Positions 1-64,000 of a DNA stretch of 64,000 nt are shown here, piece by piece; the stretch's first letter is position 1; each line of letters begins with the position of its first letter. The translations under genes were made by a program, and so were the position numbers. The notes below the pieces were generated by a model. It saw only the letters and a list, made by a program, of their open reading frames with translations, was not told the origin of the DNA and made no database searches. Source of the DNA: Pseudarthrobacter sulfonivorans (lineage in GTDB: Bacteria > Actinomycetota > Actinomycetes > Actinomycetales > Micrococcaceae). Location: NCBI RefSeq assembly GCF_024391045.1, contig NZ_JANFCZ010000001.1:1-64000 (forward strand), read 5' to 3'.

Positions 1-1089
1 CTGGAGCTGCGGCTAACCCCGCCAGCCATAAAAGCGTTGTCTGGTTGGGGGACACAAGACGAACCTTCCGCCCTACCTACGTCTGAGTCGACAGAAACTC
101 ATGATGTGGCGGAAGGGGAGGCCGCGGTTTCGACGTCCAGCACGTCTGACATCGTGAAGGCTTCACAGGCTGCAACGGACGGGTATTCGGAAGCTCAGAC
201 AACCGATGCCCCCTTGGGCGAGCAGGCCGAGATTTATTTGGCGCTGCGTTCACTGGTCGAAGAGTATGCAGGCGGTGAGACGTCCCTCGCGGCCGTGGAG
301 ACTGTCCGAGGACTATTGGAAGCCGGTGTTGCAGCTGAGGCATTGAGCACGCGTCTCCTGGCCAAGATCGACCAGAAGTCGGCCGCGCTCGATGCAGCAG
401 CCGTTGAACAGGCGAAGCTGCGCCACCTCATAGACGACCTCGAGCTAGACGCCTGGGACACATGGGAGCAGCTCGAAGCCCAGTATTCGCGAACCCGAAG
501 TGCCCATGACGCAGAACTCAAGCTCCGGGCGATGCTGGCGAAAGCGGGCGGTGACGTCGACTGGACCCAGCTAGATGAAGCTCCACCTGCCGAGCTTTCC
601 GTGCCGCAAAACTTCAACAGCCTGGTGGAAGCCTTTGCTGACCTTCCCTATGTCTTGTACACGGGGGACAAAGACGTCACCGCAGGCCTTGACAACCATG
701 ATGCGGTTGGCCGCTGGTGTGGCATGACATGGAGCATTCTGGTGGCGCTCAACGACTACGCGCGATTCAAGGCCCAAGGGGACGATATCGGGGGCGTGCA
801 GGCTTACCTAGAAAGCCCTCCGCCAGGTGGCCGAACGTACCATCCTGGGCGACACGCTCGAGATGAAAGCGAATCCGTCAAGAACAATCCAAGCTACTCC
901 GTTCCGCGGACCTTGGTCGTCCCAACGATGGTTGATCCTAGTGGCGAGGCGTTTATGGGGGCGCATTTCCGCATAGCAAAGCATGGATTGGTGTCCCCGA
1001 GGCTGCACTACCTTGATGCGACCGCAGTCGCGGGAAAGATCATCGTTGGCTACATCGGGCCACACCTGCCGAACACGCAGACTAACTAG
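1..1089 (+). CDS. Hypothetical protein, 5' end outside the window
   Basis: The reading frame is open from base 1, and the first usable start codon (TTG at 37) has no clear ribosome binding site, so the gene most likely begins upstream. The first 70 residues are acidic and Ser/Thr-rich. Residues about 70-165 are predicted helical and charged, like a coiled coil. The C-terminal half (about 195-350) is a compact domain with aromatic patches around LPYVLYTGD and GRWCGMTWSILVALNDY. I recognise no named family. The gene ends tail to tail with the helD-like gene, overlapping it by 4 bases. It lies at the edge of a group of nuclease and helicase genes, so a defence-associated role is possible but unsupported by any motif. 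Confidence 0.6.
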   Translation: MELRLTPPAIKALSGWGTQDEPSALPTSESTETHDVAEGEAAVSTSSTSDIVKASQAATDGYSEAQTTDAPLGEQAEIYLALRSLVEEYAGGETSLAAVETVRGLLEAGVAAEALSTRLLAKIDQKSAALDAAAVEQAKLRHLIDDLELDAWDTWEQLEAQYSRTRSAHDAELKLRAMLAKAGGDVDWTQLDEAPPAELSVPQNFNSLVEAFADLPYVLYTGDKDVTAGLDNHDAVGRWCGMTWSILVALNDYARFKAQGDDIGGVQAYLESPPPGGRTYHPGRHARDESESVKNNPSYSVPRTLVVPTMVDPSGEAFMGAHFRIAKHGLVSPRLHYLDATAVAGKIIVGYIGPHLPNTQTN

Positions 1090-3443
1090 CTGTCAGGGCC
1101 TGAGCCTTCTATATTGTCCCAAAGGAGATCAACGACTCGCTGCTGAACGCTGGGGCCCATTTCGCGAAGAACCTCAAAGAAATCCCTGGCAATACCCTGA
1201 GCCACATGTTCAAGCATGGGTTTCAGCTCGCCGTTCGAAACCGACACTGCCGGTGATGCCTCGTCGTCAGTGCTGGGAGTATCCTTCTCGGCGCTAGTGC
1301 CCTGATCGCTTTTTGCGGCGTAATTTTCGATGTTTAGCGGCTCGGCCCCAGCTTTAGGTTGGCCGTCGCCGCCTTCTTGGGAGTCCGCAGCTGGGTCTAC
1401 AGCTTCGGTGGCACTGGGGACGATGAAGTCCGCAAGCATTTCCGGAACCCTGTCGGCGCGCAGGATAACGTCGAGATGGTGGACTGTACGCGTCAAAGCA
1501 ATGTAAAGGAGTTTGTCCCCTTGCGCTAGTTCCAGTATTGCTTCTGGCTCGACGACTACCACGGCATCAAACTCAAGACCCTTGGACTCCTCAGGGGAAA
1601 CCAAATTAATGCCCTGCGACAACCCACCATCGGCCGATTCGCTGTACTTGATTCCAGCTGAGCGGAATGCGGTGCGAACGGAAATCATCTGGGCTTCCGC
1701 GACAACCACGCCGACAAACAAGCCTCGTGAACTGTAATCCTTCACCGACATCACTACCGAGTCCATCAACTCGTCTGCGGCCACAACATGCCATCGTGGC
1801 TCTTCTTCGATCTGCCGCGGGAATGCCTCCGGCGCAGCCAGCCCGGGCGCTGCCGTGGCGAGGACTCTTGCTGCGACCGCCAAGACAGGTGCCGGGACGC
1901 GATAACCGATGCTCAGCTCAGCTTCAGTGAAGTTACCTTCGGTGCCAAGGGTCGTTAGGACTTGGTTCCAGTCTTTGCGTGAATAAGCTGAAGTTGCCTG
2001 AGCGATGTCGCCAACCACAGTCATGGACCCGTTCTGGCTGCGCCTGCGGACTGCTCGGAGCTGCATATAGGAGAGGTCCTGTGCTTCATCGACGACAATG
2101 TGCCCATATCGACTGAGCGTGCCACTAATTGCATCTGCCGCACAGTCGATGACGCCCAAGTCCGCCATCGTCCACGGCTCGTCCCCGATTTTCGGGACCG
2201 CTGGCCTGTAAAGAAGCCCAACTTCAGATTCTGTGGCGCCTGCTCGAATGAGCCGATCCTTCGAGCCGTATAACTCCCGAACAAACTGCTGGGGAGAGAG
2301 CGATGGGTACACCCTCTCGGATTGCTCTTCCAATGAAGCTCGGTCGATCAGCGGTGCGGAGTCCCTTCTTCCGGCGTCTATCCTGCCAGCCACGGCAGTT
2401 TGTAGGGCAGCTCGGAATTGAGCCCGACGGCGATTATATAGACCGCTGTTGGCGATACCTGCCAGGAGCTGTTCGACCTCCTCCTTCGAGACGGAGACAG
2501 ACAGTGCAGTATCGGTCCGTTTCACCTCAAGCCCATCGGCTGGGACGCGCGCTCGTCCACCCAGCCCCTTCTGGACGATTGACTCCATTTTTGCAGAGCC
2601 CTTTTTGCGCGCCACGTCTGGCGTGTCGAGGCCCCGCGGAACGAAGTCGCCCGCAAGCAACTGTGCAAGCGACTGTTGAACAACGTCGATATCTCCGAGA
2701 GTGGGCAGTACGCGCCGGATGTACTTTGTGAATGTCGGGTTGGGCCCGACGACCAGTACGTCTTTCGGCTGCAACTCTTCTCGGTGGTTGAACAGGATCC
2801 AGGACACACGATGAAGGGCTACGGCGGTCTTGCCCGTCCCTGGGCCGCCCTGAATAACGAGCAGTTGGTCCTTGGGGGCTCGGATGATCCGGTTTTGTGC
2901 GGCTGTGATGGTCCGCACGATATCTCTCATGAACTCGCCGCGACCACGCCCAAGGTCCTCCAGCAATGGGTCTTGCTCACCGACGAAAGTTCCCGCCGAG
3001 ATATCGTCGGAAAGCTCCTGGAAGATCACGTCGTTGAACGATTCGATTCGGTTAAACTTCGTGGTGAAGATTCGCTTACGCGTAAGCCCTCGTGGTTCTT
3101 CGTGCGTTGCCTCATAGAAGATTTCGCCGACTTGCGACTGCCACGGAGCAACAAGGAGGTCATACTTTTCGTCCCGGATGGCGACGCTGCCAAGGTAGAT
3201 GGTCTCGCCATCCTCCAAGTCCATTCGGGCCGTGGCGACCGCCTCGGAGGGCTCAAGGGTTCTGCGGTCCATCAGCGCCGCGCGCTGACTTGAGCGCTCG
3301 TGGACGTTGCCGCTGACTGTCGAGGAGCCGACGTCGGCGCGCCGCTTGTCGTAAGCCTGCTTTGCTACGTCAAAATAGTCTTGCTCCAGTGCCTTTTCGG
3401 CCTCAAAAGCGTCGTGATCTGTGTCCTGCAACTGTGCAGTCAT
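1086..3443 (-). CDS. HelD/HelR-like UvrD-family ATPase (RNA polymerase-associated helicase)
   Basis: A 785-residue superfamily 1 motor. Walker A GGPGTGKT is at residues 199-206, Walker B/motif II DEAQD at 452-456, a GDIAQ motif III follows, then KGLEFD (motif V) and YIALTR (motif VI) near residues 630-660. The N-terminal helical arm (LEQDYFDVAKQAYDKRR) and the segment GSVAIRDEKYDLLVAPWQ are typical of HelD proteins, which bind RNA polymerase and recycle stalled or inhibited enzyme. Some actinobacterial members (HelR) protect polymerase from rifamycins. The last 110 or so residues are an acidic, low-complexity extension after the helicase core. No rifamycin-associated palindrome was seen upstream, so an antibiotic role is not supported by the promoter. 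The start ATG at 3443 precedes the conserved arm. Confidence 0.88.
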   Translation of the reverse strand: MTAQLQDTDHDAFEAEKALEQDYFDVAKQAYDKRRADVGSSTVSGNVHERSSQRAALMDRRTLEPSEAVATARMDLEDGETIYLGSVAIRDEKYDLLVAPWQSQVGEIFYEATHEEPRGLTRKRIFTTKFNRIESFNDVIFQELSDDISAGTFVGEQDPLLEDLGRGRGEFMRDIVRTITAAQNRIIRAPKDQLLVIQGGPGTGKTAVALHRVSWILFNHREELQPKDVLVVGPNPTFTKYIRRVLPTLGDIDVVQQSLAQLLAGDFVPRGLDTPDVARKKGSAKMESIVQKGLGGRARVPADGLEVKRTDTALSVSVSKEEVEQLLAGIANSGLYNRRRAQFRAALQTAVAGRIDAGRRDSAPLIDRASLEEQSERVYPSLSPQQFVRELYGSKDRLIRAGATESEVGLLYRPAVPKIGDEPWTMADLGVIDCAADAISGTLSRYGHIVVDEAQDLSYMQLRAVRRRSQNGSMTVVGDIAQATSAYSRKDWNQVLTTLGTEGNFTEAELSIGYRVPAPVLAVAARVLATAAPGLAAPEAFPRQIEEEPRWHVVAADELMDSVVMSVKDYSSRGLFVGVVVAEAQMISVRTAFRSAGIKYSESADGGLSQGINLVSPEESKGLEFDAVVVVEPEAILELAQGDKLLYIALTRTVHHLDVILRADRVPEMLADFIVPSATEAVDPAADSQEGGDGQPKAGAEPLNIENYAAKSDQGTSAEKDTPSTDDEASPAVSVSNGELKPMLEHVAQGIARDFFEVLREMGPSVQQRVVDLLWDNIEGSGPDS

Positions 3444-3679
3444 GGTGCCCCCTGTGACTCGTGGAACAAATTAAAGCAGAGGGGAGCGACAACGACGGTA
3501 TATGGCATGCGCGTCTATGCGAAGGTCGACCTTGCGTCGAACGCCACTGAGGTATTGGCGGTCAAGACCGGCTGGATGCCAAATACGAATCGTCACGAGT
3601 ACGCGAAAAATTTCTGCCTTTCCGCTGGTGCAGGGGCTGTACGATTTACAGGCAAGAATCTGGGCAATAGCCTGGTCCA
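3444..3679. promoter_or_regulatory. Divergent intergenic region between helD-like and HNH genes
   Basis: This 236-bp stretch separates two genes transcribed away from each other, so both promoters should lie here. Its base composition is clearly less GC-rich than the flanks of the window. I see no strong palindrome and no rifamycin-associated element. Short frames on either strand look like chance. Confidence 0.4.
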
Positions 3680-4609
3680 ATGTCTAGTAATGCGGGCCGA
3701 GTGCCGGACGATTTCGATACGAGGCTTCGCGCTGCTGCTTTTGCCTGGCTCACGAGCAAAACGCTCCAACGCACAGGGAACCTTACTTACTCCGAAGTCC
3801 AGAGTTTTATTTTTGACGGACGGCCAATTCCGCTCAAGGATCGAGTCAAGGGGATATGGAAACCCGCAAGCTTATCTTCGGCACTTTCGATAACGACGAC
3901 CTATCGTCCGCCGGGGGTTCTTCGGCCCTACGACGATCTAATTCACGAGGATGACGGGCTGCTGAGGTATAAGTGGGAGGGACTCAAACGGGATGAGTCG
4001 ACAAATCGCTCGTTGAGATCGGCGATGCAGTCTGGTGTTCCGTTGATCTGGTTTTTCGGTGTCGGAAAAGGTGTCTTCAAGCCGATTTTCCCGGTTTACG
4101 CCGTCGATGAGGAAGAGGAGAACAGGCAATTCATTATTGACGCTGACCCCGCAGCTATTGCCGATCATGCGGAAGGCATCGCGGAGCAGTTCCTTCGTCG
4201 ATACCTCAAAGTAGAAGCGCGGCACCGACTTTTCCAAGCTGTCTTTCGTGGAACAGTGATGCGCGCTTACAAAGGGCGATGCGCGGTGTGCCGTCTTCAG
4301 CATGGCCAACTGTTGGACGCTGCGCACATCATTCCGGACCGCGACGAGGACGGTATTGCGAGCGTCGTCAACGGGATGGCGCTCTGCAAGATTCATCATG
4401 CAGCGTTCGATGTCGGCATTCTGGGCATTCGGCCGGACCTCGTGGTCCAGATACGGTCAGAACTGATGCGTGAAGTAGATGGCCCGATGCTTCGGCATGG
4501 ACTGCAGGAGATGCACGGGAAGCGAATCGCAGTGCCGAGTGCGAGAGCTGAGAGGCCACGAGAGGACCTTCTTGAGCGCGCTTTCGAGCGGTTCCGGCGG
4601 GCTGGCTAA
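3680..4609 (+). CDS. HNH endonuclease with N-terminal PUA/SRA-like domain (candidate modification-dependent nuclease)
   Basis: The 309-residue protein ends in an HNH (HNH_2-type) module: C201-x2-C204, AHI at 215-217, N231 and CKIHH at 236-240, giving the H-N-H catalytic set plus a zinc-binding cysteine pair. Residues about 35-150 (FIFDGRPIPLKDRVKGIWKP through LIWFFGV) resemble the N-terminal domain of McrA-like HNH proteins, which is thought to read modified bases. The two-domain layout suggests cutting of modified or foreign DNA, as in type IV restriction; this is inference from architecture. Base composition is lower in GC than most of the window, a sign of transfer. The ATG at 3680 lacks a good ribosome binding site; GTG at 3701 is an alternative start. 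Confidence 0.8.
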   Translation: MSSNAGRVPDDFDTRLRAAAFAWLTSKTLQRTGNLTYSEVQSFIFDGRPIPLKDRVKGIWKPASLSSALSITTTYRPPGVLRPYDDLIHEDDGLLRYKWEGLKRDESTNRSLRSAMQSGVPLIWFFGVGKGVFKPIFPVYAVDEEEENRQFIIDADPAAIADHAEGIAEQFLRRYLKVEARHRLFQAVFRGTVMRAYKGRCAVCRLQHGQLLDAAHIIPDRDEDGIASVVNGMALCKIHHAAFDVGILGIRPDLVVQIRSELMREVDGPMLRHGLQEMHGKRIAVPSARAERPREDLLERAFERFRRAG

Positions 4610-4615
4610 AGAGAG

Positions 4616-4930
4616 TCAGAGCTTGTCAATCCAGGTGTCTTCATCTCGATTGTCCCAAGCAGATCCCGAGGTGGGCTTGGACGGGAGGCTTCTCTCTGCG
4701 ATACGCCGGAGTACGAGGCGCACATCCTTTGCCAGAAGGTCTCTTATGGTAGTTACCCGACGGACAGTGCAGCTCTCGATAATTGCTCGCCGCTCGTCCA
4801 TAGAGTCGATACCAGCGGCGGCAAAGGCATCCCGGAGCTGCTGCACCTGGATGTCGCGGATTGGTATGTCGGCGAGGCCTTCAGGCACGTTGTCGGGCTG
4901 GGCAAAGATGTCAAAGGTGCTGTCGTTCAA
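4616..4930 (-). CDS. Small hypothetical protein, helical
   Basis: A 104-residue protein convergent with the HNH gene, 6 bases away. The central part (VQQLRDAFAAAGIDSMDERR, then VRRVTTIRDLLAKDVRLVLRRI) has the look of a small helical domain that recurs at the C-termini of phage single-strand annealing and related proteins, where a recognition helix pair is followed by a Thr-Ile-x-Asp-Leu turn. That likeness is weak. No catalytic motif is visible. Function unknown; its position between two nuclease-type genes is the only clue. Confidence 0.55.
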   Translation of the reverse strand: MNDSTFDIFAQPDNVPEGLADIPIRDIQVQQLRDAFAAAGIDSMDERRAIIESCTVRRVTTIRDLLAKDVRLVLRRIAERSLPSKPTSGSAWDNRDEDTWIDKL

Positions 4931-5124
4931 GGTGCTTCCTCGTCAATTTCTCAGGGCTCTAATCCTCCCATGCACCGGCTACTCCAAGGAAGCAAGGATA
5001 TCGGCGCGTGAACGTCCAGTAGCTCCCGGGCGGGCGTTGACGACTTCAGGATTGGGAGAGCCCTCTCGTGGCATTACTCTGAGCTAAGTTGATGGTCGGC
5101 GATCGCCGAAGATGGGGGAACACA
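4931..5124. promoter_or_regulatory. Divergent promoter region of the 104-aa gene and the DUF4011 helicase gene
   Basis: 194 bp between divergent genes. A purine-rich run GGGGGAA at 5114-5120 sits 4 bases before the ATG at 5125 and supports that start for the large gene. No clear operator was found. Confidence 0.4.
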
Positions 5125-8100
5125 ATGGGGCTTTCCAACCGCGAATACGTCGGACGTGCACTGGAGGCGTTGGCCACGGATCTTGGGTCGTACATTGCGT
5201 CCGTGCTTGCGGGCGTCGCGCCTGGCATCTCCTGGCCCAAGCTGCTGGAACACAAGGACGCAAGCGCGGGCCGAGCACCCACTACGTATTCCGCCTCTGA
5301 TCTGAGCGTGCAACTGCGGGTTATGACGGAACCGTTGGGATCCCTTGGTTATCCATTCAACCTCGCCCACGACGCCCGCAGCTACACATCGGAGCTCCGC
5401 CAGACCCGTAATCTCTGGGCCCATAACGAGGCATTCGACGACGCAGACACCTACCGCGCGCTCGATACTGCTGGGAGGCTAGCCAAGCACTTGGAGCTAA
5501 CCGGAGCAGCGGAAGAACTTGGCACTCTTCTCGACGAATTCAAGACGCGCGGAGAAGTCGTCTTAGTACCCGAAGTCACAGAGACGACCGTTGGAACCGA
5601 ATCTGATCAGCCGGTCGGCCAGCCCGACGCGGAAAACCACAAGCTCCTGCAGCATGCGGTGAGCGTCGAGATCACGGCGGCGGAGTCTCTCAGTTACGCC
5701 ATGGTGCACAACGGCTTCAAGTTCGTGCGGCAGATCAAAATCACCAATCCCGGTGTTGAGATCCGCGGCGCCGTCGTTCGGATAGAGGTCCATTCCAGCG
5801 CCGGCAAGATTTCAGAAGACTTCCAGCAATACGTGGATCTTGCGGCAGGCCAGGCCATGGTCCTGGACGACGTCGACGTGCACGTGTCCGCCACGACCAT
5901 GTATGAACTCAACGACAAACAGCCAGGGCGCCTACTGGTAACGATCGAGTCCGCTGCCGCCGGCGCGGAAGCCGCCGAAATCGGCAAGGGAGAAGCGAGT
6001 CTGCAGCTCCTCCCGGCCCAGCTCTGGATCGCAGGCAAAGGACTCGTTTCCTACGAATTCCTGGCAGCATTTGTCCAGCCACATCACCCTGCTGTTGCCC
6101 AGCTTGTCTCCGAAGCATCCGATGCTCTAGGAAAAGCCACGGGCCGGAGCAGCCTGGACGGCTACACAGAAGGCGCAGAGCGCGTGGACGACATCGTCTT
6201 CGCTCTCGCCCAGGCAGCCAGCCAACGCGACATCCGCTACAGCATGCCACCCGCCAGCTGGGGCTTGCAGGGCCAGCAGGTACGCACACCAGCCCAGGTT
6301 CTTGAGGGCCGCCTAGGCACCTGTCTCGACACCACAGTCGTGATGGCAGCAGCGCTGGAGTTCTGCGGAATCGCGCCGCTCCTCTGGGTCGTGGACGGTC
6401 ACGCCTTCCTCGGATACTGGCGAGAAGACATGACCTTGCCGACGGCAGCATCGGAGGACGCCCTCGAACTCGTGAGTCTCGTCCAAAGAGGCTTCATTGG
6501 CTTGGTCGAGACCACCGTGCTTACCGGCAGCCACCCGATCACGCCAGCACTGCTGCGGAGCAGCCCCGAATCTGACTACATCGAAACAGGCCACGACAAG
6601 ATCCAAGCCGTCACCGACGTCCGGCGGGCGCGATTGGACGGAATTTATCCTCTACCTGCGCGGACAACCAACGAGTCCGGGGCGCCCGTAGTCACCAACT
6701 ACGTCCCGGAAGCCAAAGCCGCGCCAGTAGCACCCGAAAAACACGGCCGGGGAGCGGCGCCCGGCCGTTCGACGTCGAGCATTCCGCCCCGGGTTACCCA
6801 ATGGAAGAACGCCCTCCTGGATCTCAGCCTCCGCAACCGGCTGATCAACTTCACGGACACCGCCCGTTTCCCGCTCGCAGTCCCCAGCTCGTGGATGGGC
6901 CGGTTTGAAGACCTCATCAACAACGGCACTCCCATCAGCCTGCTCCCGGCCAACCAGCTCAGCGCCATCCACCAGGAACGCGGGATCCGGTTCGGCAGGG
7001 ACCTTCCCCAGGACGAGCTGATTGCGTTGCTGAGCTCGAAGAAGGCCGTGTTTGCCGAGGTGACTGAGGACGCCTACAACGCCAAGATGCGTGGCCTGGC
7101 GTACAAAGCCAAAACCCAGCTGGAGGAGACCGGCGCCAACAACCTTTACCTGGCCCTCGGCAGCCTCCTCTGGGAACTCGATGGCCGCACACTGCGCTCG
7201 CCGCTGGTGCTGGTACCCGTGAACCTGACCTCCGCCGGAAAGCAGGGCCTCTATCGGGTCACCCTTGACGAGACGGGTCAGTCAACGCCGAATTACTGCC
7301 TGCTGGAGAAGCTGTCCCAAGCGCACGGGCTCAAGATTCCCGGGCTGGCCGAACCTGCCGAAGACGGCTCGGGCATTGATCTCGACGCCGCTTTCCACGC
7401 CGTCAGGGAAGCCGTCTCCGCCAAGGGCCTCGCTTTCCGGGTGGAGAACACGGCGGACCTGTCGATGCTGCAGTTCGCAAAGTTCCGGCTCTGGAAAGAC
7501 CTGGACGAGAGCTGGGAGCAGTTCGGGAAGAACCGCCTCGTGGACCACCTCATCAGCAGCCCGACCGAGCTCTTCCAGGATCCCGTGAAAGCAGCTGAGG
7601 AGCCTGACCTCGACGCCCTCGCCGCGACATGCCCGATCCCCGCAGACTCATCCCAGCTGCAGGCCGTTGCTTCCGCCGTCGCCGGCCGGACGTTCGTGCT
7701 CGAAGGACCTCCGGGGACAGGCAAATCCCAGACCATCACCAACCTGCTGACGCGGGCCATCGTCGAAGGTAAACGGGTCCTCTTCGTTGCTGAAAAACGG
7801 GCCGCCCTTGATGTCGTCCAGAAGCGTCTCGAAGAGGTGGGCATGGGTCCCTTCTCCCTTGACCTGCATGACAAGGGAAGCAAACCAGCCATGGTCCGCG
7901 CCCAGATCAAGCAGGCACTGGAGCTTAGTCTCAGTTCGGATCAGCAGCGTCTGGACACCGCTTCTACAGACCTGGCTGCTGCACGCCGGGGACTCGTTCG
8001 CTACGCCAGCCACCTTCACGAGGAGAACGGCGCTCAGCTGTCGCTGTACAGCGCGCGCACTAAAGCGCTGACTTTCGATCCCAGCGACCCTATGCTCCCG

Positions 8101-11100
8101 CTGACTACGCAGTTCACGTCCACCGCCGACGGCACTGTCCTCGAGCCGGTCCGGGCGCTGCTTCGGGAACTGCCCGAATTCACCGACAGGGCCCGTCCAG
8201 CAAAGAACCATCCGTGGCGCTTCCTCGCGACTCCACCGGATGCAGCCGACGCCCTTCGGATTACGGATGCGGGCCGCCGCATCGATGAAGCGCTCGACGC
8301 CGTCCGTTCAGTTGATGAGTTACTTTCAGTTGCGGTGTCGGCGACCTCCTCCTCGGAGCTTCGCGTCCTTGCTGCCCTGCTTGAAGACCGCAGTGTCCCG
8401 GTTGGGACACTGGACGACGTTAGGTCCGGTCAGTGGTCAGCCGGAGCGCAGCATCTTGAAAACTTGGTGGCAGCATTCGCGGCTGTGAATCATCCCGGTC
8501 TGGACAAAGTCCGGCCGGAGGCCATGGATCTGCCTCTTCCGGAGATTCTCGGACGCGCCGAGCAGGCCGCGGCCAGCGGCTTCTTCGGGCGCAAGAAAAG
8601 GCTGCTTGCGGTGGCCGCCGAGCTCGACGCCGTCATGCACCCGGGGGCCGGGATCCGGCCCAAGGAGCTGGTACCACTGCTGCAGAATCTCGCAAATACG
8701 CAGCATCAGATCCGTGGTCTTCAAACCGAGGCACATGGCATCCCCGGTGTGGCCGTCCCGGAAGGCTGGAACCCTCTTACTGAGCCTGCCAAGGAGGCCC
8801 TCAACCGCAGGCTCGGCTGGTTGCGGTGGGCAGCGCAGGCTGTCCAGCCAAGCGCCGGCAACGAGGCTCCGTTCCAGACCCGGCTGCGCGCGTTCCTTGA
8901 AAGCGGCCGACCGGTACATGAAAATGTGATCGCGTGGCTGTACGAACTGGCCGCTTCGTGGGATGCACTCACCGAAATTCCTGCCGTGGACGCTACTGAG
9001 CTGGAGCGGTGGACGGGAGCCACTCCGTTCTTGGAAGTCTGGGGGGACACTCGTGGAGCACGTGCCCTCGACGCCACAGGATCCCACAGCCTGGACCGGT
9101 GGCTTGAGCTGCTGCGCCACGTAGAGCCGCTGAGGTCTGTAGGGCTTCCGGACGTCCGGTCGTCGATCCTCAATGGTGAACTCGAAGCCGATGACGCGGC
9201 AACGGCCTTTGAACGGGGACTCGCCGAGAGCTCCCTGGAAGAACGGAAGCTGGCGACCGGTCTGCAGGATTTCGATGCCAGTTCCCACGAACGCGCCATC
9301 GACCGCTTCACGACGCGAGCCACGCTGGTCCGTGAGCTTCTGAAACGAAACTTGGCCGCCGGCGTCGTAAATTCCCGGCGCGTTTCCTCTTCGTCTACAT
9401 CTGGACGCATGGGGGAGCTGCAGCGCCAGCTGACCAGGCAACGCGGTGGCCTCACCGTCCGCAAGCTGATGGAGGGCTATGCGGACCTGATCACACAGAT
9501 CATGCCCTGCACGCTGGTCAGCCCTGATTCGGTGGCGCGGTTCTTCCCGGCGCGAGCGGATCTCTTCGACATCGTGGTCTTCGACGAGGCCTCCCAGATC
9601 CGTGTGGCTGATGCCGTGGGTGCCATGGGGCGCGGCGCGTCAGTGGTAGTGGTCGGTGACAGCAAGCAGATGCCGCCAACGTCGTTTGCTGAATCTTCCA
9701 GCGATTCCTTGGACGAGGTGGAGAGCGAGATCACCGCAGTCGAGGACATGGAGTCGATTCTCTCCGAGTGTGTCGAGGCGCGGGTCCCGCGGCAGTGGCT
9801 TTCCTGGCACTACCGCAGCCAGGATGAGTCCCTAATTGCGTTCAGCAACCAGCAGTACTACGACAGCAAGCTGTCATCGTTCCCGGGCCCGTCGCACGGC
9901 GCACCCAATCCGGGGATCCATGGTCACGGCGTGAACTTTGTCCGGGTCAACGGCCAGTTCCATCGCTCGGGCCCCTCCAAAGTCCTGCGCACCAACCCTG
10001 TGGAGGCGGCTGCCGTCGTCGAGGAGGTGCGGAAGCACTTCAACGGTGCCAGCGACTCGCCGTCAGTCGGCGTGGTCACGTTCAACCTGCAGCAGCGGGC
10101 GTTGATTGAGGGGCTCCTGCGAGACACGGACGATGCCCGGATTATCAAAGCCCTCGATGAAGATCCCGAAGGATTGTTCGTCAAGAACCTGGAGAATGTC
10201 CAGGGTGACGAGCGGGACGTCATCCTCTTCTCGACGGGCTTCAGCAAGAACGACAAGGGCTACCTTCCGCTGAACTTTGGACCACTGAACCGTGCCGGGG
10301 GAGAGCGCCGGCTCAACGTGGCCGTGACACGTGCACGCCGGCAGGTCATCGTGTTCTCCAGCTTCAGCCCATCAGAGCTGCGGGCCGAGGAGACGAGCTC
10401 CGTGGGCATCAAGCACCTGCGTTCCTACCTGGATCTCGCCGAGCAGGGGACGGGCGCCCTGCCCTATGACGGACGCCGTAGCGCTGCCGTGGACCTTCAC
10501 CGGGAGGAGATCGCGGACGCACTGCGGGACCGGGGCTTTGTGGTGGCCACTGACGTGGGATTGTCGGACTTCAAAGTGGATATCAGCGTTGCCACACAGG
10601 ACGCGCCCGGTCGGCAGTTGATGGCCGTTCTGCTGGACAGCCCTGCCTGGGCGGCCCGGCGCACGGCTGGAGACCGGGATGGTCTTCCCGGTGACGTCCT
10701 GACTCGGATGATGCGCTGGCCGGCTGTGGAGCGGGTTTGGCTGCCGGCGTGGCTTAGCGACCGGAACGTTGTGCTGGACAAGCTGGAGGCTGCTTTTACG
10801 AAGGCCAGTACAGCCGCTGCGGGGCCCGATGAAGAACCAGCTCTCTCCGGGGGAGACGAAGACTTGAACGACGAGCCGGACGCTTTCATGCCGGGCGTCA
10901 ATCCTCTTCCGCCAGCCTTCACTTCCGCGTCAGCTGATACGCCTGCCTCGTTGCTGTCTACGGCGGGTGGAGGATCCAGGCAAGCGACGGTCATCGTCGA
11001 GTCGGGCCGCCTCAAATACAAGCCATGGGCTGTCCGTCGCCTTGGAGGCAGGGACGTGCTGGACGCGCTGCCTTCCCGGCGTTCCGTGTTTGCCGTTCGT

Positions 11101-11559
11101 GAAGCCCTCCAAGCGATCGTTGAAGCGGAAGGCCCTGTCCACCAGGAGCGTCTTGCCAAACTTGCCTGTGCCGCGTTCAACCTGAACAAGATGAACCCGC
11201 AACGCGCAAACTCAGTCCTGGATGTGGTGGATGAGTCCGTTCACCGCAGCGATGCGGACGGGTTCATCTGGGACGCCTCAATAGACCCCAAAGAGTGGAC
11301 TGAATTCCGGGTGAACGGAGAGGAAATCGACCGGAAGCCCGAACAAATCAGTGTGGTCGAGCTACGCAATGCGATGGTCCACGTCGTTGGCCGTTCTGGG
11401 GGTATCTCCATCCGCGACCTGCACCGAGAGTCTCTTAAGTTGTTCGGTAAGACCCGAAGGACTCCGGCGGTGACGGCTCGGCTTAACGAGGGGCTGCAGT
11501 ATGGCTTGGATACGGAACGCCTTGAATTGCGTGGCGAGGTGGTGCATCTTGCGGGGTAG
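5125..11559 (+). CDS. Multidomain HEPN / transglutaminase-like / DUF4011 / SF1 helicase / REase-like protein (Hhe-like defence protein)
   Basis: A 2144-residue protein. Domains in order: HEPN (Swt1-type) about 1-130 with the RNase motif R95-x4-H100; an Ig-like domain about 190-300; a transglutaminase-like fold with C400 in LGTCLDTT and H426 in VDGHAFLGYW; DUF4011 from about 550 (WKNALLDLSLRNRLINF); an SF1 helicase with Walker A GPPGTGKS 861-868, Walker B D1487-E1488 (FDEASQI), WHYRSQDE from 1561, QGDERD from 1693 and VTRAR near 1734-1738; a MTES_1575/Vsr-type nuclease domain from about 1790; and DUF3320 near the end. Proteins with DUF4011, helicase and Vsr-like nuclease are known as the Hhe anti-phage type. 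I prefer ATG 5125 (GGGGGAA just before it, HEPN begins at once) over ATG 5089. Single-protein system or core of a two-gene unit with the next gene: inference. Confidence 0.9.
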   Translation: MGLSNREYVGRALEALATDLGSYIASVLAGVAPGISWPKLLEHKDASAGRAPTTYSASDLSVQLRVMTEPLGSLGYPFNLAHDARSYTSELRQTRNLWAHNEAFDDADTYRALDTAGRLAKHLELTGAAEELGTLLDEFKTRGEVVLVPEVTETTVGTESDQPVGQPDAENHKLLQHAVSVEITAAESLSYAMVHNGFKFVRQIKITNPGVEIRGAVVRIEVHSSAGKISEDFQQYVDLAAGQAMVLDDVDVHVSATTMYELNDKQPGRLLVTIESAAAGAEAAEIGKGEASLQLLPAQLWIAGKGLVSYEFLAAFVQPHHPAVAQLVSEASDALGKATGRSSLDGYTEGAERVDDIVFALAQAASQRDIRYSMPPASWGLQGQQVRTPAQVLEGRLGTCLDTTVVMAAALEFCGIAPLLWVVDGHAFLGYWREDMTLPTAASEDALELVSLVQRGFIGLVETTVLTGSHPITPALLRSSPESDYIETGHDKIQAVTDVRRARLDGIYPLPARTTNESGAPVVTNYVPEAKAAPVAPEKHGRGAAPGRSTSSIPPRVTQWKNALLDLSLRNRLINFTDTARFPLAVPSSWMGRFEDLINNGTPISLLPANQLSAIHQERGIRFGRDLPQDELIALLSSKKAVFAEVTEDAYNAKMRGLAYKAKTQLEETGANNLYLALGSLLWELDGRTLRSPLVLVPVNLTSAGKQGLYRVTLDETGQSTPNYCLLEKLSQAHGLKIPGLAEPAEDGSGIDLDAAFHAVREAVSAKGLAFRVENTADLSMLQFAKFRLWKDLDESWEQFGKNRLVDHLISSPTELFQDPVKAAEEPDLDALAATCPIPADSSQLQAVASAVAGRTFVLEGPPGTGKSQTITNLLTRAIVEGKRVLFVAEKRAALDVVQKRLEEVGMGPFSLDLHDKGSKPAMVRAQIKQALELSLSSDQQRLDTASTDLAAARRGLVRYASHLHEENGAQLSLYSARTKALTFDPSDPMLPLTTQFTSTADGTVLEPVRALLRELPEFTDRARPAKNHPWRFLATPPDAADALRITDAGRRIDEALDAVRSVDELLSVAVSATSSSELRVLAALLEDRSVPVGTLDDVRSGQWSAGAQHLENLVAAFAAVNHPGLDKVRPEAMDLPLPEILGRAEQAAASGFFGRKKRLLAVAAELDAVMHPGAGIRPKELVPLLQNLANTQHQIRGLQTEAHGIPGVAVPEGWNPLTEPAKEALNRRLGWLRWAAQAVQPSAGNEAPFQTRLRAFLESGRPVHENVIAWLYELAASWDALTEIPAVDATELERWTGATPFLEVWGDTRGARALDATGSHSLDRWLELLRHVEPLRSVGLPDVRSSILNGELEADDAATAFERGLAESSLEERKLATGLQDFDASSHERAIDRFTTRATLVRELLKRNLAAGVVNSRRVSSSSTSGRMGELQRQLTRQRGGLTVRKLMEGYADLITQIMPCTLVSPDSVARFFPARADLFDIVVFDEASQIRVADAVGAMGRGASVVVVGDSKQMPPTSFAESSSDSLDEVESEITAVEDMESILSECVEARVPRQWLSWHYRSQDESLIAFSNQQYYDSKLSSFPGPSHGAPNPGIHGHGVNFVRVNGQFHRSGPSKVLRTNPVEAAAVVEEVRKHFNGASDSPSVGVVTFNLQQRALIEGLLRDTDDARIIKALDEDPEGLFVKNLENVQGDERDVILFSTGFSKNDKGYLPLNFGPLNRAGGERRLNVAVTRARRQVIVFSSFSPSELRAEETSSVGIKHLRSYLDLAEQGTGALPYDGRRSAAVDLHREEIADALRDRGFVVATDVGLSDFKVDISVATQDAPGRQLMAVLLDSPAWAARRTAGDRDGLPGDVLTRMMRWPAVERVWLPAWLSDRNVVLDKLEAAFTKASTAAAGPDEEPALSGGDEDLNDEPDAFMPGVNPLPPAFTSASADTPASLLSTAGGGSRQATVIVESGRLKYKPWAVRRLGGRDVLDALPSRRSVFAVREALQAIVEAEGPVHQERLAKLACAAFNLNKMNPQRANSVLDVVDESVHRSDADGFIWDASIDPKEWTEFRVNGEEIDRKPEQISVVELRNAMVHVVGRSGGISIRDLHRESLKLFGKTRRTPAVTARLNEGLQYGLDTERLELRGEVVHLAG

Positions 11560-11608
11560 CTCAAGCGAGCAGCGCCGGCTTTCTCACCGCGCACGAGAGT
11601 AGAGGCCG

Positions 11609-12412
11609 ATGGGCTGGCGGGTAGCGGGCGTTGTCATAGCCTGGATTGCGTTCAGTATTGCCTTTCAGCAACCTCCGCTGGCCGTCCCCTTGGCATGTTT
11701 GGCCGGTTGGCTCTTCGGCCGCGGGCGAGAGCAGAGGGTATCGACGGCTCAACCGCCCGTCCCAGAGGATATCCAACCCCTGGAAAGAGCGCAGTCAGCG
11801 CCGGCCACGCCTGGCCCAGTGCCGGTGTCAACAGCAGCTGTGCCGACGGCAAGGTCAACAGCCGTGGAGGCGCCGAAGACGGCAGAATCCCCGAAGGCTC
11901 CGCGGCAGCTGGACAAGCCTGTACCGCAAAAACGGCAGCCGCGTGCCTCGGATGGGCCGGCACGGCCGAGTGCCCCGGCTATCGTGACGAGAACCTCGAC
12001 CAATGACTCTGGCACCAGACTCCTGGACCCGTATGTCGGAACTGAACGCCGCTGGACTCGGAGTGAACAGGTGCAGCTCCTGGACCACTATGAGCGGGGA
12101 CGAGACATACCGGGGATTGCCGCAGAAATGCGGATAGATCAACGAGAAGTCGCCATCCGGCTCATTCGATTGCTGTTGTCTCCTTCGGGAAACATCGCAG
12201 ACGAAAGCGGTTGTCCCCGGCACGGCAAGAAATACGACACAGACGAAGTCCTTAAAATCGAAGATCTTCACAAAGGCGGCCTCCGGCTCCGCTCCATTGC
12301 GAATGAGGTCGAGCGAACGCAGCTCGGAGTAGGGTGGAAGCTATTAAGCCTCCATGTGCCGAGCGTCCCAGCAAGTTTGCGAGGGGACCTGCGCTCCGAC
12401 AACATGACCTGA
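11609..12412 (+). CDS. Membrane-anchored protein with C-terminal HTH/SANT-like repeats
   Basis: The 267-residue protein starts 49 bases after the large helicase gene on the same strand, with AGAGG just before the ATG, so cotranscription is likely. Residues about 5-37 form one or two hydrophobic segments, followed by a long Pro/Ala/Thr linker (about 45-130). The C-terminal part holds two similar helical units: RRWTRSEQVQLLDHYERG...IPGIAAEMRID and KYDTDEVLKIEDLHKGG...LRSIANEVER. This pattern, W-T plus a helix and then an IA-containing recognition helix, is like Myb/SANT or sigma-region-4 HTH repeats that are common beside actinobacterial helicases. It may tether DNA or the helicase to the membrane; that is speculative. 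Confidence 0.65.
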   Translation: MGWRVAGVVIAWIAFSIAFQQPPLAVPLACLAGWLFGRGREQRVSTAQPPVPEDIQPLERAQSAPATPGPVPVSTAAVPTARSTAVEAPKTAESPKAPRQLDKPVPQKRQPRASDGPARPSAPAIVTRTSTNDSGTRLLDPYVGTERRWTRSEQVQLLDHYERGRDIPGIAAEMRIDQREVAIRLIRLLLSPSGNIADESGCPRHGKKYDTDEVLKIEDLHKGGLRLRSIANEVERTQLGVGWKLLSLHVPSVPASLRGDLRSDNMT

Positions 12413-12489
12413 ATTTGAAGGCGTGGCCGGGCATGGTCCGCCTGCGTTTTACACACGCAGGCGTTACGTGGACGCGACGGTGTCCGATG

Positions 12490-12738
12490 TTATTTCTTCC
12501 GCGCCTTCTTTATGATTTCCGCTGCTTGACGGTAGGCCGCTTTGGCCTCAGGGCTTGTGGCTGCACGATACATCCTCTTACCGTCTTCGAATAGTTTCTT
12601 GGCTTTAGCCTGCGAATCCGGGTCTTTGGCCAGGGAGTAAAGCTTGGCCCCACCGGCTTTTGCTTTGCCCTTTGCGTCTATCAATAACGCTGCAGCTTTG
12701 TTTACTTTTCCGGCCACCGCTGACTCCTTACCCTCCAT
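12490..12738 (-). CDS. Small Ala/Lys-rich hypothetical protein
   Basis: About 82 residues from the ATG at 12738; an in-frame ATG at 12777 would add 13 residues and would leave only 9 bases to the upstream gene. The protein is basic and rich in Ala and Lys (AKGKAKAGGAKLYSLAKD, EAKAAYRQAAEIIKKARKK) and is predicted almost wholly helical. No family is recognised. It follows the 426-residue gene on the same strand, so the two probably form an operon. Confidence 0.5.
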   Translation of the reverse strand: MEGKESAVAGKVNKAAALLIDAKGKAKAGGAKLYSLAKDPDSQAKAKKLFEDGKRMYRAATSPEAKAAYRQAAEIIKKARKK

Positions 12739-12786
12739 TGTTCTTTTGCGTGAGACTAGTCCTGCATGAGCATGCATCAGCCGCGT

Positions 12787-14067
12787 TTAGCTGGCGTCAC
12801 TGTTCGGCGAATCACTTGTGACGACTTCGTCACGGCGACGCTCTTCGGGCTCCACCTTTACCGAGCTGCTGGCTCGCTGCGCCTCAATTTGGCCAGCAAC
12901 GCGGATAACCGCATCCCCACCAGCCTTTGCAATGCCCACCGGCACCGCTCGGGCTCCCGAGGAGACCACATTGCCAGTGGTTTTGGCGAAGTCGGTCAAG
13001 GACTTGCGCCAGGACTCCCGTTCCACTTCGCCGGTGGTCAGGCCGTCGAGACCGTAGATCTGAGCGAAGACCCCAATCAACTCCACAGCGCGCTCCGCGG
13101 AATCCAGCAGCATCTTGCTTTTCTGCGGACTACGGACCCGATTGAAGTCACTCACATTTGCTGCTGCCGTCAAGGAATCAACCAGCTCCTGAACCCTGGC
13201 AGTGACAGCAGTGGATCGATTGGCTGCAGCTGATCGGATCGCAGCAGCATGCGCTTCAACTGCATCGGGATCGTGCTGGCGTACATGCACAAGTTCGAGG
13301 GTCTCGAGCCGCTGCTGATTTGCCTGGGCCGCGGCAAGGATAACGAGCCAAGAGCGCAGCTCTTTGGCGGCAATGGTTTCCGCAGCAGAGGCCTTTTCTG
13401 CCAGCGACTTGGCGTTGAGCGTCTGGGTCATGGTATTGATCTGGGCCAGAGCATGAGAGCTTGCCTGTGCCAGAGACGTCGCGTGGCCGGCAATCTGAGA
13501 CCAAGCCGTTTCGCTGATTCGTCCTGTCGCCTCATAAAGCTCGAACGCGCGGGTCAGAACCACCGTTAGGCCCTGCACGTCGCCCAGAGCCTTGGTTCTG
13601 TTGTCGTTCAGCAGCCGATCGAGCTTGACGTCCATGGCTTCCGCCAGATCTTCCAACCGGGCAACTGCGCTCCTCAACGCCATCGTCGCCGTCAACGTGG
13701 CGAGGTTCGCCATAGCCACCGGATTGATACCGCCCGTGGTGAACTGCGCAAACGAATCAATGCGGCCCATGGAACCGCGAAAGACTCCGCTGAACAAGCC
13801 ATCTTGGGACAGATTGAACTGGGCAAGTTCTGCAAGCCTACGGGTGGACTCCGGAGTGAGCTGCACCCAGCTACCATCTATGGCGGCCGCTACTGCGGCA
13901 ATCCCCGTTGCTTGGGCCAGGAGGTCAGCGGATCCTTGCCCCAACCGATCTGCATGCGTGCTGTCAATGTCCAACTTTGCCATCAAAGATTTAACCAGGC
14001 CAGGGTCTCCTGTCAGGACGGCTGCGTCGCCGGAGACGTGGATGCCAACTTCAGTCGTTTCGCTCAT
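12787..14067 (-). CDS. Hypothetical all-helical protein
   Basis: 426 residues from ATG 14067 (MSETTEVGIHVSGDAAVL); the frame is open for 36 codons further up, but that part lacks coding character. The N-terminal 60 residues look like a small alpha/beta unit ending in ADLLAQATGIAAVAAAIDGS. The remainder is long amphipathic helices (LATLTATMALRSAVARLEDL, AMDVKLDRLLNDN, AAAQANQQRLETLELVHVRQ) that suggest coiled-coil oligomerisation. The C-terminal tail is charged. There is no Shine-Dalgarno sequence; a CAGAAT about ten bases upstream could serve a leaderless transcript. I do not recognise the family. Confidence 0.6.
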   Translation of the reverse strand: MSETTEVGIHVSGDAAVLTGDPGLVKSLMAKLDIDSTHADRLGQGSADLLAQATGIAAVAAAIDGSWVQLTPESTRRLAELAQFNLSQDGLFSGVFRGSMGRIDSFAQFTTGGINPVAMANLATLTATMALRSAVARLEDLAEAMDVKLDRLLNDNRTKALGDVQGLTVVLTRAFELYEATGRISETAWSQIAGHATSLAQASSHALAQINTMTQTLNAKSLAEKASAAETIAAKELRSWLVILAAAQANQQRLETLELVHVRQHDPDAVEAHAAAIRSAAANRSTAVTARVQELVDSLTAAANVSDFNRVRSPQKSKMLLDSAERAVELIGVFAQIYGLDGLTTGEVERESWRKSLTDFAKTTGNVVSSGARAVPVGIAKAGGDAVIRVAGQIEAQRASSSVKVEPEERRRDEVVTSDSPNSDAS

Positions 14068-14383
14068 GTGAGCATTCTGGCACAGCGAGTAACCGACGAC
14101 GGCACGCCAGTAACGAGGGGGAGAACGGCGTCCACGTGAACGCGCTGGCGAAGCATTTTGCGATCCGCCTGGCACCGCGGATCCGTCCTGTTGACAAAAC
14201 CGTTAGTGCGTTTTGAACAGGGACTTGGGTTAGCCGCCACTGACGGCCCCGTAACCTCGGCGCACACACGCCATTCGAGTCGCGCCCGGGCGCTACACTG
14301 AGGCTGAATTAGCCCACCTGGCACCTGCCGAACGGGTCAGCAATCGGAACGGCTTTATGCGTTTCATGGGGGAGAAGGAGCCG
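14068..14383. promoter_or_regulatory. Divergent promoter region (316 bp)
   Basis: It lies between two divergent genes. A TTGACA hexamer is at 14191-14196 with a weak TGAACA 17 bases on. A TACACT hexamer at 14293-14298 is a possible -10 for the DUF4230 gene. GGAG at 14371-14374 is 9 bases from ATG 14384 and fixes that start. Nothing else was seen. Confidence 0.4.
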
Positions 14384-15001
14384 ATGATCGGCAAACTCAC
14401 TAGGCGTATCGCTTTGGTTGTGGTTGGTGCGCTCATTGCGGTTCTGGCCGTTGCTGGTGTCAATATGAACGGGTTCAACCCCTTCCAATCAATTCGGACC
14501 GACCGGAGTCAGCCCGCGCTGCTGAAATCGATCAAGGACGTAAGTCAATACCACGCCGCCATTGGCAATTTTGAAGTGGTGGTTGACGTCGAGGACGGCG
14601 CCGGGTGGATGCCTGACATCATCGCCGGACGCCGGACACTGTTTGTCGCGGCGGGCACCGTCAACACCTACGTCGATCTCTCCGGCCTCGCCGACAAAGA
14701 CCTGATGCTGTCCCCGGACGGGAAGACGGTGACGGTGCGGCTGCCCGAGGCGCAGCTCGACAGGCCCAATCTCGACCACGACCGGTCATATGTCTTCAGC
14801 CAAGCCCGTGGCGTGCTGGACCAGATCGCTGACGCGATCGAGGTGCCTCAACAAGCACAGTTCTTCAAACTCGCTGAAACCAAGATCACCACCGCGGCGG
14901 AGGAGTCGGAGCTTCGAAAGCAGGCCCAGGACAACACACAAGCGATGCTGACCGGCATGTTCAGCCGGCTCGGACTTCAGGTCACGTTCCTCGACAATTA
15001 A
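14384..15001 (+). CDS. DUF4230 domain-containing membrane-anchored protein
   Basis: 205 residues. An N-terminal signal anchor (about 8-27, ALVVVGALIAVLAVAGV-like) is followed by an extracytoplasmic DUF4230 domain: LLKSIKDVSQYHAAIGNFEVVV, then a beta-rich stretch with GTVNTYVDLSGL and VTVRLPEAQL, then a helical C-terminus. The arrangement 'basic pair, YHAA.G...VVV, L..G....VDL' is typical for DUF4230. The domain's function is not known; it is widespread in Gram-positive bacteria on the outer face of the membrane. Start chosen at ATG 14384 because of the GGAGAAGGAG run just upstream; ATG 14357 and 14366 are in frame but less well placed. Confidence 0.75.
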   Translation: MIGKLTRRIALVVVGALIAVLAVAGVNMNGFNPFQSIRTDRSQPALLKSIKDVSQYHAAIGNFEVVVDVEDGAGWMPDIIAGRRTLFVAAGTVNTYVDLSGLADKDLMLSPDGKTVTVRLPEAQLDRPNLDHDRSYVFSQARGVLDQIADAIEVPQQAQFFKLAETKITTAAEESELRKQAQDNTQAMLTGMFSRLGLQVTFLDN

Positions 15002-15279
15002 GCGGGCTGGGCCAACTGATCATGGGGTTGTGTTCCGAATCTCGATACGTCAATTGCCGCAGGCTACAAGTTTCGCCGTAGTGCCCCATACGGCTTGGCC
15101 CACGCCCAACAGTTGAACGTTGGCGTGGGGGCACTTACTGGTCCCGCAGTGTCGTTCGGCGGAACCGCTGAGCGCCCGATTCCGGTCTCGTGTGTATCTA
15201 TGGCGGGCCCGGCGTCGCTCGGCATACGGCTCGTCACAGTCGGTCACGACCGAGGCGCTGGCTGAGGCGGTGTCTAGAT
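15002..15279. other. Intergenic region between convergent genes, nothing recognised
   Basis: 278 bp between the 3' ends of the DUF4230 and GIY-YIG genes. I found no tRNA-like fold, no long hairpin with a T-run and no credible reading frame. Confidence 0.4.
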
Positions 15280-16197
15280 TTATTTCCCCTCGGGCAGCGC
15301 GATTCCCTGTTCCTGCCACTGACCGTAAGTCATGCCCGTTGAAGGGATACGCCAACTGGTCCGGCCGTTGGTGGTCCGTCCCGCAATGACAGCACCCGCC
15401 GCACTGGGACTTTTGAAAACATGCGTCTTCCCGAAACGGGCTGCGGGCCCATCAGCAATGAGTACGCCCGCGGCGATCAGTTTTTGGTGAAGCTTGTCGT
15501 AGGCGTGATTGGTCCCGACCCACGCGGGCCGAGCTGCCGATCCTTCAAGAACGGCGAATTCGCCGTCAGTCTCTTGAGCATAAGCAGTAATTCCGAGGTT
15601 GGTAAGCGTCATCTCAAAGACCGGGGAAGTGCTTCCCGTGCCTGCCGGGCCACTGGCAGCTTCGCTTGGGGTGGGCAAGCTGCGTAATGCGTCGACACCA
15701 AGAACCGGAAGAATGATCTTGGCCTGATCGATGAAGTACTCCATGTCCGACCTGTCGGCTTCGGGGAGCGGAAGGGGAGGCGGTGCAGTCCCGTTGGTGA
15801 CAGTGGTGCGGCCTGCGGTCTTGGCGATGTTGATGAAGCGGCTTTCCAGGTATCTGGCGTGCGCTTTTGTGAGGTTAGCGTCCTTACTGGTAAGGACGAT
15901 GGCGCGGTTCCAGAAATCCTTGCCGCCCTTGTCTTCGGGTTTATGGTGCATCTTTAGGCGTTCGCCGACGTTGTCGCCTTCGCCGATGTAGATGAGCGTT
16001 TCATCTGGATCCTCCACACCATATCCGACCAGGACGTAGATGCCCGTGCGTTGGACTTCTTCACGGTGAAGCAGCTCAGCAAGGTCAGACCGGCTGGCCG
16101 CGATGACGTGCCCAGTCCAGTTCATGATCTCTGCCGTCAGCATTCCCCCTGGAGTGCCGTCGACCAGAAACAATCGAACCTGCTTACCAACAGCCAT
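15280..16197 (-). CDS. GIY-YIG nuclease family protein with DUF4357
   Basis: 305 residues. The GIY-YIG signature is split as TGIYVLVGYG (about residues 51-60) and LIYIGEGDNVGERLKMH (about 67-84), with a downstream helix carrying AHARYLESRFI, in which the Glu is at the expected metal-binding place. The C-terminal part (about 205-300, FAVLEGSAARPAW...LIAAGVLI...KSPSAAGAVIAGRTTNGRTSWRI) matches DUF4357, which often accompanies nucleases in restriction and defence genes. The N-terminal 50 residues (QVRLFLVDGTPGGMLTAEI) are a third small domain usual in this family. It probably cuts or binds nucleic acid. GC content is lower than the window average, in keeping with a transferred segment. Confidence 0.85.
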   Translation of the reverse strand: MAVGKQVRLFLVDGTPGGMLTAEIMNWTGHVIAASRSDLAELLHREEVQRTGIYVLVGYGVEDPDETLIYIGEGDNVGERLKMHHKPEDKGGKDFWNRAIVLTSKDANLTKAHARYLESRFINIAKTAGRTTVTNGTAPPPLPLPEADRSDMEYFIDQAKIILPVLGVDALRSLPTPSEAASGPAGTGSTSPVFEMTLTNLGITAYAQETDGEFAVLEGSAARPAWVGTNHAYDKLHQKLIAAGVLIADGPAARFGKTHVFKSPSAAGAVIAGRTTNGRTSWRIPSTGMTYGQWQEQGIALPEGK

Positions 16198-16446
16198 GAG
16201 TCTCGTCCTCTGAACGTGTGCTTAGGCTCATCCAGCCACGAGCCGAAATGAGTCTAGGGCATTTCCAGCTCTTGTCTCGGCAACGCTTGGAGCGCGATAT
16301 TCCTGGATTCCCATGAAGGCGTCGGAGTTCCCTAATCCGGTTTGCCGTTCACCTGTGTTTCCCAGACGCCACGCAGGTACGACGACTTAACGATCAACAA
16401 ACGGCACTATGCAGTATGGATAGGGACATGATCAGGTCGTTTCCCG

Positions 16447-17178
16447 ATGCACCGCGTAGAGCAGGTTGATCTCCCAGCGCCGAATGTCAGAGCCTTCCCC
16501 TATGCTCCTCCTGTGCCCAAGTTTCCTGTCCGCCGGTCTTTCCCCAACTGTGCGATTGCCGCCGGTCGCGTCGGCTACGACCTGAGTGCTGACCGTCTGC
16601 TGCTTCATACTTTCCAGACTGAGGAGGCCTTCGAGGAACTCCTCTCGACCGGGCAACTCCTGCCGGACCAGCGCTTGGCGGAGCCACTTTTCGCCGATGC
16701 CTATGGCTGGATGCAGCGGGAGATGGACCGTCGCTTGCCCACCACTGGAGACGGTGCGCTCTGGTTCTGGGCGCGCACAACCCGTGACTGCCTGGTGGAC
16801 AGCAGCAGGAACCACCGGGGCGGGGTGCTGCTAACCTGCCGGATCCCTAGGGAGCGGGTGCTGCTCTCACACTACGTAGACTGGCACTGCGCCCTGAACG
16901 GATCTCCGCACGTACTCGAACTGCCCGGTGAAAGCGACGACGCTTACGACTCGCGGCGGCACAAGATCTGGGACGAGCTCGATGATCGCAAGCGCGCCGC
17001 CGGCGTCTTCCATGAAGGATTCCGGGACTGGCCCGCGGATGTCCGGTGGGACCTTGAGCAGGGCTGGGAGCACTTCCTTGACCCGGCAAACTTTGGTCGC
17101 TGGGACGCCGTTCAGGCAACCGCGCACCTGCTGCGCGCAGGAGACGTCGTGGAGGCAGTGCGGCTCATTTCGCGTTAG
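16447..17178 (+). CDS. DUF3841 domain-containing protein
   Basis: 243 residues. The motif order LHTFQTEEAFEELLSTGQL, then FADAYGWMQREMDRRLP, then ALWFWARTT and a C-terminal half with RVLLSHYVDWHCALN and ...GVFHEGF is that of DUF3841, a soluble family of unknown function common in actinobacteria and firmicutes. No catalytic residues are established. The first 30 or so residues are poorly conserved-looking; GTG 16513 is a plausible alternative start. It is followed by a hairpin (17233-17268) that could end its transcript. Confidence 0.7.
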   Translation: MHRVEQVDLPAPNVRAFPYAPPVPKFPVRRSFPNCAIAAGRVGYDLSADRLLLHTFQTEEAFEELLSTGQLLPDQRLAEPLFADAYGWMQREMDRRLPTTGDGALWFWARTTRDCLVDSSRNHRGGVLLTCRIPRERVLLSHYVDWHCALNGSPHVLELPGESDDAYDSRRHKIWDELDDRKRAAGVFHEGFRDWPADVRWDLEQGWEHFLDPANFGRWDAVQATAHLLRAGDVVEAVRLISR

Positions 17179-17232
17179 GCGCTCCTACCCGCATCGCCGC
17201 TTCTGTCACTATGAGGTAGACCACACAGGCCC

Positions 17233-17268
17233 AAGGGGTGCTTTTTTTCAGTAGGTGGAGCACCCCTT
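17233..17268. terminator. Inverted repeat after the DUF3841 gene
   Basis: Perfect 10-bp arms AAGGGGTGCT (17233-17242) and AGCACCCCTT (17259-17268) around a 16-base loop that opens with a T-run. Position after a stop codon suits a terminator; because it also lies about 100 bases before the next gene, an operator is possible. Confidence 0.5.
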
Positions 17269-17365
17269 TCCACTCAACCCTTGACAGCCAAATCACCTTC
17301 TGAGACTGTTAATGCCAGATGGTCAGACCAACGGACCAAGTAACCACTACAAGGAAGTAGCAGCT

Positions 17366-18727
17366 GTGAATCTCTACTCATTGATGCAGAAGCGCACCGC
17401 CACCCAGGGCCCCATCAGGGTGGGCGTGATCGGCGCCGGCAAGTTCGCCTCCATGTTCCTGACGCAGGCCCTCAACACCGAAGGAATTCACGTCGTCGGC
17501 GTCGCGGACATCGACGTTCCCAAGGCGAAGGGCGCCCTTCAGCGCACCGGCTGGCCGGCTGAGCGTTACGCCGCCTCGGGTTTCGCCGAGGCGCTGCGCA
17601 ACGGCACCACATTCGTGACCGACAGCTCGGTGGACCTCATCACGCAGCCGCAGATCGAGGTGATCCTGGAGGTCACCGGCAACCCGATCGTCGGCACTGC
17701 CCACGCCGTGCAGAGCATCGACAACGGCAAGCACATCATCATGGTCAACGTCGAGGCCGACTGCATGGTGGGCCCCATTCTTCAGCGCCGCGCCGAAGCG
17801 GCCGGCGTGGTCTACTCCATGGCCTACGGCGACCAGCCGGCCCTGATCTGCGAAATGGTGGACTGGTGCCGCACCGTCGGGTTCGACATCGTGGCCGCGG
17901 GCAAGGGCACCAAATACCTGCCCGAGTACAACTACTCCACCCCGGACACCGTCTGGAACTACTACGGCTTCTCCGACGAGCAGCTCGCCAGCGGCGACTT
18001 CAACCCCAAGATGTTCAACTCGTTCCTGGATGGAACCAAATCCGCCATCGAAATGGCCGCGGTGGCCAACGGCACCGGGCTCATTCCCCAGGATGAGGGG
18101 CTCTTCTTCCCGCCCGCCGGCGTCGACGATCTGCCCAATGTCTACCGCGAAAAGTCGGTGGGCGGCATGCTCACCCGCCGCGGTACCGTGGAAATCGCGT
18201 CCAGCTTGAACCGGGACGGCACCGAGGTGGACCGCGACCTGCGCTGGGGCGTTTACGTGACCTTCGAGGCCAAGACGGACTACGCCGTCCAGTGCTTCGC
18301 TGAATACGGCGTGAAGACCGATCCCACCGGCCGCTACGGATCCCTCTACCGCCCGTACCACATGATCGGCCTGGAACTCGGGGTCAGCATCGCCTCGGCT
18401 GTCCTCCGCGGCGAAGCCACCGGTTCGCCCACCGGCTTCCGCGGCGACGTTGTAACCACGGCCAAGAAGAACCTGAAGGCGGGGGAGGTGCTCGATGGCG
18501 AAGGCGGCTACACCGCATTCGGCAAGCTCGCCCCCGCACACATCTCCCTGGAGCGCAACGCCCTGCCGCTGGGACTCGCCCACGGCATGAAGCTCAAGCG
18601 CGACGTCCCCAAGGACGGCACCGTCACGTGGGACGACGTGGACGCCGACGAGACCCTGCTGGCCGTTCAGATCCGCCGGCAGCTCGAAAGCGAATTCCGC
18701 AGCGAGATGCTGTCGGTCCAGCGGTAA
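17366..18727 (+). CDS. Homoserine dehydrogenase-like NAD-dependent oxidoreductase with C-terminal SAF domain (COG4091 type)
   Basis: 453 residues from GTG 17366, preceded by AAGGAAG at 17351-17357; the frame extends upstream to ATG 17312 but without a binding site. A Rossmann fold opens with VGVIGAGKFASMF and VGVADIDVPKAK. The middle part (VILEVTGNPIVGTAHAVQSI, IIMVNVEADCMVGP) follows the NAD-binding-3/homoserine-dehydrogenase-like plan, and the last 120 residues (LKAGEVLDGEGGYTAFGKL, LPLGLAHGMKLKRDVPKDG) form an SAF domain. Members sit in sugar- or polyol-acid catabolic loci, where they oxidise or isomerise branched or short sugar acids. The neighbours (FadR regulator, MHS permease) fit uptake and catabolism of such an acid; the substrate cannot be read from sequence. 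Confidence 0.82.
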   Translation: MNLYSLMQKRTATQGPIRVGVIGAGKFASMFLTQALNTEGIHVVGVADIDVPKAKGALQRTGWPAERYAASGFAEALRNGTTFVTDSSVDLITQPQIEVILEVTGNPIVGTAHAVQSIDNGKHIIMVNVEADCMVGPILQRRAEAAGVVYSMAYGDQPALICEMVDWCRTVGFDIVAAGKGTKYLPEYNYSTPDTVWNYYGFSDEQLASGDFNPKMFNSFLDGTKSAIEMAAVANGTGLIPQDEGLFFPPAGVDDLPNVYREKSVGGMLTRRGTVEIASSLNRDGTEVDRDLRWGVYVTFEAKTDYAVQCFAEYGVKTDPTGRYGSLYRPYHMIGLELGVSIASAVLRGEATGSPTGFRGDVVTTAKKNLKAGEVLDGEGGYTAFGKLAPAHISLERNALPLGLAHGMKLKRDVPKDGTVTWDDVDADETLLAVQIRRQLESEFRSEMLSVQR

Positions 18728-18799
18728 GACCATCAGGCCGAGAACTACGATTGAGGGAGTCCGGTGAAGGCCGGGATGAACAATCGAAAGGGAACCGGC

Positions 18800-19540
18800 A
18801 TGCCAGCACCAGCATGGGAACCAGTACAGCGGGTCCGCACCTACGAACAGGTCATGACCCAAATAGAAGACCGCATCCTGGACGGCAGGCTCAAAGCCGG
18901 GGACAAGCTCCCCAGTGAACGGGACCTGTCAGCCCTCCTCAACGTTTCCCGGCCGTCACTGCGGGAATCACTCCGGGTCCTGGAAGCCCTCGGCATCGTG
19001 GACATCCGTCCGGGCGGCGGTGCCGAGGGCGGGGCGGTACTCGTTGGCGAACCCGGGTCAGGCTTCGTGAACCTCCTCAAGCTCCAGCTCGCCCTCGGGC
19101 AGTTCGACCACACCGAGGTGCTGGAGACCCGGATCGCGCTGGAAACCTGGTGCTGTGAGGAGGCCGCCCACCGGGCCACGGACGAAGACCTCCAGGATCT
19201 CGAAGTGATCCTGGACCAGATGGAAGACCCGGATATCACCACGGCGGAGTTCAACCGGCTGGACGCGGCATTCCACGTCCGCATCGCAGAATCCACCGGC
19301 AACTCCCTCACGGCACATCTGATGGGGTCCCTGCGGACCGCCATCAAGCGCCAAATGATCGAAGCCTACGCCCGGCTGGAGAACTGGAAGGAAACCGCCA
19401 AGGTGGTCCGGAAGGAGCACCGCGACATCCTCGAGGCCATCCGCCAACGAAACGCTGAAGAAGCCCGGCGTGAAGTTGGAAACCACATCCGCAGTTTTTA
19501 CAACATCGAAAACGCAGAGGCGCTGACACACCAGCAGTGA
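18800..19540 (+). CDS. FadR/GntR-family transcriptional regulator (FCD domain)
   Basis: 246 residues from ATG 18800 with AAAGGGA before it. The N-terminal winged helix reads VMTQIEDRILDGRLKAGDKLPSERDL...SRPSLRESLRVLEALGIVDIRPGGG, the canonical GntR head. The C-terminal FCD domain has the helix LETRIALETWCCEEAAHRA and the metal-binding Asp/His pattern (LDAAFHVRIAESTGN, RKEHRDILEAI, NHIRSF). It lies between the oxidoreductase and the MHS permease genes, all on one strand, so it probably controls this small catabolic unit in response to the substrate or an intermediate. Confidence 0.92.
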   Translation: MPAPAWEPVQRVRTYEQVMTQIEDRILDGRLKAGDKLPSERDLSALLNVSRPSLRESLRVLEALGIVDIRPGGGAEGGAVLVGEPGSGFVNLLKLQLALGQFDHTEVLETRIALETWCCEEAAHRATDEDLQDLEVILDQMEDPDITTAEFNRLDAAFHVRIAESTGNSLTAHLMGSLRTAIKRQMIEAYARLENWKETAKVVRKEHRDILEAIRQRNAEEARREVGNHIRSFYNIENAEALTHQQ

Positions 19541-19625
19541 CGCCGGACTCCGGCGGCACACACGGGGGCAGCAGCGCTTAGCGGCACACCACCGCAGGGA
19601 CAAAAGGTCCCGTATCAAAGGAGAT

Positions 19626-20960
19626 ATGAACGCGATGAGCGCTCTCACACAATCCCATGCCCGCCAGGCCGAGCATGGATCGCCGGACAAGCTCAAGGTT
19701 GCCATCGGCAGCGCCGTCGGCACCACCATCGAAAACTACGACTTCCTCGCCTACGGAACCGCCGCCGCCCTCTACTTCGGCACCGCGTTCTTCCCCGGCC
19801 AGGACCCGCTGGCCGCAACCCTGCTGGCCTTCGCAACTCTCGCCGTCGGGTTCCTCATGCGACCCCTGGGTGGCCTGATCGGCGGCTACCTCGGCGACAA
19901 ATTCGGCCGCAAACCCGTCCTGGTGGGTGCCCTGCTGGTGATGGGCGGCGCCACCTTCCTGATCGGCGTCCTGCCGACGTACCAGCAGGTGGGCGTCCTC
20001 GCACCGATCCTGCTCGTGGCCATCCGCATCGTCCAGGGCCTGGCCTTCGGGGCCGAATGGGGCGGCGCCATCATGATGACCTTCGAACACGCCCCTTGGC
20101 GCAAGCGCGGGCAGTACACGGGTATTCCCCAGGCCGGCGTCCCGCTGGGACTGTTGCTGGCAAACCTCGTGTTCCTGGGCACCACCGGCTGGAACAACGA
20201 GTGGTCCTGGCGCGTCCCCTTCCTCGCCAGCTCCGTGCTCATCATCGCCGGCATCATCATCCGCATGAAGGTCAGCGAGTCGCCGGAGTTTGAAGAGACC
20301 AAGGCACGCGGCGACCTGGTCAAGAACCCGCTGCTCACCGTCATCAAGGAGGACTGGAGGAACATCCTCCGCGTCATCGGCCTCCGTCTGGCGGAATCCG
20401 GCGGCTTCTACGTGATCGTCACCTACATGCTGTCCTACCTCTCCACCAACAAGATCGTCGACCGGCAGGTGGGCCTGACCGGCCTCGTCCTCGCAGCCGC
20501 CATCGGCATCGTCGCCACCATCCTCTGGGGCAGGCTGACGGACAGGATCGGCCGCCGCCCGCTCTACATCGCCGGCTGCGCCGGCATCATCCTCTTCGGA
20601 TTCCCCATGTTCCTCCTGGTGAACACCGGGGTGCCGTTCCTGGTGGTCCTTGTCTACGTCATTGCCCTCCCCGTCCTGCACGACATGCTAGCCGGCTCGC
20701 AGGGCGGCTGGTTCTCCGAACTGTTCAACGCCAACACTAGGACCTCCGGGGCCTCCATCGGCTACCAGTTCTCCGCCGCCCTCTCCGGCTTCATCCCGCT
20801 GATCGCAACCGCGACGGCGGCAGCGTGGGGCTGGGGCGGCGTGTCAATCGTCTACATCGGCTGCGGCCTCATCGGCCTGATCGCCGCCCTCGCCACCAAG
20901 GAAACCTGGAGCGGCCGCGAGATAGCCGAAGTGGACCAGCTCATCGCCTCCGGCAAGTAA
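19626..20960 (+). CDS. MFS transporter, metabolite:H+ symporter (MHS) family
   Basis: 444 residues with 12 predicted membrane segments. The family signatures are clear: TIENYDFLAYGTAAAL near the N-terminus, RPLGGLIGGYLGDKFGRKP in loop 2-3, AFGAEWGGA in segment 5, and LWGRLTDRIGRRP in the loop between segments 8 and 9. The MHS family includes citrate, shikimate, proline/betaine and alpha-ketoglutarate symporters. AAGGAGAT directly before the ATG gives a strong start. It is the last gene of the oxidoreductase-FadR unit and probably imports its organic acid substrate. A strong terminator follows 10 bases after the stop. Confidence 0.92.
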   Translation: MNAMSALTQSHARQAEHGSPDKLKVAIGSAVGTTIENYDFLAYGTAAALYFGTAFFPGQDPLAATLLAFATLAVGFLMRPLGGLIGGYLGDKFGRKPVLVGALLVMGGATFLIGVLPTYQQVGVLAPILLVAIRIVQGLAFGAEWGGAIMMTFEHAPWRKRGQYTGIPQAGVPLGLLLANLVFLGTTGWNNEWSWRVPFLASSVLIIAGIIIRMKVSESPEFEETKARGDLVKNPLLTVIKEDWRNILRVIGLRLAESGGFYVIVTYMLSYLSTNKIVDRQVGLTGLVLAAAIGIVATILWGRLTDRIGRRPLYIAGCAGIILFGFPMFLLVNTGVPFLVVLVYVIALPVLHDMLAGSQGGWFSELFNANTRTSGASIGYQFSAALSGFIPLIATATAAAWGWGGVSIVYIGCGLIGLIAALATKETWSGREIAEVDQLIASGK

Positions 20961-20970
20961 TTCCCACAAA

Positions 20971-20994
20971 GGGCCCGGGCTTCTGCCCGGGCCC
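20971..20994 (+). terminator. Rho-independent-like terminator after MHS transporter
   Basis: Perfect 10-bp GC arms GGGCCCGGGC and GCCCGGGCCC with a TTCT loop, immediately downstream of the transporter stop codon. The T-run is short (CTT), as often in high-GC actinobacteria. Confidence 0.75.
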
Positions 20995-21024
20995 CTTGGC
21001 GTCCCCTCGGACGCAAGCGGGAAC

Positions 21025-21056
21025 GACGACGGCGGCACGCACGTTCCGCCGTCGTC
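21025..21056. repeat. Intergenic hairpin, copy A of a recurring motif
   Basis: Arms GACGACGGCGG and CCGCCGTCGTC (11 bp, perfect) enclose CACGCACGTT. Closely similar hairpins occur at 25471-25512 and 34699-34730, each just after the stop of a plus-strand gene. Here it lies between the convergent MHS transporter and AcoR-like genes and may end both transcripts. Confidence 0.6.
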
Positions 21057-21097
21057 CGTCCTTCCCGCAGCCGCGGCTCAGCCGCAGCACTCCGGGG

Positions 21098-22396
21098 CTA
21101 AGGCGCCAAAGCCCGCTCCGCGGCTGCCGCCCCGGCGCGGAACGCCAGATACCTCGGATCCCCGGGTCCCACCAGCCGGCCCAGCGCCTCGACGGCTGCC
21201 ACATCAGCGGAACCCATATCCGTGCACAGCCATCCAATCAGCAGTCCCGCGTCGCCGCTGGACCGCACGGCCGAACCAACTGCAAGATCCAACCGGTCCC
21301 GCAACAGTTGCACCGCCAGGACCCCGGACCTGCTGAGCAGGGGAGCGGTGTATGCCTCCAGCGCGTCGGCCACCCGCCCGTCGCGCAGCCACCGCAGGAC
21401 CCGCGCCGCATCCGAACAGCCGGCCAGGCCCGCAGCAAACCGGTACGGGTTCGACTCCACGGCATCGCCCAGCAGGGTGCGGACCCGGAACATCTCCGTC
21501 CGGATGGCCTGCGGCGTCCCCGCATCACCGTGCAGCTCGTAGGCCAGTTCTTCTGCAGTCCAGCCCTGGACCCGTGAGTCCAGCAGTGCCAGGATTTCCG
21601 CGCGCCGCAGCGTCAGGGGTACCCGCCTGCCGTCCCGGAAACCCGCGGCGGGCTTGTCACCCAGCAGCTCCAACGCCTCCACCGCAGCCACTGGCCGGGC
21701 CGCCTGCCGGGACGCACTTCGGCCAGATGGGGCACTCAAGGACCTCCCGCCGTCGGACGTTCCCAACAGTGCCTCCGCCACCCGGACGGCGCACCGCACC
21801 ATCCGCAGCGTGTCCGCGCTGATGGTGTCCAGCGGTCCCGAAACGTCCAGCACGCCCAGCAGCGCACCCGTCAAAGGGTCCGTGATGGGCGCCGCCGTGC
21901 AGGCCCACTCGTGGTGGGTGCGGACCAGGTGCTCGGCGGAGAACAGCTGCACGGGCCGGCCGGCGAGCAGCGCCTCGCTGATGGCGTTGGTTCCGATGCC
22001 AGCCTCGGACCAGTCGGCCCCTTCGGAGAACTCCAGCCGGTCCGCGCGCCGCAGCACGTCCGGGCTGCCCACCCGCCACAGGATCTCGCCGCGGGCGTCG
22101 GTGAGCACCAAGAGGTGCCGCCCGGAACTGGAATCGTCGGCCAGCAGGTCGTGCAGCGCCGGCATGACCAGCTGCAGCCGGTGCTCCCGCCGCAGCTCCA
22201 GGACGTCGGAAACGTCGTGCAGGTGCCGCGGGCTGTGCTGGTCCGGGCTGATGCCCAGGGCCATGGAGCGGCGCCACGACTCCGCCAGGTCGTGGGGGAT
22301 TTCCGGGCGCGGGACACCGGAGATGACCAGTTCGTGGGCGCGGCGCAGGGCCCGCGAGTACTTCGCCGGGTCCGAAAACCTCAGGCCATAGTCCAA
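21098..22396 (-). CDS. AcoR-like GAF-domain transcriptional regulator without AAA+ domain
   Basis: 432 residues. The N-terminus (RAHELVISG, ESWRRSMALGISPD) and a GAF domain (LLVLTDARGEILWRVGS, WSEAGIGTNAISEALLAGRPVQLFSAEH, WACTAAPITDP...LLGVLDVSG) are those of AcoR/acetoin regulators. The sigma-54 AAA+ domain of classical AcoR is absent; the C-terminal half instead has a winged-helix-like part (LTLRRAEILALL, WTAEELAYELHG...RTEMFRVRTLLGD). Such short forms are usual in actinobacteria and sit beside alcohol and aldehyde dehydrogenases. It is divergent from the monooxygenase and butanediol dehydrogenase genes, its likely targets; a palindrome at 22469-22484 is a candidate operator. Confidence 0.85.
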   Translation of the reverse strand: MDYGLRFSDPAKYSRALRRAHELVISGVPRPEIPHDLAESWRRSMALGISPDQHSPRHLHDVSDVLELRREHRLQLVMPALHDLLADDSSSGRHLLVLTDARGEILWRVGSPDVLRRADRLEFSEGADWSEAGIGTNAISEALLAGRPVQLFSAEHLVRTHHEWACTAAPITDPLTGALLGVLDVSGPLDTISADTLRMVRCAVRVAEALLGTSDGGRSLSAPSGRSASRQAARPVAAVEALELLGDKPAAGFRDGRRVPLTLRRAEILALLDSRVQGWTAEELAYELHGDAGTPQAIRTEMFRVRTLLGDAVESNPYRFAAGLAGCSDAARVLRWLRDGRVADALEAYTAPLLSRSGVLAVQLLRDRLDLAVGSAVRSSGDAGLLIGWLCTDMGSADVAAVEALGRLVGPGDPRYLAFRAGAAAAERALAP

Positions 22397-22468
22397 AACA
22401 GTGTCCTCCTCACCGGCGGCACCCTTGCCGACAGTGCCCGTGTAACGCGGATGAAACCCCCACTGCGT

Positions 22469-22484
22469 TGCAATGGTGATTGCA
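22469..22484. promoter_or_regulatory. Candidate operator TGCAAT-GGTG-ATTGCA
   Basis: A perfect 6-bp inverted repeat with a 4-base spacer in the 183-bp region between the AcoR-like gene and the divergent monooxygenase gene. It is the only good palindrome there and so the natural candidate for the regulator's site. Confidence 0.5.
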
Positions 22485-22579
22485 GCTCACGCCCGTACCA
22501 GCTTAGCGCAGGGGATTCCGGCGGGACGGGGCCGCCGGGACCAACAGACATACGGACCATACGACACAAAGGAGTGGAC

Positions 22580-24370
22580 ATGACCGAAACACCCACCGCA
22601 GCCGCGCAGGCCTGGCTGACCGAATTGGATACCGCGCTGCAGCGGCGCGACGTGGACGCCGCCGTCGAGCTTTTTGAGGACGAAAGCTACTGGCGCGACT
22701 TCGTGGCGTTCACCTGGAACCTCAAGACGCTCGAAGGCAAGGCGGACATCCGGCAGATGCTCGAGGCGACGCTGGACCACGTGCAGCCTTCTGATTGGGC
22801 CCTGTCCGAGGACGCCACCGGCGCCGACGGCAGCGCGGAAGCCTGGATCACGTTCGAAACCGCCGCCGCCCGCGGCTACGGCCACCTCCGGCTGCGGAAC
22901 GGCAAATGCTGGACGCTGCTCACCACCATGCAGGAGCTGAAGGGCTTCGAGGAGAAGAAGGGCACCCGCCGCGAGAAGAGCGTGGCGCACGAGATCATCA
23001 AGGGCCGCCGTTCCTGGCTGGAACAGAAGGAGGAGCGCGAGGCGCGGCTCGGCTACGAGGAGCAGCCCTACACGGTGATCATCGGCGGCGGGCAGGGCGG
23101 CATCGGCCTCGCGGCCCGGCTGCGGCGCCTGGGCGTCCCCACCCTCGTCATCGAGAAGAACCAGAAGCCGGGCGACTCCTGGCGGAACCGCTACAAGTCC
23201 CTGCACCTACACGACCCCGTCTGGTACGACCACATGCCCTACCTGAAGTTCCCCGACGACTGGCCCGTCTTCGCCGCCAAGGACAAGATCGGCGACTGGC
23301 TGGAGCACTACACCGCGATCATGGAGCTGAACTACTGGGGCGGCACCGAGTGCGTGGGCGCCGAGTTCGACGACGGCACCCAGGAATGGGTGGTCCGTGT
23401 AGTCCGCGACGGGTCGCCGGTGACACTGCGGCCCAAGCAGCTCGTCTTCGCCCTGGGTGTCTCGGGTTACCCGAACATTCCAGCGTTCGACGGCGCGGGG
23501 TCCTTTTTGGGGGAGCAGCGGCATTCCTCGCAGCACCCGGGCGGTGGAGACTGGACCGGGAAAAAAGCCGTGGTGATCGGCTCCAACAACTCCGCGCACG
23601 ATATCTGCGCCGACCTGTGGGAGCACGGCGCCGACGTCACCATGGTGCAGCGCTCCTCCACCCACATCGCCCGCAGCGAATCGCTGATGGACCTTGCACT
23701 GGGCGACCTGTACTCCGAGCGGGCTTTGGATGCAGGGGTGACCACGGAGAAGGCCGACCTGCTGTTCGCGTCCCTGCCGTACCGGATCCTGCCCGGGGCA
23801 CAGGTGCCCGTGTACCAGGAGATGGCGTCCCGGGATGCTGAGTTCTACTCCCAGCTGGAGGCCGCCGGCTTCGACCTGGACTTCGGCGTGGACGGGTCCG
23901 GGCTGTTCGTGAAGTACCTGCGGCGCGGCTCCGGCTACTACATCGACGTCGGCGCCTCCCAGCTGATCATCGACGGCCGGGTGCAGCTGAAGTCGGGGCA
24001 GGTTTCCAAGATCACGGGCAACGCCGTGGTGATGGCCGACGGTTCGGAGCTCGAAGCCGACCTCATTGTCTACGCCACCGGCTACGGCTCCATGAACGGC
24101 TGGCTGGCGGACCTGGTCTCGCCCGAGATCGCGGACCGGGTGGGCAAGTGCTGGGGTTACGGTTCAGACACGCCGAAAGACCCTGGACCTTGGGAAGGGG
24201 AGCTGCGCAATATGTGGAAACCAACCAACGTCCCCAACCTCTGGATCCACGGCGGCAACCTGCACCAGAGCCGCCACTACTCCGCCTACCTGGCCCTGCA
24301 GCTTAAGGCCCGGATGGAGGGGCTGGAGACGCCGGTGTACGAATTGCAGCCCAGCCACCACACCCGCTAG
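22580..24370 (+). CDS. SnoaL/NTF2-like domain fused to FAD-dependent monooxygenase
   Basis: 596 residues from ATG 22580, with AAAGGAG 8 bases upstream; the frame runs further up through the opposite-strand regulator, but that part is a shadow. Residues about 10-120 form an NTF2/SnoaL-like domain (AWLTELDTALQRRDVDAAVELF). From about 165 a flavin monooxygenase follows: FAD-binding VIIGGGQGGIGLAARLRR, RYKSLHLHDPVWYDHMPY, NADPH-binding VVIGSNNSAHDICADLWEHG and a C-terminal YATGYGSMNGWL. Enzymes of this layout oxygenate small ketones or heteroatom compounds with NADPH and O2. It is followed at 24 bases by butanediol dehydrogenase, so a diol/ketone pathway is the best guess. Confidence 0.87.
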   Translation: MTETPTAAAQAWLTELDTALQRRDVDAAVELFEDESYWRDFVAFTWNLKTLEGKADIRQMLEATLDHVQPSDWALSEDATGADGSAEAWITFETAAARGYGHLRLRNGKCWTLLTTMQELKGFEEKKGTRREKSVAHEIIKGRRSWLEQKEEREARLGYEEQPYTVIIGGGQGGIGLAARLRRLGVPTLVIEKNQKPGDSWRNRYKSLHLHDPVWYDHMPYLKFPDDWPVFAAKDKIGDWLEHYTAIMELNYWGGTECVGAEFDDGTQEWVVRVVRDGSPVTLRPKQLVFALGVSGYPNIPAFDGAGSFLGEQRHSSQHPGGGDWTGKKAVVIGSNNSAHDICADLWEHGADVTMVQRSSTHIARSESLMDLALGDLYSERALDAGVTTEKADLLFASLPYRILPGAQVPVYQEMASRDAEFYSQLEAAGFDLDFGVDGSGLFVKYLRRGSGYYIDVGASQLIIDGRVQLKSGQVSKITGNAVVMADGSELEADLIVYATGYGSMNGWLADLVSPEIADRVGKCWGYGSDTPKDPGPWEGELRNMWKPTNVPNLWIHGGNLHQSRHYSAYLALQLKARMEGLETPVYELQPSHHTR

Positions 24371-24394
24371 CCACATTCACAGCATGGAGGAATC

Positions 24395-25450
24395 ATGAAG
24401 GCAGCACGTTTCCACGCCCGCAAGGACATCCGGATCGAGGACATCCCGGAGCCGGAGCTCAGGCCGGGAGCGGTGAAGATCGACGTCGCGTGGTGCGGCA
24501 TCTGCGGGACGGACCTGCACGAGTTCCTGGAGGGGCCCATCTTCTGCCCGGCGCCGGGACACCCGCACCCGCTCTCCCACGAGGAATCACCGGTGACCCT
24601 GGGCCATGAGTTCTCCGGGACCGTGTCCGAGGTCGGCGAAGGCGTGGAGGGGCTGACGGTGGGTGACAACGTCGTCGTCGAGCCTTATTTCGTGGACGGC
24701 GACTGCGACATGTGCCAGGCGGGCAGTTACCACCTGTGCCGGCAGATGGGCTTCATCGGGCTGTCCGGCGGCGGGGGAGGGCTGAGCGAGAAGATCGTGG
24801 TGGACCAGCGGTGGGTGCACCCGATCGGGGACATTCCCTTGGATGAGGCCGCGCTGATCGAGCCGCTGTCCGTGGCGCACCATGCGGTGGCGCGCAGCGG
24901 CGTCAAGGCCGGCGACGTTGCCCTGGTGGGCGGTTCCGGGCCCATCGGCCTGCTCACCGCGGCCGTCCTCAAGGGCATGGGCGTCACCACGATCATCAGT
25001 GAGCTCACGCAGGCCCGCAAGGAGAAGGCCACCTCCAGCGGGGTGGCGGACCACGTCCTGGACCCCAGCCAGGAGGACGTTCCGGCGCGGGTGCTGGAAC
25101 TGACCGGCGGCACGGGTGCGGATGTCGCGTTTGAATGCGCGGGCGTGAACGCGGTGCTGGACACCATGCTCGACGCCGTCCGGCCCGGCGCCGTGGTGGT
25201 CAATGTGTCCATCTGGGGTGCTCCGGCCACGGTGGACATGCAGAAGCTGGTGCTGAAGGAGATCGATCTGCGTGGCACCATCGCCTATGTGCGGGACCAC
25301 CCGGCCGTGATCAGGATGGTGCAGGAGGGCAAGGTGGACCTCAAGCCGTTCATCACCGGCCGGATCGCCCTCGATGACCTGGTGGAGCAGGGCTTCGACA
25401 CCCTCATCAACCACAAGGACACGGCCGTCAAGGTGCTGGTGCACCCGTAG
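24395..25450 (+). CDS. 2,3-butanediol dehydrogenase-like zinc alcohol dehydrogenase
   Basis: 351 residues, medium-chain dehydrogenase. Catalytic zinc ligands: C37 in CGICGTDLHEF, H71-E72 in LGHEFSG. The loop EPYFVDGDCDMCQAGSYHLC carries only three of the four usual structural-zinc cysteines (C104, C107, C115). The nucleotide-binding motif is ALVGGSGPIGLLTAAVLKGMG. Sequence style (PIFCPAPGHPHPL after the first zinc site) is that of (R,R)-butanediol/acetoin dehydrogenases. GGAGG precedes the ATG. It forms a two-gene unit with the upstream monooxygenase under the AcoR-like regulator. Another secondary alcohol cannot be excluded as substrate. Confidence 0.88.
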   Translation: MKAARFHARKDIRIEDIPEPELRPGAVKIDVAWCGICGTDLHEFLEGPIFCPAPGHPHPLSHEESPVTLGHEFSGTVSEVGEGVEGLTVGDNVVVEPYFVDGDCDMCQAGSYHLCRQMGFIGLSGGGGGLSEKIVVDQRWVHPIGDIPLDEAALIEPLSVAHHAVARSGVKAGDVALVGGSGPIGLLTAAVLKGMGVTTIISELTQARKEKATSSGVADHVLDPSQEDVPARVLELTGGTGADVAFECAGVNAVLDTMLDAVRPGAVVVNVSIWGAPATVDMQKLVLKEIDLRGTIAYVRDHPAVIRMVQEGKVDLKPFITGRIALDDLVEQGFDTLINHKDTAVKVLVHP

Positions 25451-25470
25451 GCTCCGGTGGGAAGGCGCTA

Positions 25471-25512
25471 GGAAGGACGACGGCGGGACGCACGTGCCGT
25501 CGTCGTCCTTCC
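25471..25512 (+). terminator. Terminator-like hairpin, copy B of the recurring motif
   Basis: Arms GGAAGGACGACG (25471-25482) and CGTCGTCCTTCC (25501-25512) are perfect over 12 bp, and the loop contains GGGACGCACGTG. It follows the dehydrogenase stop by 20 bases and shares its core with the hairpins at 21025 and 34699. Confidence 0.65.
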
Positions 25513-25564
25513 TGCCTGGAGGCGAACCTGCGCGGGGTCGGTAATCGAGGTCTACAGTGGATGC

Positions 25565-26602
25565 ATGGCTTCCGGCCGCAAACCGCTCGACGAGCTGCGT
25601 GAGACCATCGGCCACCTGGCCGATCAGCTCAAGCTGCCCGGCGGTTCCGAGCGCGTCGACGACCTGGTGGGCGATCTCATCGGTGTACGGCCCGGGCCGG
25701 CCCGGCCGTTGTCCGAGCTGCAGGCTGAACTCGACGCGCTGGTGGGACTGGAGACGGTGAAGGAACAGGTGCGGGCCCTCGTGGCGCTGCTTCAGGTCCA
25801 GGCCCGCCGCAAGGCGCACGGCCTCCCGGAGGTGGCCACCTCACAGCACCTGGTGTTCCTGGGAAACCCGGGCACGGGCAAGACCACGGTGGCGCGGCTT
25901 CTGGCCGAGATGTACCGGGCCGTCGGCCTGCTGCAGAAAGGCCATCTGGTGGAGGTGGACCGTTCGGGCCTGGTGGGGCAGTACGTCGGCCAGACCGCCA
26001 TCAAGACGGACCGGGTGATCCGGCGTGCCCTGGACGGTGTTCTGTTCATCGACGAGGCCTACGCGCTGGCCCCGGAGGACGGCCGGATGGACTTCGGCCC
26101 CGAGGCGATCGAGGTCCTGCTCAAGCGCATGGAGGACCACCGCCACCGCCTGGTGGTGATCGTTGCCGGGTACCCGCGGCTGATGGAGTCCTTCCTGCTC
26201 TCGAATCCCGGACTGCGCTCCCGGTTCGCCCGCGAGATCACGTTCCCCGACTACTCGGTGGACGCCCTCCAGACGATCTTCCACCAGATGCTGGCCCAGC
26301 ACGAGTACACGCTGGAGCCGGGGGCGGACCAGATGCTGCGCCGCATCTTCACTGGGCTCCACGCGGGCGAGGACTCCGGCAACGCCCGGTTTGCTCGCAC
26401 TTTGTTCGAGCAGGCGATCAACCGCCAGGCGCTGCGGCTCTCGCTCGACGAGGAACAAAGCCTGGACGCGCTCGACCGCGAGGCCGTCATGACCATCACC
26501 ACGGACGACATCGTCGGGGCCGCGCTGGCCTTGGGCGAGGAGCCGGAGCCGGAACCTGGGCCGGAGCCGGAGCGGCCACGCTGGTGGCACTGGCTGGTCT
26601 GA
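25565..26602 (+). CDS. CbxX/SpoVK-type AAA+ ATPase
   Basis: 345 residues. After a helical N-terminus, the AAA core begins [26 protein letters not shown], with Walker [10 protein letters not shown] (about residues 99-107), Walker [11 protein letters not shown] (about 159-168), a sensor region [14 protein letters not shown] and an arginine-finger region [11 protein letters not shown]. This is the CbxX/CfqX/SpoVK family, which remodels protein complexes; members act on Rubisco (CbbX) or in type VII secretion (EccA), but neither partner is present here. The C-terminus is a Glu/Pro stretch ending RWWHWLV. No operon partner is evident. Confidence 0.87.
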
Positions 26603-26669
26603 CCGCGACAGCCAGGGCTGGTCGCAGGAGGAGATCTGAACGCGTCAGGTCCACGAGGTTGATGAGGTC

Positions 26670-27254
26670 ATGAACCGCCGCGGAGCCAGTGAACACCGCC
26701 GCCGCCTTGTGGAAGGCCTGCACGGATTCGTCGTGGAGCTTGGGGCTGGGGCCGGGCCCTCCTTCTCGCTCTACCCGCCGGCGGTCACCCATGTCCTGGC
26801 CGTTGAACCGGACGACTACCTTCGGGGACTTGCCCTGCAGGAGGCACGCACGGCCCCCGTCAGGGTGACGGTGATTCCCGGAACCGCTGAGCACGTCCCG
26901 GCGGACACTGCCAGCGTTGACGCCGTGGTGGTCAGCCTGGTTCTGTGCAGTGTCCAGGATCAGGGCGCTGTCCTGGCGGAGATCCGGCGCATTTTGAAGC
27001 CGGGCGGGACGTTGGCCTACTACGAACACGTCCGCTCCGAACGGCCCCTCGTGGCAGCGGTTGAAGACCTGCTGACGCCTGTCTGGCAGCGCGCCGCCGG
27101 TGGATGCCACCCCAACAGGGACACGCTCAGTGCCATCAGGGCGGCCGGCTTCACCGTTCGGGACCATGAACGGTTCGGCTTCGCGCCTACTGCCCTGGCC
27201 CCTTCCGTGGCCCACATCCTGGGCAAGGCCACGAGCCCGGGCTTGCCCGGCTGA
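26670..27254 (+). CDS. Class I SAM-dependent methyltransferase
   Basis: 194 residues. Motif I VELGAGAGPSFSLYP, the acidic residue after strand 2 (VLAVEPDDYLR), VTVIPGTAEHVPAD and the motif RRILKPGGTLAYYEHV define a UbiE/Methyltransf_11 fold. Close relatives carry some 20-30 extra residues before the EHRRRLVEGLHG helix; here an in-frame TGA at 26637 limits the N-terminus, so the gene is slightly short, perhaps truncated. Substrate unknown. It sits 67 bases after the AAA gene and 21 bases before the VOC gene. Confidence 0.8.
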   Translation: MNRRGASEHRRRLVEGLHGFVVELGAGAGPSFSLYPPAVTHVLAVEPDDYLRGLALQEARTAPVRVTVIPGTAEHVPADTASVDAVVVSLVLCSVQDQGAVLAEIRRILKPGGTLAYYEHVRSERPLVAAVEDLLTPVWQRAAGGCHPNRDTLSAIRAAGFTVRDHERFGFAPTALAPSVAHILGKATSPGLPG

Positions 27255-27275
27255 ACGAACCGTACACTGGGGGTC

Positions 27276-27653
27276 ATGGTCTCCCGTATCAGCGAACTGG
27301 TCCTGAACTGCGCCGATCCCGAACTGCTCGCGCGGTTCTGGTGTGGCGTCCTTGGCTACGTCGAGCTTGACCGGGAGGACGGCGCCATCGAGATCGGCCC
27401 GGCCGATGCCGGGTTCGGTGGCTTGCAGCCCACCATCATCCTGAGCCCCAGCACCAATCCGCGGACCGGACGGCTGCCACTGCACATCGACGTGAACCCG
27501 ATGGACCGGGACCAGGACGCCGAGCTGGAACGGTTGCTGGCCCTCGGCGCCCGCCCGGCCGACGTCGGGCAGGCCGGCGGCGAGCAGTGGCACGTGCTGG
27601 CGGATCCTGAGGGCAACGAGTTCTGCCTCCTGCGCAGGCGGCTCGACGCCTAA
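27276..27653 (+). CDS. VOC family protein (glyoxalase/dioxygenase fold)
   Basis: 125 residues. ISELVLNCADPELLARFWCGVLGY is the typical opening of the Glyoxalase_6 group, and WHVLADPEGNEFCLL is the typical end, giving one full beta-alpha-beta-beta-beta pair of modules. The His in LPLHIDVNP and the Glu in GNEFCLL are in the usual metal-ligand places. Actinobacteria have many such proteins of unknown substrate, some acting in detoxification. Its start is 21 bases after the methyltransferase gene. Confidence 0.85.
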   Translation: MVSRISELVLNCADPELLARFWCGVLGYVELDREDGAIEIGPADAGFGGLQPTIILSPSTNPRTGRLPLHIDVNPMDRDQDAELERLLALGARPADVGQAGGEQWHVLADPEGNEFCLLRRRLDA

Positions 27654-27828
27654 GCCGCGGCAGGGCCCCTTCGGTGAGGCACCCAAGGAGGCGCCGCCGT
27701 CGGACGTTCCCCGAAGCGACTCTGCCGTCGCCTGCTCCAACGCTCTCGCACTTTTGGGTGCCCGGCGGGTCCGAGGGGTCACAGACGTCAAGCAGTGCAA
27801 GTGCTGGCAAAGGGATGTTCGAGCCGGT

Positions 27829-28671
27829 CTACGCCTTCTCGATGAAGCCGTCATTGGTAAGACGGAGAGCCGCTGTCATCGTGGGGCTTCCAAGCTGAAG
27901 CTGACCTTCCTCGCGATTCACCCGGACGAACTTGCCAAGGTCATCGAGCATCGTGGGCTTCGATGCCAGGATCAAGTCGAGCGCATTCTCAACCTGCTTG
28001 GGCGTCAGCGCTTGAACTGCACTGGCCAGCTCAGCCGTAAGTCCCCCATCTTCTACGCGAGCATTGGCCAGGAGCCGCATCTTCATATTGACGAATTCCT
28101 GGGCGATGAGTGCTTCGGCGAAGTGCTGTCGCGCCTCGGCGCTGGTTATGTTTGCCTCGTACGTTCTGAGGGCGTCACCGACCGCGTACGTCTCTTCGAC
28201 GGAGATAGTTTGGGCGTCAGTTGTAAGCACGTCCGATCCTGCATGCTTGTCTGCCCTGCGCCGCGCCTTGCGCTCCTGCCATTGGTCCCGCTTCTTGTTG
28301 AAGAACGGGATCATGCGCTCGTGCCAGAGGCGCTGTAGGCGCGGCTGCGCCCACTCAGTGGCTTTGGCGAGGGCGAGCATGACGAGGAGTCCGAGCACTT
28401 CCTCAAGTTCCTCTTGCTCACGTGTTTTTTGGCGCGGAAGCTCGATGTATTCATCGGAGAAGGTGAAGTGAGGGTCCCTAGGTGTCGGCTCGTTCGCAGC
28501 GCTCTCGCTACCATCCTTGAGGCGAATTTCGACGTGCTCGGGCCCCTTGTCGGTGGAATTAGGTGTGAAGCCGCGACTCCATCCTTCCGTCTTCTTCGAG
28601 TCCGCCAGGCGCCCACCCTTAGGCATCCGTATGACTGCATCTACCTCGATGTAGTCCTCGCTTCTAGCCAC
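27829..28671 (-). CDS. Hypothetical protein
   Basis: 280 residues. The first 90 are polar and basic-acidic mixed (YIEVDAVIRMPKGGRL, DPHFTFSDEYIELPRQK). A moderately hydrophobic segment follows (EVLGLLVMLALAKATEWAQPRL), perhaps membrane-associated, then a strongly basic patch (KKRDQWQERKARRRADK). The C-terminal half is helical (SAEARQHFAEALIAQEFVNMKMRLL, VQALTPKQVENALDLILA). No family is recognised. Base composition is lower in GC than the genes on either side, which suggests later acquisition. Confidence 0.6.
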   Translation of the reverse strand: MARSEDYIEVDAVIRMPKGGRLADSKKTEGWSRGFTPNSTDKGPEHVEIRLKDGSESAANEPTPRDPHFTFSDEYIELPRQKTREQEELEEVLGLLVMLALAKATEWAQPRLQRLWHERMIPFFNKKRDQWQERKARRRADKHAGSDVLTTDAQTISVEETYAVGDALRTYEANITSAEARQHFAEALIAQEFVNMKMRLLANARVEDGGLTAELASAVQALTPKQVENALDLILASKPTMLDDLGKFVRVNREEGQLQLGSPTMTAALRLTNDGFIEKA

Positions 28672-28888
28672 GATCCGCCTTCCGTTGGCGCCACGGGCAC
28701 CGCGTGCCGCTCAATGTCATGCGCCTCACTATAGGCCTCGGGTGGGCTGAAAGGGGATCCTCGTGGGGCGGGCAAACATCACGGGGAGAATCGACCCGGG
28801 ATGATTTCGAATGCGGGAAAGCCGGTCGGTGCCTTATGGAGTACGACCGCCTCCACGTTGCGAGGACGCTCTGTTACAGTCAGGCCCC

Positions 28889-29566
28889 ATGACCGAACTC
28901 CGTCTCGGCCCTTCCGGCACCGTCGGCTTCCTCCACACGGCCCAGGTCCACGTGGCCACGTTCGAAACCCTGTCCCAGGAGCTCCTGCCCTCCGCCCGCA
29001 CGGTCCACCGGGTAGATCCTGACGCTTTGGAGCTTGCCCGGCAGGACGGAACCGCGGAATCGGTGCGCGCCGTCGTCGCTGCCCACCTTGCGGAACTCCG
29101 GAAGGCCGGGTGCGAGGTGGTCCTGTGCACCTGCTCAACGCTCGGCGAGGTAGCGGAAGAACTGTCGGGCGACGGCCTTCGGGTGATCCGGATCGACCGG
29201 CCGATGCTTCGCCGGGCCGTGACGCTCGGCCCGCGAATCGGCGTCGTCGCGGCGATCGCCAGCACGGTCGGGCCCACCACGAGAGTCCTCGCCGAGGAGG
29301 CTGCGGACGCCGGAGCCGATGTGTCGCTTAAGGTCAGCGTCGTGGATGGAGCGTGGGATGCCTTCCTCAGCGGAGATGCGGAGCTCTATCACTCCCGCAT
29401 CGCGGAGGCGGCGCGTGCCCTCGCAGACTGTTGCGACGCCGTCGTCCTCGCCCAGGCGAGCATGGAACCCGCCGCCACCCGGCTGTCCGGGCTCGCGACA
29501 CCCGTCCTGACAAGCCCCCGTGCCGCGGTCGAAGCGATGGCCGCGGGCATCCCGTCCCTTGGGTAG
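28889..29566 (+). CDS. Asp/Glu/hydantoin racemase-like protein
   Basis: 225 residues from ATG 28889. The fold is marked by VGFLHTAQVHVATFETL, VVLCTCSTLGEVAEEL and RIGVVAAIASTVGPTTRVL. The first catalytic cysteine is present (C80 or C82, CTCST). At the second site, where family members have a cysteine after VVLA, this protein reads VVLAQASM (A190), so the usual two-base racemase mechanism may be lost; arylmalonate-decarboxylase-like or other single-cysteine chemistry is possible. The frame is open 26 codons upstream, without coding character. It is followed by the DUF2087 gene 34 bases on. Confidence 0.75.
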   Translation: MTELRLGPSGTVGFLHTAQVHVATFETLSQELLPSARTVHRVDPDALELARQDGTAESVRAVVAAHLAELRKAGCEVVLCTCSTLGEVAEELSGDGLRVIRIDRPMLRRAVTLGPRIGVVAAIASTVGPTTRVLAEEAADAGADVSLKVSVVDGAWDAFLSGDAELYHSRIAEAARALADCCDAVVLAQASMEPAATRLSGLATPVLTSPRAAVEAMAAGIPSLG

Positions 29567-29600
29567 CTCCGCTCCGAATAGCAATGGGAGGTGGAGGCAC

Positions 29601-30110
29601 ATGAACGGACCGTCCGCTCACAGCGGGCCGCACTGGCGCCGGGTGATGGCGGCGCTTGCCAACCGGGACGCGCGGACCGCTTATGCGCAGATCGTGCTCG
29701 GTGAGGATGTCCATGCCGACGCGAAGGAGCAGCGCCGTGCCCGGGCAATCGCCATCTTGCTGGTGGCCGGGCTGGTGGAGCCGTCCGGGGACAACCGTTA
29801 CCAGGCAGCCGAGACGGTCTTCCGGGAGTTGCTGTCCCAGCAGCCCAAGCGCCAGCCAAAGACCGGGGTGGACCGTTTCCTGCGCCTGGGCAGGATCGAC
29901 AGGTACCCGGCCAGTGCGGCGGACCGGCGCGAGCTCCTGGCCTGGATCGTCAGCGAAGCCATCCAGCCGGGGGAGGACCTCACGGAGCGGCAGGTGAATG
30001 AGCGGCTGCTGAGCTACACGGAGGACGTGGTGCTGCTGCGCCGCTACCTTGTGGATTTCGGGCTGCTGGAGAGGACCGCATCGGGGTCCTCGTATTGCCG
30101 GCCGGAATGA
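29601..30110 (+). CDS. DUF2087 domain-containing protein (putative transcriptional regulator)
   Basis: 169 residues from ATG 29601, preceded by GGAGG at 29588-29592. The N-terminal part (HWRRVMAALANRDARTAYAQIVLGED, RRARAIAILLVAGLVEPSG) looks like a winged helix. The C-terminal part, DRFLRLGRIDRYPASAADRRELLAWI...LTERQVNERLLSYTEDVVLLRRYLVDFGLLERT, is a clear DUF2087. The pairing with an ArsR-like head suggests a regulator; target unknown. Confidence 0.82.
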   Translation: MNGPSAHSGPHWRRVMAALANRDARTAYAQIVLGEDVHADAKEQRRARAIAILLVAGLVEPSGDNRYQAAETVFRELLSQQPKRQPKTGVDRFLRLGRIDRYPASAADRRELLAWIVSEAIQPGEDLTERQVNERLLSYTEDVVLLRRYLVDFGLLERTASGSSYCRPE

Positions 30111-30135
30111 GCACCGGCAGCTTAATCACCAGAGC

Positions 30136-30711
30136 TTAGAGCGGCTGCCTTTCGCCGACGCCCACTGAACCGCCGGGCAGAACGTAGTTCCGCCGTCGTT
30201 CTTGTATACGTTCCTGTTGGCCCGGCGACGGAATTCTGGCGCCTTTCGCCCTGTTGCAGCGGGCGCACGCCGCGACGAAGTTTTGCAGGCTCGTGGAGCC
30301 ACCTTTGGACCACGGGTAGAAGTGATCCCCGTGCTCGGCTGGACGGGAACACCGGCGCCTGAATCCGGCTTCCATTTCGCATTGGCCGGCTGCGCGGGCC
30401 ATCCCCTCGCGGCGCTGCTGGCGCGTGAAGCGCCTAACCGGATCCCGGCGTCGGACGTCGCGGCCCACTACGACTGCCGCCACGATGGCAAGGGCCACCA
30501 GCAAGCCTCCAGGCAGTGCAATTGCCTCCAGGACGCGGCTGGCCATGCCCTGGAGCACGCCCGTTACGCCGGAGATGCCCGGTCCCGAAGCTGTCACCGC
30601 GCTATTCGGCATGAGGGACAGGAGTATCGAAAATCCCAACCACAGAATCGTTGCCGAATAGGCTAATTTGAGCGTCTGCCGGCTCCAGTAGATGCGTCTC
30701 AACTCCACCAT
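30136..30711 (-). CDS. Membrane-anchored HNH endonuclease-like protein
   Basis: 191 residues from ATG 30711; a GTG at 30747 would overlap the upstream lipoprotein gene by 13 bases. Two hydrophobic segments (ATILWLGFSILLSLM and GGLLVALAIVAAVVVG) precede a cytosolic HNH domain: CEMEAGFRRRCSRP, DHFYPWSKGG, NFVAACARCNRAKG, with the His, Asn and zinc cysteines in order. HNH proteins with membrane anchors are frequent in actinobacteria and of unknown role. Its gene follows the lipoprotein gene on the same strand at 23 bases, so they are probably cotranscribed. Confidence 0.75.
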   Translation of the reverse strand: MVELRRIYWSRQTLKLAYSATILWLGFSILLSLMPNSAVTASGPGISGVTGVLQGMASRVLEAIALPGGLLVALAIVAAVVVGRDVRRRDPVRRFTRQQRREGMARAAGQCEMEAGFRRRCSRPAEHGDHFYPWSKGGSTSLQNFVAACARCNRAKGARIPSPGQQERIQERRRNYVLPGGSVGVGERQPL

Positions 30712-30734
30712 AGAGTTATCCGCCACCGCGCCGG

Positions 30735-31490
30735 TTACCGTTCGCACCCCACACCGTCCCGATCGTTGTCGAGACCATAGATGTCTGTTCCAATGACGGT
30801 GACAGGTCCCCTCACATACGCAGGCCCGTTACCGCTTCCTCCGGCGCAATCGACGTCAGACGCGATGGGCACACATGCTCCCGCGTAGTTCGGGTCGCAT
30901 CCGGACGGTGCCGCTGGGGCGGCAGGCCGCACAGGCGCCTGCACCTTAGCGGCTGCCGCTGCGGCAGCTGCTTGCTGCTGGCGGGCTGTCTCAGCGGCAG
31001 CGGCCGCCTGACGGGCCGCTTCCGCAGCGGCCTGGTCTGCTGCTGCCTTGGCGGCGGCTTCCTGGGCCGCCTTGTCCGCGGCCGCCTTCTCCGCGACCTT
31101 AGCTGCCGCCGCCGCCCTCGCATCAGTTACGCGTTTCGATTCCGACTGCTCCAGCCACTGCAGTTTTCCGGCATCGGTCATGGTGCAAATAAAGACCTTC
31201 GGCGAATACTTTTCGGTCGCATTTTCGGTGAGGCAGGCAGACGAGGCCGGCGCGGTTGGAGTGGGGGTCGGCGATGCCGTGGAGGATGCGGACTCGCTCG
31301 ACGGGGAAACAGCGAGGGAGGCCGCGGATTGGCCTCCGCAGGCTGTCGCTGAAATGACTACGGCGACCGACAGAGCCACACCAGCCACCCGCCGTCGGGA
31401 AATCCGTGGCTGCGGCCAAGGCCGGACCAAAAGGCCAACTCCTTTGTTGACAGGCTTCGGCGCGTCATTGCGACCAAAGAATGTATTCAT
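30735..31490 (-). CDS. Excalibur calcium-binding domain lipoprotein
   Basis: 251 residues. The N-terminus is long and basic, then a hydrophobic stretch ends in a lipobox-like VISATAC. A Ser/Thr/Pro linker is followed by about 80 residues of Ala-rich, Lys/Glu/Gln-containing helix (coiled-coil type, AAAAAKVAEKAAADKAAQEA) and a Pro/Ala stretch. The C-terminus YGLDNDRDGVGCER is the excalibur motif, DxDxDGxxCE, which binds calcium. Such proteins are cell-surface; some accompany secreted nucleases. GGGGG at about 10 bases precedes the ATG. Confidence 0.82.
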   Translation of the reverse strand: MNTFFGRNDAPKPVNKGVGLLVRPWPQPRISRRRVAGVALSVAVVISATACGGQSAASLAVSPSSESASSTASPTPTPTAPASSACLTENATEKYSPKVFICTMTDAGKLQWLEQSESKRVTDARAAAAAKVAEKAAADKAAQEAAAKAAADQAAAEAARQAAAAAETARQQQAAAAAAAAKVQAPVRPAAPAAPSGCDPNYAGACVPIASDVDCAGGSGNGPAYVRGPVTVIGTDIYGLDNDRDGVGCER

Positions 31491-31902
31491 TTATTGCCCC
31501 CATTTGTTCAAGTAGATGCGAAGCGTTCGCACAGCATGACCCGCGGCCTGCTGTTGGCAGGGAAATGAGCAGGGCCATCCAAGCAAGTCTGATGCCCGAG
31601 CCTCAACGTCTGCTCAACTTCGTCCCAGGTTTGGCGCAGGAACAGGGACGACTCGATAGGCGGCTCGTGACCGTCACGGCGGCCGACGGCATTGGCGACG
31701 CGGGCGAAGCGCTGCAACCGCACTCCGAAATGGTCTTCAGGTGCCCATAAAGCGGGATTATCGACACCATTCACCAAAATTGCTTGACTTATAGACACTA
31801 AATAGCGTTTCATGGTGGAAATCAGTAATCATGATGTGGATCACAGGCAGGCTAGACCGCCGTCACACCTGACCCGCAGATGAAACCGAAAAAGGAGTGC
31901 GA
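31491..31902. promoter_or_regulatory. 412-bp intergenic region upstream of the DUF5058 operon
   Basis: A 101-codon minus-strand frame (31508-31813) is present, but it has no family likeness and I leave it uncalled. The end nearer the operon is AT-richer and holds ATGA-TGTGGA-TCAC at 31831-31844, resembling GTGA-N6-TCAC (CRP/GlxR-like) sites. AAAGGAG at 31891-31897 serves the ATG at 31903. Confidence 0.4.
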
Positions 31903-32637
31903 ATGCACAGCTTCGCCGTTGACCCGGGTTCCACCGACATCACACCGGTGTCCTTCCACCCCGTCCTCTGGATCTGCGCCGCCGCCGTGTTTGCGGTCAT
32001 CGTGCTCCAGTCCGTCATTTACCTGCGGGCCATCCGCAAGGCCGCCGGCTCGGCCAACCTCACCGACGCACAGGTGACGGGTTCGCTCCGGCGCGGCGGC
32101 ATCGCCGCGATCGGCCCCTCGCTCGCCGTCGCCCTCGTTGCCGTCTCGCTGCTCCCGCTCTTCAGCACCCCGGCCGTGCTGACCCGCATCGGCCTGGTGG
32201 GCTCCGCTGCGTTCGACGTCGCCGCGGCCGGCCTCGCCGCGCAGTCACAGGGTGCGCAGCTCGGCGGCCCCACCTACACCCAGAAGGTCTTCGCGATCGG
32301 CTTCGCCGCCATGACCCTGGGCGGCCTTGTGTGGATGCTTACCGCGCTCATCCTCACGCCCATCCTGTCCAAGGGCGACAAGACGCTGCGCAAGGTCAAC
32401 CCCGCCATCATGACCGTGGTCCCCACGGCCGCCATCCTCGCCGCGTTCTTTACGCTCGCGTTCACCGAAACCACCAAATCAGGGGTCCACATTCTGGTGC
32501 TGCTTGTCTCGGCGGCCGTGATGGGCCTCTGCATCGCGGCCGCGAAATTCCTGGACAAGCCCTGGCTGCGCGAGTGGGGCCTCGGCATCGCCATCTTCGT
32601 GGCCCTCGCCGCCGCCTTCTTTGTCACCGCCAAGTAG
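31903..32637 (+). CDS. DUF5058 family membrane protein
   Basis: 244 residues from ATG 31903 with AAAGGAG upstream. Six or seven hydrophobic segments are visible (ICAAAVFAVIVLQSVIYL, GPSLAVALVAVSLLPLF, IGFAAMTLGGLVWMLTALIL, VVPTAAILAAFFTLAF, VLLVSAAVMGLCIAAAKF, GIAIFVALAAAFFVTA). The order matches DUF5058, a transporter-like family with no known substrate. The next gene, also membrane-embedded, starts 22 bases downstream, and an M20 amidohydrolase follows; together they suggest uptake and hydrolysis of an acylated or amidated compound. Confidence 0.78.
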   Translation: MHSFAVDPGSTDITPVSFHPVLWICAAAVFAVIVLQSVIYLRAIRKAAGSANLTDAQVTGSLRRGGIAAIGPSLAVALVAVSLLPLFSTPAVLTRIGLVGSAAFDVAAAGLAAQSQGAQLGGPTYTQKVFAIGFAAMTLGGLVWMLTALILTPILSKGDKTLRKVNPAIMTVVPTAAILAAFFTLAFTETTKSGVHILVLLVSAAVMGLCIAAAKFLDKPWLREWGLGIAIFVALAAAFFVTAK

Positions 32638-32659
32638 CACGAGCCCAGGAGAACCGCTC

Positions 32660-33391
32660 ATGTCAACCAAGACCGCATCCCTCGACGGGCTCGCCCAGTT
32701 CGACCGCACCACCTCCATCTGGGGCCCCATCACCCTGGCCCTCGGCTTCCTTGTCTCCCTCGCCGCCGCGCTGTTCGCCGCGTTCGGCACGGGCCTCGGC
32801 ATCACGGGCCAGGAGGTGTGGACCGCCTTCGGCATCGTCTTCGCGACCTTCGGCATCATCGCCGTCGTCGAACCGATCGCCTATTACCCCATCCTTGGAC
32901 GCTCCGCGATGTACCAGGCGTTCATGATCGGCAACATCGCCAACAAGCTGCTTCCCTCCGCGCTCATTGCCCAGACCGATCTCGGCGAGAAGCCGGGCAC
33001 CCGCCGGGCCGAGCTGATCGCGGGCGCTGCGATCATCGGTGCCGCTTTCGTCCACATCATCACGCTCATCGTCCTGGTGGGCTTCCTCGGCACCTGGCTC
33101 CTGGGCCTCCTGCCGGCCGGCGTGGTCGCGGTGGCCCGCCTCTACATCCTCGCCGCCGTCTTCGGCGCCGTGACCGTCCAGGCCGTCGTATCGATGAAGA
33201 ACATGCGAATCACCATCATCGCCGCGGTGGTCTCCGCCGTCGTGGTCTACGGCGTAATCAAGCTCGCACCGGCGCTCGCCAACTACGCCACCGCCATCGC
33301 CGTCGTCGCCGTGATCCTCGTCGCCTGGTTCGCCCGCAAGCGCACCGAGGAGTCCGGGGCACCTGACGCGCCGGTGTCCGCCGGGCACTGA
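32660..33391 (+). CDS. Integral membrane protein, partner of DUF5058
   Basis: 243 residues from ATG 32660, with AGGAG at 32648-32652. Segments such as ITLALGFLVSLAAALFAAF, AFGIVFATFGIIAVVEPIAYYPILG, GAAIIGAAFVHIITLIVLVGF, LYILAAVFGAVTVQAVV and IAVVAVILVAWFARK predict six or so membrane helices. A conserved-looking loop PILGRSAMYQAFMIGNIANKLLPSALIAQ lies between two helices. I know of no characterised relative. The tight spacing to DUF5058 and to the amidohydrolase gene suggests that the two membrane proteins form one transporter. Confidence 0.72.
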   Translation: MSTKTASLDGLAQFDRTTSIWGPITLALGFLVSLAAALFAAFGTGLGITGQEVWTAFGIVFATFGIIAVVEPIAYYPILGRSAMYQAFMIGNIANKLLPSALIAQTDLGEKPGTRRAELIAGAAIIGAAFVHIITLIVLVGFLGTWLLGLLPAGVVAVARLYILAAVFGAVTVQAVVSMKNMRITIIAAVVSAVVVYGVIKLAPALANYATAIAVVAVILVAWFARKRTEESGAPDAPVSAGH

Positions 33392-33448
33392 CCCCGCGAC
33401 CAGCACCGACCAGCACTGACCTGAACCTGAGTGATACGAAAGGCCATC

Positions 33449-34693
33449 ATGACTGACACCACCACCGTCGCCCTCGCCAACGGTATCGAGGTCCCCGCGG
33501 ACTTCGTCACCGAGCACATCGCCCTCTACAAGGACTACCACCGCGCGCCGGAGCTGTCCTCAGAAGAGCACCGCACCGCGGAAGCGATCGAGGCGCGGCT
33601 GACCGACCTGGGAATCGAGCATTTCCGCTCCGGCGGTACCGGCGTCGTCGGCCTCCTCACCAACGGCGAGGGCCCGGTGGTGGGCTTCCGCGCCGACACG
33701 GACGGCCTGCCCATCGCCGAGGCCACCGGACTGGACTACGCGAGCACCGCCACCGGCACCCTGCCCGACGGCAGCGAGGCACCCACCATGCACGGCTGCG
33801 GGCACGACACCCACATCACCGCCGCCCTGGCCGCTGCGCAGTACCTCACTGCGAACCGCGACGCCTGGCACGGGACCGTGGTGCTCCTCTTCCAGCCCGG
33901 CGAGGAAACCGCATGGGGCGCCAAGGCAATGGTCGACGACGGACTCTGGGACCGTGCGCCGCGCCCCGAGGTGGTCCTCGCCCAGCACGTGATGCCCCTC
34001 GAGGCAGGCAAGTTCTGGCTCCGCCCGGGCAACATGGCCAGCCTCGCGGACTCCTGGCGGATCACCGTCCGCGGCCGCCAGGCCCACGGCTCCCAGCCGG
34101 AGAAATCCCTCGACCCCATCGTCGCGGCCGCCTCCATGGTGCTCCGCCTGCAGACCATCGTCTCGCGCGAGCTCGCCCCCATCACGCCGGCCGTGGTCAC
34201 CGTGGGCACCTTCCACGCCGGCCTCAAGGAAAACATCATCCCGGAGACCGCCGAGTTCAGCGTCAATGTGCGCACCCCCGACGAGGATGTCCGCGCCCAC
34301 GTCCTGGCCTCCATCCGCCGCATCGTCGCCGCCGAGGCCGCCGCCTCCGGCATCGACGAGCCCGCCATCGTGGAGATCAACCGCTTCCCGCGCCTCTTCA
34401 ACGACGCGGAGCACACCGCTCGCGCCACCGCCGCGCTCGAAGCCGCGTATGGCGCCGGTTCCGTCATTGCCCAGCCGCTCGGCATGGGCTCCGAGGACGC
34501 CGGCTGGCTGGGCGACGCGATCGGCGTCCCCGTGGTGTTCTGGTCCTTCGGCGCGTTCCCCGCCGAGGCCTTCGCCGACGGCGCCGCGCCCGCCGGCAAC
34601 CACTCGCCGCAGTTCGCGCCCGACGCCGAGCTCGCCGTGATCAACGGCACCGGCGCCGCACTCGCGGTGCTGCTCGAGTACCTGGGCAAGTAG
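33449..34693 (+). CDS. M20-family amidohydrolase (IAA/hippurate hydrolase type)
   Basis: 414 residues from ATG 33449. The M20D features are in order: YHRAPELSSEEHRTAEAIEARL, VVGFRADTDGLPIAEATGLDY, the metal-site MHGCGHDTHITAALAAA, LFQPGEETAWGAKAMVDDG with the Glu pair, the dimerisation lid (WRITVRGRQAHGSQPEKSLDPIVAA), and a C-terminal GSEDAGWL ligand. Such enzymes hydrolyse N-acyl amino acids, hippurate or auxin conjugates in the cytosol with two Mn or Zn ions. The gene is third in an operon with two membrane proteins and is followed by a double-Lrp regulator, consistent with import and cleavage of an amide-linked substrate. Confidence 0.9.
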   Translation: MTDTTTVALANGIEVPADFVTEHIALYKDYHRAPELSSEEHRTAEAIEARLTDLGIEHFRSGGTGVVGLLTNGEGPVVGFRADTDGLPIAEATGLDYASTATGTLPDGSEAPTMHGCGHDTHITAALAAAQYLTANRDAWHGTVVLLFQPGEETAWGAKAMVDDGLWDRAPRPEVVLAQHVMPLEAGKFWLRPGNMASLADSWRITVRGRQAHGSQPEKSLDPIVAAASMVLRLQTIVSRELAPITPAVVTVGTFHAGLKENIIPETAEFSVNVRTPDEDVRAHVLASIRRIVAAEAAASGIDEPAIVEINRFPRLFNDAEHTARATAALEAAYGAGSVIAQPLGMGSEDAGWLGDAIGVPVVFWSFGAFPAEAFADGAAPAGNHSPQFAPDAELAVINGTGAALAVLLEYLGK

Positions 34694-34698
34694 GTGAC

Positions 34699-34730
34699 GT
34701 ACGACGGCGGGTGCGCATCCGCCGTCGTAC
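34699..34730 (+). terminator. Terminator-like hairpin, copy C of the recurring motif
   Basis: Perfect 12-bp arms GTACGACGGCGG and CCGCCGTCGTAC around GTGCGCAT, five bases after the amidohydrolase stop. Same core as the hairpins at 21025 and 25471. Confidence 0.7.
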
Positions 34731-34793
34731 GCTCGCCTGAAGCGCCGGGGAGGTTGTCCGGGAGAGGCCAGACGGGATGGAAGGATGGTACGC

Positions 34794-35783
34794 ATGCTCG
34801 ACGACCTTGACCGCCAGATCGTGGCGGCCCTCATCCGCAACGGCCGGGCGCCGTGGCGGCTCATCGCGGAAGTGCTGGGGCAGCAGGAGCGCACCGTGGC
34901 CCGCCGCGGCAACAGGCTGCTCGCGTCCGGGGAAGTGCGGGTCCAGTCGTTCCCAAGCCCCGGTGCGCTGGCGCCCGTGGACCTGTACCTGCTTCGTGTC
35001 GCCGCCGCACCGTCGGCCGTCGCGACGATCGGGACCTGGCTTGCCGAACGGCCGGAGACGCACTGGATCAGCGCGCTGGCCGGGGCGAGCGAATGCGTCG
35101 TTGAGCTCTTCCTCGAGCCCGACGCCGTGGGTCCGTTCCTGTACGGCGAACTCGCCGCGCTCGACGGCGTCCGCGACCTCTCGCTCGAGCCGATCTTTGA
35201 GTACTACCGCACGGTCTCAGGCTGGCGGCCTGACGTCCTCACCCCGGAACAGTACGAGGCACTCAGCCCCTCCGAACACCCGCAGTTCGCCACCCGGTAC
35301 ACGGAACTCGGGATGCCGCAGCTCGACGAGCAGAACCGTGCCCTGGCCGAACTCCTGCGCGCCAACGGCCGCATCACCATCGACGAACTGGCCGCAGGGC
35401 TGGGGGTGTCCAAAGCCACCGCCAGCCGGCGGCTCGAAACCCTCATCGACGACGGCGCCGTGTATGTCCGTGCCGTCCTGGACCCCTCAGCCATCGGGTA
35501 CCCCGTCGAGGGGATCCTGACCGTGCGCGCCGAGGCTGCAGCCCTGGATGCCGCCGGCCGGTACGTCGCCGACCTCCCCGCCAGCCGCTGGGCCGCCAAC
35601 ATCGCCGGCACCATCCTCGTCCAAACCGCCACCCGGACCCTCGCGGAACTGCGCGGGGTCATGGAAGGGATCGCGGCGCATCCCGGCGTGACCGGCGTGG
35701 ACCTCTCGCTGGTGGCAGGGATCTACAAGCGCAGCACGGTTGCCTACGTGGACGGCAAGCTCCCGCTTCTTCAGGCCGGCTGA
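34794..35783 (+). CDS. Double-domain Lrp/AsnC-family regulator
   Basis: 329 residues from ATG 34794 (GGAAGG 9 bases before); ATG 34785 would add three residues. Two Lrp-like halves follow each other: HTH 1 LDDLDRQIVAALIRNGRAPWRLIAEVLG with an effector-type domain (VDLYLLRVAAAPSAVATIGTWL), and HTH 2 LDEQNRALAELLRANGRITIDELAAGLGVSKATASRRLETL with a second (VEGILTVRAEAAALDAAGRYV). Tandem Lrp proteins of this size are typical of actinobacteria. It most likely controls the upstream DUF5058-amidohydrolase operon, and perhaps the MHS transporter that converges on it. Confidence 0.88.
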   Translation: MLDDLDRQIVAALIRNGRAPWRLIAEVLGQQERTVARRGNRLLASGEVRVQSFPSPGALAPVDLYLLRVAAAPSAVATIGTWLAERPETHWISALAGASECVVELFLEPDAVGPFLYGELAALDGVRDLSLEPIFEYYRTVSGWRPDVLTPEQYEALSPSEHPQFATRYTELGMPQLDEQNRALAELLRANGRITIDELAAGLGVSKATASRRLETLIDDGAVYVRAVLDPSAIGYPVEGILTVRAEAAALDAAGRYVADLPASRWAANIAGTILVQTATRTLAELRGVMEGIAAHPGVTGVDLSLVAGIYKRSTVAYVDGKLPLLQAG

Positions 35784-35796
35784 TTCCTTCCAACAG

Positions 35797-35859
35797 CAAC
35801 GCGGGGTCACTCCCTGCCCGATGAAGTCGCCTCATCGGGCAGGGAGTGACCCCGCGTTG
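35797..35859. repeat. Perfect 28-bp inverted repeat
   Basis: Left arm 35797-35824 begins CAACGCGGGGTCACTCCC; right arm 35832-35859 is its exact complement and ends GGGAGTGACCCCGCGTTG. The loop is 7 bases. It sits between the convergent Lrp and MHS genes. It may end both transcripts, but the length and perfection exceed ordinary terminators, and there is no T-run; a mobile REP or MITE-like element is an alternative. Confidence 0.75.
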
Positions 35860-35866
35860 GATGTGG

Positions 35867-37255
35867 TTATGGGCGGACGGCGCCTGCCAGTTCTGTGGAG
35901 CTGTCATCGGAGTTCACTTTGTCCGCCTCGCCGAGATCCTTTTCCTTCGACTCTTTAGCGAGGTAGGTGGCGACGATGCTGATCAGGCAGATACCTGCCA
36001 CAAAGAGGGCAACCATCGGGTAGTTGTTGCCATTGCCGGTGGCCAGAATTGAGATGGCGATTAGCGGGGCAAAGCCTGAGCCGATTGTCGACCCGAGTTG
36101 GTAGCCCAGGGAGGCGCCTGAATACCGGTTTCCGGTGCCGAACATTTCGGCGATGAAGGACGCCAGGGGTCCGAAGATGGCCGAGTGAATCAGCGCGTTT
36201 CCTACCAGCAGCGCCACAAGGCAAAGCCACGTGTTGCCCGTGCTGAAGGAATAGAGCATGGGGTAGGCGAAGAGCAGACCCACGGTGGAGCCCCCAAGAA
36301 TTACCGCACGGCGTCCCACCTTGTCCGAAAGTGCCCCAAAGAACGGCATTGAGACGACGTGGACAATGGCGGCCACTGCCTGGACCATGAGCGCGTCCGG
36401 AACGGAGACGCCATTCTTGGTCATCATGGAAAGAGCGAATGTGCCCATGAGCGCCAGGTAGACGAAGGCGCCGACTGAACTGAACGCCGAGATGGCCACG
36501 GCCTTCGGGTACTTCGTCAGAACGATCCACAGCGGCGAACGGACCTTCCCGCTCTTGTTCTTCTCCGCTTCCTCCATCATTTCCTTGAAGAGCGGGGACT
36601 CCTGGACGGAAAGGCGAACCCAGAGGCCTACGGCCACGAGGAGTGCACTGAACAGGAAGGGAATGCGCCAGCCCCAGGCGAAGAACTGTTCGTCCGTCAT
36701 GACGGTCCGGACGCCCAGGACGATGGTGGTTGAGAGCAGGGTGCCAGTGGCGGCGCCAACGTTAGCGATGCTCGACGCGAAGCCGCGGCGGCCCTTGGGC
36801 GCGTGTTCCAGGGCCAGCAGTGCTGCGCCGCCCCATTCGCCACCCACGGCGATGCCCTGCAGCAACCGCAGGGCCACAAGAAGGATGGGCGCCGCGAGGC
36901 CGATCATTTCAGCCGGCGGAATCAGCCCGATCAGCACGCTGACGCCGCCCATAAGGGACATGGTGATCACCAGCATGGACTTGCGGCCCACTTTGTCGCC
37001 AAAATGGCCGAAGATTATTCCGCCAAGGGGACGGGCGACGTAACCCACGGCGAGCGTCGCGAACGATGCGAGCAGGCCTCCGAGGTCGCCGGCGCCGGCA
37101 AAGAACACCTTTGAAAAGACGCCCAGGCTTGCGATGACGCCGTAAAGGAGGAAGTCGTAATATTCGATGGAACTTCCCAGGTACCCGGAAAGTATGACCT
37201 TCTTCAACTGGGGCGAAAGTTTTTTATCATTAGTGGTTTGCATGCCGGTAGCCAT
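35867..37255 (-). CDS. MFS transporter, MHS family
   Basis: 462 residues from ATG 37255 (GGAG four bases before); an upstream ATG at 37324 is in frame. Family marks: GSSIEYYDFLLYGVIASL in helix 1, VARPLGGIIFGHFGDKVGRKS in loop 2-3, IAVGGEWGGAALLALEH in helix 5, FGALSDKVGRRAV in the later loop. It has 12 predicted helices and a polar C-terminal tail. This second MHS symporter is not a close copy of the one at 19.6 kb. Its neighbour, the Lrp regulator, converges on it, and a dyad at 37381-37400 lies in its promoter. Substrate unknown, likely an organic acid. Confidence 0.9.
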   Translation of the reverse strand: MATGMQTTNDKKLSPQLKKVILSGYLGSSIEYYDFLLYGVIASLGVFSKVFFAGAGDLGGLLASFATLAVGYVARPLGGIIFGHFGDKVGRKSMLVITMSLMGGVSVLIGLIPPAEMIGLAAPILLVALRLLQGIAVGGEWGGAALLALEHAPKGRRGFASSIANVGAATGTLLSTTIVLGVRTVMTDEQFFAWGWRIPFLFSALLVAVGLWVRLSVQESPLFKEMMEEAEKNKSGKVRSPLWIVLTKYPKAVAISAFSSVGAFVYLALMGTFALSMMTKNGVSVPDALMVQAVAAIVHVVSMPFFGALSDKVGRRAVILGGSTVGLLFAYPMLYSFSTGNTWLCLVALLVGNALIHSAIFGPLASFIAEMFGTGNRYSGASLGYQLGSTIGSGFAPLIAISILATGNGNNYPMVALFVAGICLISIVATYLAKESKEKDLGEADKVNSDDSSTELAGAVRP

Positions 37256-37380
37256 GGCGCTCCAAGGTGCATCGAAGGGTGTGAGGGAAAGCCTCAGTGC
37301 TTTCCCCGAAAATCTGTCCGTCATCAGTGACGGCAGTCACCTAGGGCGTTCCCCATAGTAGGAGCGTTATTCTAGAAAGA

Positions 37381-37400
37381 CCTAATAGCTATAGATTAGG
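37381..37400. promoter_or_regulatory. Dyad CCTAAT-N8-ATTAGG upstream of the MHS gene
   Basis: Perfect 6-bp arms in an AT-rich patch about 125 bases before ATG 37255, a plausible operator for a GntR- or TetR-type protein. The inner bases (AGCTATAG) are themselves nearly palindromic. Confidence 0.4.
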
Positions 37401-37458
37401 ACTCCTCAAATATGAATCTTGCCGGTGGGACGGCGATGACCATTCAAGCGGGCGTTGG

Positions 37459-38532
37459 CTAGGACTGCCGGCGCGGGCGGACCAGCGTGGTCCACAGGTG
37501 CCAGAGCATCGCGACGAGCGTGGCCAGGTAGGCTGCGACTGCCAGCCAGAGTTCCGCCCTGCCGATCCCCGCGACCACGGGCAGATGGTCGGCCCTGCCC
37601 AGGTAGATTCCGGCGACGGCGTACATGCCCAGGGGGAAGATGACGCTCCAGAGGCCGGGTTCGTAGGACAGCGGCACCCGGTGGATGATGTGCCGCCACC
37701 ACCCGGCCGCAATGAGGACGGGAAAGAGCCACGACGCGAAGGACCAGAACACCACCGAGGCGCCAGCCACCAGCCCCCGGGTCACGTCCACCATGGGCGC
37801 GCCGGCCATCTCCACGATCCGGGCGCCGGCCAGGACGCTGATGGCCATGGCGCCCATGGAGACGAAGTACTGGGGCCGGAGGTCCTCCGGCCGGATGGGG
37901 TAGGTCATCAGCCGCAGCGAGACGAAGACCCCCACCGCCGCGTACAGGATGAGGCCCACCGACCAGGCCACCACGGCCACGAGCGCCAGGGCCGGGCGCC
38001 AGTCCGGGCCGGCGAGCGGCTCAACCGACGCCGCTGCCACGGACACGGACTGGCTGGCCACGCACCAGATGAACCAGCTGCCATTGGCGTCCTTGACCAC
38101 GGGCCGCTCATCCCGCCCCAGCACGGCAGTCCACGGCACAACATAGCCCAGCACCAACCACGCGAGCACCGCCACTGACAGGAGCCCCGCCGTCGTGCCT
38201 TGCCACCCCGCCATGCCCAGCCGCACGCCGAGCACATTGGCCCCGGCGATGAACGTGAAGAAACCGAACGCCCGGGCGGGGTCCAGGAAGTCGCGGCGCA
38301 TTGCCGCCGGGAACCGGAACAGCCGGAACAGGCTCAGCGCCAGGATCACCACGAAGGAGACTGCACACACCGCCAGCAATGCAACGGACAGTTCATGGAA
38401 GCCCTCGAGTTCCAGCCCCACCGAGATGATGCCGCTGGCCATGGTGAGGGCGAAATACCCCGGCGTGAGGGTCCGCACCGCCTGCGCCGCGCGGGAGCCG
38501 AAGGAAGCCGGAACAGCGGCAGGGGTGTTCAT
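37459..38532 (-). CDS. TDT family (TehA/SLAC1-like) transporter, last cistron of the Wadjet operon
   Basis: 357 residues, ten predicted membrane helices. The opening TLTPGYFALTMASGIISVGLE is the TehA/SLAC1 family signature, and later segments (PARAFGFFTFIAGANVLGVR, YEPGLWSVIFPLGMYAVAGIYLG) agree. Family members are anion channels or dicarboxylate/tellurite-linked transporters. Its ATG overlaps the jetD stop codon as ATGA (38529-38532), the same kind of junction as inside jetABC, so it is translated from the Wadjet transcript. Whether it takes part in defence is unknown; it could simply have been captured. Confidence 0.88.
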   Translation of the reverse strand: MNTPAAVPASFGSRAAQAVRTLTPGYFALTMASGIISVGLELEGFHELSVALLAVCAVSFVVILALSLFRLFRFPAAMRRDFLDPARAFGFFTFIAGANVLGVRLGMAGWQGTTAGLLSVAVLAWLVLGYVVPWTAVLGRDERPVVKDANGSWFIWCVASQSVSVAAASVEPLAGPDWRPALALVAVVAWSVGLILYAAVGVFVSLRLMTYPIRPEDLRPQYFVSMGAMAISVLAGARIVEMAGAPMVDVTRGLVAGASVVFWSFASWLFPVLIAAGWWRHIIHRVPLSYEPGLWSVIFPLGMYAVAGIYLGRADHLPVVAGIGRAELWLAVAAYLATLVAMLWHLWTTLVRPRRQS

Positions 38533-39869
38533 GGGTCCAAGTTTAGGGATTCCGTGTGCGGAGCATCGCGGCTGAGTCTTTTCAGCGCCCAGTCCCAGTT
38601 GACCAGCTCCTGCTCAAGGCGGACGCCGGTGCCGAACCTGCCGTTGCCCAGCCCGACGTACATCGCACTCTCTTCCGGCGTCAGCCGGCTCAGGGCTGCC
38701 GTCGACGGCGCCGGCTCGGCCACCCATGCATCCCGGTGCGCCAGCAGGGTCTCCTCATCCATCAGCACGCTCTGAACATGGGGGTGCACTGCCCGCAGCT
38801 GGTCCAGGATGCGGAAGCCGTGGGTATCGACGTCGCCCCAGTAGAGGATCCTGCAGTCCCGCAGCCAGTCGGCGTGCCGCAGCGAACTGAACCCGTAGCC
38901 GCCCCCATACAGCGCCAGTGTCCCGGCCTGCTCCGGCAGCGCCAGGAAATTCACCTGGTTTTCCGTGGCGATCACCGTATCCACCATCAGCCGCAGGGAA
39001 GTGAAGGCCTCCGCCGTGACGGTAACGTCCCGGGCACCGGCGAACTGGCCGGCATTCGGGTCCAGGAGCCGGAACCGCACCAGCTCCGGCGGATGCAGGA
39101 ATCCGTGCCGCCGCGCAAAACGGGCCGCCGGTGTCCGGCCGGCGCCCTCCTCCAAGGCCGCGTCCCCCTCCCCGAAATCGGACGGGGGCCCCTCCACGGT
39201 TTCGGCCCCAGCGTCCGTGCCCGGATTCGCGTCCGCGTCCGGATTCGCCTCCGCGTCCGGTCTGCCAGCAGCAGGCCCGACCGCGGCCAGCAGCTGATCG
39301 ATGACCTGCCGGTGACGCTCGACAAACTTGGTGTGCACGCCGGCCATGCTGAGCTGCCGGACGTAAATGCCGGGCTCGGGGTTCTCCCGGAGCCAGAGAG
39401 CCACCCGGCCCGCCGTCAGTGCGTCCGACCCCAGCTCCAGCAGCTTGTGGTGCCGTTTCAGCGCCCAGCCGCGGAACAAAGGATGCAGCCGGCACAGCTC
39501 CCCGGCTAGCTCCATAAAACCGGCAGCCTCCCGGGCCTTGCCGATAAACGCAAGCTCGTCCTCCACCGCGGCGAAAACGGCCGCCGCCGGCAGCTGGTTG
39601 GAACCCACCGTGGTGCGCCCCACTTCGGCAGTCTCCAGCGTGAATGGCCCGACGGCGGCAAAAAGCTCCGCCGCCCACGCACGGGCCGCAGCATAATCCC
39701 GCAGGAGGGCCGCCGCCGTCGGACGTTTCAGCGGACGACGGCGGGGGTACAGTCCGCCGGGTTCCAGCACCTCCCGGAGCAGCGCACCGCTGCTCCACGC
39801 CTTCTGTGATTGCTCGCGCAGGTCGGCCAGGGTGGTCCAGCCGTGGGCGCCGCGTGCGTCACCGCCCAT
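38529..39869 (-). CDS. jetD: Wadjet system nuclease subunit JetD (DUF3322/DUF2220)
   Basis: 446 residues. N-terminal DUF3322 (LADLREQSQKAWSSGALLREVLEPGGLYPRRRPLKRPTA spans it) and C-terminal DUF2220/Toprim part. The Toprim residues are present: E303 in VIATENQVNF and the D346-x-D348 pair in YWGDVDTHGFRIL. In Wadjet, JetD cuts circular plasmid DNA after the SMC motor JetABC has extruded it into a loop. The central Asp/Ala-rich run DAEANPDADANPGTDAGAE near residues 205-225 is an extra linker. The start ATG 39869 overlaps jetC by 11 bases, and the stop overlaps the next gene as ATGA. Confidence 0.93.
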   Translation of the reverse strand: MGGDARGAHGWTTLADLREQSQKAWSSGALLREVLEPGGLYPRRRPLKRPTAAALLRDYAAARAWAAELFAAVGPFTLETAEVGRTTVGSNQLPAAAVFAAVEDELAFIGKAREAAGFMELAGELCRLHPLFRGWALKRHHKLLELGSDALTAGRVALWLRENPEPGIYVRQLSMAGVHTKFVERHRQVIDQLLAAVGPAAGRPDAEANPDADANPGTDAGAETVEGPPSDFGEGDAALEEGAGRTPAARFARRHGFLHPPELVRFRLLDPNAGQFAGARDVTVTAEAFTSLRLMVDTVIATENQVNFLALPEQAGTLALYGGGYGFSSLRHADWLRDCRILYWGDVDTHGFRILDQLRAVHPHVQSVLMDEETLLAHRDAWVAEPAPSTAALSRLTPEESAMYVGLGNGRFGTGVRLEQELVNWDWALKRLSRDAPHTESLNLDP

Positions 39870-42800
39870 GCCGGTCCTTTTCCGCGCGGTATTCCTGGAT
39901 GGTCATGTTCCGCAGCTGGGAATCGTCGCCGTTGGTGTTGGCTACGAAACCCACGTGCGAGACGAACGGTTCGATCACGTGGATCTTCTGCAGGGGAGTG
40001 ACAATAAGCAGCTGAAGCTTCATGCGCTGAAACAGCTCCAACCCGTACCGTGCGGATTCGTCCGAACCCCGGCCGAACGCCTCGTCAATGACCACGAACC
40101 GGAAACTCCGGCCACTGCCCGCATTCCTGCCGGCGCTCTTGCCGGACCCCAGCCCGAACTGGAACGCCAGCGCCGCGGCCAGGATGGTGTACGCCAGCTT
40201 CTCCTTCTGCCCGCCGGACTTGCCGCCCGAATCGGTGAAATGCTCGTACTCCTCGCCGGTTTCCGTCCACTTCTCCGAGGCCGAGAACGTGAACCAGTTC
40301 CGCACATCGGTGACCTTCGCGGTCCATTTCCTGTCGAGGTCCGTTAGCCCTTCCCGTCCCCGGAACCGGTCGATGAGCCGCTCCACCTGCAGGTACTTCT
40401 GCTCGGAGTACTGGTCGTCGTCGCCGATGGTTCCTTCCGAGCAGGCCCGCAGGTCGTTGCCGAACTCGCGCACGTCCTGGTCCGACGTCTGCTGGTGCTC
40501 CAGCTGGATGTGGCGGCCGGTGTTGTACGGAATGCCCGCCAACGACTCGTTGATCTCGCCGATCCGCTTCACGATGTCCTGCCGCTGGCTGTCCAGGTAC
40601 GCGTTGAAGGCCACCACCTCGCGGATGGTGTTCTGGTTCAGCAAATCCTTGAACTGGTTCTCGAACCGCGGCAGGTCGTTGCCCTCCAGCTGCTCCAGCA
40701 GCCGGCTGTAGTCCGCCGCGGCTTCCAGTGCGGCGTCAAAATCGGTGGTCTCGTTGGGGTACCTGTTCCGGAAGTCCGCCATTTGCCGGACCGTGTTTTC
40801 GCCGGCCCGCGCTATCCGCCTGGCCAGCGCATCGATGGTGTCCGTGAGACCGCCCCGCACGGCACTTTCCACGGTGCCCGTGGTCCGGTAGGTGAGGGTT
40901 TTGCCGCCGAGCGCGGCTTCGGTGAGGCGTCCGACGGCGGCCAGAACCACGGCGTCGTCCGTCACCGGCGTCTCGGTCAGGACGCCGCGGCACTCCTCGA
41001 TGGCCTCGGCGATGTCCCTGGCGTCCTTCTCGTTGGCGCCGAGCCGCTGCTGCAGTTTGCCCGACTTGTCCTCAAACCGTTCCAGGTCTTCGGCGACCTG
41101 CGTCTGCTTGGCCATCAGCTGCCGCAGGACATCACTGGTGGTCTCCAGCGCGCGCTTCTCCGCCTTCAAATCCTCGATGCTGCGCGCCGTGGCCTGCCAG
41201 CTGATCTCGCCGAATTCCTTCACCGAGCTCACCAGGCCGAGCTGCCGGTTCTGCCGCCCCAGGCCGCCGAGTGCGTCGTTGACCCGCTGCAGCTGGCCCG
41301 CCACCACCTTCAGCCGGCCCTGCAAGTCATCCTGCTCACTGCGGAACCGGGCGATCTTGTCGTGGTTGTCCCAGCCCAGCACGTAGTTGCGCCGGTCCGC
41401 CAGGTCCTTCCGGTCATCCTTCTCGTGCCGGCCCCGGCCGCCCTTGAGCTGGCCGTTGGCGGTCAACGCCTTGGGGTAGCGGCGGAAGTCCGCGAGGTTT
41501 TCGCAGCAGAAGTAGTCGAACCGGTTGCTGAGTTCGTCCTGCAGGAAGTCCCGGAACGGCGTGCCCTGCTTGATGGCGATTTTGGCCGCAAGAGTACCCG
41601 GCTCCGCGGCCTTCGGAGCGTAGGTATCGCCGATCCTCAGGTAGACGAGTCGGCCGCGCAGGTTGTTGGCGTCCACCCAGCTACTGACCTCGGGGTAGTG
41701 CTCAGCCGGCACCAGGAGGGAGAGGGCGAACCCGTGCAGAGTGCGTTCCGCGGCCCCTTCCCAGGCGGACTCACCGTCGCGGATTTTGAGGAGCTCACCC
41801 ACGTAGGGTAGCTCGGAGTCCTTGATTCCGGTTCCTTCGCAGAGCCGGCGGCGGATATCCAGCTGCGGGAGCGGGATCAGGTTGCGCCGGGCCTGCAGGC
41901 TGGTGAGCTCGGCGGTGATGTCTGCGGCCTGATTGGTCAGGACGGTCCGTGTCATGGTCAGCTCGGTGCGCTGGTCCTGCAACTCGTCCGACGCCCTGCC
42001 CAGTTCTGCCTCCACCTCGGCGAGCCGTGCCCGGTTCGCATCAAACAGTATCCGGTCCTCGGGCGCCTGCAGCCCCAGCTCGGATGCGGCAGCGGCGTAG
42101 TCCTCGAAGCGCTGCCGCTGCGCCGCGGACTCTGCCGCGAGCCGGGCAAGGTCGGCGTCGATCGCGGCGAGCCGGCCGCCGCCGTTGGTGCGGATGTCCT
42201 CCTCCACGCCAGCCAGGTCCCGCCGCAGCTGTTTGATGTCACCGGTCAGGCGGGCCGAGTCCTCATGGAGCCGGGCGCCCGTCCGCTCCAACTCGAGCTG
42301 ATGCTCCAGACTCAGCTGCAGTTTCCGGTCCGTGAACCACGGGCGCAGCTGGTCCCGCTGCTTCCGGGCCAGGAGATCCTCGGCACTGAGCGTGGCGTGC
42401 TGAGCGGCGCCGGCCCTGATGGGCGTCAGCAGCGTGATCTGGTCCTTGGCGCGGAGGACGGCGTCGTGGGCCTTCTTGAGATCGTCAAAGTGGTGGATCA
42501 GGTTGGTGATGCGGTTAGCGACGCCGTCTTCTTCCAGCATGTTGCCGCGTACGAACGAGGTGATGTTTTCCACCTGCTTCATGGACACTGTGCGGTGGAA
42601 CAGCTCCATGGCCTGGTTGCCGCTGATGCCGAACTGCCGCTTAAACGCAGCCGAGTACGGCTCAAAGGAGTCATGGACCGAGGCTCCCGCAGCGCGGAGT
42701 TTCTTCTTCAGCTTCAGCGGGTCCTGGCCGAAGTTGCTGAAATCGGCGGCGATGGACTGCTCCGCCTCCGCGAGAGAGTAGAAACGGTTGGGCTGCCCCG

Positions 42801-43266
42801 CTTCCTGGGTGGCCCACAGCGTGATGCCCAGCGTGACCCACTTGCCCAGCACTGCATTGTGGAAAACGCCGAGCACCACGGTCAGCTGGCCCGTCCCGCG
42901 CAGGGCAACCGGCTTGGAATACTCGCCGCCGGTGCTGCGCGCACTCTTGTGGAAGCCCCGCACATACGACATCAGGGAGCGTTCCTTCTTTTGCGCCCCT
43001 GCCGCCTTGTTGTACTCAATTCTGTGCGCGGGAAGGAGCAGGGTAGTGATGGCGTCCACCACTGTGGACTTGCCCGACCCGATGTCGCCGGTGAGCAGGC
43101 TGTTGGCCCCGTCCAGGCGGAACGTGCGCACACCTTGGTGGAACGTGCCCCAGTTGAGCAGTTCCAGACGGTGTAGCCGGAAGCCCGGGGGAGTGCCGCC
43201 GTCGGCCGCTGTTTCATCCAGGCTGAACAGGCTCTCCTGCAGGTCCGTGCGCAGGTCCGCTGTCAC
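39859..43266 (-). CDS. jetC: Wadjet SMC-like ATPase JetC
   Basis: 1135 residues, MukB-like SMC. Walker A GDIGSGKST at 60-68, long coiled-coil arms with a hinge near the middle (the LSLLVPAEHYPEVSSWVDANNLRGRLVYLRI region), signature SGGQKEKLAY from 1017, Walker B VVIDEAFGRG with D1061-E1062. JetC forms the loop-extruding motor with JetA (kleisin) and JetB (KITE). It starts at GTG 43266 inside a GTGA overlap with jetB. All catalytic motifs are intact, so the motor should be active. Confidence 0.95.
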   Translation of the reverse strand: MTADLRTDLQESLFSLDETAADGGTPPGFRLHRLELLNWGTFHQGVRTFRLDGANSLLTGDIGSGKSTVVDAITTLLLPAHRIEYNKAAGAQKKERSLMSYVRGFHKSARSTGGEYSKPVALRGTGQLTVVLGVFHNAVLGKWVTLGITLWATQEAGQPNRFYSLAEAEQSIAADFSNFGQDPLKLKKKLRAAGASVHDSFEPYSAAFKRQFGISGNQAMELFHRTVSMKQVENITSFVRGNMLEEDGVANRITNLIHHFDDLKKAHDAVLRAKDQITLLTPIRAGAAQHATLSAEDLLARKQRDQLRPWFTDRKLQLSLEHQLELERTGARLHEDSARLTGDIKQLRRDLAGVEEDIRTNGGGRLAAIDADLARLAAESAAQRQRFEDYAAAASELGLQAPEDRILFDANRARLAEVEAELGRASDELQDQRTELTMTRTVLTNQAADITAELTSLQARRNLIPLPQLDIRRRLCEGTGIKDSELPYVGELLKIRDGESAWEGAAERTLHGFALSLLVPAEHYPEVSSWVDANNLRGRLVYLRIGDTYAPKAAEPGTLAAKIAIKQGTPFRDFLQDELSNRFDYFCCENLADFRRYPKALTANGQLKGGRGRHEKDDRKDLADRRNYVLGWDNHDKIARFRSEQDDLQGRLKVVAGQLQRVNDALGGLGRQNRQLGLVSSVKEFGEISWQATARSIEDLKAEKRALETTSDVLRQLMAKQTQVAEDLERFEDKSGKLQQRLGANEKDARDIAEAIEECRGVLTETPVTDDAVVLAAVGRLTEAALGGKTLTYRTTGTVESAVRGGLTDTIDALARRIARAGENTVRQMADFRNRYPNETTDFDAALEAAADYSRLLEQLEGNDLPRFENQFKDLLNQNTIREVVAFNAYLDSQRQDIVKRIGEINESLAGIPYNTGRHIQLEHQQTSDQDVREFGNDLRACSEGTIGDDDQYSEQKYLQVERLIDRFRGREGLTDLDRKWTAKVTDVRNWFTFSASEKWTETGEEYEHFTDSGGKSGGQKEKLAYTILAAALAFQFGLGSGKSAGRNAGSGRSFRFVVIDEAFGRGSDESARYGLELFQRMKLQLLIVTPLQKIHVIEPFVSHVGFVANTNGDDSQLRNMTIQEYRAEKDRHGR

Positions 43267-43925
43267 TTGTCCTCCTCCGTATCCGTCGCTCCAGCGGCAG
43301 GGGCGTCCCCGAGCGGCTCGCCAGCGAGCGTGGCACGGTAGTCAGCCAGCCGCGCGTCGAACTCCTCCATCCACTGCGCGTCCACGTACGCCTTGAGGAT
43401 CCGCGCCACCTCGTACGTGTCCGCCTGTCCCTTGAGCCTGCGGAGAAAACCGAGCTCCACTACTTTCCTGATGTCCGTGCCCAGCCGGTCCAGGACCTTG
43501 GCCTCGTTGCTGGACTCGGGGAGAAACACCGCCACCAGGTCCGCGATCTCCTGGCCGGTCATGATGAGCCGGAGCTCGCTGCTGTTGACGTCGAACTCCA
43601 TCATCCGGCGCCGGAGGAGGGCCAGCAGCAGGCTGACGTTGAAGGTCAGGGTGCGGCGGGCGATCAGGCGGGGAAGCGTGCCGTCCGGATCCTCGCGCGA
43701 GCGCAGGAACGCGTAGCCCTCGGATTCGTCCACGATGAGGTCCAGGCCCAGCACGGAAACGTAATCCCTCGCGTGGGAGGTCAGACCGAGCAGGGACTGC
43801 CACACCTTCTCGTCGTTTTCCGCATAGAGCACGCCTTTGAAGAGCCGCGTGACGACGGCGGGGAGATCCTCCGGCGTGCTGGTTTGCGTTAGTGCTGGAG
43901 TGGAGCTTGGAGTGGCGGAGTTCAT
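43263..43925 (-). CDS. jetB: Wadjet subunit JetB (DUF4194, MukE-like)
   Basis: 220 residues from ATG 43925, within an ATGA overlap with jetA; the open frame beyond that start is a shadow. The core LPAVVTRLFKGVLYAENDEKVWQSLLGLTSHARDYVSVLGLDLIVDESEGYAFLR and LLALLRRRMMEFD are DUF4194, a winged-helix KITE-type protein. JetB bridges the JetA kleisin dimer and JetC heads. The tail (LAGEPLGDAPAAGATDTEEDK) is acidic. Confidence 0.93.
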   Translation of the reverse strand: MNSATPSSTPALTQTSTPEDLPAVVTRLFKGVLYAENDEKVWQSLLGLTSHARDYVSVLGLDLIVDESEGYAFLRSREDPDGTLPRLIARRTLTFNVSLLLALLRRRMMEFDVNSSELRLIMTGQEIADLVAVFLPESSNEAKVLDRLGTDIRKVVELGFLRRLKGQADTYEVARILKAYVDAQWMEEFDARLADYRATLAGEPLGDAPAAGATDTEEDK

Positions 43926-45364
43926 GCCGGCCTTCCGAAAATGATTTGATCGATGGTTGCTTCGCGGGTGCTGCCGTCCGGCAACTGCCACGCCAGGCGC
44001 TGGGACTGCTCCGGGTTGATGGTGGCCCACGGGGATTCGGTGGCCAGCTGGTAGTAGGCCACCACCTCGGCCAAACCCTGGGTCAGCGGAAACGCCGCGG
44101 TGATCTCCGCGAGGGTGGCCTGCTCACTGTCAGCAAGCACGGAGTCCACGTTGACTTGCAAGAGTTCCTTGTCCACGTAGAACTGGCTGAACAGGGCAGC
44201 TGCGTCCACATCGGCGTCGTCGGCGGTTTGCACCTCGTCGTCCACCAGCACCTTCCGGCTCGGCTCGTACAGCGGCCGTTCGAACGGCAGCACCACGTCC
44301 ACGGACGGCGCATCGATCTCCATAAAAACGCCCGACGGCGGCGCCTCCCGGGTGCCCAGCGCGCCGGATTCGATGCTGCGGATCAGTTGCATAATCCGTT
44401 TGTTTTCCAGGAACACCTTGTCGTCCAGGAGCCGGCGCATTTGCTGGGAGAGCTGACGGACGGTGGCCTGGGTCTGTTCCACCGCCGGCAGCCAGTCCTG
44501 GTGGAGGTGTGTGACGGCGTCCAGGCTGTCGCTGTGAGCCAGGGCCTCGATCCGGGCAGCCCGGTAGAGCAGGTCCTGCAGTTCGGTACGCAGCTGAGGG
44601 GACATCAGGTAGTCCCAGAATCCCTGGAAAGTTCTGCCTTGGAGCGAGCTGCTGATGTCCTGCTGGTTGTTGAAGATGGATTCGAGCAGTTCGCCCTGCG
44701 TTCCGGCCCAGGTGGCGATCTGTTCGCGTACCTGGCGGTCCAGCTTGCGGAAATTCTGCTCGACCTCGCGGAAATCTGACAACAGGTCCTTGGCCAGGGA
44801 CCTGAGCTGCTGCAGATGGTCCAAGGCTTCCGGGCCGGTCATCACGCGGACATGCCCGTCGCGGATGCGCTGCATCTCGCCGTCTATCCCGTTCCGCTGG
44901 CGCTGCAGTTCGGCCAGCCTCACTTCAGGATCTGTTTCAGACTGCTGTACCAGCTGCTTCAGTACCGCGAAGATGCTGGTCAGGCGGGATTGAGTGGCCA
45001 CGAAGTCCCGGCCGCGCAGGCTCTCCACCCAGCGGACCACATCCTCCGCCGCAGCGGTGAGGTCGTAGTGCGGCTCGTCTTCGCCCGGCACATAGTACTT
45101 CCGCAGCCATTTGCGTTGGTCGGCGGCCCAGTCGTCCAGGTAGTCGCCGGCGGGGCGCGGAAATTTGTCTTCACCCTCGTTATCACGGAGGCCGAACAGG
45201 ACATCCTCCAGGACGTCGATGAGTTCCTGCCGTCCCAGGTTCCGCTGGTTGGGCCCGGTGAACGCCGCCATGAAGAACGTCACGGCCAGCGGCGCATTCT
45301 GGGCACGCAGGAGCGACCAGCCTGCGTGGTTTTCGCGCAAAGAATTGATCGCGTAGAAGTCCAT
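43922..45364 (-). CDS. jetA: Wadjet subunit JetA (DUF3375, MukF-like kleisin)
   Basis: 480 residues. The start MDFYAINSLRENHAGWSLLRAQNAPLAVTFF and the central helical region (LRSLAKDLLSDFREVEQNFRKLDRQVREQIATW) are DUF3375. JetA is the kleisin that dimerises the two SMC motors. It is the first gene of the operon; the 244-bp region upstream, shared with a divergent lipoprotein gene, should hold the promoter. Confidence 0.94.
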   Translation of the reverse strand: MDFYAINSLRENHAGWSLLRAQNAPLAVTFFMAAFTGPNQRNLGRQELIDVLEDVLFGLRDNEGEDKFPRPAGDYLDDWAADQRKWLRKYYVPGEDEPHYDLTAAAEDVVRWVESLRGRDFVATQSRLTSIFAVLKQLVQQSETDPEVRLAELQRQRNGIDGEMQRIRDGHVRVMTGPEALDHLQQLRSLAKDLLSDFREVEQNFRKLDRQVREQIATWAGTQGELLESIFNNQQDISSSLQGRTFQGFWDYLMSPQLRTELQDLLYRAARIEALAHSDSLDAVTHLHQDWLPAVEQTQATVRQLSQQMRRLLDDKVFLENKRIMQLIRSIESGALGTREAPPSGVFMEIDAPSVDVVLPFERPLYEPSRKVLVDDEVQTADDADVDAAALFSQFYVDKELLQVNVDSVLADSEQATLAEITAAFPLTQGLAEVVAYYQLATESPWATINPEQSQRLAWQLPDGSTREATIDQIIFGRPA

Positions 45365-45608
45365 TGGGGTCCCGTGTTTGGTGCGGCACGTCGTCGTTCT
45401 TCACTCTAGGCGACACCCCGGACATTCCCACCCCACGGTTTCCGGCTGCACCTGCGCGCCGATACGCCGGGATGGCGAGAACGGCTGGGTGCAGGTGTTT
45501 GCAAGCCGCCAACTATGGGTAATCCTGTAGATATAGCCCGGGGCAACTAAAATCCGGCTGCCTGCAGAGGCGAACCCACCCGGGCCTGCCCCGGAGGCTG
45601 GAGGCACG
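45365..45608. promoter_or_regulatory. Divergent promoter region of jetA and the lipoprotein-Nramp operon
   Basis: 244 bp. A moderately AT-rich patch around 45505-45555 (CTATGGGTAATCCTGTAGATAT lies there) could hold promoter elements for both directions. GGAGG at 45595-45603 precedes the GTG at 45609. No clear operator. Confidence 0.4.
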
Positions 45609-46124
45609 GTGCTGCACAGGTCAGACCCGCCGCGGCAAGCCACAACTCCGTCCGCCCGCCGCGCGCCGCTGCTCACCACCTGCGTGCTGGCGCTCGCCGT
45701 CCTGACCGGCTGCGGCGGGGCGACCGAAACTGTTGCCACCGCCGTCGAGAATTCCGCCTCCGCCGTTGCCACGGCCCGCCTCGCCCTGTCGCAGGACATG
45801 GCCGGAAAACTCACCCGCGCCGCGACATCCACCACCCTGGACGACTCGCTGAAGGAATTCCAGACCAGCCGCAGCACCGTCCTGAAACTCTCCCCCTCCA
45901 CAGCCGAAGACCGCGACGTCCAGCACCAGGCGCTGGAGGTCCTCGACGGGTGTGCTGCCGCGTTCACCACCGCCCGCGCCGCGGTTTCAGCGTCCGACGG
46001 CGGCGCCCCACCTTCCGGGGGTTCCCCCTCCTCGGGTGCTCCCTCGCTCGCCGACGGCGATCGGGCCCTCGCCGCCGCGGCGGACGCCCTGAAGAACCTT
46101 CAGCAAAAGGTGGGGGAGAAGTGA
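45609..46124 (+). CDS. Putative lipoprotein
   Basis: 171 residues from GTG 45609, with GGAGG upstream. A basic N-terminus is followed by LLTTCVLALAVLTGCGG, a signal peptide with lipobox LTGC. The mature part is helical and Ala-rich (ASAVATARLALSQDMAGKLTRAATSTTLDDSLKEF) with a Gly/Ser/Pro linker near the C-terminus. Family not recognised. Its stop overlaps the next start as GTGA, so it is the first cistron of the metal-transporter operon and may be an accessory surface protein. Confidence 0.7.
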   Translation: MLHRSDPPRQATTPSARRAPLLTTCVLALAVLTGCGGATETVATAVENSASAVATARLALSQDMAGKLTRAATSTTLDDSLKEFQTSRSTVLKLSPSTAEDRDVQHQALEVLDGCAAAFTTARAAVSASDGGAPPSGGSPSSGAPSLADGDRALAAAADALKNLQQKVGEK

Positions 46125-47350
46125 AACGGCTCCTCGGCGTCGCGCTCGGTGTCCTCACCGCCATTGGCGGGTTCGTGGACATCGGGGACCTGGTGACCAA
46201 CGCCGTCGTCGGTTCCCGGTTCGGGACCTCGCTCGTCTGGGTGGTCCTGGTGGGTGTGGTGGGGATCTGCCTGTTCGCCAACATGTCAGGCCGGGTGGCC
46301 GCCGCGTCCGGGCGGGCCACGTTCGAGGTCATCCGTGAGCGGCTGGGGCCGCGGGCAGGCATGGCCAATCTGGCGGCGTCGTTCCTGATCAACCTCATGA
46401 CCGTGACGGCGGAGATCGGCGGCATTGCCCTGGCCCTGCAGCTTGCCAGCAGTGTCTACTACCTGCTGTGGATTCCGGTGGCGGCGGTGGCCGTCTGGCT
46501 GGTGATCTGGCGGGTCAAGTTCTCCATCATGGAAAACGTCACCGGGCTCCTGGGCCTCACCCTGATCGTGTTCGCAGTGGCCCTGTTCCTGCTCAAACCG
46601 GACTGGGGTTCCCTGGCCGGGCAGGCGTTGGCCCCCGCCGTACCGGAGGCCGAGACCGCTCCGACCTACTGGTATTTCGCCATCGCCCTGTTCGGTGCCG
46701 CAATGACGCCCTACGAAGTCTTCTTCTTCTCCTCCGGCGCTGTGGAGGAAGGGTGGACCGTCAAGGACCTGGTCCAGTCCCGGATCAACGTCCTGGTGGG
46801 GTTCCCGCTCGGCGGTCTGCTGTCCCTCGCCATCGCCGGCTGCGCCGCGGTAGTGCTCCTGCCGGCCGGGATCGCCGTCACCTCCTTGTCCCAGGTGATC
46901 CTGCCGGTGGCGGAGGGCGCCGGCAAGATTGGCCTGGCGTTCGTCCTGGTGGGCGTGGTGGCGGCAACGTTCGGGGCCGCCCTGGAGACCACCCTGTCCA
47001 GCGGCTACACCCTGGCCCAGTTCTTCGGCTGGTCCTGGGGCAAATTCCGCAGCCCGGCCCAGGCCTCCCGGTTCCACCTGGCCATGATCATCTGCCTGCT
47101 GGTGGGGGCAGGAGTCCTGTTCACCGGCGTGGACCCCGTGCTGGTGACCGAATATTCGGTGGTGTTCTCTGCGATCGCGCTGCCGCTAACCTACCTGCCC
47201 ATCCTCGTGGTGGCCAACGATCCCCAATACATGGGCGAGCACGTAAACGGACAAGTGGTCAACGTCCTGGGCATGGTCTACCTGGTGATCATCCTGGTGG
47301 CCTCCATCGCCGCCATTCCCCTCATGATCGTGACAGGAGCCGGAGCATGA
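46121..47350 (+). CDS. Nramp-family divalent metal transporter with altered ion site
   Basis: 409 residues from GTG 46121 in a GTGA overlap. Eleven or so membrane helices. In helix 1 the canonical DPGN reads D20-I-G-D23, and in helix 6 the canonical A-x-x-M-P reads A-A-M-T196-P197 (ALFGAAMTPYEVFF), so the Asn and Met that normally coordinate Mn or Fe are replaced by Asp and Thr. The rest, including MTVTAEIGGIALALQL and LETTLSSGYTLAQFFGW, fits the family. A different or harder ion (for example Mg2+, as in the Nramp-related magnesium transporters) is possible. Two PRC-barrel-type genes follow with overlaps. Confidence 0.87.
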   Translation: MKRLLGVALGVLTAIGGFVDIGDLVTNAVVGSRFGTSLVWVVLVGVVGICLFANMSGRVAAASGRATFEVIRERLGPRAGMANLAASFLINLMTVTAEIGGIALALQLASSVYYLLWIPVAAVAVWLVIWRVKFSIMENVTGLLGLTLIVFAVALFLLKPDWGSLAGQALAPAVPEAETAPTYWYFAIALFGAAMTPYEVFFFSSGAVEEGWTVKDLVQSRINVLVGFPLGGLLSLAIAGCAAVVLLPAGIAVTSLSQVILPVAEGAGKIGLAFVLVGVVAATFGAALETTLSSGYTLAQFFGWSWGKFRSPAQASRFHLAMIICLLVGAGVLFTGVDPVLVTEYSVVFSAIALPLTYLPILVVANDPQYMGEHVNGQVVNVLGMVYLVIILVASIAAIPLMIVTGAGA

Positions 47351-47757
47351 GCACTTCATCCCAGCCGCTGGCGCCCGTCCCGAAAGTGGCCGGCCGCACC
47401 CTCGACGCGCAGCTGCACCTGATGGACCGCCAGGTCCTTGATCACGACGGCGTTCCGGTCACCACGGTGGACGACCTCGAACTCAGCGGTCCGGCCGTGG
47501 GCGAGGACATTCCGGCGGGCACGCCGGCGCCCGTCCTCACGGCGCTGCTGACCGGGCCGGTCCTGGGCACGCGCATCTTCGGCGGCAGGCCGCCGTCGTC
47601 CCGGCTGATCCGGATCCCTTGGAAAGATGTTGCCGACGTGGACGTGGTGCTGAAACTTGGCGTGAGCGGCGAACATCTCGACGCCGGCTGGGTGGAGCGG
47701 TGGATCCGGACGAAAATCATCGCCCGCATCCCAGGAGGCCGCCATGATCCTCGGTGA
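47347..47757 (+). CDS. Hypothetical protein, PRC-barrel-associated
   Basis: 136 residues from ATG 47347, in an ATGA overlap with the transporter gene. The sequence VAGRTLDAQLHLMDRQVLDHDGVPVTTVDDLEL and IRIPWKDVADVDVVLKLGVSG has the beta-strand and turn pattern of PRC-barrel proteins, in which 'dhdG.pvg.v.Dlel' is the first strand pair. The C-terminal WVERWIRTKIIARIPGG is helical. With the next gene it forms a pair often found next to Nramp-like transporters; the pair may gate or sense the transporter. Confidence 0.7.
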   Translation: MSTSSQPLAPVPKVAGRTLDAQLHLMDRQVLDHDGVPVTTVDDLELSGPAVGEDIPAGTPAPVLTALLTGPVLGTRIFGGRPPSSRLIRIPWKDVADVDVVLKLGVSGEHLDAGWVERWIRTKIIARIPGGRHDPR

Positions 47758-48091
47758 CCTCCTGGGCACGCCGGTCCATGATTCCGACGGCGGCAGGCTG
47801 GGCCGCGTGGCCGACGCCCGCTTTGTGCTGGACGGGCCGCCGCAGCAACTGATGGCCGAACCGCGCCTCCTGGGCCTCGTGGTCAGCCCGCACAGTGTCT
47901 CCTCGTTCCTCGGCTACGAACGCACCGGCCTCACCCAGCCGTGGCCGCTGGCGCACATGCTCCGCTGGCGGCACCGCGGCTCGTTCCTGGTGATGTGGGA
48001 GGACATCGCCTCAGTTGGCGAACAGTCCGTCAGGCTGCGTCCCGGGTTTACCCGCTACAGCCCGGCGCTCGACGGCGGCGGCCAGGAGTAG
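47744..48091 (+). CDS. PRC-barrel domain protein
   Basis: 115 residues; the start ATG 47744 overlaps the previous gene by 14 bases, and AGGAGG lies directly upstream (47731-47736). The opening MILGDLLGTPVHDSDGGRLGRVADARFVLDG is a clear PRC-barrel (YlmC/YrrD-like). The middle part LVVSPHSVSSFLGYERTGL followed by WEDIASV completes the barrel. It ends 27 bases from the convergent phoD gene. Confidence 0.82.
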   Translation: MILGDLLGTPVHDSDGGRLGRVADARFVLDGPPQQLMAEPRLLGLVVSPHSVSSFLGYERTGLTQPWPLAHMLRWRHRGSFLVMWEDIASVGEQSVRLRPGFTRYSPALDGGGQE

Positions 48092-48118
48092 CCTGCCCCG
48101 CGCAAGGGTTCCTCGTCG

Positions 48119-49702
48119 CTACCGTGCCTGCAGCCCCGGGACACCGTCCTGGATGGTGAAGGAGGCCTTCGTCGAAACGGCGGCGCCCGGCGTCGTGACG
48201 TAGTCCAGCGTGCGGAAGTCGGCGGTCATCGCGTCCTTCGTGATGCGCGTGTTCACGTAGCCGCGGTTGTCGTTGTAGAACTTCAGGTGCGGGTTCCAGG
48301 CCATGACGGGATCCGCGGTGGAGCCGTTGCCGTTGCCGGTGGAGGTGATGGACGTGCACACGAGCTCGGCGCCGACCACGGGGGAGGCGGGGTCCTTGTA
48401 ATCGACCTTGACGTCGTTGGCCCAGTTGCGGTGCACGTCGCCGGTGAGGACGACGGCGTTGCGCACCTTCGCGTCCACCCAGCCCTGGGTGATGCGGCGG
48501 CGGGAGGCCGCGTAGCCGTCCCAGCCGTCCATGGAGACGTCGTCGATCTCGGGTGCGCCGTTGCGGTCGCGCTCGGCGAAGAACACCTGTTGGCCCAGGA
48601 TGTCCCAGCGCTGGGTTGAGTTTTTGAAGCCCTCCAGCAGCCATCTCTCCTGCTCGGCGCCGGTGATGGTGCGGTCCTCGGCGAGACGCTCGGTGACGTT
48701 CTTCTTCCAGCCGTCGCCGGCGAGCTGGTCGTCGCGGTACTGGCGGGTGTCCATCATGTGGAAGTTGGCCAGCTGGCCCCACTGCAGCTTGCGGTAGATC
48801 TTCATGTCGGCACCGGCCGGCACGGTGGAGGGCCGCAGCGGCATGTTCTCGTAGTAGGCCTGGAATGCGGCGGCCCGGCGCTGCAGGAAGTGCTCGGTGG
48901 TGTCGTTCAGCTGCCCGGCGTCCTTGTTTTCCGGCACGTCGTCCGCCCAGTTATTGTCCACCTCGTGGTCATCCCACACCACCAGCCACGGCGCGACGGC
49001 GTGCGCGGCCTGCAGGTCGGCGTCGGCCTTGTACTGCGCATGCCGCTGCCGGTAGCTGGCCAGGCTCACAGTCTCCGGGCCCTCGTGGTCGCGCGGGTTG
49101 CCGCCGCCGATCACGTAGCTGTCCTTCTTGTACTCGTATAGGTAGTCGCCTAAGTGCAGCACCAGGTCCGGGTGGTCCTGCGCCAGCCGCTGGTACGCGG
49201 TGAAGTAGCCGTGCTCGTACTGCGCGCAGCTGGCAAACGCCATGGCCAGCGCCGCCGGCGTCTCGTGCGGCGCCGGGCTGGTGAGAGTGCGTCCCACCGG
49301 GCTGATGTGCTTGCCGGTGCGGAACCGGTAGAAGTATTCGCGGCCCGGGCGCAGCCCCTTGAGCTCCACGTGCACCGAGTGCGCGGTCTCGACCCGGGCG
49401 TGCTCGACGCCGCGGGCTACTACGGTGCGCATGCCCGCGTCCTCCGCCACTTCCCACTGCACCGCGACGTTGCGGGAGGGCATGCCGCCCAGGCCGTCCT
49501 CGGCCACGGGGTTTACCGCCAGGCGCGTCCAAATCACGAAGCCGTCCGGCCACGGCTCGCCGGAGGCGATCCCGAGCATAAACGGATCGGTGCGGAGACC
49601 GGCGTCGTCCGCGGTTGAAGCGAAGGCCGCACCCGGAAGCGCGGCGACGAGACCGGCTCCGAGGCCGGCGGAAAGGAGGGACCTGCGTGAAATGTTATCC
49701 AT
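48119..49702 (-). CDS. phoD: Alkaline phosphatase D, Tat-exported
   Basis: 527 residues. The N-terminus ISRRSLLSAGLGAGLVAALPGAAFA is a Tat signal. The PhoD N-domain (FMLGIASGEPWPDGFVIWTRLAV) and the metallophosphatase core follow: FASCAQYEHGYFTAY, LHLGDYLYEY, VVWDDHEVDNNWADD and a later VLTGDVHRNWANDV, which supply the Fe/Ca ligands. The enzyme hydrolyses phosphodiesters and monoesters outside the cell, typically under phosphate starvation. No Pho box was recognised in the 268 bp upstream. Confidence 0.93.
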   Translation of the reverse strand: MDNISRRSLLSAGLGAGLVAALPGAAFASTADDAGLRTDPFMLGIASGEPWPDGFVIWTRLAVNPVAEDGLGGMPSRNVAVQWEVAEDAGMRTVVARGVEHARVETAHSVHVELKGLRPGREYFYRFRTGKHISPVGRTLTSPAPHETPAALAMAFASCAQYEHGYFTAYQRLAQDHPDLVLHLGDYLYEYKKDSYVIGGGNPRDHEGPETVSLASYRQRHAQYKADADLQAAHAVAPWLVVWDDHEVDNNWADDVPENKDAGQLNDTTEHFLQRRAAAFQAYYENMPLRPSTVPAGADMKIYRKLQWGQLANFHMMDTRQYRDDQLAGDGWKKNVTERLAEDRTITGAEQERWLLEGFKNSTQRWDILGQQVFFAERDRNGAPEIDDVSMDGWDGYAASRRRITQGWVDAKVRNAVVLTGDVHRNWANDVKVDYKDPASPVVGAELVCTSITSTGNGNGSTADPVMAWNPHLKFYNDNRGYVNTRITKDAMTADFRTLDYVTTPGAAVSTKASFTIQDGVPGLQAR

Positions 49703-49970
49703 GCATCCGACCGTAGGAAGCGCGCCTAGACAGACCCTGAGGAGGATGTGAATGGGCGGTTAAATGCGTGACAAGATTTGTTGATGTGTTTCCGGCCCCA
49801 GGACCATGCGCTGCGCCCTCCGCCGAAAGGGTATCTTTGGCGAGGGGGGCCGTACCGGTCAAGTCCTACACCGGTGTCCGGGTTTGCCCGCGGCCAGGCC
49901 GAGCAGCAGCACGTCTCCGGTGTCCACGTCGACGATAGTGAGTCGTCACCACGACTGAGGAGAGTAACTG
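49703..49970. promoter_or_regulatory. Divergent promoter region of phoD and the 245-aa membrane protein
   Basis: 268 bp. An AT-richer patch at 49740-49800 upstream of phoD may hold its promoter (GCGTGACAAGATTTGTTGAT is part of it). GAGGAGAG at about 10 bases precedes GTG 49971. No repeat pattern of a PhoP box was found. Confidence 0.35.
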
Positions 49971-50708
49971 GTGAACAACGCCGGTGAATGGACTGCCACG
50001 CTCAAAGCATTCCACGAGAAACAACTGGACCGTCCCCGCCGTGTGTACCGGCTCGGCAAGACAAAGGTCATCTTTTCGGGTGGCCATGCCGCCTGCACTG
50101 TGGGTGCAGCAGTTGTGGCATCATGGCTGGACTTTCCTACCTTGGCGTTCTGGATTGCCATCGCCATCGGGTTTGTACTCGGAAAGTACCTCTTCCCGGT
50201 CCCTCGCAGCAGCGTGGCGAGCCGATATGGCTTCAGGCCGGTGGCCAGGAAATCTCCCGGCGAACTGGACTACATGACGCCGGAGGAGATCCGGGCCTAC
50301 CAGTACAACGTCCAGTTCATCCAGAAGGGCGTTACCCCTTTGGCGCTGGGGACCGAGGAGGCCCTTGGCCGCCAATCGGAGGCGGTCAGGGCTGTTTCCC
50401 TGGCAGTGGGGGCTGACGCCGGGCTGCTGGCACACCTCTCATTGGCGGATGTCAACGAATATCGGAGGACCGCCGACCGTCACGATCTGCTGAAGCGGCG
50501 GTGGCTCACCTACGAGGTGGACCCCCGGATGCAGTTCGATTTCCCCGCAATGTCTGACGTCTCCTTGCCCAGCACCGCGACCATGATTCGGGCGATGCAC
50601 GCCGCCGATCATGAGAGAACCACGGGTAATGCGGCCGGCTACAAGCAGGCTGTGGACAGGTTTTCGCAGAGCCTCGCAGAAGCGGAACGGGCGGCCGGCG
50701 TTCCGTAG
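49971..50708 (+). CDS. Hypothetical membrane protein
   Basis: 245 residues from GTG 49971. Residues about 35-75 hold two hydrophobic segments (HAACTVGAAVVASWL and LAFWIAIAIGFVLGKYLF). The rest is cytosolic and polar, with helices around YMTPEEIRAYQYNVQFIQKG and SLADVNEYRRTADRHDLLKRRW. No family is recognised and no operon is evident. Confidence 0.65.
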   Translation: MNNAGEWTATLKAFHEKQLDRPRRVYRLGKTKVIFSGGHAACTVGAAVVASWLDFPTLAFWIAIAIGFVLGKYLFPVPRSSVASRYGFRPVARKSPGELDYMTPEEIRAYQYNVQFIQKGVTPLALGTEEALGRQSEAVRAVSLAVGADAGLLAHLSLADVNEYRRTADRHDLLKRRWLTYEVDPRMQFDFPAMSDVSLPSTATMIRAMHAADHERTTGNAAGYKQAVDRFSQSLAEAERAAGVP

Positions 50709-50896
50709 GCGGAACGCGTCAGAACCTGGTTGTTGGCTGCTGGTTTGGGCCTTGCGTTCTGCAGGCGCCGGGTCCTAACTGGTGAAAGGTACTCGAGTCC
50801 TGCTGCCGGGCAGGAGAAAGTTCCTGCCGTACTGACGGGTTCCGGTAACCCGGGCCTGCCCGGCGGTTCCATCCAGCTATGAGGGAGGAAAGTTCG

Positions 50897-51187
50897 ATGT
50901 TCGCCAGAATCAGCACCTACAAGACCAGCCCCGATACCGTCAGGGAGGCGCCAACGGACGACATCATCGCCAGGGTGCTTCAGCTTCCGGGGTGCAAGGG
51001 AATCTACTATCTAAAGGGCAAGGAAACCAACAAGGCCCTATCCATAACGCTGTGGGACGCCGAGGAAGCCCTGGTTGCCACCCGGCAGGACGCAACCAAG
51101 ATCCGCGAGGAGACCAGCCAAGCGGACAAGACCCAAATCGTCTCCGTGGAGGAATTCGAAGTGACCGCCGAGAACCTCAAGCAGTGA
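50897..51187 (+). CDS. ABM (antibiotic biosynthesis monooxygenase)-like small protein
   Basis: 96 residues from ATG 50897, with GGAGG at 50884-50888. The strand-helix-strand pattern, FARISTYKTSPDTV, ...VLQLPGCKGIYYLKGKETNKALSITLWDAEEAL and ...ADKTQIVSVEEFEV, is the ferredoxin-like ABM fold. Members act as monooxygenases or just as dimeric small-molecule binders; no catalytic residue can be assigned. Confidence 0.72.
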   Translation: MFARISTYKTSPDTVREAPTDDIIARVLQLPGCKGIYYLKGKETNKALSITLWDAEEALVATRQDATKIREETSQADKTQIVSVEEFEVTAENLKQ

Positions 51188-51225
51188 CCGCAGCCGCCAA
51201 GAAGTCTTCCGGCGAGAAGGTCTAG

Positions 51226-51277
51226 CGTTCGCTGCTGAGAAGGCCTTGGCCCGTTCGCTGCTGAGAAGGCCTTGGCC
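51226..51277. repeat. Tandem 26-bp duplication
   Basis: Two exact copies of a 26-bp unit (beginning CGTTCGCTGCTGAGAAGG) at 51226-51251 and 51252-51277, just after the ABM gene. It is a short local duplication; a regulatory role is not evident. Confidence 0.8.
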
Positions 51278-51433
51278 GCCGGGCAGCGGTCCTTCAAAAA
51301 GTTCTTGCGGGGGTCCATTTGCAGGCGGACAATGGCCTCACTGGCGGGGTTTCATCTCCTTCCCCGCCGTGGGCATCGAGGCCCCGCCGGGCGTCCTATT
51401 AGCTCAAGAGCCTCACCGTTCATAGGAGATGAA

Positions 51434-51796
51434 ATGCCAAATCTAGTCCGCATGAGCCTGGATTCCCCGGAGGAAACCCGCCCCTTCGAAGGTGACAAGG
51501 GCCAGCTTCAGCTCGTCAACATGGAAAAGGGTGCCGTCGGCCGCGCTACCTTCCTGCCCGGCTGGCGCTGGTCCGAACACGTCAAGCCGATCGCGAAAAC
51601 GGAGAGCTGCCAGGCAGCCCACATGGGGTACTTCGTTTCCGGCCGGATGAAGGTGGTCATGGACGACGGCGAAGAAATGGAATATGGACCCGGCGACTTC
51701 GCCACCATGGCCCCGGGCCATGACGCATGGGTTGTCGGAGACGATCCCTGCGTGGTGATCGACTGGCAGGGGTTCGCCGACTACGCCAAACGCTGA
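51434..51796 (+). CDS. Small cupin-domain protein
   Basis: 120 residues from ATG 51434, with AGGAGAT just before. RATFLPGWRWSEHVKPIAKTESCQAAHMGYFVSGRMKVVMDDGEEMEYGPGDFATMAPGHDAWVVGDD is one conserved beta barrel; the cupin motif 1 histidine region is WSEH...AAHMGY and motif 2 is PGDFATMAPGHDAW. Function unknown; similar proteins are annotated only as cupins. Confidence 0.8.
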   Translation: MPNLVRMSLDSPEETRPFEGDKGQLQLVNMEKGAVGRATFLPGWRWSEHVKPIAKTESCQAAHMGYFVSGRMKVVMDDGEEMEYGPGDFATMAPGHDAWVVGDDPCVVIDWQGFADYAKR

Positions 51797-51975
51797 ACGC
51801 CGCGGGGACTCCGGTCCGCCTCGGCAAAATGCGGTCGACGAGGCTGTAGTCGGGGCCCATTCGGCGTTTTGGTGCGCGGTCACGAAGGGACCGAGCAGTC
51901 AGTTTCAAAAATCCGCACCAGTCTGCGCGGAGCCGCGTGGGTTGCCCGCTCCGATGATCGCGGCGCGATACTTTT

Positions 51976-52002
51976 CTGGTAAAGTAATAAGTACTTAGCC
52001 AG
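51976..52002. promoter_or_regulatory. Candidate MarR operator
   Basis: Imperfect palindrome: CTGGTAAAGTA (51976-51986), 5-base spacer, TACTTAGCCAG (51992-52002), two mismatches. It lies 15 bases before the MarR gene start and is AT-rich, the usual setting for MarR self-repression. Confidence 0.6.
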
Positions 52003-52016
52003 TAAAGGACTTTCGG

Positions 52017-52538
52017 ATGCCAGAGAGCCAGCCCGCCACACCGCCGGATTACGTGGACCGTGTGCGCCACCAGTGGGAGCAAATCTTTCCCGGCCTGGAG
52101 ACAAGCTCGGCGGACATCGTGGCGCGGATCCACCGGATCGGCCAGATCATCCAGCTGCGCAGCGATGCCGTGCTGGCCGAAAACGGCATTACGCGGGCCG
52201 AGTTCGACATGCTCTCGCTGCTGGCACGCACAGGAAGGCCGATGGGCCCCACCGAACTGGCCGGCGAACTGCTCATCTCGGGCGCCGGTGCCACCAAACG
52301 CATCAGGAAGCTCCTCGATGCGGGTCTGGTCCAGCGGGACACCAACCCGCAGGACGGCCGGGGTGCCCTGGTCCGGATGACCCCCGAGGCACGCACCCGC
52401 CTCCGGCCCATCCTGGAATCCGTCCTGACGTTCGAGGCGGGCATGCTCGCCGCCCTTGATACCGCCGCGGCCGGCCACCTTGCCGGGGACCTGCGCAGCC
52501 TGCTGACTGCCCTCGAACCGGGGCCCGGCGCTTCCTGA
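52017..52538 (+). CDS. MarR-family transcriptional regulator
   Basis: 173 residues. Winged helix: LRSDAVLAENGITRAEFDMLSLLARTGRPMGPTELAGELLISGAGATKRIRKLLDAGLVQRDTNPQDGRGALVRMTPEA; the DGRG wing is diagnostic. The helices on either side form the dimer interface. The candidate operator directly upstream suggests autoregulation, and the exporter-like FUSC gene 53 bases downstream is the probable regulated partner, with an aromatic acid or drug as ligand. Confidence 0.92.
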   Translation: MPESQPATPPDYVDRVRHQWEQIFPGLETSSADIVARIHRIGQIIQLRSDAVLAENGITRAEFDMLSLLARTGRPMGPTELAGELLISGAGATKRIRKLLDAGLVQRDTNPQDGRGALVRMTPEARTRLRPILESVLTFEAGMLAALDTAAAGHLAGDLRSLLTALEPGPGAS

Positions 52539-52591
52539 CGCCCGCCGGCCCGTCCCCATCCCAACCAGTGCCAGGAGGCGCAAGCCAACCC

Positions 52592-53773
52592 GTGAAGCAG
52601 TACGCCAAAGAGTTCTTTGTTGTTCCGTCCGGCCGGGGACACCGCATGCCCGCACTCCGGGTAGCACTCGGCATCGCCATTCCGCTGCTGGCACTGGTCC
52701 TGGCGGGCCATACCGATCTGACCATTTACGCGCTGTTCGGGGCGCTGACCGGCGTCTACGGCCGGGTGGAGGCGCACTGGCTGCGGCTCAAGCACCAAAG
52801 TTTCGCCGGCCTGATCATGTGCGCCAGCGTGATCGGCGGCGTGGCGGCCTCCATGGCGGGCCTGGCCGGGTGGAGCCTCGTGGCACTGAGCACGGTGATC
52901 GCCGGTGCCCTCTCACTGGCAGCCGATTTCCTGCGGCTCCGCCCGGCAGGCCCCTTCTTTTTCCTTTTTGCCTTCACCGCCAGCGCCTCCATCCCGTTCC
53001 GCCAACCACCCTGGGAGGCGGCCGCCGCAGTGGGCGCCAGCGTCGCCGTCGTACTTGTCCTGGGGTTTGCCGGACGGCTCCGGGCCCGCCGCCGGGACCC
53101 GGGCCGGATGCTCCACGAGCCGCCGCACCGGCCCTGGCCCAGGATGCTCGCACACGCCGGACGGTATGTGCTGGCAATTGGCGTGGCCGGATCCATTGCG
53201 ACGCTGGCCGGCCTGGGCCACAGCTACTGGGCGATGGTGGCGGCGGCCGCCCCCATCGCCGCAGCCGACGCCGGCGGCGGACTGGTCCGGGCGGTGCACC
53301 GCATCCTGGGAACCTACGGCGGGGTGCTCCTGACGGCGTTGTTGCTGACCATGCAGTGGACGCCGCTGCAGCTGGCCGTCCTCCTCGCCGCCCTGCAGTT
53401 CGTCGGCGAGGTGTTTGTGATCCGCCACTACAGCATCGCGCTGGTGTGGATGACTCCAGTGGCGCTGATGATGACCGAATTCGTGGCACCGAAGCCCGCC
53501 GGGGTGCTGGTCTTCGACCGGGCCCTGGAAACCACCCTCGGGGCCGGGATCGCCTTCATCGTCATCCTGCTCACCACGCGGGGACTGCGCCGGGGTGTGC
53601 GCCAGACGGCTGCGGGGCGGCCGGCAGAACAGCTGGCCGCCCCGCCGTCGGGCGTTGTTCACCGAGGAGACGGGACCGGTTCCAGGTCTTCCGCATCATT
53701 GTCCGAGGCGGTTTCCGGGAACCCGGCGGCGGCCGCCCTATCTTTGCGGCGTCCCGCTTCGCGCTGCGAATAG
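52592..53773 (+). CDS. FUSC-family (aromatic acid exporter-like) membrane protein
   Basis: 393 residues from GTG 52592; GTG 52568 is an alternative. Two blocks of membrane helices (MPALRVALGIAIPLLALVLAG, YALFGALTGVYGRVEAHWLR, ... and LGHSYWAMVAAAAPIAAADAGGGLVRAVHRILGTYGGVLL) follow the FUSC plan; the sequence LRxxxHRxxGTxxG is the family mark. Such proteins export hydroxybenzoates or other aromatics. The last 115 bases overlap the 3' end of the convergent amino acid permease gene. Confidence 0.85.
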   Translation: MKQYAKEFFVVPSGRGHRMPALRVALGIAIPLLALVLAGHTDLTIYALFGALTGVYGRVEAHWLRLKHQSFAGLIMCASVIGGVAASMAGLAGWSLVALSTVIAGALSLAADFLRLRPAGPFFFLFAFTASASIPFRQPPWEAAAAVGASVAVVLVLGFAGRLRARRRDPGRMLHEPPHRPWPRMLAHAGRYVLAIGVAGSIATLAGLGHSYWAMVAAAAPIAAADAGGGLVRAVHRILGTYGGVLLTALLLTMQWTPLQLAVLLAALQFVGEVFVIRHYSIALVWMTPVALMMTEFVAPKPAGVLVFDRALETTLGAGIAFIVILLTTRGLRRGVRQTAAGRPAEQLAAPPSGVVHRGDGTGSRSSASLSEAVSGNPAAAALSLRRPASRCE

Positions 53774-55155
53774 AACCAGATGGGGATGTACAGCGACAGC
53801 ACCAGGAAACCGAGCCAGGTTGAGGTCCAGCCGATTTCCTGGCTGTTCAGGTAGACCACACCGGTCAGGCACAGCGGCAGGTTGAACAGGCCGAAGATCA
53901 TGGCGACATGCTTCCAGCCTTTGGGGGCCTTGAAGGGACGTTCCAGGCTGGCGAAGGCCGGGTGCTTCCTGGCTTTGACGTACGCGAACAGGCTGATGCC
54001 GTTGGCGCAGGTGTAGCCAATGGCCGCGGCCGCCAGAATTGCGGCGAGGGATCCCATGGAAATCAGGACCATGTTGAAGGCGGCCGTCACCAGCAAGGCT
54101 ACGAACGGGGTGCCGTGGCGGTTCGTCCTGCCGAAGGCCTTGGGAAGATTGCCTTCGGTGGTCATGGAATGCAACGCCCGGGACGACCCCAGGTAGGCCG
54201 TCTGGATGATAAGGATCATGGCGGCGATCAGCATCACGATGGTGATGACCGAGCCGGCCTCGCCGAAGACGGCCCGGGCCACCGGGATCAGGGGCGACAG
54301 CGGCTCCGCCATCACACCGTCAACGCCCAGTACGCCGATCACCGACGTTTGAACCAGCACGTAGGACACCAAGCAGATGAGGCCGCAGGAAAACAGCGCC
54401 TTCGGGACATCTTTGGACGGGTTCTTGTACTCGGGCGCGTAGATGGCTGCCGTTTCCCAGCCGCAGGCACTCCACTGTGCGATCGCGAAAATACCAAAGA
54501 GAATCAGGACGTGGTGCATGTCCCAGGCCCAGTCCGCAGGCCACCAGTTGCCGGTGATGTTGGCCATGTCCACGTGTCCGGTGGCGAACGGTGCCACGGC
54601 CAGGACGATCAGCGGAATCAGGGAAACAGCGGCGAGGACGTAGCCCAGAATGGCGCCGTCTTTGAGGCCGAACCAGTTAACGACGAACAACCCGGCAAAG
54701 ATTACGAGGCCTGAGATCAAGGACAGCTGGTACTCGGTAAAGGACTCGGCCAGGACTGGAAACAGCCCGTGAAGGTAGCCGCCCACCAGGATGGCGAAGA
54801 TGGCCAGTACGGGATTCCAGGCAAACCAGTAGCTCCACGCGGAGAAGCCGCCGATCAGCTTTCCCTTGTCGTACTTGCCTTTGTAGTTCTCGGTGCGGAA
54901 GACGTGCTGGGCGAAACCCGGCAGGCCGGAGGCCTTCGGGAAAGTGGTGGCCATCTCAGCGTAGGCCGCGTTCTGCATGAAACCCTGCATCACCGACAAC
55001 CCCCAGATCAGGATTGCTGCTGCAGCCATGTACATGGGCAGATAGCCCAGGGACGGCAGAATCAACAACGGCACACCCAGGGCTATGGCCAGCCCCTGCT
55101 TCCAGTTGATGGATCGCTCCAGGTGGCCAACGCCATCCGAATTACTTTTACTCAT
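53659..55155 (-). CDS. APC-family amino acid/amine permease
   Basis: 498 residues from ATG 55155, preceded by AAGGAG. Twelve predicted helices; INWKQGLAIALGVPLLILPSLGYLPMYM and GNLPKAFGRTNRHGTPFVALL are APC superfamily features. It begins the amine-oxidation region: beyond it lie two paralogous cupins, an EutQ-like cupin and the Tmm-like monooxygenase. It could import a methylated amine or a related compound. It is not the ABC-type TmoXWV uptake system seen with Tmm in marine bacteria. Confidence 0.87.
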   Translation of the reverse strand: MSKSNSDGVGHLERSINWKQGLAIALGVPLLILPSLGYLPMYMAAAAILIWGLSVMQGFMQNAAYAEMATTFPKASGLPGFAQHVFRTENYKGKYDKGKLIGGFSAWSYWFAWNPVLAIFAILVGGYLHGLFPVLAESFTEYQLSLISGLVIFAGLFVVNWFGLKDGAILGYVLAAVSLIPLIVLAVAPFATGHVDMANITGNWWPADWAWDMHHVLILFGIFAIAQWSACGWETAAIYAPEYKNPSKDVPKALFSCGLICLVSYVLVQTSVIGVLGVDGVMAEPLSPLIPVARAVFGEAGSVITIVMLIAAMILIIQTAYLGSSRALHSMTTEGNLPKAFGRTNRHGTPFVALLVTAAFNMVLISMGSLAAILAAAAIGYTCANGISLFAYVKARKHPAFASLERPFKAPKGWKHVAMIFGLFNLPLCLTGVVYLNSQEIGWTSTWLGFLVLSLYIPIWFYSQREAGRRKDRAAAAGFPETASDNDAEDLEPVPSPR

Positions 55156-55573
55156 AACAGTCTCCTTAGGCGACAAATCGCCTGGTCTTGTCGGTGATTC
55201 ATGAGATTTGCGGGTTGTAATTGGCCGCTCAGGCGCGGCATTCCCGCGCGGTAATAACCGCAATGAAAAGACAGATAAACCCGGGCATTTTGATGCACGC
55301 TGGATTGCCGGCATCTTGGGGGGATTTGAGGCTCGGCTAAACCCTGCAACCGCGATCGGCAGTTCCAGGTATTACGGACGGCGGAGCTGAAGTCCGGCGC
55401 GTGAATATCCGCAAATCGACCTCAAAGCGGAAAATAATTCCGGGGCCTGCGGATGTGAAATGAAGATCATGCCCGGGGAGCCCGGTCGCGCTGCGACGGA
55501 ACGCAGGAGCGCCGGACGATTCACCGGGGTAGCGCCGGCACCCGGTCAGGTGCGGCGGGGGAGCGGTCGGTGC
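55156..55573. other. 418-bp intergenic region upstream of the APC permease
   Basis: Lies between the permease gene and the end of the first cupin gene on the same strand, so the permease promoter is expected here. AAGGAG is just before its ATG. AT-rich patches at 55240-55300 and 55425-55460 are the only notable features. No copy of the 27-bp motif of the neighbouring genes was seen. Confidence 0.4.
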
Positions 55574-55981
55574 CTAGAGCTCGTAGTACCGGAAGGAATG
55601 CGACACTGCACCCTCGGGGTTGGGGCCGTAGACGGTGACCATTTTGGCGTAGACAGGTGCCCAGTACCGGCCAAGCTGCCCGGGATTGACGCGGGCCGAG
55701 TCGCCGGGCCTGAGGACAACGGTTTTACCCTCAGACTCGATGTAGAGCTCGCCCTCGACTACGAAGTTCGTTTCGCTGTGGGGGTGGAAATCCTCCCAGC
55801 CGCAGGCTTCCAATTCCCATTCCGAGAGGCGGAAGTCATCCCAGGGGCCGTCGGGATTCGCATTGATAAACCTGCAGCGCAGTCGCGGCCATTCGTCCTT
55901 CATGACCTTCATGGACGTTGCTGACCAAAAGTCGATGGATTTCCCCGTCGTCAGTGACGGGGCCTGGGTGGCTGTGGTCAT
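55574..55981 (-). CDS. Cupin protein, paralogue 1 of the amine locus
   Basis: 135 residues. The barrel has WELEACGWEDFHPHSETNFVVEGELYIES (cupin motif 1 with HPH...E) and VVLRPGDSARVNPGQLGRYWAPVYAKMVTVYGPNPEG (motif 2 region). It is about two-thirds identical by eye to the cupin at 59051-59464, from GKSIDFW/GNAIDFW onwards. The upstream region carries a block that is also found before the second cupin, at the same distance from the start. It is divergent from the EutQ-like cupin and Tmm genes. Probably a metal-dependent small enzyme or binding protein of the same pathway. Confidence 0.82.
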   Translation of the reverse strand: MTTATQAPSLTTGKSIDFWSATSMKVMKDEWPRLRCRFINANPDGPWDDFRLSEWELEACGWEDFHPHSETNFVVEGELYIESEGKTVVLRPGDSARVNPGQLGRYWAPVYAKMVTVYGPNPEGAVSHSFRYYEL

Positions 55982-56024
55982 AGTCTTTCACCGTTCTTCA
56001 GTTGAAACTGCTTGGGAACATTTC

Positions 56025-56066
56025 GGTGAATCCAAATATCAAGTGCATCAACGTGATCTGGATCAC
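56025..56066. promoter_or_regulatory. Shared promoter block, copy A
   Basis: Begins GGTGAAT, includes CATCAACG (56046-56053) and ends in GTGA-TCTGGA-TCAC (56053-56066), a CRP/FNR-like palindrome. The same block stands at 59511-59548, and each starts 44-47 bases upstream of a cupin paralogue. Confidence 0.65.
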
Positions 56067-56189
56067 GGATTGAAATACTCTGACATTGACAAGCGTCCTA
56101 GTCAAGAGTCCAAGAGTAGGAAGATGGGTCGCTTGAGTGCCTGGCATCTGAGTGTCAGTTCTCAAAAAATAATCTCAGAAAAACATTCC

Positions 56190-56216
56190 TGAACGATTGA
56201 CTTGCACGGTTGTTCG
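56190..56216. promoter_or_regulatory. 27-bp candidate TetR operator, copy 1
   Basis: Begins TGAACGATTGACTTG and ends GGTTGTTCG. It matches the complement of the 59570-59596 site at 21 of 27 positions and has GAAC/GTTC half-sites near its ends. It lies between the divergent cupin 1 and EutQ-like/Tmm genes. Confidence 0.65.
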
Positions 56217-56241
56217 TGTGAAAGTCGGTGAACGAGCAAAC

Positions 56242-56255
56242 GTGATTCATCTCAC
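56242..56255. promoter_or_regulatory. GTGA-N6-TCAC site
   Basis: GTGATTCATCTCAC, followed by A, as in CRP/GlxR-type sites. It is 219 bases upstream of the EutQ-like cupin gene. Confidence 0.4.
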
Positions 56256-56474
56256 ACCGCAGGACTCAAGGTGGAGTCCAGCCGGTCCCGTCGTGAATCA
56301 GGAATGTCGGATTTGCAGCTCTTCCTCCCGGAGCCATAACCCGGTTTCAGAGGCCTCACCCAATGCATCCCCTTACGCGTCAAAAGCGCAATTCCCCCTG
56401 GCCACTTATGCCCGCATGAACAGTCCCGCATGAACAGTTCTGACGAACTGTTCGCCCGATTCACAGGAGTCATC

Positions 56475-56855
56475 ATGGAAACCACCCTCGTAGGAAACCT
56501 GAGCAAGGCCGGCGCCATCCACAAAGTCGAAAACGGCTTCTCCGGACTGCCGTCGATGAATGAGCCCGGAACGGACGCCGCGATCGGCGACTCCCTCCAC
56601 AACCCCGAAGGCTCGGTCATGTGCGCCGGCTTCTTCGAGCTGAAGGCCTCCGAGCCGCTGGTGTACACCTACACCTACGACGAAATGAAGATTGTCATCA
56701 AGGGCGAGTTCATCCTCACGGACCAGACCACGGGTGAGGTCACGCACGCCAAGGAACGCGACGTGCTGTTCTTCCCCAAGGGCACCACGGTCAAGTTCGA
56801 AACCCCGGAATACGCCCTGGGATTCTTCACCGGCGACCGCACCTTCAACCCGTAA
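56475..56855 (+). CDS. EutQ-like cupin protein
   Basis: 126 residues from ATG 56475 with AGGAG before it. The barrel (SVMCAGFFELKASEPLVYTYTYDEMKIVIKGEFILTD, RDVLFFPKGTTVKFETPEYALGFFTGDRTF) follows the EutQ/DUF861 cupin group; Y-x-Y-D-E-M-K is its characteristic strand. EutQ proteins bind small molecules or acetate kinase partners in ethanolamine use. Here it is 73 bases upstream of the Tmm-like gene and should be cotranscribed with it. Its biochemical role in amine oxidation is unknown. Confidence 0.82.
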   Translation: METTLVGNLSKAGAIHKVENGFSGLPSMNEPGTDAAIGDSLHNPEGSVMCAGFFELKASEPLVYTYTYDEMKIVIKGEFILTDQTTGEVTHAKERDVLFFPKGTTVKFETPEYALGFFTGDRTFNP

Positions 56856-56928
56856 GGCCCATCCACGCAAACCTGACGCACGAACGCCGCGCAGCGGCGG
56901 CCCATCAACTTTGAAAGAGGAGAACATC

Positions 56929-58329
56929 ATGGCACTTCGAGTCGGAATCATCGGTGCAGGCCCCAGCGGCATGGCGCAACTGCGGGCCTTCGAATCAGCA
57001 CGTCAAAAAGGGGCCGAAATCCCCAGCATCATGTGCTTCGAAAAGCAGGACGAGTGGGGCGGCCAGTGGAACAACAGCTGGCGGATCGGCCTGGACGCCC
57101 ACGGCGAGCCGGTCCACTCCAGCATGTACCGCCACCTCTGGTCCAACGGCCCCAAGGAATGCCTGGAGTTCTCGGACTACTCCTTTGACGAGCACTTTGG
57201 CCGTCCCATTTCGTCCTTCCCGCCCAGGGAGGTCCTCTTCGACTACATCAAGGGCCGCGTGGAGAAATCCGACGTCCGCAAATACGTCCGCTTCAACAGC
57301 GTTGCCCGGCATACCAGCTACAACGAGGCCACCCAGGAATTCACGCTGACAGTGGAGGACCTCAAAACCAACATCACTGAAACCCACGTGTTCGACAAGC
57401 TGGTGGTTGCCACCGGACACTTCTCCGTCCCGTCGGTTCCCGAGTTCAAGGGCATCAAGTCGTTCCCGGGCGAGGTCCTGCACGCCCACGATTTCCGCGG
57501 GGCCGAGCGGTTCTACGGCAAGAACCTGCTGATGATCGGCAGCAGCTACTCCGCGGAGGACATTGGCATGCAGTCCCACAAGATGGGCGCCGCATCCATC
57601 ACCCTGAGCTACCGCACCACCCCCATGGCCTACGACTGGCCCTCGAACACGGTGGAGCGCCCGCTGGTCACCCACTTCAACGGCCCCACCGCACACTTCA
57701 GCGACGGCACCCAGGGCGACTTCGACGCCGTCGTGCTTTGCACCGGATACCAGCACAAGTATCCGTACCTGCCCAGCGAGCTGTCGCTGAAGTCGCCGAA
57801 CGTGCTGTACCCGGGCAACCTGTACAAGGGAGTGGTCTGGCAGCAGAACACCAACCTGTTCTACCTCGGCGCCCAGGACCAGTACTACACCTTCAACATG
57901 TTTGACGCGCAGGCCTGGTTTGCCCGCGATGTGATGACCGGCGTGATTGAACTGCCGTCGCTGGCCGAGCGCGAGGCGGACATCCAGGCCTGGCTGGAGC
58001 GCCAGGCCGCGCTGTCCGATCACGACGCCGAAGCTGACTTCCAGACGGACTACCTGCGGGAGCTGATCGACGCCACGGATTACCCGCCCTTCGACCTGGA
58101 CGCCGTGTGCCAGCTGTTCAAGGACTGGATGCACCACAAAGAAACCGACATCCTGGGCTACCGCGACATGCTCCACCGCTCCGTGGTCACCGGCACCATG
58201 GCCACCAAGCACCATACCCGCTGGCTCAACGCCATGGATGACTCCATGGACCGCTACCTGAACGGTCCGTCACAGGATGTGGACGCCGGCTCACCGGCCG
58301 CGGTGGACCGGATCCTGGCCGCGAGCTAA
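56929..58329 (+). CDS. Trimethylamine monooxygenase (Tmm)-like flavin-containing monooxygenase
   Basis: 466 residues from ATG 56929, preceded by AAAGAGGAG. FAD motif VGIIGAGPSGMAQLRAFESA (about 5-24), then VCFEKQ-like and GGQWNNSWRIGLDAHGEPVHSSMYRHLWSNGPKECLEF. The last stretch is diagnostic of bacterial trimethylamine monooxygenases and their close FMO relatives, as is FDEHFGRPISSFPPREVLFDYIKGRVEK. NADPH motif LMIGSSYSAEDIG is near residue 203. The length and C-terminus (MTGTMATKHHT-like ending, WLNAMDDSMD) also agree. It oxidises trimethylamine or a similar amine or sulfide to the N-oxide or S-oxide with NADPH and O2. No trimethylamine N-oxide demethylase gene is in the window. Confidence 0.9.
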   Translation: MALRVGIIGAGPSGMAQLRAFESARQKGAEIPSIMCFEKQDEWGGQWNNSWRIGLDAHGEPVHSSMYRHLWSNGPKECLEFSDYSFDEHFGRPISSFPPREVLFDYIKGRVEKSDVRKYVRFNSVARHTSYNEATQEFTLTVEDLKTNITETHVFDKLVVATGHFSVPSVPEFKGIKSFPGEVLHAHDFRGAERFYGKNLLMIGSSYSAEDIGMQSHKMGAASITLSYRTTPMAYDWPSNTVERPLVTHFNGPTAHFSDGTQGDFDAVVLCTGYQHKYPYLPSELSLKSPNVLYPGNLYKGVVWQQNTNLFYLGAQDQYYTFNMFDAQAWFARDVMTGVIELPSLAEREADIQAWLERQAALSDHDAEADFQTDYLRELIDATDYPPFDLDAVCQLFKDWMHHKETDILGYRDMLHRSVVTGTMATKHHTRWLNAMDDSMDRYLNGPSQDVDAGSPAAVDRILAAS

Positions 58330-58350
58330 TTCCGCGAGTCAGGCAAACCA

Positions 58351-58393
58351 GACCGTATCCCGGCTGCCGCCCACCGGCAGCCGGGATACGGTC
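58351..58393 (+). terminator. Strong hairpin after the Tmm-like gene
   Basis: Perfect 19-bp arms (left GACCGTATCCCGGCTGCCG; right its complement, 58375-58393) around a 5-base loop. It lies 22 bases after the stop codon and before the TetR gene, so it probably ends the tmm transcript. The T-run is minimal. Confidence 0.75.
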
Positions 58394-58430
58394 CGCCCTT
58401 GCGGCAACCGTGCAGGATGAGGAGGGGTCC

Positions 58431-59018
58431 ATGCGGATATCCGCGTCGGAACGAAAAGAACAGCTGATCGCGGCCACGGTGGAAATCATGCGCCGTGAGG
58501 GCATCCAGTCCGTGACCATGCGGGCGATTGCCAAGGAGGCCAACTCGCCCCTGGCCACGGCCCACTATTGCTTCAGCGACAAAGACGAACTCATGGACAG
58601 GGCGGCGGAGGCCTGGCTGAAGAACCTGAGCCGCTTCTCCAGCGATGTGCCGGTCCATCTGGGCCTGCGCAAGGCGGTGGAACAGGTGGCCGAAGGTTAT
58701 TGGCGTGCACTGGACGAAGAACCGGCGAGCATACTTGCCGAAATTGAACTCATCCTGTGGGCAACCCGCAATGCCGGCGCCAGCCCGCTGGCGGCGAAGA
58801 TTTACCCCGCCTACGAAGTGGAACTGGGAAACATCTTCTCTTCCGCCGCCAGCAACAACGGGGAGGAGTGCCGCATCAGCTTCCCGACGCTGGTGCGGCT
58901 CTTCCTGATGATTTACGACGGCGCCGCCCTCCAGTACATGACCGACCCGACGGCGGCCGGTCACGACGCCCGGTTCTTCATGATGGTGGATGCACTCCTT
59001 GGCAAGGCCGGGGTTTAA
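58431..59018 (+). CDS. TetR-family transcriptional regulator
   Basis: 195 residues from ATG 58431 (GGAGG 7 bases before). The HTH is ERKEQLIAATVEIMRREGIQSVTMRAIAKEANSPLATAHYCFSDKDELMDRAAEAW. The C-terminal ligand domain is helical with a BetI-like outline (ALDEEPASILAEIELILWATRN). It lies between the Tmm-like gene and the converging second cupin. The two 27-bp sites in the flanking promoters are its probable operators, with an amine or its oxide as ligand. Confidence 0.9.
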   Translation: MRISASERKEQLIAATVEIMRREGIQSVTMRAIAKEANSPLATAHYCFSDKDELMDRAAEAWLKNLSRFSSDVPVHLGLRKAVEQVAEGYWRALDEEPASILAEIELILWATRNAGASPLAAKIYPAYEVELGNIFSSAASNNGEECRISFPTLVRLFLMIYDGAALQYMTDPTAAGHDARFFMMVDALLGKAGV

Positions 59019-59050
59019 GACCCGGGCAGCCAGGGCCCGCACGTCCACGA

Positions 59051-59464
59051 TCAGACCTCGGAGTACCGGAAGGAGTGCGATTCCAGGCCTTCGGGATTGG
59101 GCCCGTAAATGGTGACCATCCGCGCATAGACGGGTGCCCAGTACCGGCCGACGCCGCCCGGATTGACCCGCGCCGAATCGCCCGGCCGCAGGACAACCGT
59201 CTTCCCCTGGCTTTCGATGTGAAGCTCGCCCTCCAGCACGAAAGCAGTCTCACTGTGCGGGTGGAAATCCTCCCAGGAACAGGAGTTCAGGGTCCATTCC
59301 GACAGAATGAAGTCATCCCAGCTGCCTTCCGGATGGGAGTTGATGAACCGGCAGCGCAGCCGCCCGTAATCGCCGCCGAGGGCTTCCAGGGGCTTCGCTG
59401 CCCAGAAGTCAATGGCATTCCCCGTGGTCACCGGCGGGGACTGAATGGTGCCTGAATCATTCAT
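59051..59464 (-). CDS. Cupin protein, paralogue 2 of the amine locus
   Basis: 137 residues from ATG 59464, chosen because it aligns with the start of the paralogue at 55574-55981; an in-frame ATG at 59506 is further up. The same motifs are present: WEDFHPHSETAFVLEGELHIESQGKTVVLRPGDSARVNPGG and RYWAPVYARMVTIYGPNPEG. Its upstream region carries both the shared promoter block and the second 27-bp site. The two copies, at either edge of the Tmm-TetR core, look like a duplication with conserved control. Confidence 0.82.
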   Translation of the reverse strand: MNDSGTIQSPPVTTGNAIDFWAAKPLEALGGDYGRLRCRFINSHPEGSWDDFILSEWTLNSCSWEDFHPHSETAFVLEGELHIESQGKTVVLRPGDSARVNPGGVGRYWAPVYARMVTIYGPNPEGLESHSFRYSEV

Positions 59465-59510
59465 GGCTTCAACCGTTTCAAGAGTCGGAATTCTTTTACA
59501 AGGCATGCCC

Positions 59511-59548
59511 GGTGAATATCAGTACATCAACGTAGTGACGCGGATCAC
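59511..59548. promoter_or_regulatory. Shared promoter block, copy B
   Basis: Begins GGTGAATATCAG, includes CATCAACG (59525-59532) and ends with GTGA-CGCGGA-TCAC (59535-59548). The counterpart is at 56025-56066. Confidence 0.65.
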
Positions 59549-59569
59549 CGTGCTGTGATCCAGATTACA

Positions 59570-59596
59570 TGAACAGTCGTTCAAGTCAACTGTTCA
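59570..59596. promoter_or_regulatory. 27-bp candidate TetR operator, copy 2
   Basis: Begins TGAACAGT and ends ACTGTTCA, perfect 8-bp arms over an 11-base centre. About 106 bases upstream of the second cupin start. Confidence 0.7.
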
Positions 59597-59635
59597 TCTC
59601 AAGAAATATTGCTCGGGACCGCCGGACGCGGCCGC

Positions 59636-60940
59636 TCACCCGCCATGGACCTCGTACTTCGCCTTGCCGCCCTGTTTGGCCCGGTACATGGCGGAGTCGG
59701 CCTGCCGCAGCAGCTCCGTGACATCCGCGGCGTCCGCAATGCGCGGCGCGACGCCCATGCTCAACGAGACGCGCAGAGACCTTTCGCCGATCACAAAAGG
59801 CTCGCTGAGTGACTGGTAGATCCTCTCGGCGACGGGCCCCGTCGCCGGAGTGCCGTCGTCGTGATCCACCACCACGACGGCGAACTCGTCGCCTCCCAGC
59901 CTTGCCACCAGGTCCTGCCTGCGGACGCTGGCCTGCAGGCGGTGCGCCAGCTGGACGAGCAGTGCGTCGCCGCCTGCGTGGCCGAGGGAATCGTTGACGT
60001 CCTTGAAGTCGTCGATGTCGATGAACAGGAGGCCCTCGTGGCGGGTCCGGAGGCCGGTGCCGGGTTCGAAGGCGGCCGCCAGCCGTTCGGCCAGCGCCGC
60101 GCGGTTGCCAAGCCCGGTAAGCTCATCGTGGGTGGCACGGTACGTCAGGGTGGTGTGGCTGTCCTGGAGGGCCGCAGCCATCCCGTTGAACGCCAGGGTC
60201 ACGTCGCCCAGTTCATCGTGCCGGGCAACCGTCAGGCGGTGGCTGTAATCCCCGGCCTGCAGTTTGAGGACCCCCGTGCGCAGGGTGTCCAGGGGCCGCT
60301 TCAGGTCCATGGTCATCCGGCGGCGGAAGTACAGCGTGGCACCGATGACCCCCAGGAACAGCGCCACCCGGCCGCCCGCCAGGAGGTTCTCCATGTCATG
60401 GGTGTCCACGAGTCCGCGGTCCAGGGCCCGCAGCGACTCCTTCTGTATGGCCGCCAGCTGCGTCCGCACGTTGGAGCTTGCGGCAGCGAAAGCCGGGACA
60501 CCGGCCATGTTGCCGCCGGTGCGGACGGGCGCTTCACCGGCCCACAATCCGGCCTTGTCCAGGGCGAGCTGCCAGTCCTTCCGGGCTTGGGCCAGGGCCT
60601 GGGGCCGGCCGCTGTCCGCAGCCTCAACCGCGGCAGCCTCTTCGAAGAGCAGTTCGATGGTTCGCTGTTCCGAGGCAAATGCCTGCGCGTTGACGGGCAT
60701 GGCCGAAAGGACCTGATGGCCACGCTGCTCATGCGATTCGAGGGCTTCGGCCAACGCCGCGACGCCGGCGTACTCGGCCTGGAGCCGGCTGGCCGCGCCC
60801 TCCATCTGGTTCACCACAAACCGGACACCGACGATGGTCACCACGGCGCCCACCAGCAGGGCCAGCAGCATCAGCGTGAACGCCCGTGACCATTCGCGCC
60901 GGAGGCTGTACGAGCGCAGCGTGGCGGGGGCGGTATTCAA
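59636..60940 (-). CDS. Membrane diguanylate cyclase (HAMP-GGDEF)
   Basis: 434 residues. A first membrane helix (about 20-43), a periplasm-side helical sensor to about 190, a second membrane helix (ALFLGVIGATLYF), a HAMP domain (RPLDTLRTGVLKLQAGDYSHRL) and a GGDEF domain (LTYRATHDELTGLGNRAAL, FIDIDDFKDVNDSLGHAGGD, LGGDEFAVVVVD). The active-site GGDEF is intact and the RRQD inhibitory site stands five residues before it, so the enzyme should make c-di-GMP and be product-inhibited. The signal it senses is unknown. Confidence 0.93.
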   Translation of the reverse strand: MNTAPATLRSYSLRREWSRAFTLMLLALLVGAVVTIVGVRFVVNQMEGAASRLQAEYAGVAALAEALESHEQRGHQVLSAMPVNAQAFASEQRTIELLFEEAAAVEAADSGRPQALAQARKDWQLALDKAGLWAGEAPVRTGGNMAGVPAFAAASSNVRTQLAAIQKESLRALDRGLVDTHDMENLLAGGRVALFLGVIGATLYFRRRMTMDLKRPLDTLRTGVLKLQAGDYSHRLTVARHDELGDVTLAFNGMAAALQDSHTTLTYRATHDELTGLGNRAALAERLAAAFEPGTGLRTRHEGLLFIDIDDFKDVNDSLGHAGGDALLVQLAHRLQASVRRQDLVARLGGDEFAVVVVDHDDGTPATGPVAERIYQSLSEPFVIGERSLRVSLSMGVAPRIADAADVTELLRQADSAMYRAKQGGKAKYEVHGG

Positions 60941-61146
60941 TGGGCGTCCTCGGACCGGGGGATGTTATGCCCAAGGTACACGGCAGGGCCGGAGATCGGC
61001 GGCCGGCCGGCGTATGTTTCGCGGATCCTTCGTGGTGGTTGCGCGCGGAGCGGACCGCCGGACTTTAGTCCCTATGCCGGCGGGTGCCTGCGGCATAGCG
61101 TGGATGCGGGGTCCGAAAATGCGGGCCCCGCATCCAAGGGGACATC

Positions 61147-61860
61147 ATGACCTGGCGCAGGCATTCGGCATTCTGTGTTCTCGGGGCGGGCGCCCTGTTG
61201 GCGCTCGCAGGTTGCTTTGGGCCGCCGGCGCCGGCCCCGACGCCCAGCTCCGCCGCCCCCACTGCGTCAGCCACCCAGTCCGCCGCGCCGAGCGCGACGG
61301 CGGGCCCGACCACGTCCGCCGGCGCGCCGGTGACCGCGTCCCCCACGGTGACCGAGCCCCCGTCGTCCGCCCCGGCCAGCCCGGCACCGACTGCGTCCCC
61401 TCCTGCGGGCCCGGCGCCGACGGCGGAGCCCACCTTTACGGGGTTCCCGGAGCAGGTGGCACCGCTGACGGTCTACTACGTCGCGGTGGGCGACAACGGG
61501 ATGTCGGGGCCGAAGATCGGCTGCGGTGACAGCCTCGTCGCCACCACCACGGCCCCTGTGCGGTTCACGGACCAGGTAGGCCCCAGTGTCGGGGCGCTGC
61601 TCGCGAACAAGAGCCGCGAGGTCGGCATGTCCGGGCTCGTGAACGTCCTGTACCAGTCGAACCTCACCTACCTCGGCGGCGAGCTGAACGGCAGCACCAT
61701 CAGCATCTGGCTCTCCGGGCAGTTCATGCTGGGCGGCGTGTGCGACATCCCGCGCGCGAAGGCCCAGCTGGAGTACACCGCCATGGCCGCATCCGCCGCC
61801 ACCAGCGCCCAGGTGTTCGTCAACGGCCGCCCGATCGACGAAGTGCTGAGCCTCAAATAG
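61147..61860 (+). CDS. GerMN-domain lipoprotein
   Basis: 237 residues from ATG 61147. The signal peptide VLGAGALLALAGCFG has lipobox LAGC. A Pro/Ala/Thr/Ser linker of about 70 residues follows. The GerMN/spore-germination-like domain is about 105-237: LTVYYVAVGDNGMSGPKIGCGDSLV, VGALLANKSREVGMSGLVNVLYQSNLTYLGGELNGSTISIWLSGQFMLGGVCDIPRAKAQLEYTA. Such lipoproteins are common in actinobacteria, with LpqB-like partners; function unknown. Confidence 0.85.
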   Translation: MTWRRHSAFCVLGAGALLALAGCFGPPAPAPTPSSAAPTASATQSAAPSATAGPTTSAGAPVTASPTVTEPPSSAPASPAPTASPPAGPAPTAEPTFTGFPEQVAPLTVYYVAVGDNGMSGPKIGCGDSLVATTTAPVRFTDQVGPSVGALLANKSREVGMSGLVNVLYQSNLTYLGGELNGSTISIWLSGQFMLGGVCDIPRAKAQLEYTAMAASAATSAQVFVNGRPIDEVLSLK

Positions 61861-62088
61861 TGGGCGCCGGGGCGCTCAGTCTCGTGCGGCATTCACGCTA
61901 CTCACAGCCGGTGGACAGGTTTCTCGGAGGAGGCGAAAAAGGGGCTGCGGACCATTGCCCCGGTCAACCATTAAGGCATATAACCGTAGGGGCTGCCCCG
62001 GACGTTCCTGGCTGTTCCAAGCACTTCCAAGCACTGAGGATCTGACGCCCGGTTTCCGCGGTCCTGACCTTTTCGTGAAGGAGAAGCT

Positions 62089-62391
62089 ATGCATCTTTTG
62101 CCGCGTGAGCAGGAAAAACTCATGATCGTTGTAGCTGCCGACCTCGCCCGTCGCCGGCAGGGCCGGGGCCTGAAGCTGAACTTCCCCGAGGCCGTGGCAC
62201 TGATCAGTTACGAACTGATTGAAGGGGCCCGCGACGGCCGCACCGTGGCGGACCTGATGAGCTACGGAACCACGCTGCTCACCCGCGACGACGTCATGGA
62301 AGGCGTGCCCGAAATGATCCCGGACGTCCAGATCGAGGCAACGTTCCCCGACGGGACCAAGCTGGTCACCGTACACCATCCGATCCGATAG
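62089..62391 (+). CDS. ureA: Urease subunit gamma
   Basis: 100 residues. The whole sequence, from [55 protein letters not shown] to [20 protein letters not shown], is urease gamma. It forms the (alpha-beta-gamma)3 urease with the next two genes and hydrolyses urea to ammonia and carbamate. AAGGAG lies just before the ATG. The 228-bp upstream region should hold the promoter; no nitrogen-control box could be assigned. Confidence 0.97.
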
Positions 62392-62401
62392 GAGCGCAGC
62401 C

Positions 62402-62731
62402 ATGATTCCAGGAGAATACGTCCTCACGTCCGAACCACTGACCATCAACGCGGGCCGCGAGGCCATCGATGTCGAGGTGACCAACACGGGCGATCGCCCC
62501 GTCCAGGTGGGCTCGCACTACCACTTTGCGGAGGCCAACCAGGCGTTGTCCTTTGATCGGAAGGCGGCCTACGGGCGGCGTTTGGATATCCCCGCCGGGA
62601 CGGCCGCGAGGTTCGAGCCGGGGGACAGCAAACACGTCAGGCTGATCGAACTGGCGGGCAGCCGCGAGGTCTACGGATTGAGCAACGCCGTGAACGGTCC
62701 ACTCACCCAGGCCGAAGGAGCAGACAAATGA
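62402..62731 (+). CDS. ureB: Urease subunit beta
   Basis: 109 residues: [86 protein letters not shown] is a typical urease beta. It starts 10 bases after ureA and its stop overlaps the ureC start as ATGA. Confidence 0.97.
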
Positions 62732-64000
62732 GCTTTGACATTTCCCGCAGGCAGTACGCGGACCTGTACGGCCCCACCACGGGCGATGCGATCCGCCTGG
62801 CCGACACTGAGCTGTTCCTTGAGATCGAGAAGGACCTGACCGTCTACGGCGAGGAAGTGGTGTTCGGCGGCGGCAAGGTAATCCGTGCCGGCATGGGCCA
62901 GAACGGGCAGGTGACCAGGGACGGTTCTGGTTCCGGCGACGGAGTGCCGGACACTGTGATCACCAACGCGATCATCGTCGACTACACCGGCATCTACAAG
63001 GCCGACGTCGCCCTCAAGGACGGTCACATCTTCAAGATCGGCAAGGCCGGCAACCCGCAGATCTCGGACGGGGTGGATATCGTCATCGGGGCCAGCACCG
63101 AAATCATCGCCGGCGAGCGGCGGATCCTCACCGCCGGCGGCATCGACACCCACATCCACTACATCTCCCCGGACCAGGTCCCCACCGCGCTGTGTAACGG
63201 GATCACCACCATGGTGGGCGGCGGCACGGGCCCGGCCGAAGGCAGCAAGGCCACCACCGTCACCCCGGGCAAGTGGCACATCCAGCGCCTGCTGCAGGCC
63301 GTGGAAGGGCTCCCCATCAACATCGGGGTGTTCGGGAAGGGCCACGCGTCCGCCACCGAGCCGCTGGCCGAACAGGTCCGCGCCGGCGCGGTGGGGCTCA
63401 AGGTCCACGAGGACTGGGGTGCCACCACCTCCTCCATTGACAACTCCCTGAAAGTGGCCGACGAGTACGACGTCCAGGTGGCCATCCACACCGACACCCT
63501 CAATGAGTGCGGCTTTGTGGAGGACACCATCCGCGCCATTGACGGCAGGGTGATCCACACCTTCCATACCGAAGGGGCCGGCGGCGGCCACGCGCCGGAC
63601 ATCATCAAGATCGCCGGCCTGCCCAATGTCCTGCCGGCATCCACCAACCCCACGCTGCCTTACACGCGCAATACCGTCGAGGAGCACCTGGACATGCTGA
63701 TGGTGGCCCACCACCTCAGCCCGGCCATCCCGGAGGATGTCGCCTTCGCCGACTCCCGTATCCGCGCGGAGACCATCGCCGCGGAGGATGTCCTGCAGGA
63801 CATGGGCATTTTCGCCATCACGTCCTCCGACTCCCAGGCCATGGGCCGCGTGGGCGAAATGGTGACCCGCACCTGGCAGTTGGCGGACAAGATGAAGCGG
63901 CAGCGCGGCGTACTGAAGGACCCGCGGGGGGAAAGCGCAGCCGGTGAGCACGGTGCACCGAACGGTGCGGGGGCGGAGAGCGATAACTTCCGGATCAAGC
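62728..64000 (+). CDS. ureC: Urease subunit alpha (3' end outside the window)
   Basis: 424 codons present; the gene runs off the window. The nickel ligands are H142, H144, carbamylated K225 (GLKVHEDW), H254, H280 and D368 ([12 protein letters not shown]). In the mobile flap the usual M-V-C-H-H is M-V-A327-H328-H329: Ala stands where most ureases have the flap cysteine (Cys319 in Klebsiella numbering). HIHYISPDQ has Ser where many have Cys (HFICPQ). Catalytic His328 is kept, so the enzyme should be active. Residues 394-420 ([20 protein letters not shown]) are longer and more polar than usual. Confidence 0.97.

Follow-up and report, generated by a model that had tools for sequence, protein, structure and literature searches.

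What does a protein do that carries a predicted RNase, a transglutaminase-like domain, a helicase and a nuclease in one chain, and which of these parts are constant among its relatives? This question is raised by a gene at 5125–11559 of the window (the whole stretch of 64,000 nucleotides from Pseudarthrobacter sulfonivorans that was analysed); the gene and all of its features described below lie on the + strand. Translation gave a single intact frame of 2144 aa with zero internal stops, coding for a ProA-family (MTES_1575-type) protein. The ATG at 5125 is preceded by GGGGGA at 5114–5119, and most relatives of the same genus align from residue 1 onward, in agreement with this start; a TTG at 5089 is an alternative start that would extend the protein by 12 residues. 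The GC content of the gene is lower than that of most of the remaining window. A preliminary description had placed HEPN, transglutaminase-like (TGL), SF1 helicase and Vsr/MTES_1575 nuclease domains in this one 2144-residue protein. That inventory proved right, and R95/H100, C400 and H426 were located where it had put them.

When the protein was compared with family models, residues 190–2111 matched NCBIfam NF058533, 'anti-phage protein ProA', at 1722.9 bits (cut-off 1500) over the whole model (positions 1–1903). The PADLOC candidate PDC-S37 scored 915.9 bits. The preliminary description had pointed to phage-defence proteins of the Hhe type; the defence role was retained through the family, but the nearest family is ProA. 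The Hhe model (NF042953, DUF4011 anti-phage protein) gave 607.6 bits, far under its cut-off of 2000, a partial match with the helicase and nuclease end in common. Anti-phage activity is predicted for the window protein because it belongs to the ProA family. The ProA model begins downstream of HEPN, which is an extra part in this lineage. In a literature search of open-licence PMC papers, no account of an anti-phage 'ProA' was recognised, and the NCBIfam name rests on work that this search did not find. PMC9122589 was discarded as a source, proA being only an E. coli genotype marker there.

The same architecture has already been described for the MTES_1575/Brachybacterium giant HEPN proteins by Anantharaman et al. 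2013 (PMC3710099), whose domain list comprises a Swt1-type HEPN marked active, a transglutaminase, an SF-I helicase, a Vsr REase and two wHTH domains. The window protein shares this list, its two wHTH domains being only probable, a likeness drawn from the description of MTES_1575 and not from an alignment of its sequence. Like MTES_1575, it has a Swt1-type HEPN with the R-x4-6-H motif, a transglutaminase-like domain between HEPN and helicase, and an SF-I helicase (AAA_11/AAA_12) together with a Vsr-type REase (MTES_1575 over cut-off). It also has no linked DNA-modification gene in the window at 37–19540, where no methyltransferase family was found in the ten neighbouring frames scanned. The passages of PMC3710099 used here predict a modification-independent defence by DNA restriction, HEPN suicide and TGL proteolysis; they contain neither family-wide conservation of the TGL site nor an exonuclease replacing the N-terminus, both of which are added here. 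The architecture is not new in kind; what this analysis adds is the family-wide residue conservation and the exchange in the N-terminal slot. The preliminary description had held that the role of the TGL part was not worked out. Our literature search found no proof of such a role, but TGL proteolysis had been proposed in those 2013 passages (PMC3710099). We regard the window protein as mostly a known defence protein, with its main part in a catalogued anti-phage family and with a putative protease-like part besides.

Residue conservation was read from 67 distinct relatives, namely those carrying the TGL region. Because these rows were picked by similarity, conservation of the core is inflated. 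Left out were broken or partial copies (L006, L013, L026, L032, L033, L034, L039, L040, L056, L060, L061, L077, L082), the TGL-less L080, the near-copies L044, L046, L047 and L219, loci of Hhe-like and further DUF4011 helicases, plasmid matches, and loci of which the N-terminus alone was read (L153, L154, L157, L160, L174, L177, L179, L180).

The helicase–nuclease part consists of DUF4011 (residues 564–730; 6814–7314; Pfam E 1.9e-30), the first SF1 motor half (residues 841–943; 7645–7953; Pfam AAA_11) with the Walker A motif GPPGTGKS at 861–868, the second motor half (residues 1544–1745; 9754–10359; Pfam AAA_12) with a DEAS motif (D1487) upstream, and a Vsr-like REase of the MTES_1575 type (residues 1794–1890; 10504–10794; D1819, D1838, D1850; Pfam 44.6 bits vs 38.2). 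Among solved structures, the whole protein matched SMUBP-2 only, via the helicase (E 0.001); from its sequence, the motor is classed as SF1, IGHMBP2/Upf1-like. The REase model aligned with 3r3p at a VIA Z of 10.8 across all 97 residues. K867, D1487, D1838 and D1850 were present in 67/67 relatives and D1819 in 65/67, with Glu in the other two. In the AF2 model, the C-terminal helical region (approximately residues 1976–2142; 11050–11550) contains two helix-strand units; it probably forms two winged helices. DUF3320 matched here under its cut-off, SelB and cullin WHB were fold matches at Z <8, and a profile of residues 1742–2144 gave zero matches among solved structures. It may be noted that neither this region nor the beta-sandwich at 177–297 was listed as such in the preliminary description.

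That sandwich (residues 177–297; 5653–6015) is Ig-like in the AF2 model. VIA-align matched it to the sandwiches of protein 4.2, factor XIII and beta-galactosidase at Z ~10–11. The fold is common and beta-galactosidases score alike, so nothing was drawn from the factor XIII and protein 4.2 matches. The TGL domain follows at residues 300–530 (6022–6714; Q384, C400, H426, E462). In profile–profile comparison (hhalign, drawing on 47/53 loci) it matched true Transglut_core proteins with probability 93 and E 3e-7, whereas seven further stretches of the chain, taken as a control, gave probabilities of at most 0.5. The transglutaminase fold of the preliminary description was thereby upheld by hhalign, but not by Pfam, where Transglut_core (PF01841) scored 12.7–14.6 bits on the window protein against a gathering cut-off of 23. 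We therefore label the domain 'transglutaminase-like' and do not file it as PF01841. Transglut_core was found in 19/31 members and DUF553 in 16/31. When a 1–560 model was used for a fold search, the beta-sandwich filled the list, and HEPN and the TGL core were absent from the best 50 matches; a profile of the same residues gave just weak matches to ribosomal protein eL13 among solved structures (E 0.03 or worse). Judged from sequence profiles, the region is a divergent transglutaminase-like (thiol-protease-like) module.

The Cys and His of the transglutaminase-like superfamily are present in the window protein as C400 and H426, conserved in 62/67 and 63/67 relatives. Gln, Cys and His were jointly kept in 62/67 rows, and all three were gone in four. 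E462, taken as the third triad residue, was Glu in 60, Asp in 4, Gln in 2 and Asn in 1 of the 67; the superfamily has Asp. The Cys was lost in 5/67 rows, as separate changes on a quick tree, and the motor and nuclease residues were retained there. In one relative, L080, the TGL part is missing altogether: its 1583-aa frame scored 1566.3 bits against the ProA model (cut-off 1500), and the 10.5 kb around it showed no TGL Cys motif. The TGL module is therefore not needed for the family call, and was rejected as a constant ProA part. It is usual, not indispensable.

The HEPN domain expected from the preliminary description was recovered by profile as HEPN_Swt1 (residues 11–122; 5155–5490; PF18731, E 3.2e-20, over cut-off), with the motif R95-NLWA-H100 (R95-x4-H100). 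A low-confidence linker (approximately residues 143–176; 5551–5652; AF2 pLDDT <50 at 144–176) marks the boundary between HEPN and core. Among the 67 TGL-bearing relatives, HEPN was fused with its motif intact in 32, had a broken motif in 6 and was absent from 26, absence having been read by tblastn at 20 loci with flanks of up to 8 kb (1.5 kb for genome-search loci), a search that divergent HEPNs could escape. The raw letters at the motif columns (R 41, H 39) include stray letters from upstream non-coding frame, so HEPN was counted only where the domain itself stands. It was recognised by eye in L081 and L055; in L210, approximately 130 N-terminal residues without assignment were scored as no module. 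In L205 a DEDDh exonuclease replaces HEPN (RNase_T, E 5e-22; PRK06063-type), with weak TerB and BRCT matches, and one further relative has a degenerate look-alike (by eye only). Ten slot changes were counted on the quick tree, which has several long branches and whose starred branches alone force 4–5. From this distribution HEPN is optional, and would be an exchangeable accessory.

The TGL Cys was kept in 31/32 rows with intact HEPN and in 24/26 rows without an N-terminal module. Its losses (1/32 with intact motif, 2/6 with broken motif, 2/29 others) fall in rows too few and too related for statistics. A pairing of intact HEPN with an intact TGL site held through 50 rows and was then broken by L213, which retains the HEPN motif beside a dead TGL site; HEPN and TGL are thus not strictly coupled. 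The domain in L213 matched HEPN_Swt1 at E 0.009 and DUF4145 at E 0.0005, both under cut-off.

ProA was above cut-off in 10/99 relatives and in 10/396 genomes sampled from the phylum, with the source genome counted in. Its distribution is patchy. Genomes of the same genus repeatedly carry a different DUF4011-type helicase that scores under the cut-off, and several ProA copies are broken among the relatives. Genes for an HNH nuclease and a UvrD-type helicase are among the neighbours of the ProA-type gene, as is a PDC-S14 gene. An obligatory partner gene was unsupported: the best candidate, the commonest neighbour family (window 12787–14175), was near the gene in only 8/41 loci, window counted in, and was also found in genomes without an above-cut-off ProA.

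We favour, with a probability of roughly 0.5, an anti-phage protein of the ProA family that stands alone and has the MTES_1575 layout, with TGL and HEPN effectors on a helicase–nuclease chassis. The C-terminal part and the helicase would load onto phage DNA that is entering the cell or replicating, ATP hydrolysis would power translocation and the Vsr-like nuclease would cut the DNA. Once activated, the protein would also turn its TGL thiol hydrolase against a protein target and its HEPN RNase against RNA, and this attack would lead to a growth arrest that backs up DNA restriction. The chassis would be the constant part, TGL the usual one and HEPN the exchangeable accessory. In the preliminary description, three effector chemistries could be gated by one helicase sensor. 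Since motor and DNase are near-invariant, HEPN is optional and the TGL-less L080 is still ProA, the conservation pattern fits a fixed chassis with accessory effectors and not three equal arms. The absence of TGL from L080 lowered our confidence in the favoured reading slightly; the five TGL-dead rows, L213 and Glu as third residue also speak against it. Some of these points agree with a TGL module that is regulatory or structural and not enzymatic, the helicase and Vsr nuclease alone defending and HEPN being an occasional abortive-infection add-on. The loss of the Cys from rows with preserved motor and nuclease speaks for it, and so does L080, which made it slightly more probable. A precedent exists in Hna, a single-polypeptide helicase–nuclease that acts alone in abortive infection; it is compared with the window protein by description only, and TGL and HEPN are unmentioned in the part of PMC13381803 used here. 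We consider this explanation doubtful, given that Gln, Cys and His are kept or lost together as expected of a catalytic set, and that the five losses are separate.

Activation in cis is unlikely: the helicase would sense phage DNA, and the TGL protease would cut the linker and free the N-terminal nuclease as a toxin. The long linker sits exactly between HEPN and core in the AF2 model, different nucleases occupy the slot, and nearly all intact-HEPN rows keep the Cys. However, the Cys is kept as well where there is no module to free, L213 has a HEPN motif beside a TGL site that is dead, and among relatives the linker differs in both length and sequence (by eye). Less probable again is a modular platform, in which a DNA-sensing helicase–Vsr chassis would use the thiol protease to activate or release a swappable N-terminal nuclease (the HEPN RNase or the L205 exonuclease). 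Repair enzymes, too, have SF1/Upf1-like motors and Vsr-like folds, which could suggest a housekeeping helicase–nuclease of DNA repair or recombination. We hold this to be very improbable, in view of the patchy presence beside a recurrent, different helicase in the genus, the broken copies, the defence-type neighbours and the ProA equivalog call.

With the window protein, a family that has a predicted protease-like module gains an intact member. The natural losses in this family (a dead or missing TGL, a broken HEPN motif, an exonuclease in place of HEPN) provide ready-made comparisons of which arm works. If the modular platform were true, the protein would in effect be a single-chain equivalent of protease-activated abortive infection. 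If the TGL site acts in defence, one and the same chain would act against DNA, RNA and protein.

The ProA-family gene is an open frame of 2144 residues on the plus strand (5125–11559). Its start was kept at ATG 5125, because GGGGGA lies upstream at 5114–5119 and the majority of same-genus relatives could be aligned to the window protein from residue 1. When the protein was compared with Pfam, HEPN_Swt1 (residues 11–122), DUF4011 (564–730), AAA_11 (841–943), AAA_12 (1544–1745) and the MTES_1575 REase (1794–1890) were matched over their cut-offs, and DUF3320 (1991–2025) slightly under. The HEPN, helicase and Vsr/MTES_1575-type nuclease named in the preliminary description were thus confirmed, and its four residues (R95, H100, C400 and H426) were correctly placed. 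The protein matched the NCBIfam model NF058533 ('anti-phage protein ProA') end to end with 1722.9 bits (cut-off 1500), and the PADLOC candidate PDC-S37 with 915.9 bits. In contrast, it scored only 607.6 bits for Hhe, for which 2000 are required. What is known of the family predicts an anti-phage role, together with helicase and nuclease chemistry. The source of the ProA name was not found in the literature searched.

AlphaFold2 models were obtained for residues 1–560 (mean pLDDT 83.9) and 1742–2144 (mean pLDDT 78.4). The former comprised a helical HEPN, a low-confidence linker (144–176), an Ig-like sandwich (177–297) and an alpha/beta transglutaminase-like (TGL) region, and the latter a Vsr-like fold with winged-helix-like units. 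The REase model matched the catalytic domain of I-Bth0305I (3r3p) over all 97 residues, with Z 10.8. Many Ig-like domains matched the modeled sandwich (Z about 10–11), matches that say little on function.

The TGL region had been proposed earlier from C400 and H426. By Pfam alone this proposal was not settled, the score for Transglut_core being 12.7–14.6 bits against a cut-off of 23. It was supported by profile–profile alignment, in which residues 300–530 matched a profile of 47 true Transglut_core proteins with a probability of 93 (E 3e-7); the alignment spans 62 columns of the Cys half, the His half being supported by conservation. Control regions (HEPN, beta-sandwich, DUF4011, both motor halves, REase and wHTH) gave probabilities of 0.5 or less with the same profile. 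Among 31 N-terminal regions of the family, Pfam matched HEPN_Swt1 in 22, Transglut_core in 19 (best E 0.0018) and DUF553, likewise transglutaminase-like, in 16 (best E 0.00027); no other Pfam family appeared in more than 2. A Transglut_core search of eight genomes weakly matched the ProA frame in six (E 0.017 to 0.66). This support is soft, because other, unrelated frames there reached similar E-values.

Conservation was counted in 67 distinct relatives carrying the TGL region, picked by that presence and by similarity, which favours conservation of the core. Walker A K867, D1487, D1838 and D1850 were each invariant (67/67), and D1819 was found in 65, with Glu in the other two. For the TGL region the counts were 63 (Q384), 62 (C400) and 63 (H426), and the position of E462 held Glu in 60, Asp in 4, Gln in 2 and Asn in 1. 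Four relatives (L081, L202, L203 and L213) had all of Q384, C400 and H426 substituted and retained the motor and nuclease residues, while L204 had lost Cys alone; on a quick tree the Cys losses were five separate changes. Loss of these residues as a set, with the remaining domain retained, is the pattern expected of an active site.

Of the 67 relatives, 32 carry a fused HEPN whose motif is intact, 6 a fused HEPN that has lost its catalytic Arg (one change on the quick tree) and 26 no HEPN. At locus L010 (Arthrobacter echini P9) an in-frame stop ends the HEPN frame before the core. At L205 (G850:C69, 1931–9229, minus strand) a DEDDh exonuclease (RNase_T, E 5e-22) replaces HEPN in a 2433-aa frame that carries weak TerB and BRCT matches downstream and passes the ProA cut-off with 1773.7–1774.6 bits. 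L206 resembles by eye a degenerate N-terminus of this type, and no Pfam match was obtained there. At least 10 changes in this slot were counted on the quick tree, and fewer on well-supported branches alone. HEPN, being variably present, broken or replaced, is therefore an exchangeable accessory. A second Swt1-type HEPN of the window's own genome (L001, contig C19) is fused to a DUF499 ATPase.

The explanation that we consider best, a helicase and Vsr nuclease chassis with TGL and HEPN as accessories, is given a probability of about 0.5 as a whole. It is weakened by locus L080/L220 (G249:C108; L220 at 3941–8743), whose 1583-aa frame starts at the DUF4011 region; a TGL Cys motif was found in none of the frames of the surrounding 10.5 kb. 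The 1566.3 bits of this 1583-aa frame nevertheless exceed the ProA cut-off, so that TGL is common in the family but not demanded by the cut-off. The same locus strengthens the view that TGL is not an enzyme, which we still hold to be unlikely beside the set-wise loss of its residues. An attractive alternative is that TGL severs HEPN from the rest of the protein; it is weakened by the 24 of 26 relatives that retain the TGL Cys with nothing to release, and by L213, which retains the HEPN motif with its TGL site lost. Read from sequence, the picture is one of conserved domains with an optional HEPN and an occasionally absent TGL.

The ProA cut-off was exceeded in 10 of 99 relatives and in 10 of 396 phylum-drawn genomes, the window's own genome counted in both. 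Relatives occurred in 318 of 72,556 plasmid records (228 of them Klebsiella) and in 1 of 50,697 phage records. No alignment among the 30 plasmid matches listed starts before residue 170; hence none of these aligns to the window HEPN. Six ProA copies, five from Arthrobacter assemblies and one from a Mycobacterium assembly (L006, L010, L013, L026, L032 and L033), have interrupted frames, through decay or assembly error. The window's own genome also holds a separate helicase frame of ~1391 aa (G000:C12:31994–35401) that matches the ProA model below cut-off, and such matches were found repeatedly across the genus.

The surroundings of the gene look like a defence island. GC is about 56–64% over the first 17 kb, lower than in most of the remaining window. 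Adjoining the gene are a weak NsnC match (37–1089), a UvrD-type helicase that we read as HelD-like (1086–3443) and an HNH nuclease (3680–4609), whose order is retained beside ProA in two relatives' loci (L009 and L017). On the minus strand lie a DUF4357 protein that matches PADLOC candidate defence family PDC-S14 (15280–16197; 407 bits) and a 462-aa gene without Pfam match (12787–14175). Of 41 loci, counting the window, 8 have a relative of this 462-aa gene near ProA, and 19 of 98 related genomes carry one at any position.

The preliminary description was true and well read; the architecture is already known. In Anantharaman et al. 2013 (PMC3710099), Swt1-type HEPN fusions include 'Transglutaminase, SF-I Helicase, Vsr REase and 2 wHTH (MTES_1575), active'. 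There, giant MTES_1575-type proteins are described without modification genes, the wHTH is proposed to recognise invading DNA, HEPN to cause suicide should the DNase fail, and the transglutaminase domain to be a possible added protein-cleaving activity. The earlier idea of several effectors that could be gated by one helicase is in substance that proposal. No other work on the TGL part was recognised in the literature searched. In the chassis reading, the C-terminal part and the motor would sense DNA and the Vsr-like domain would cut it, with TGL attacking protein and HEPN attacking RNA as possible back-up. The analysis throws a useful sidelight on two features of this known architecture, the interchangeable N-terminal nuclease and the predicted protease-like site that most relatives retain.
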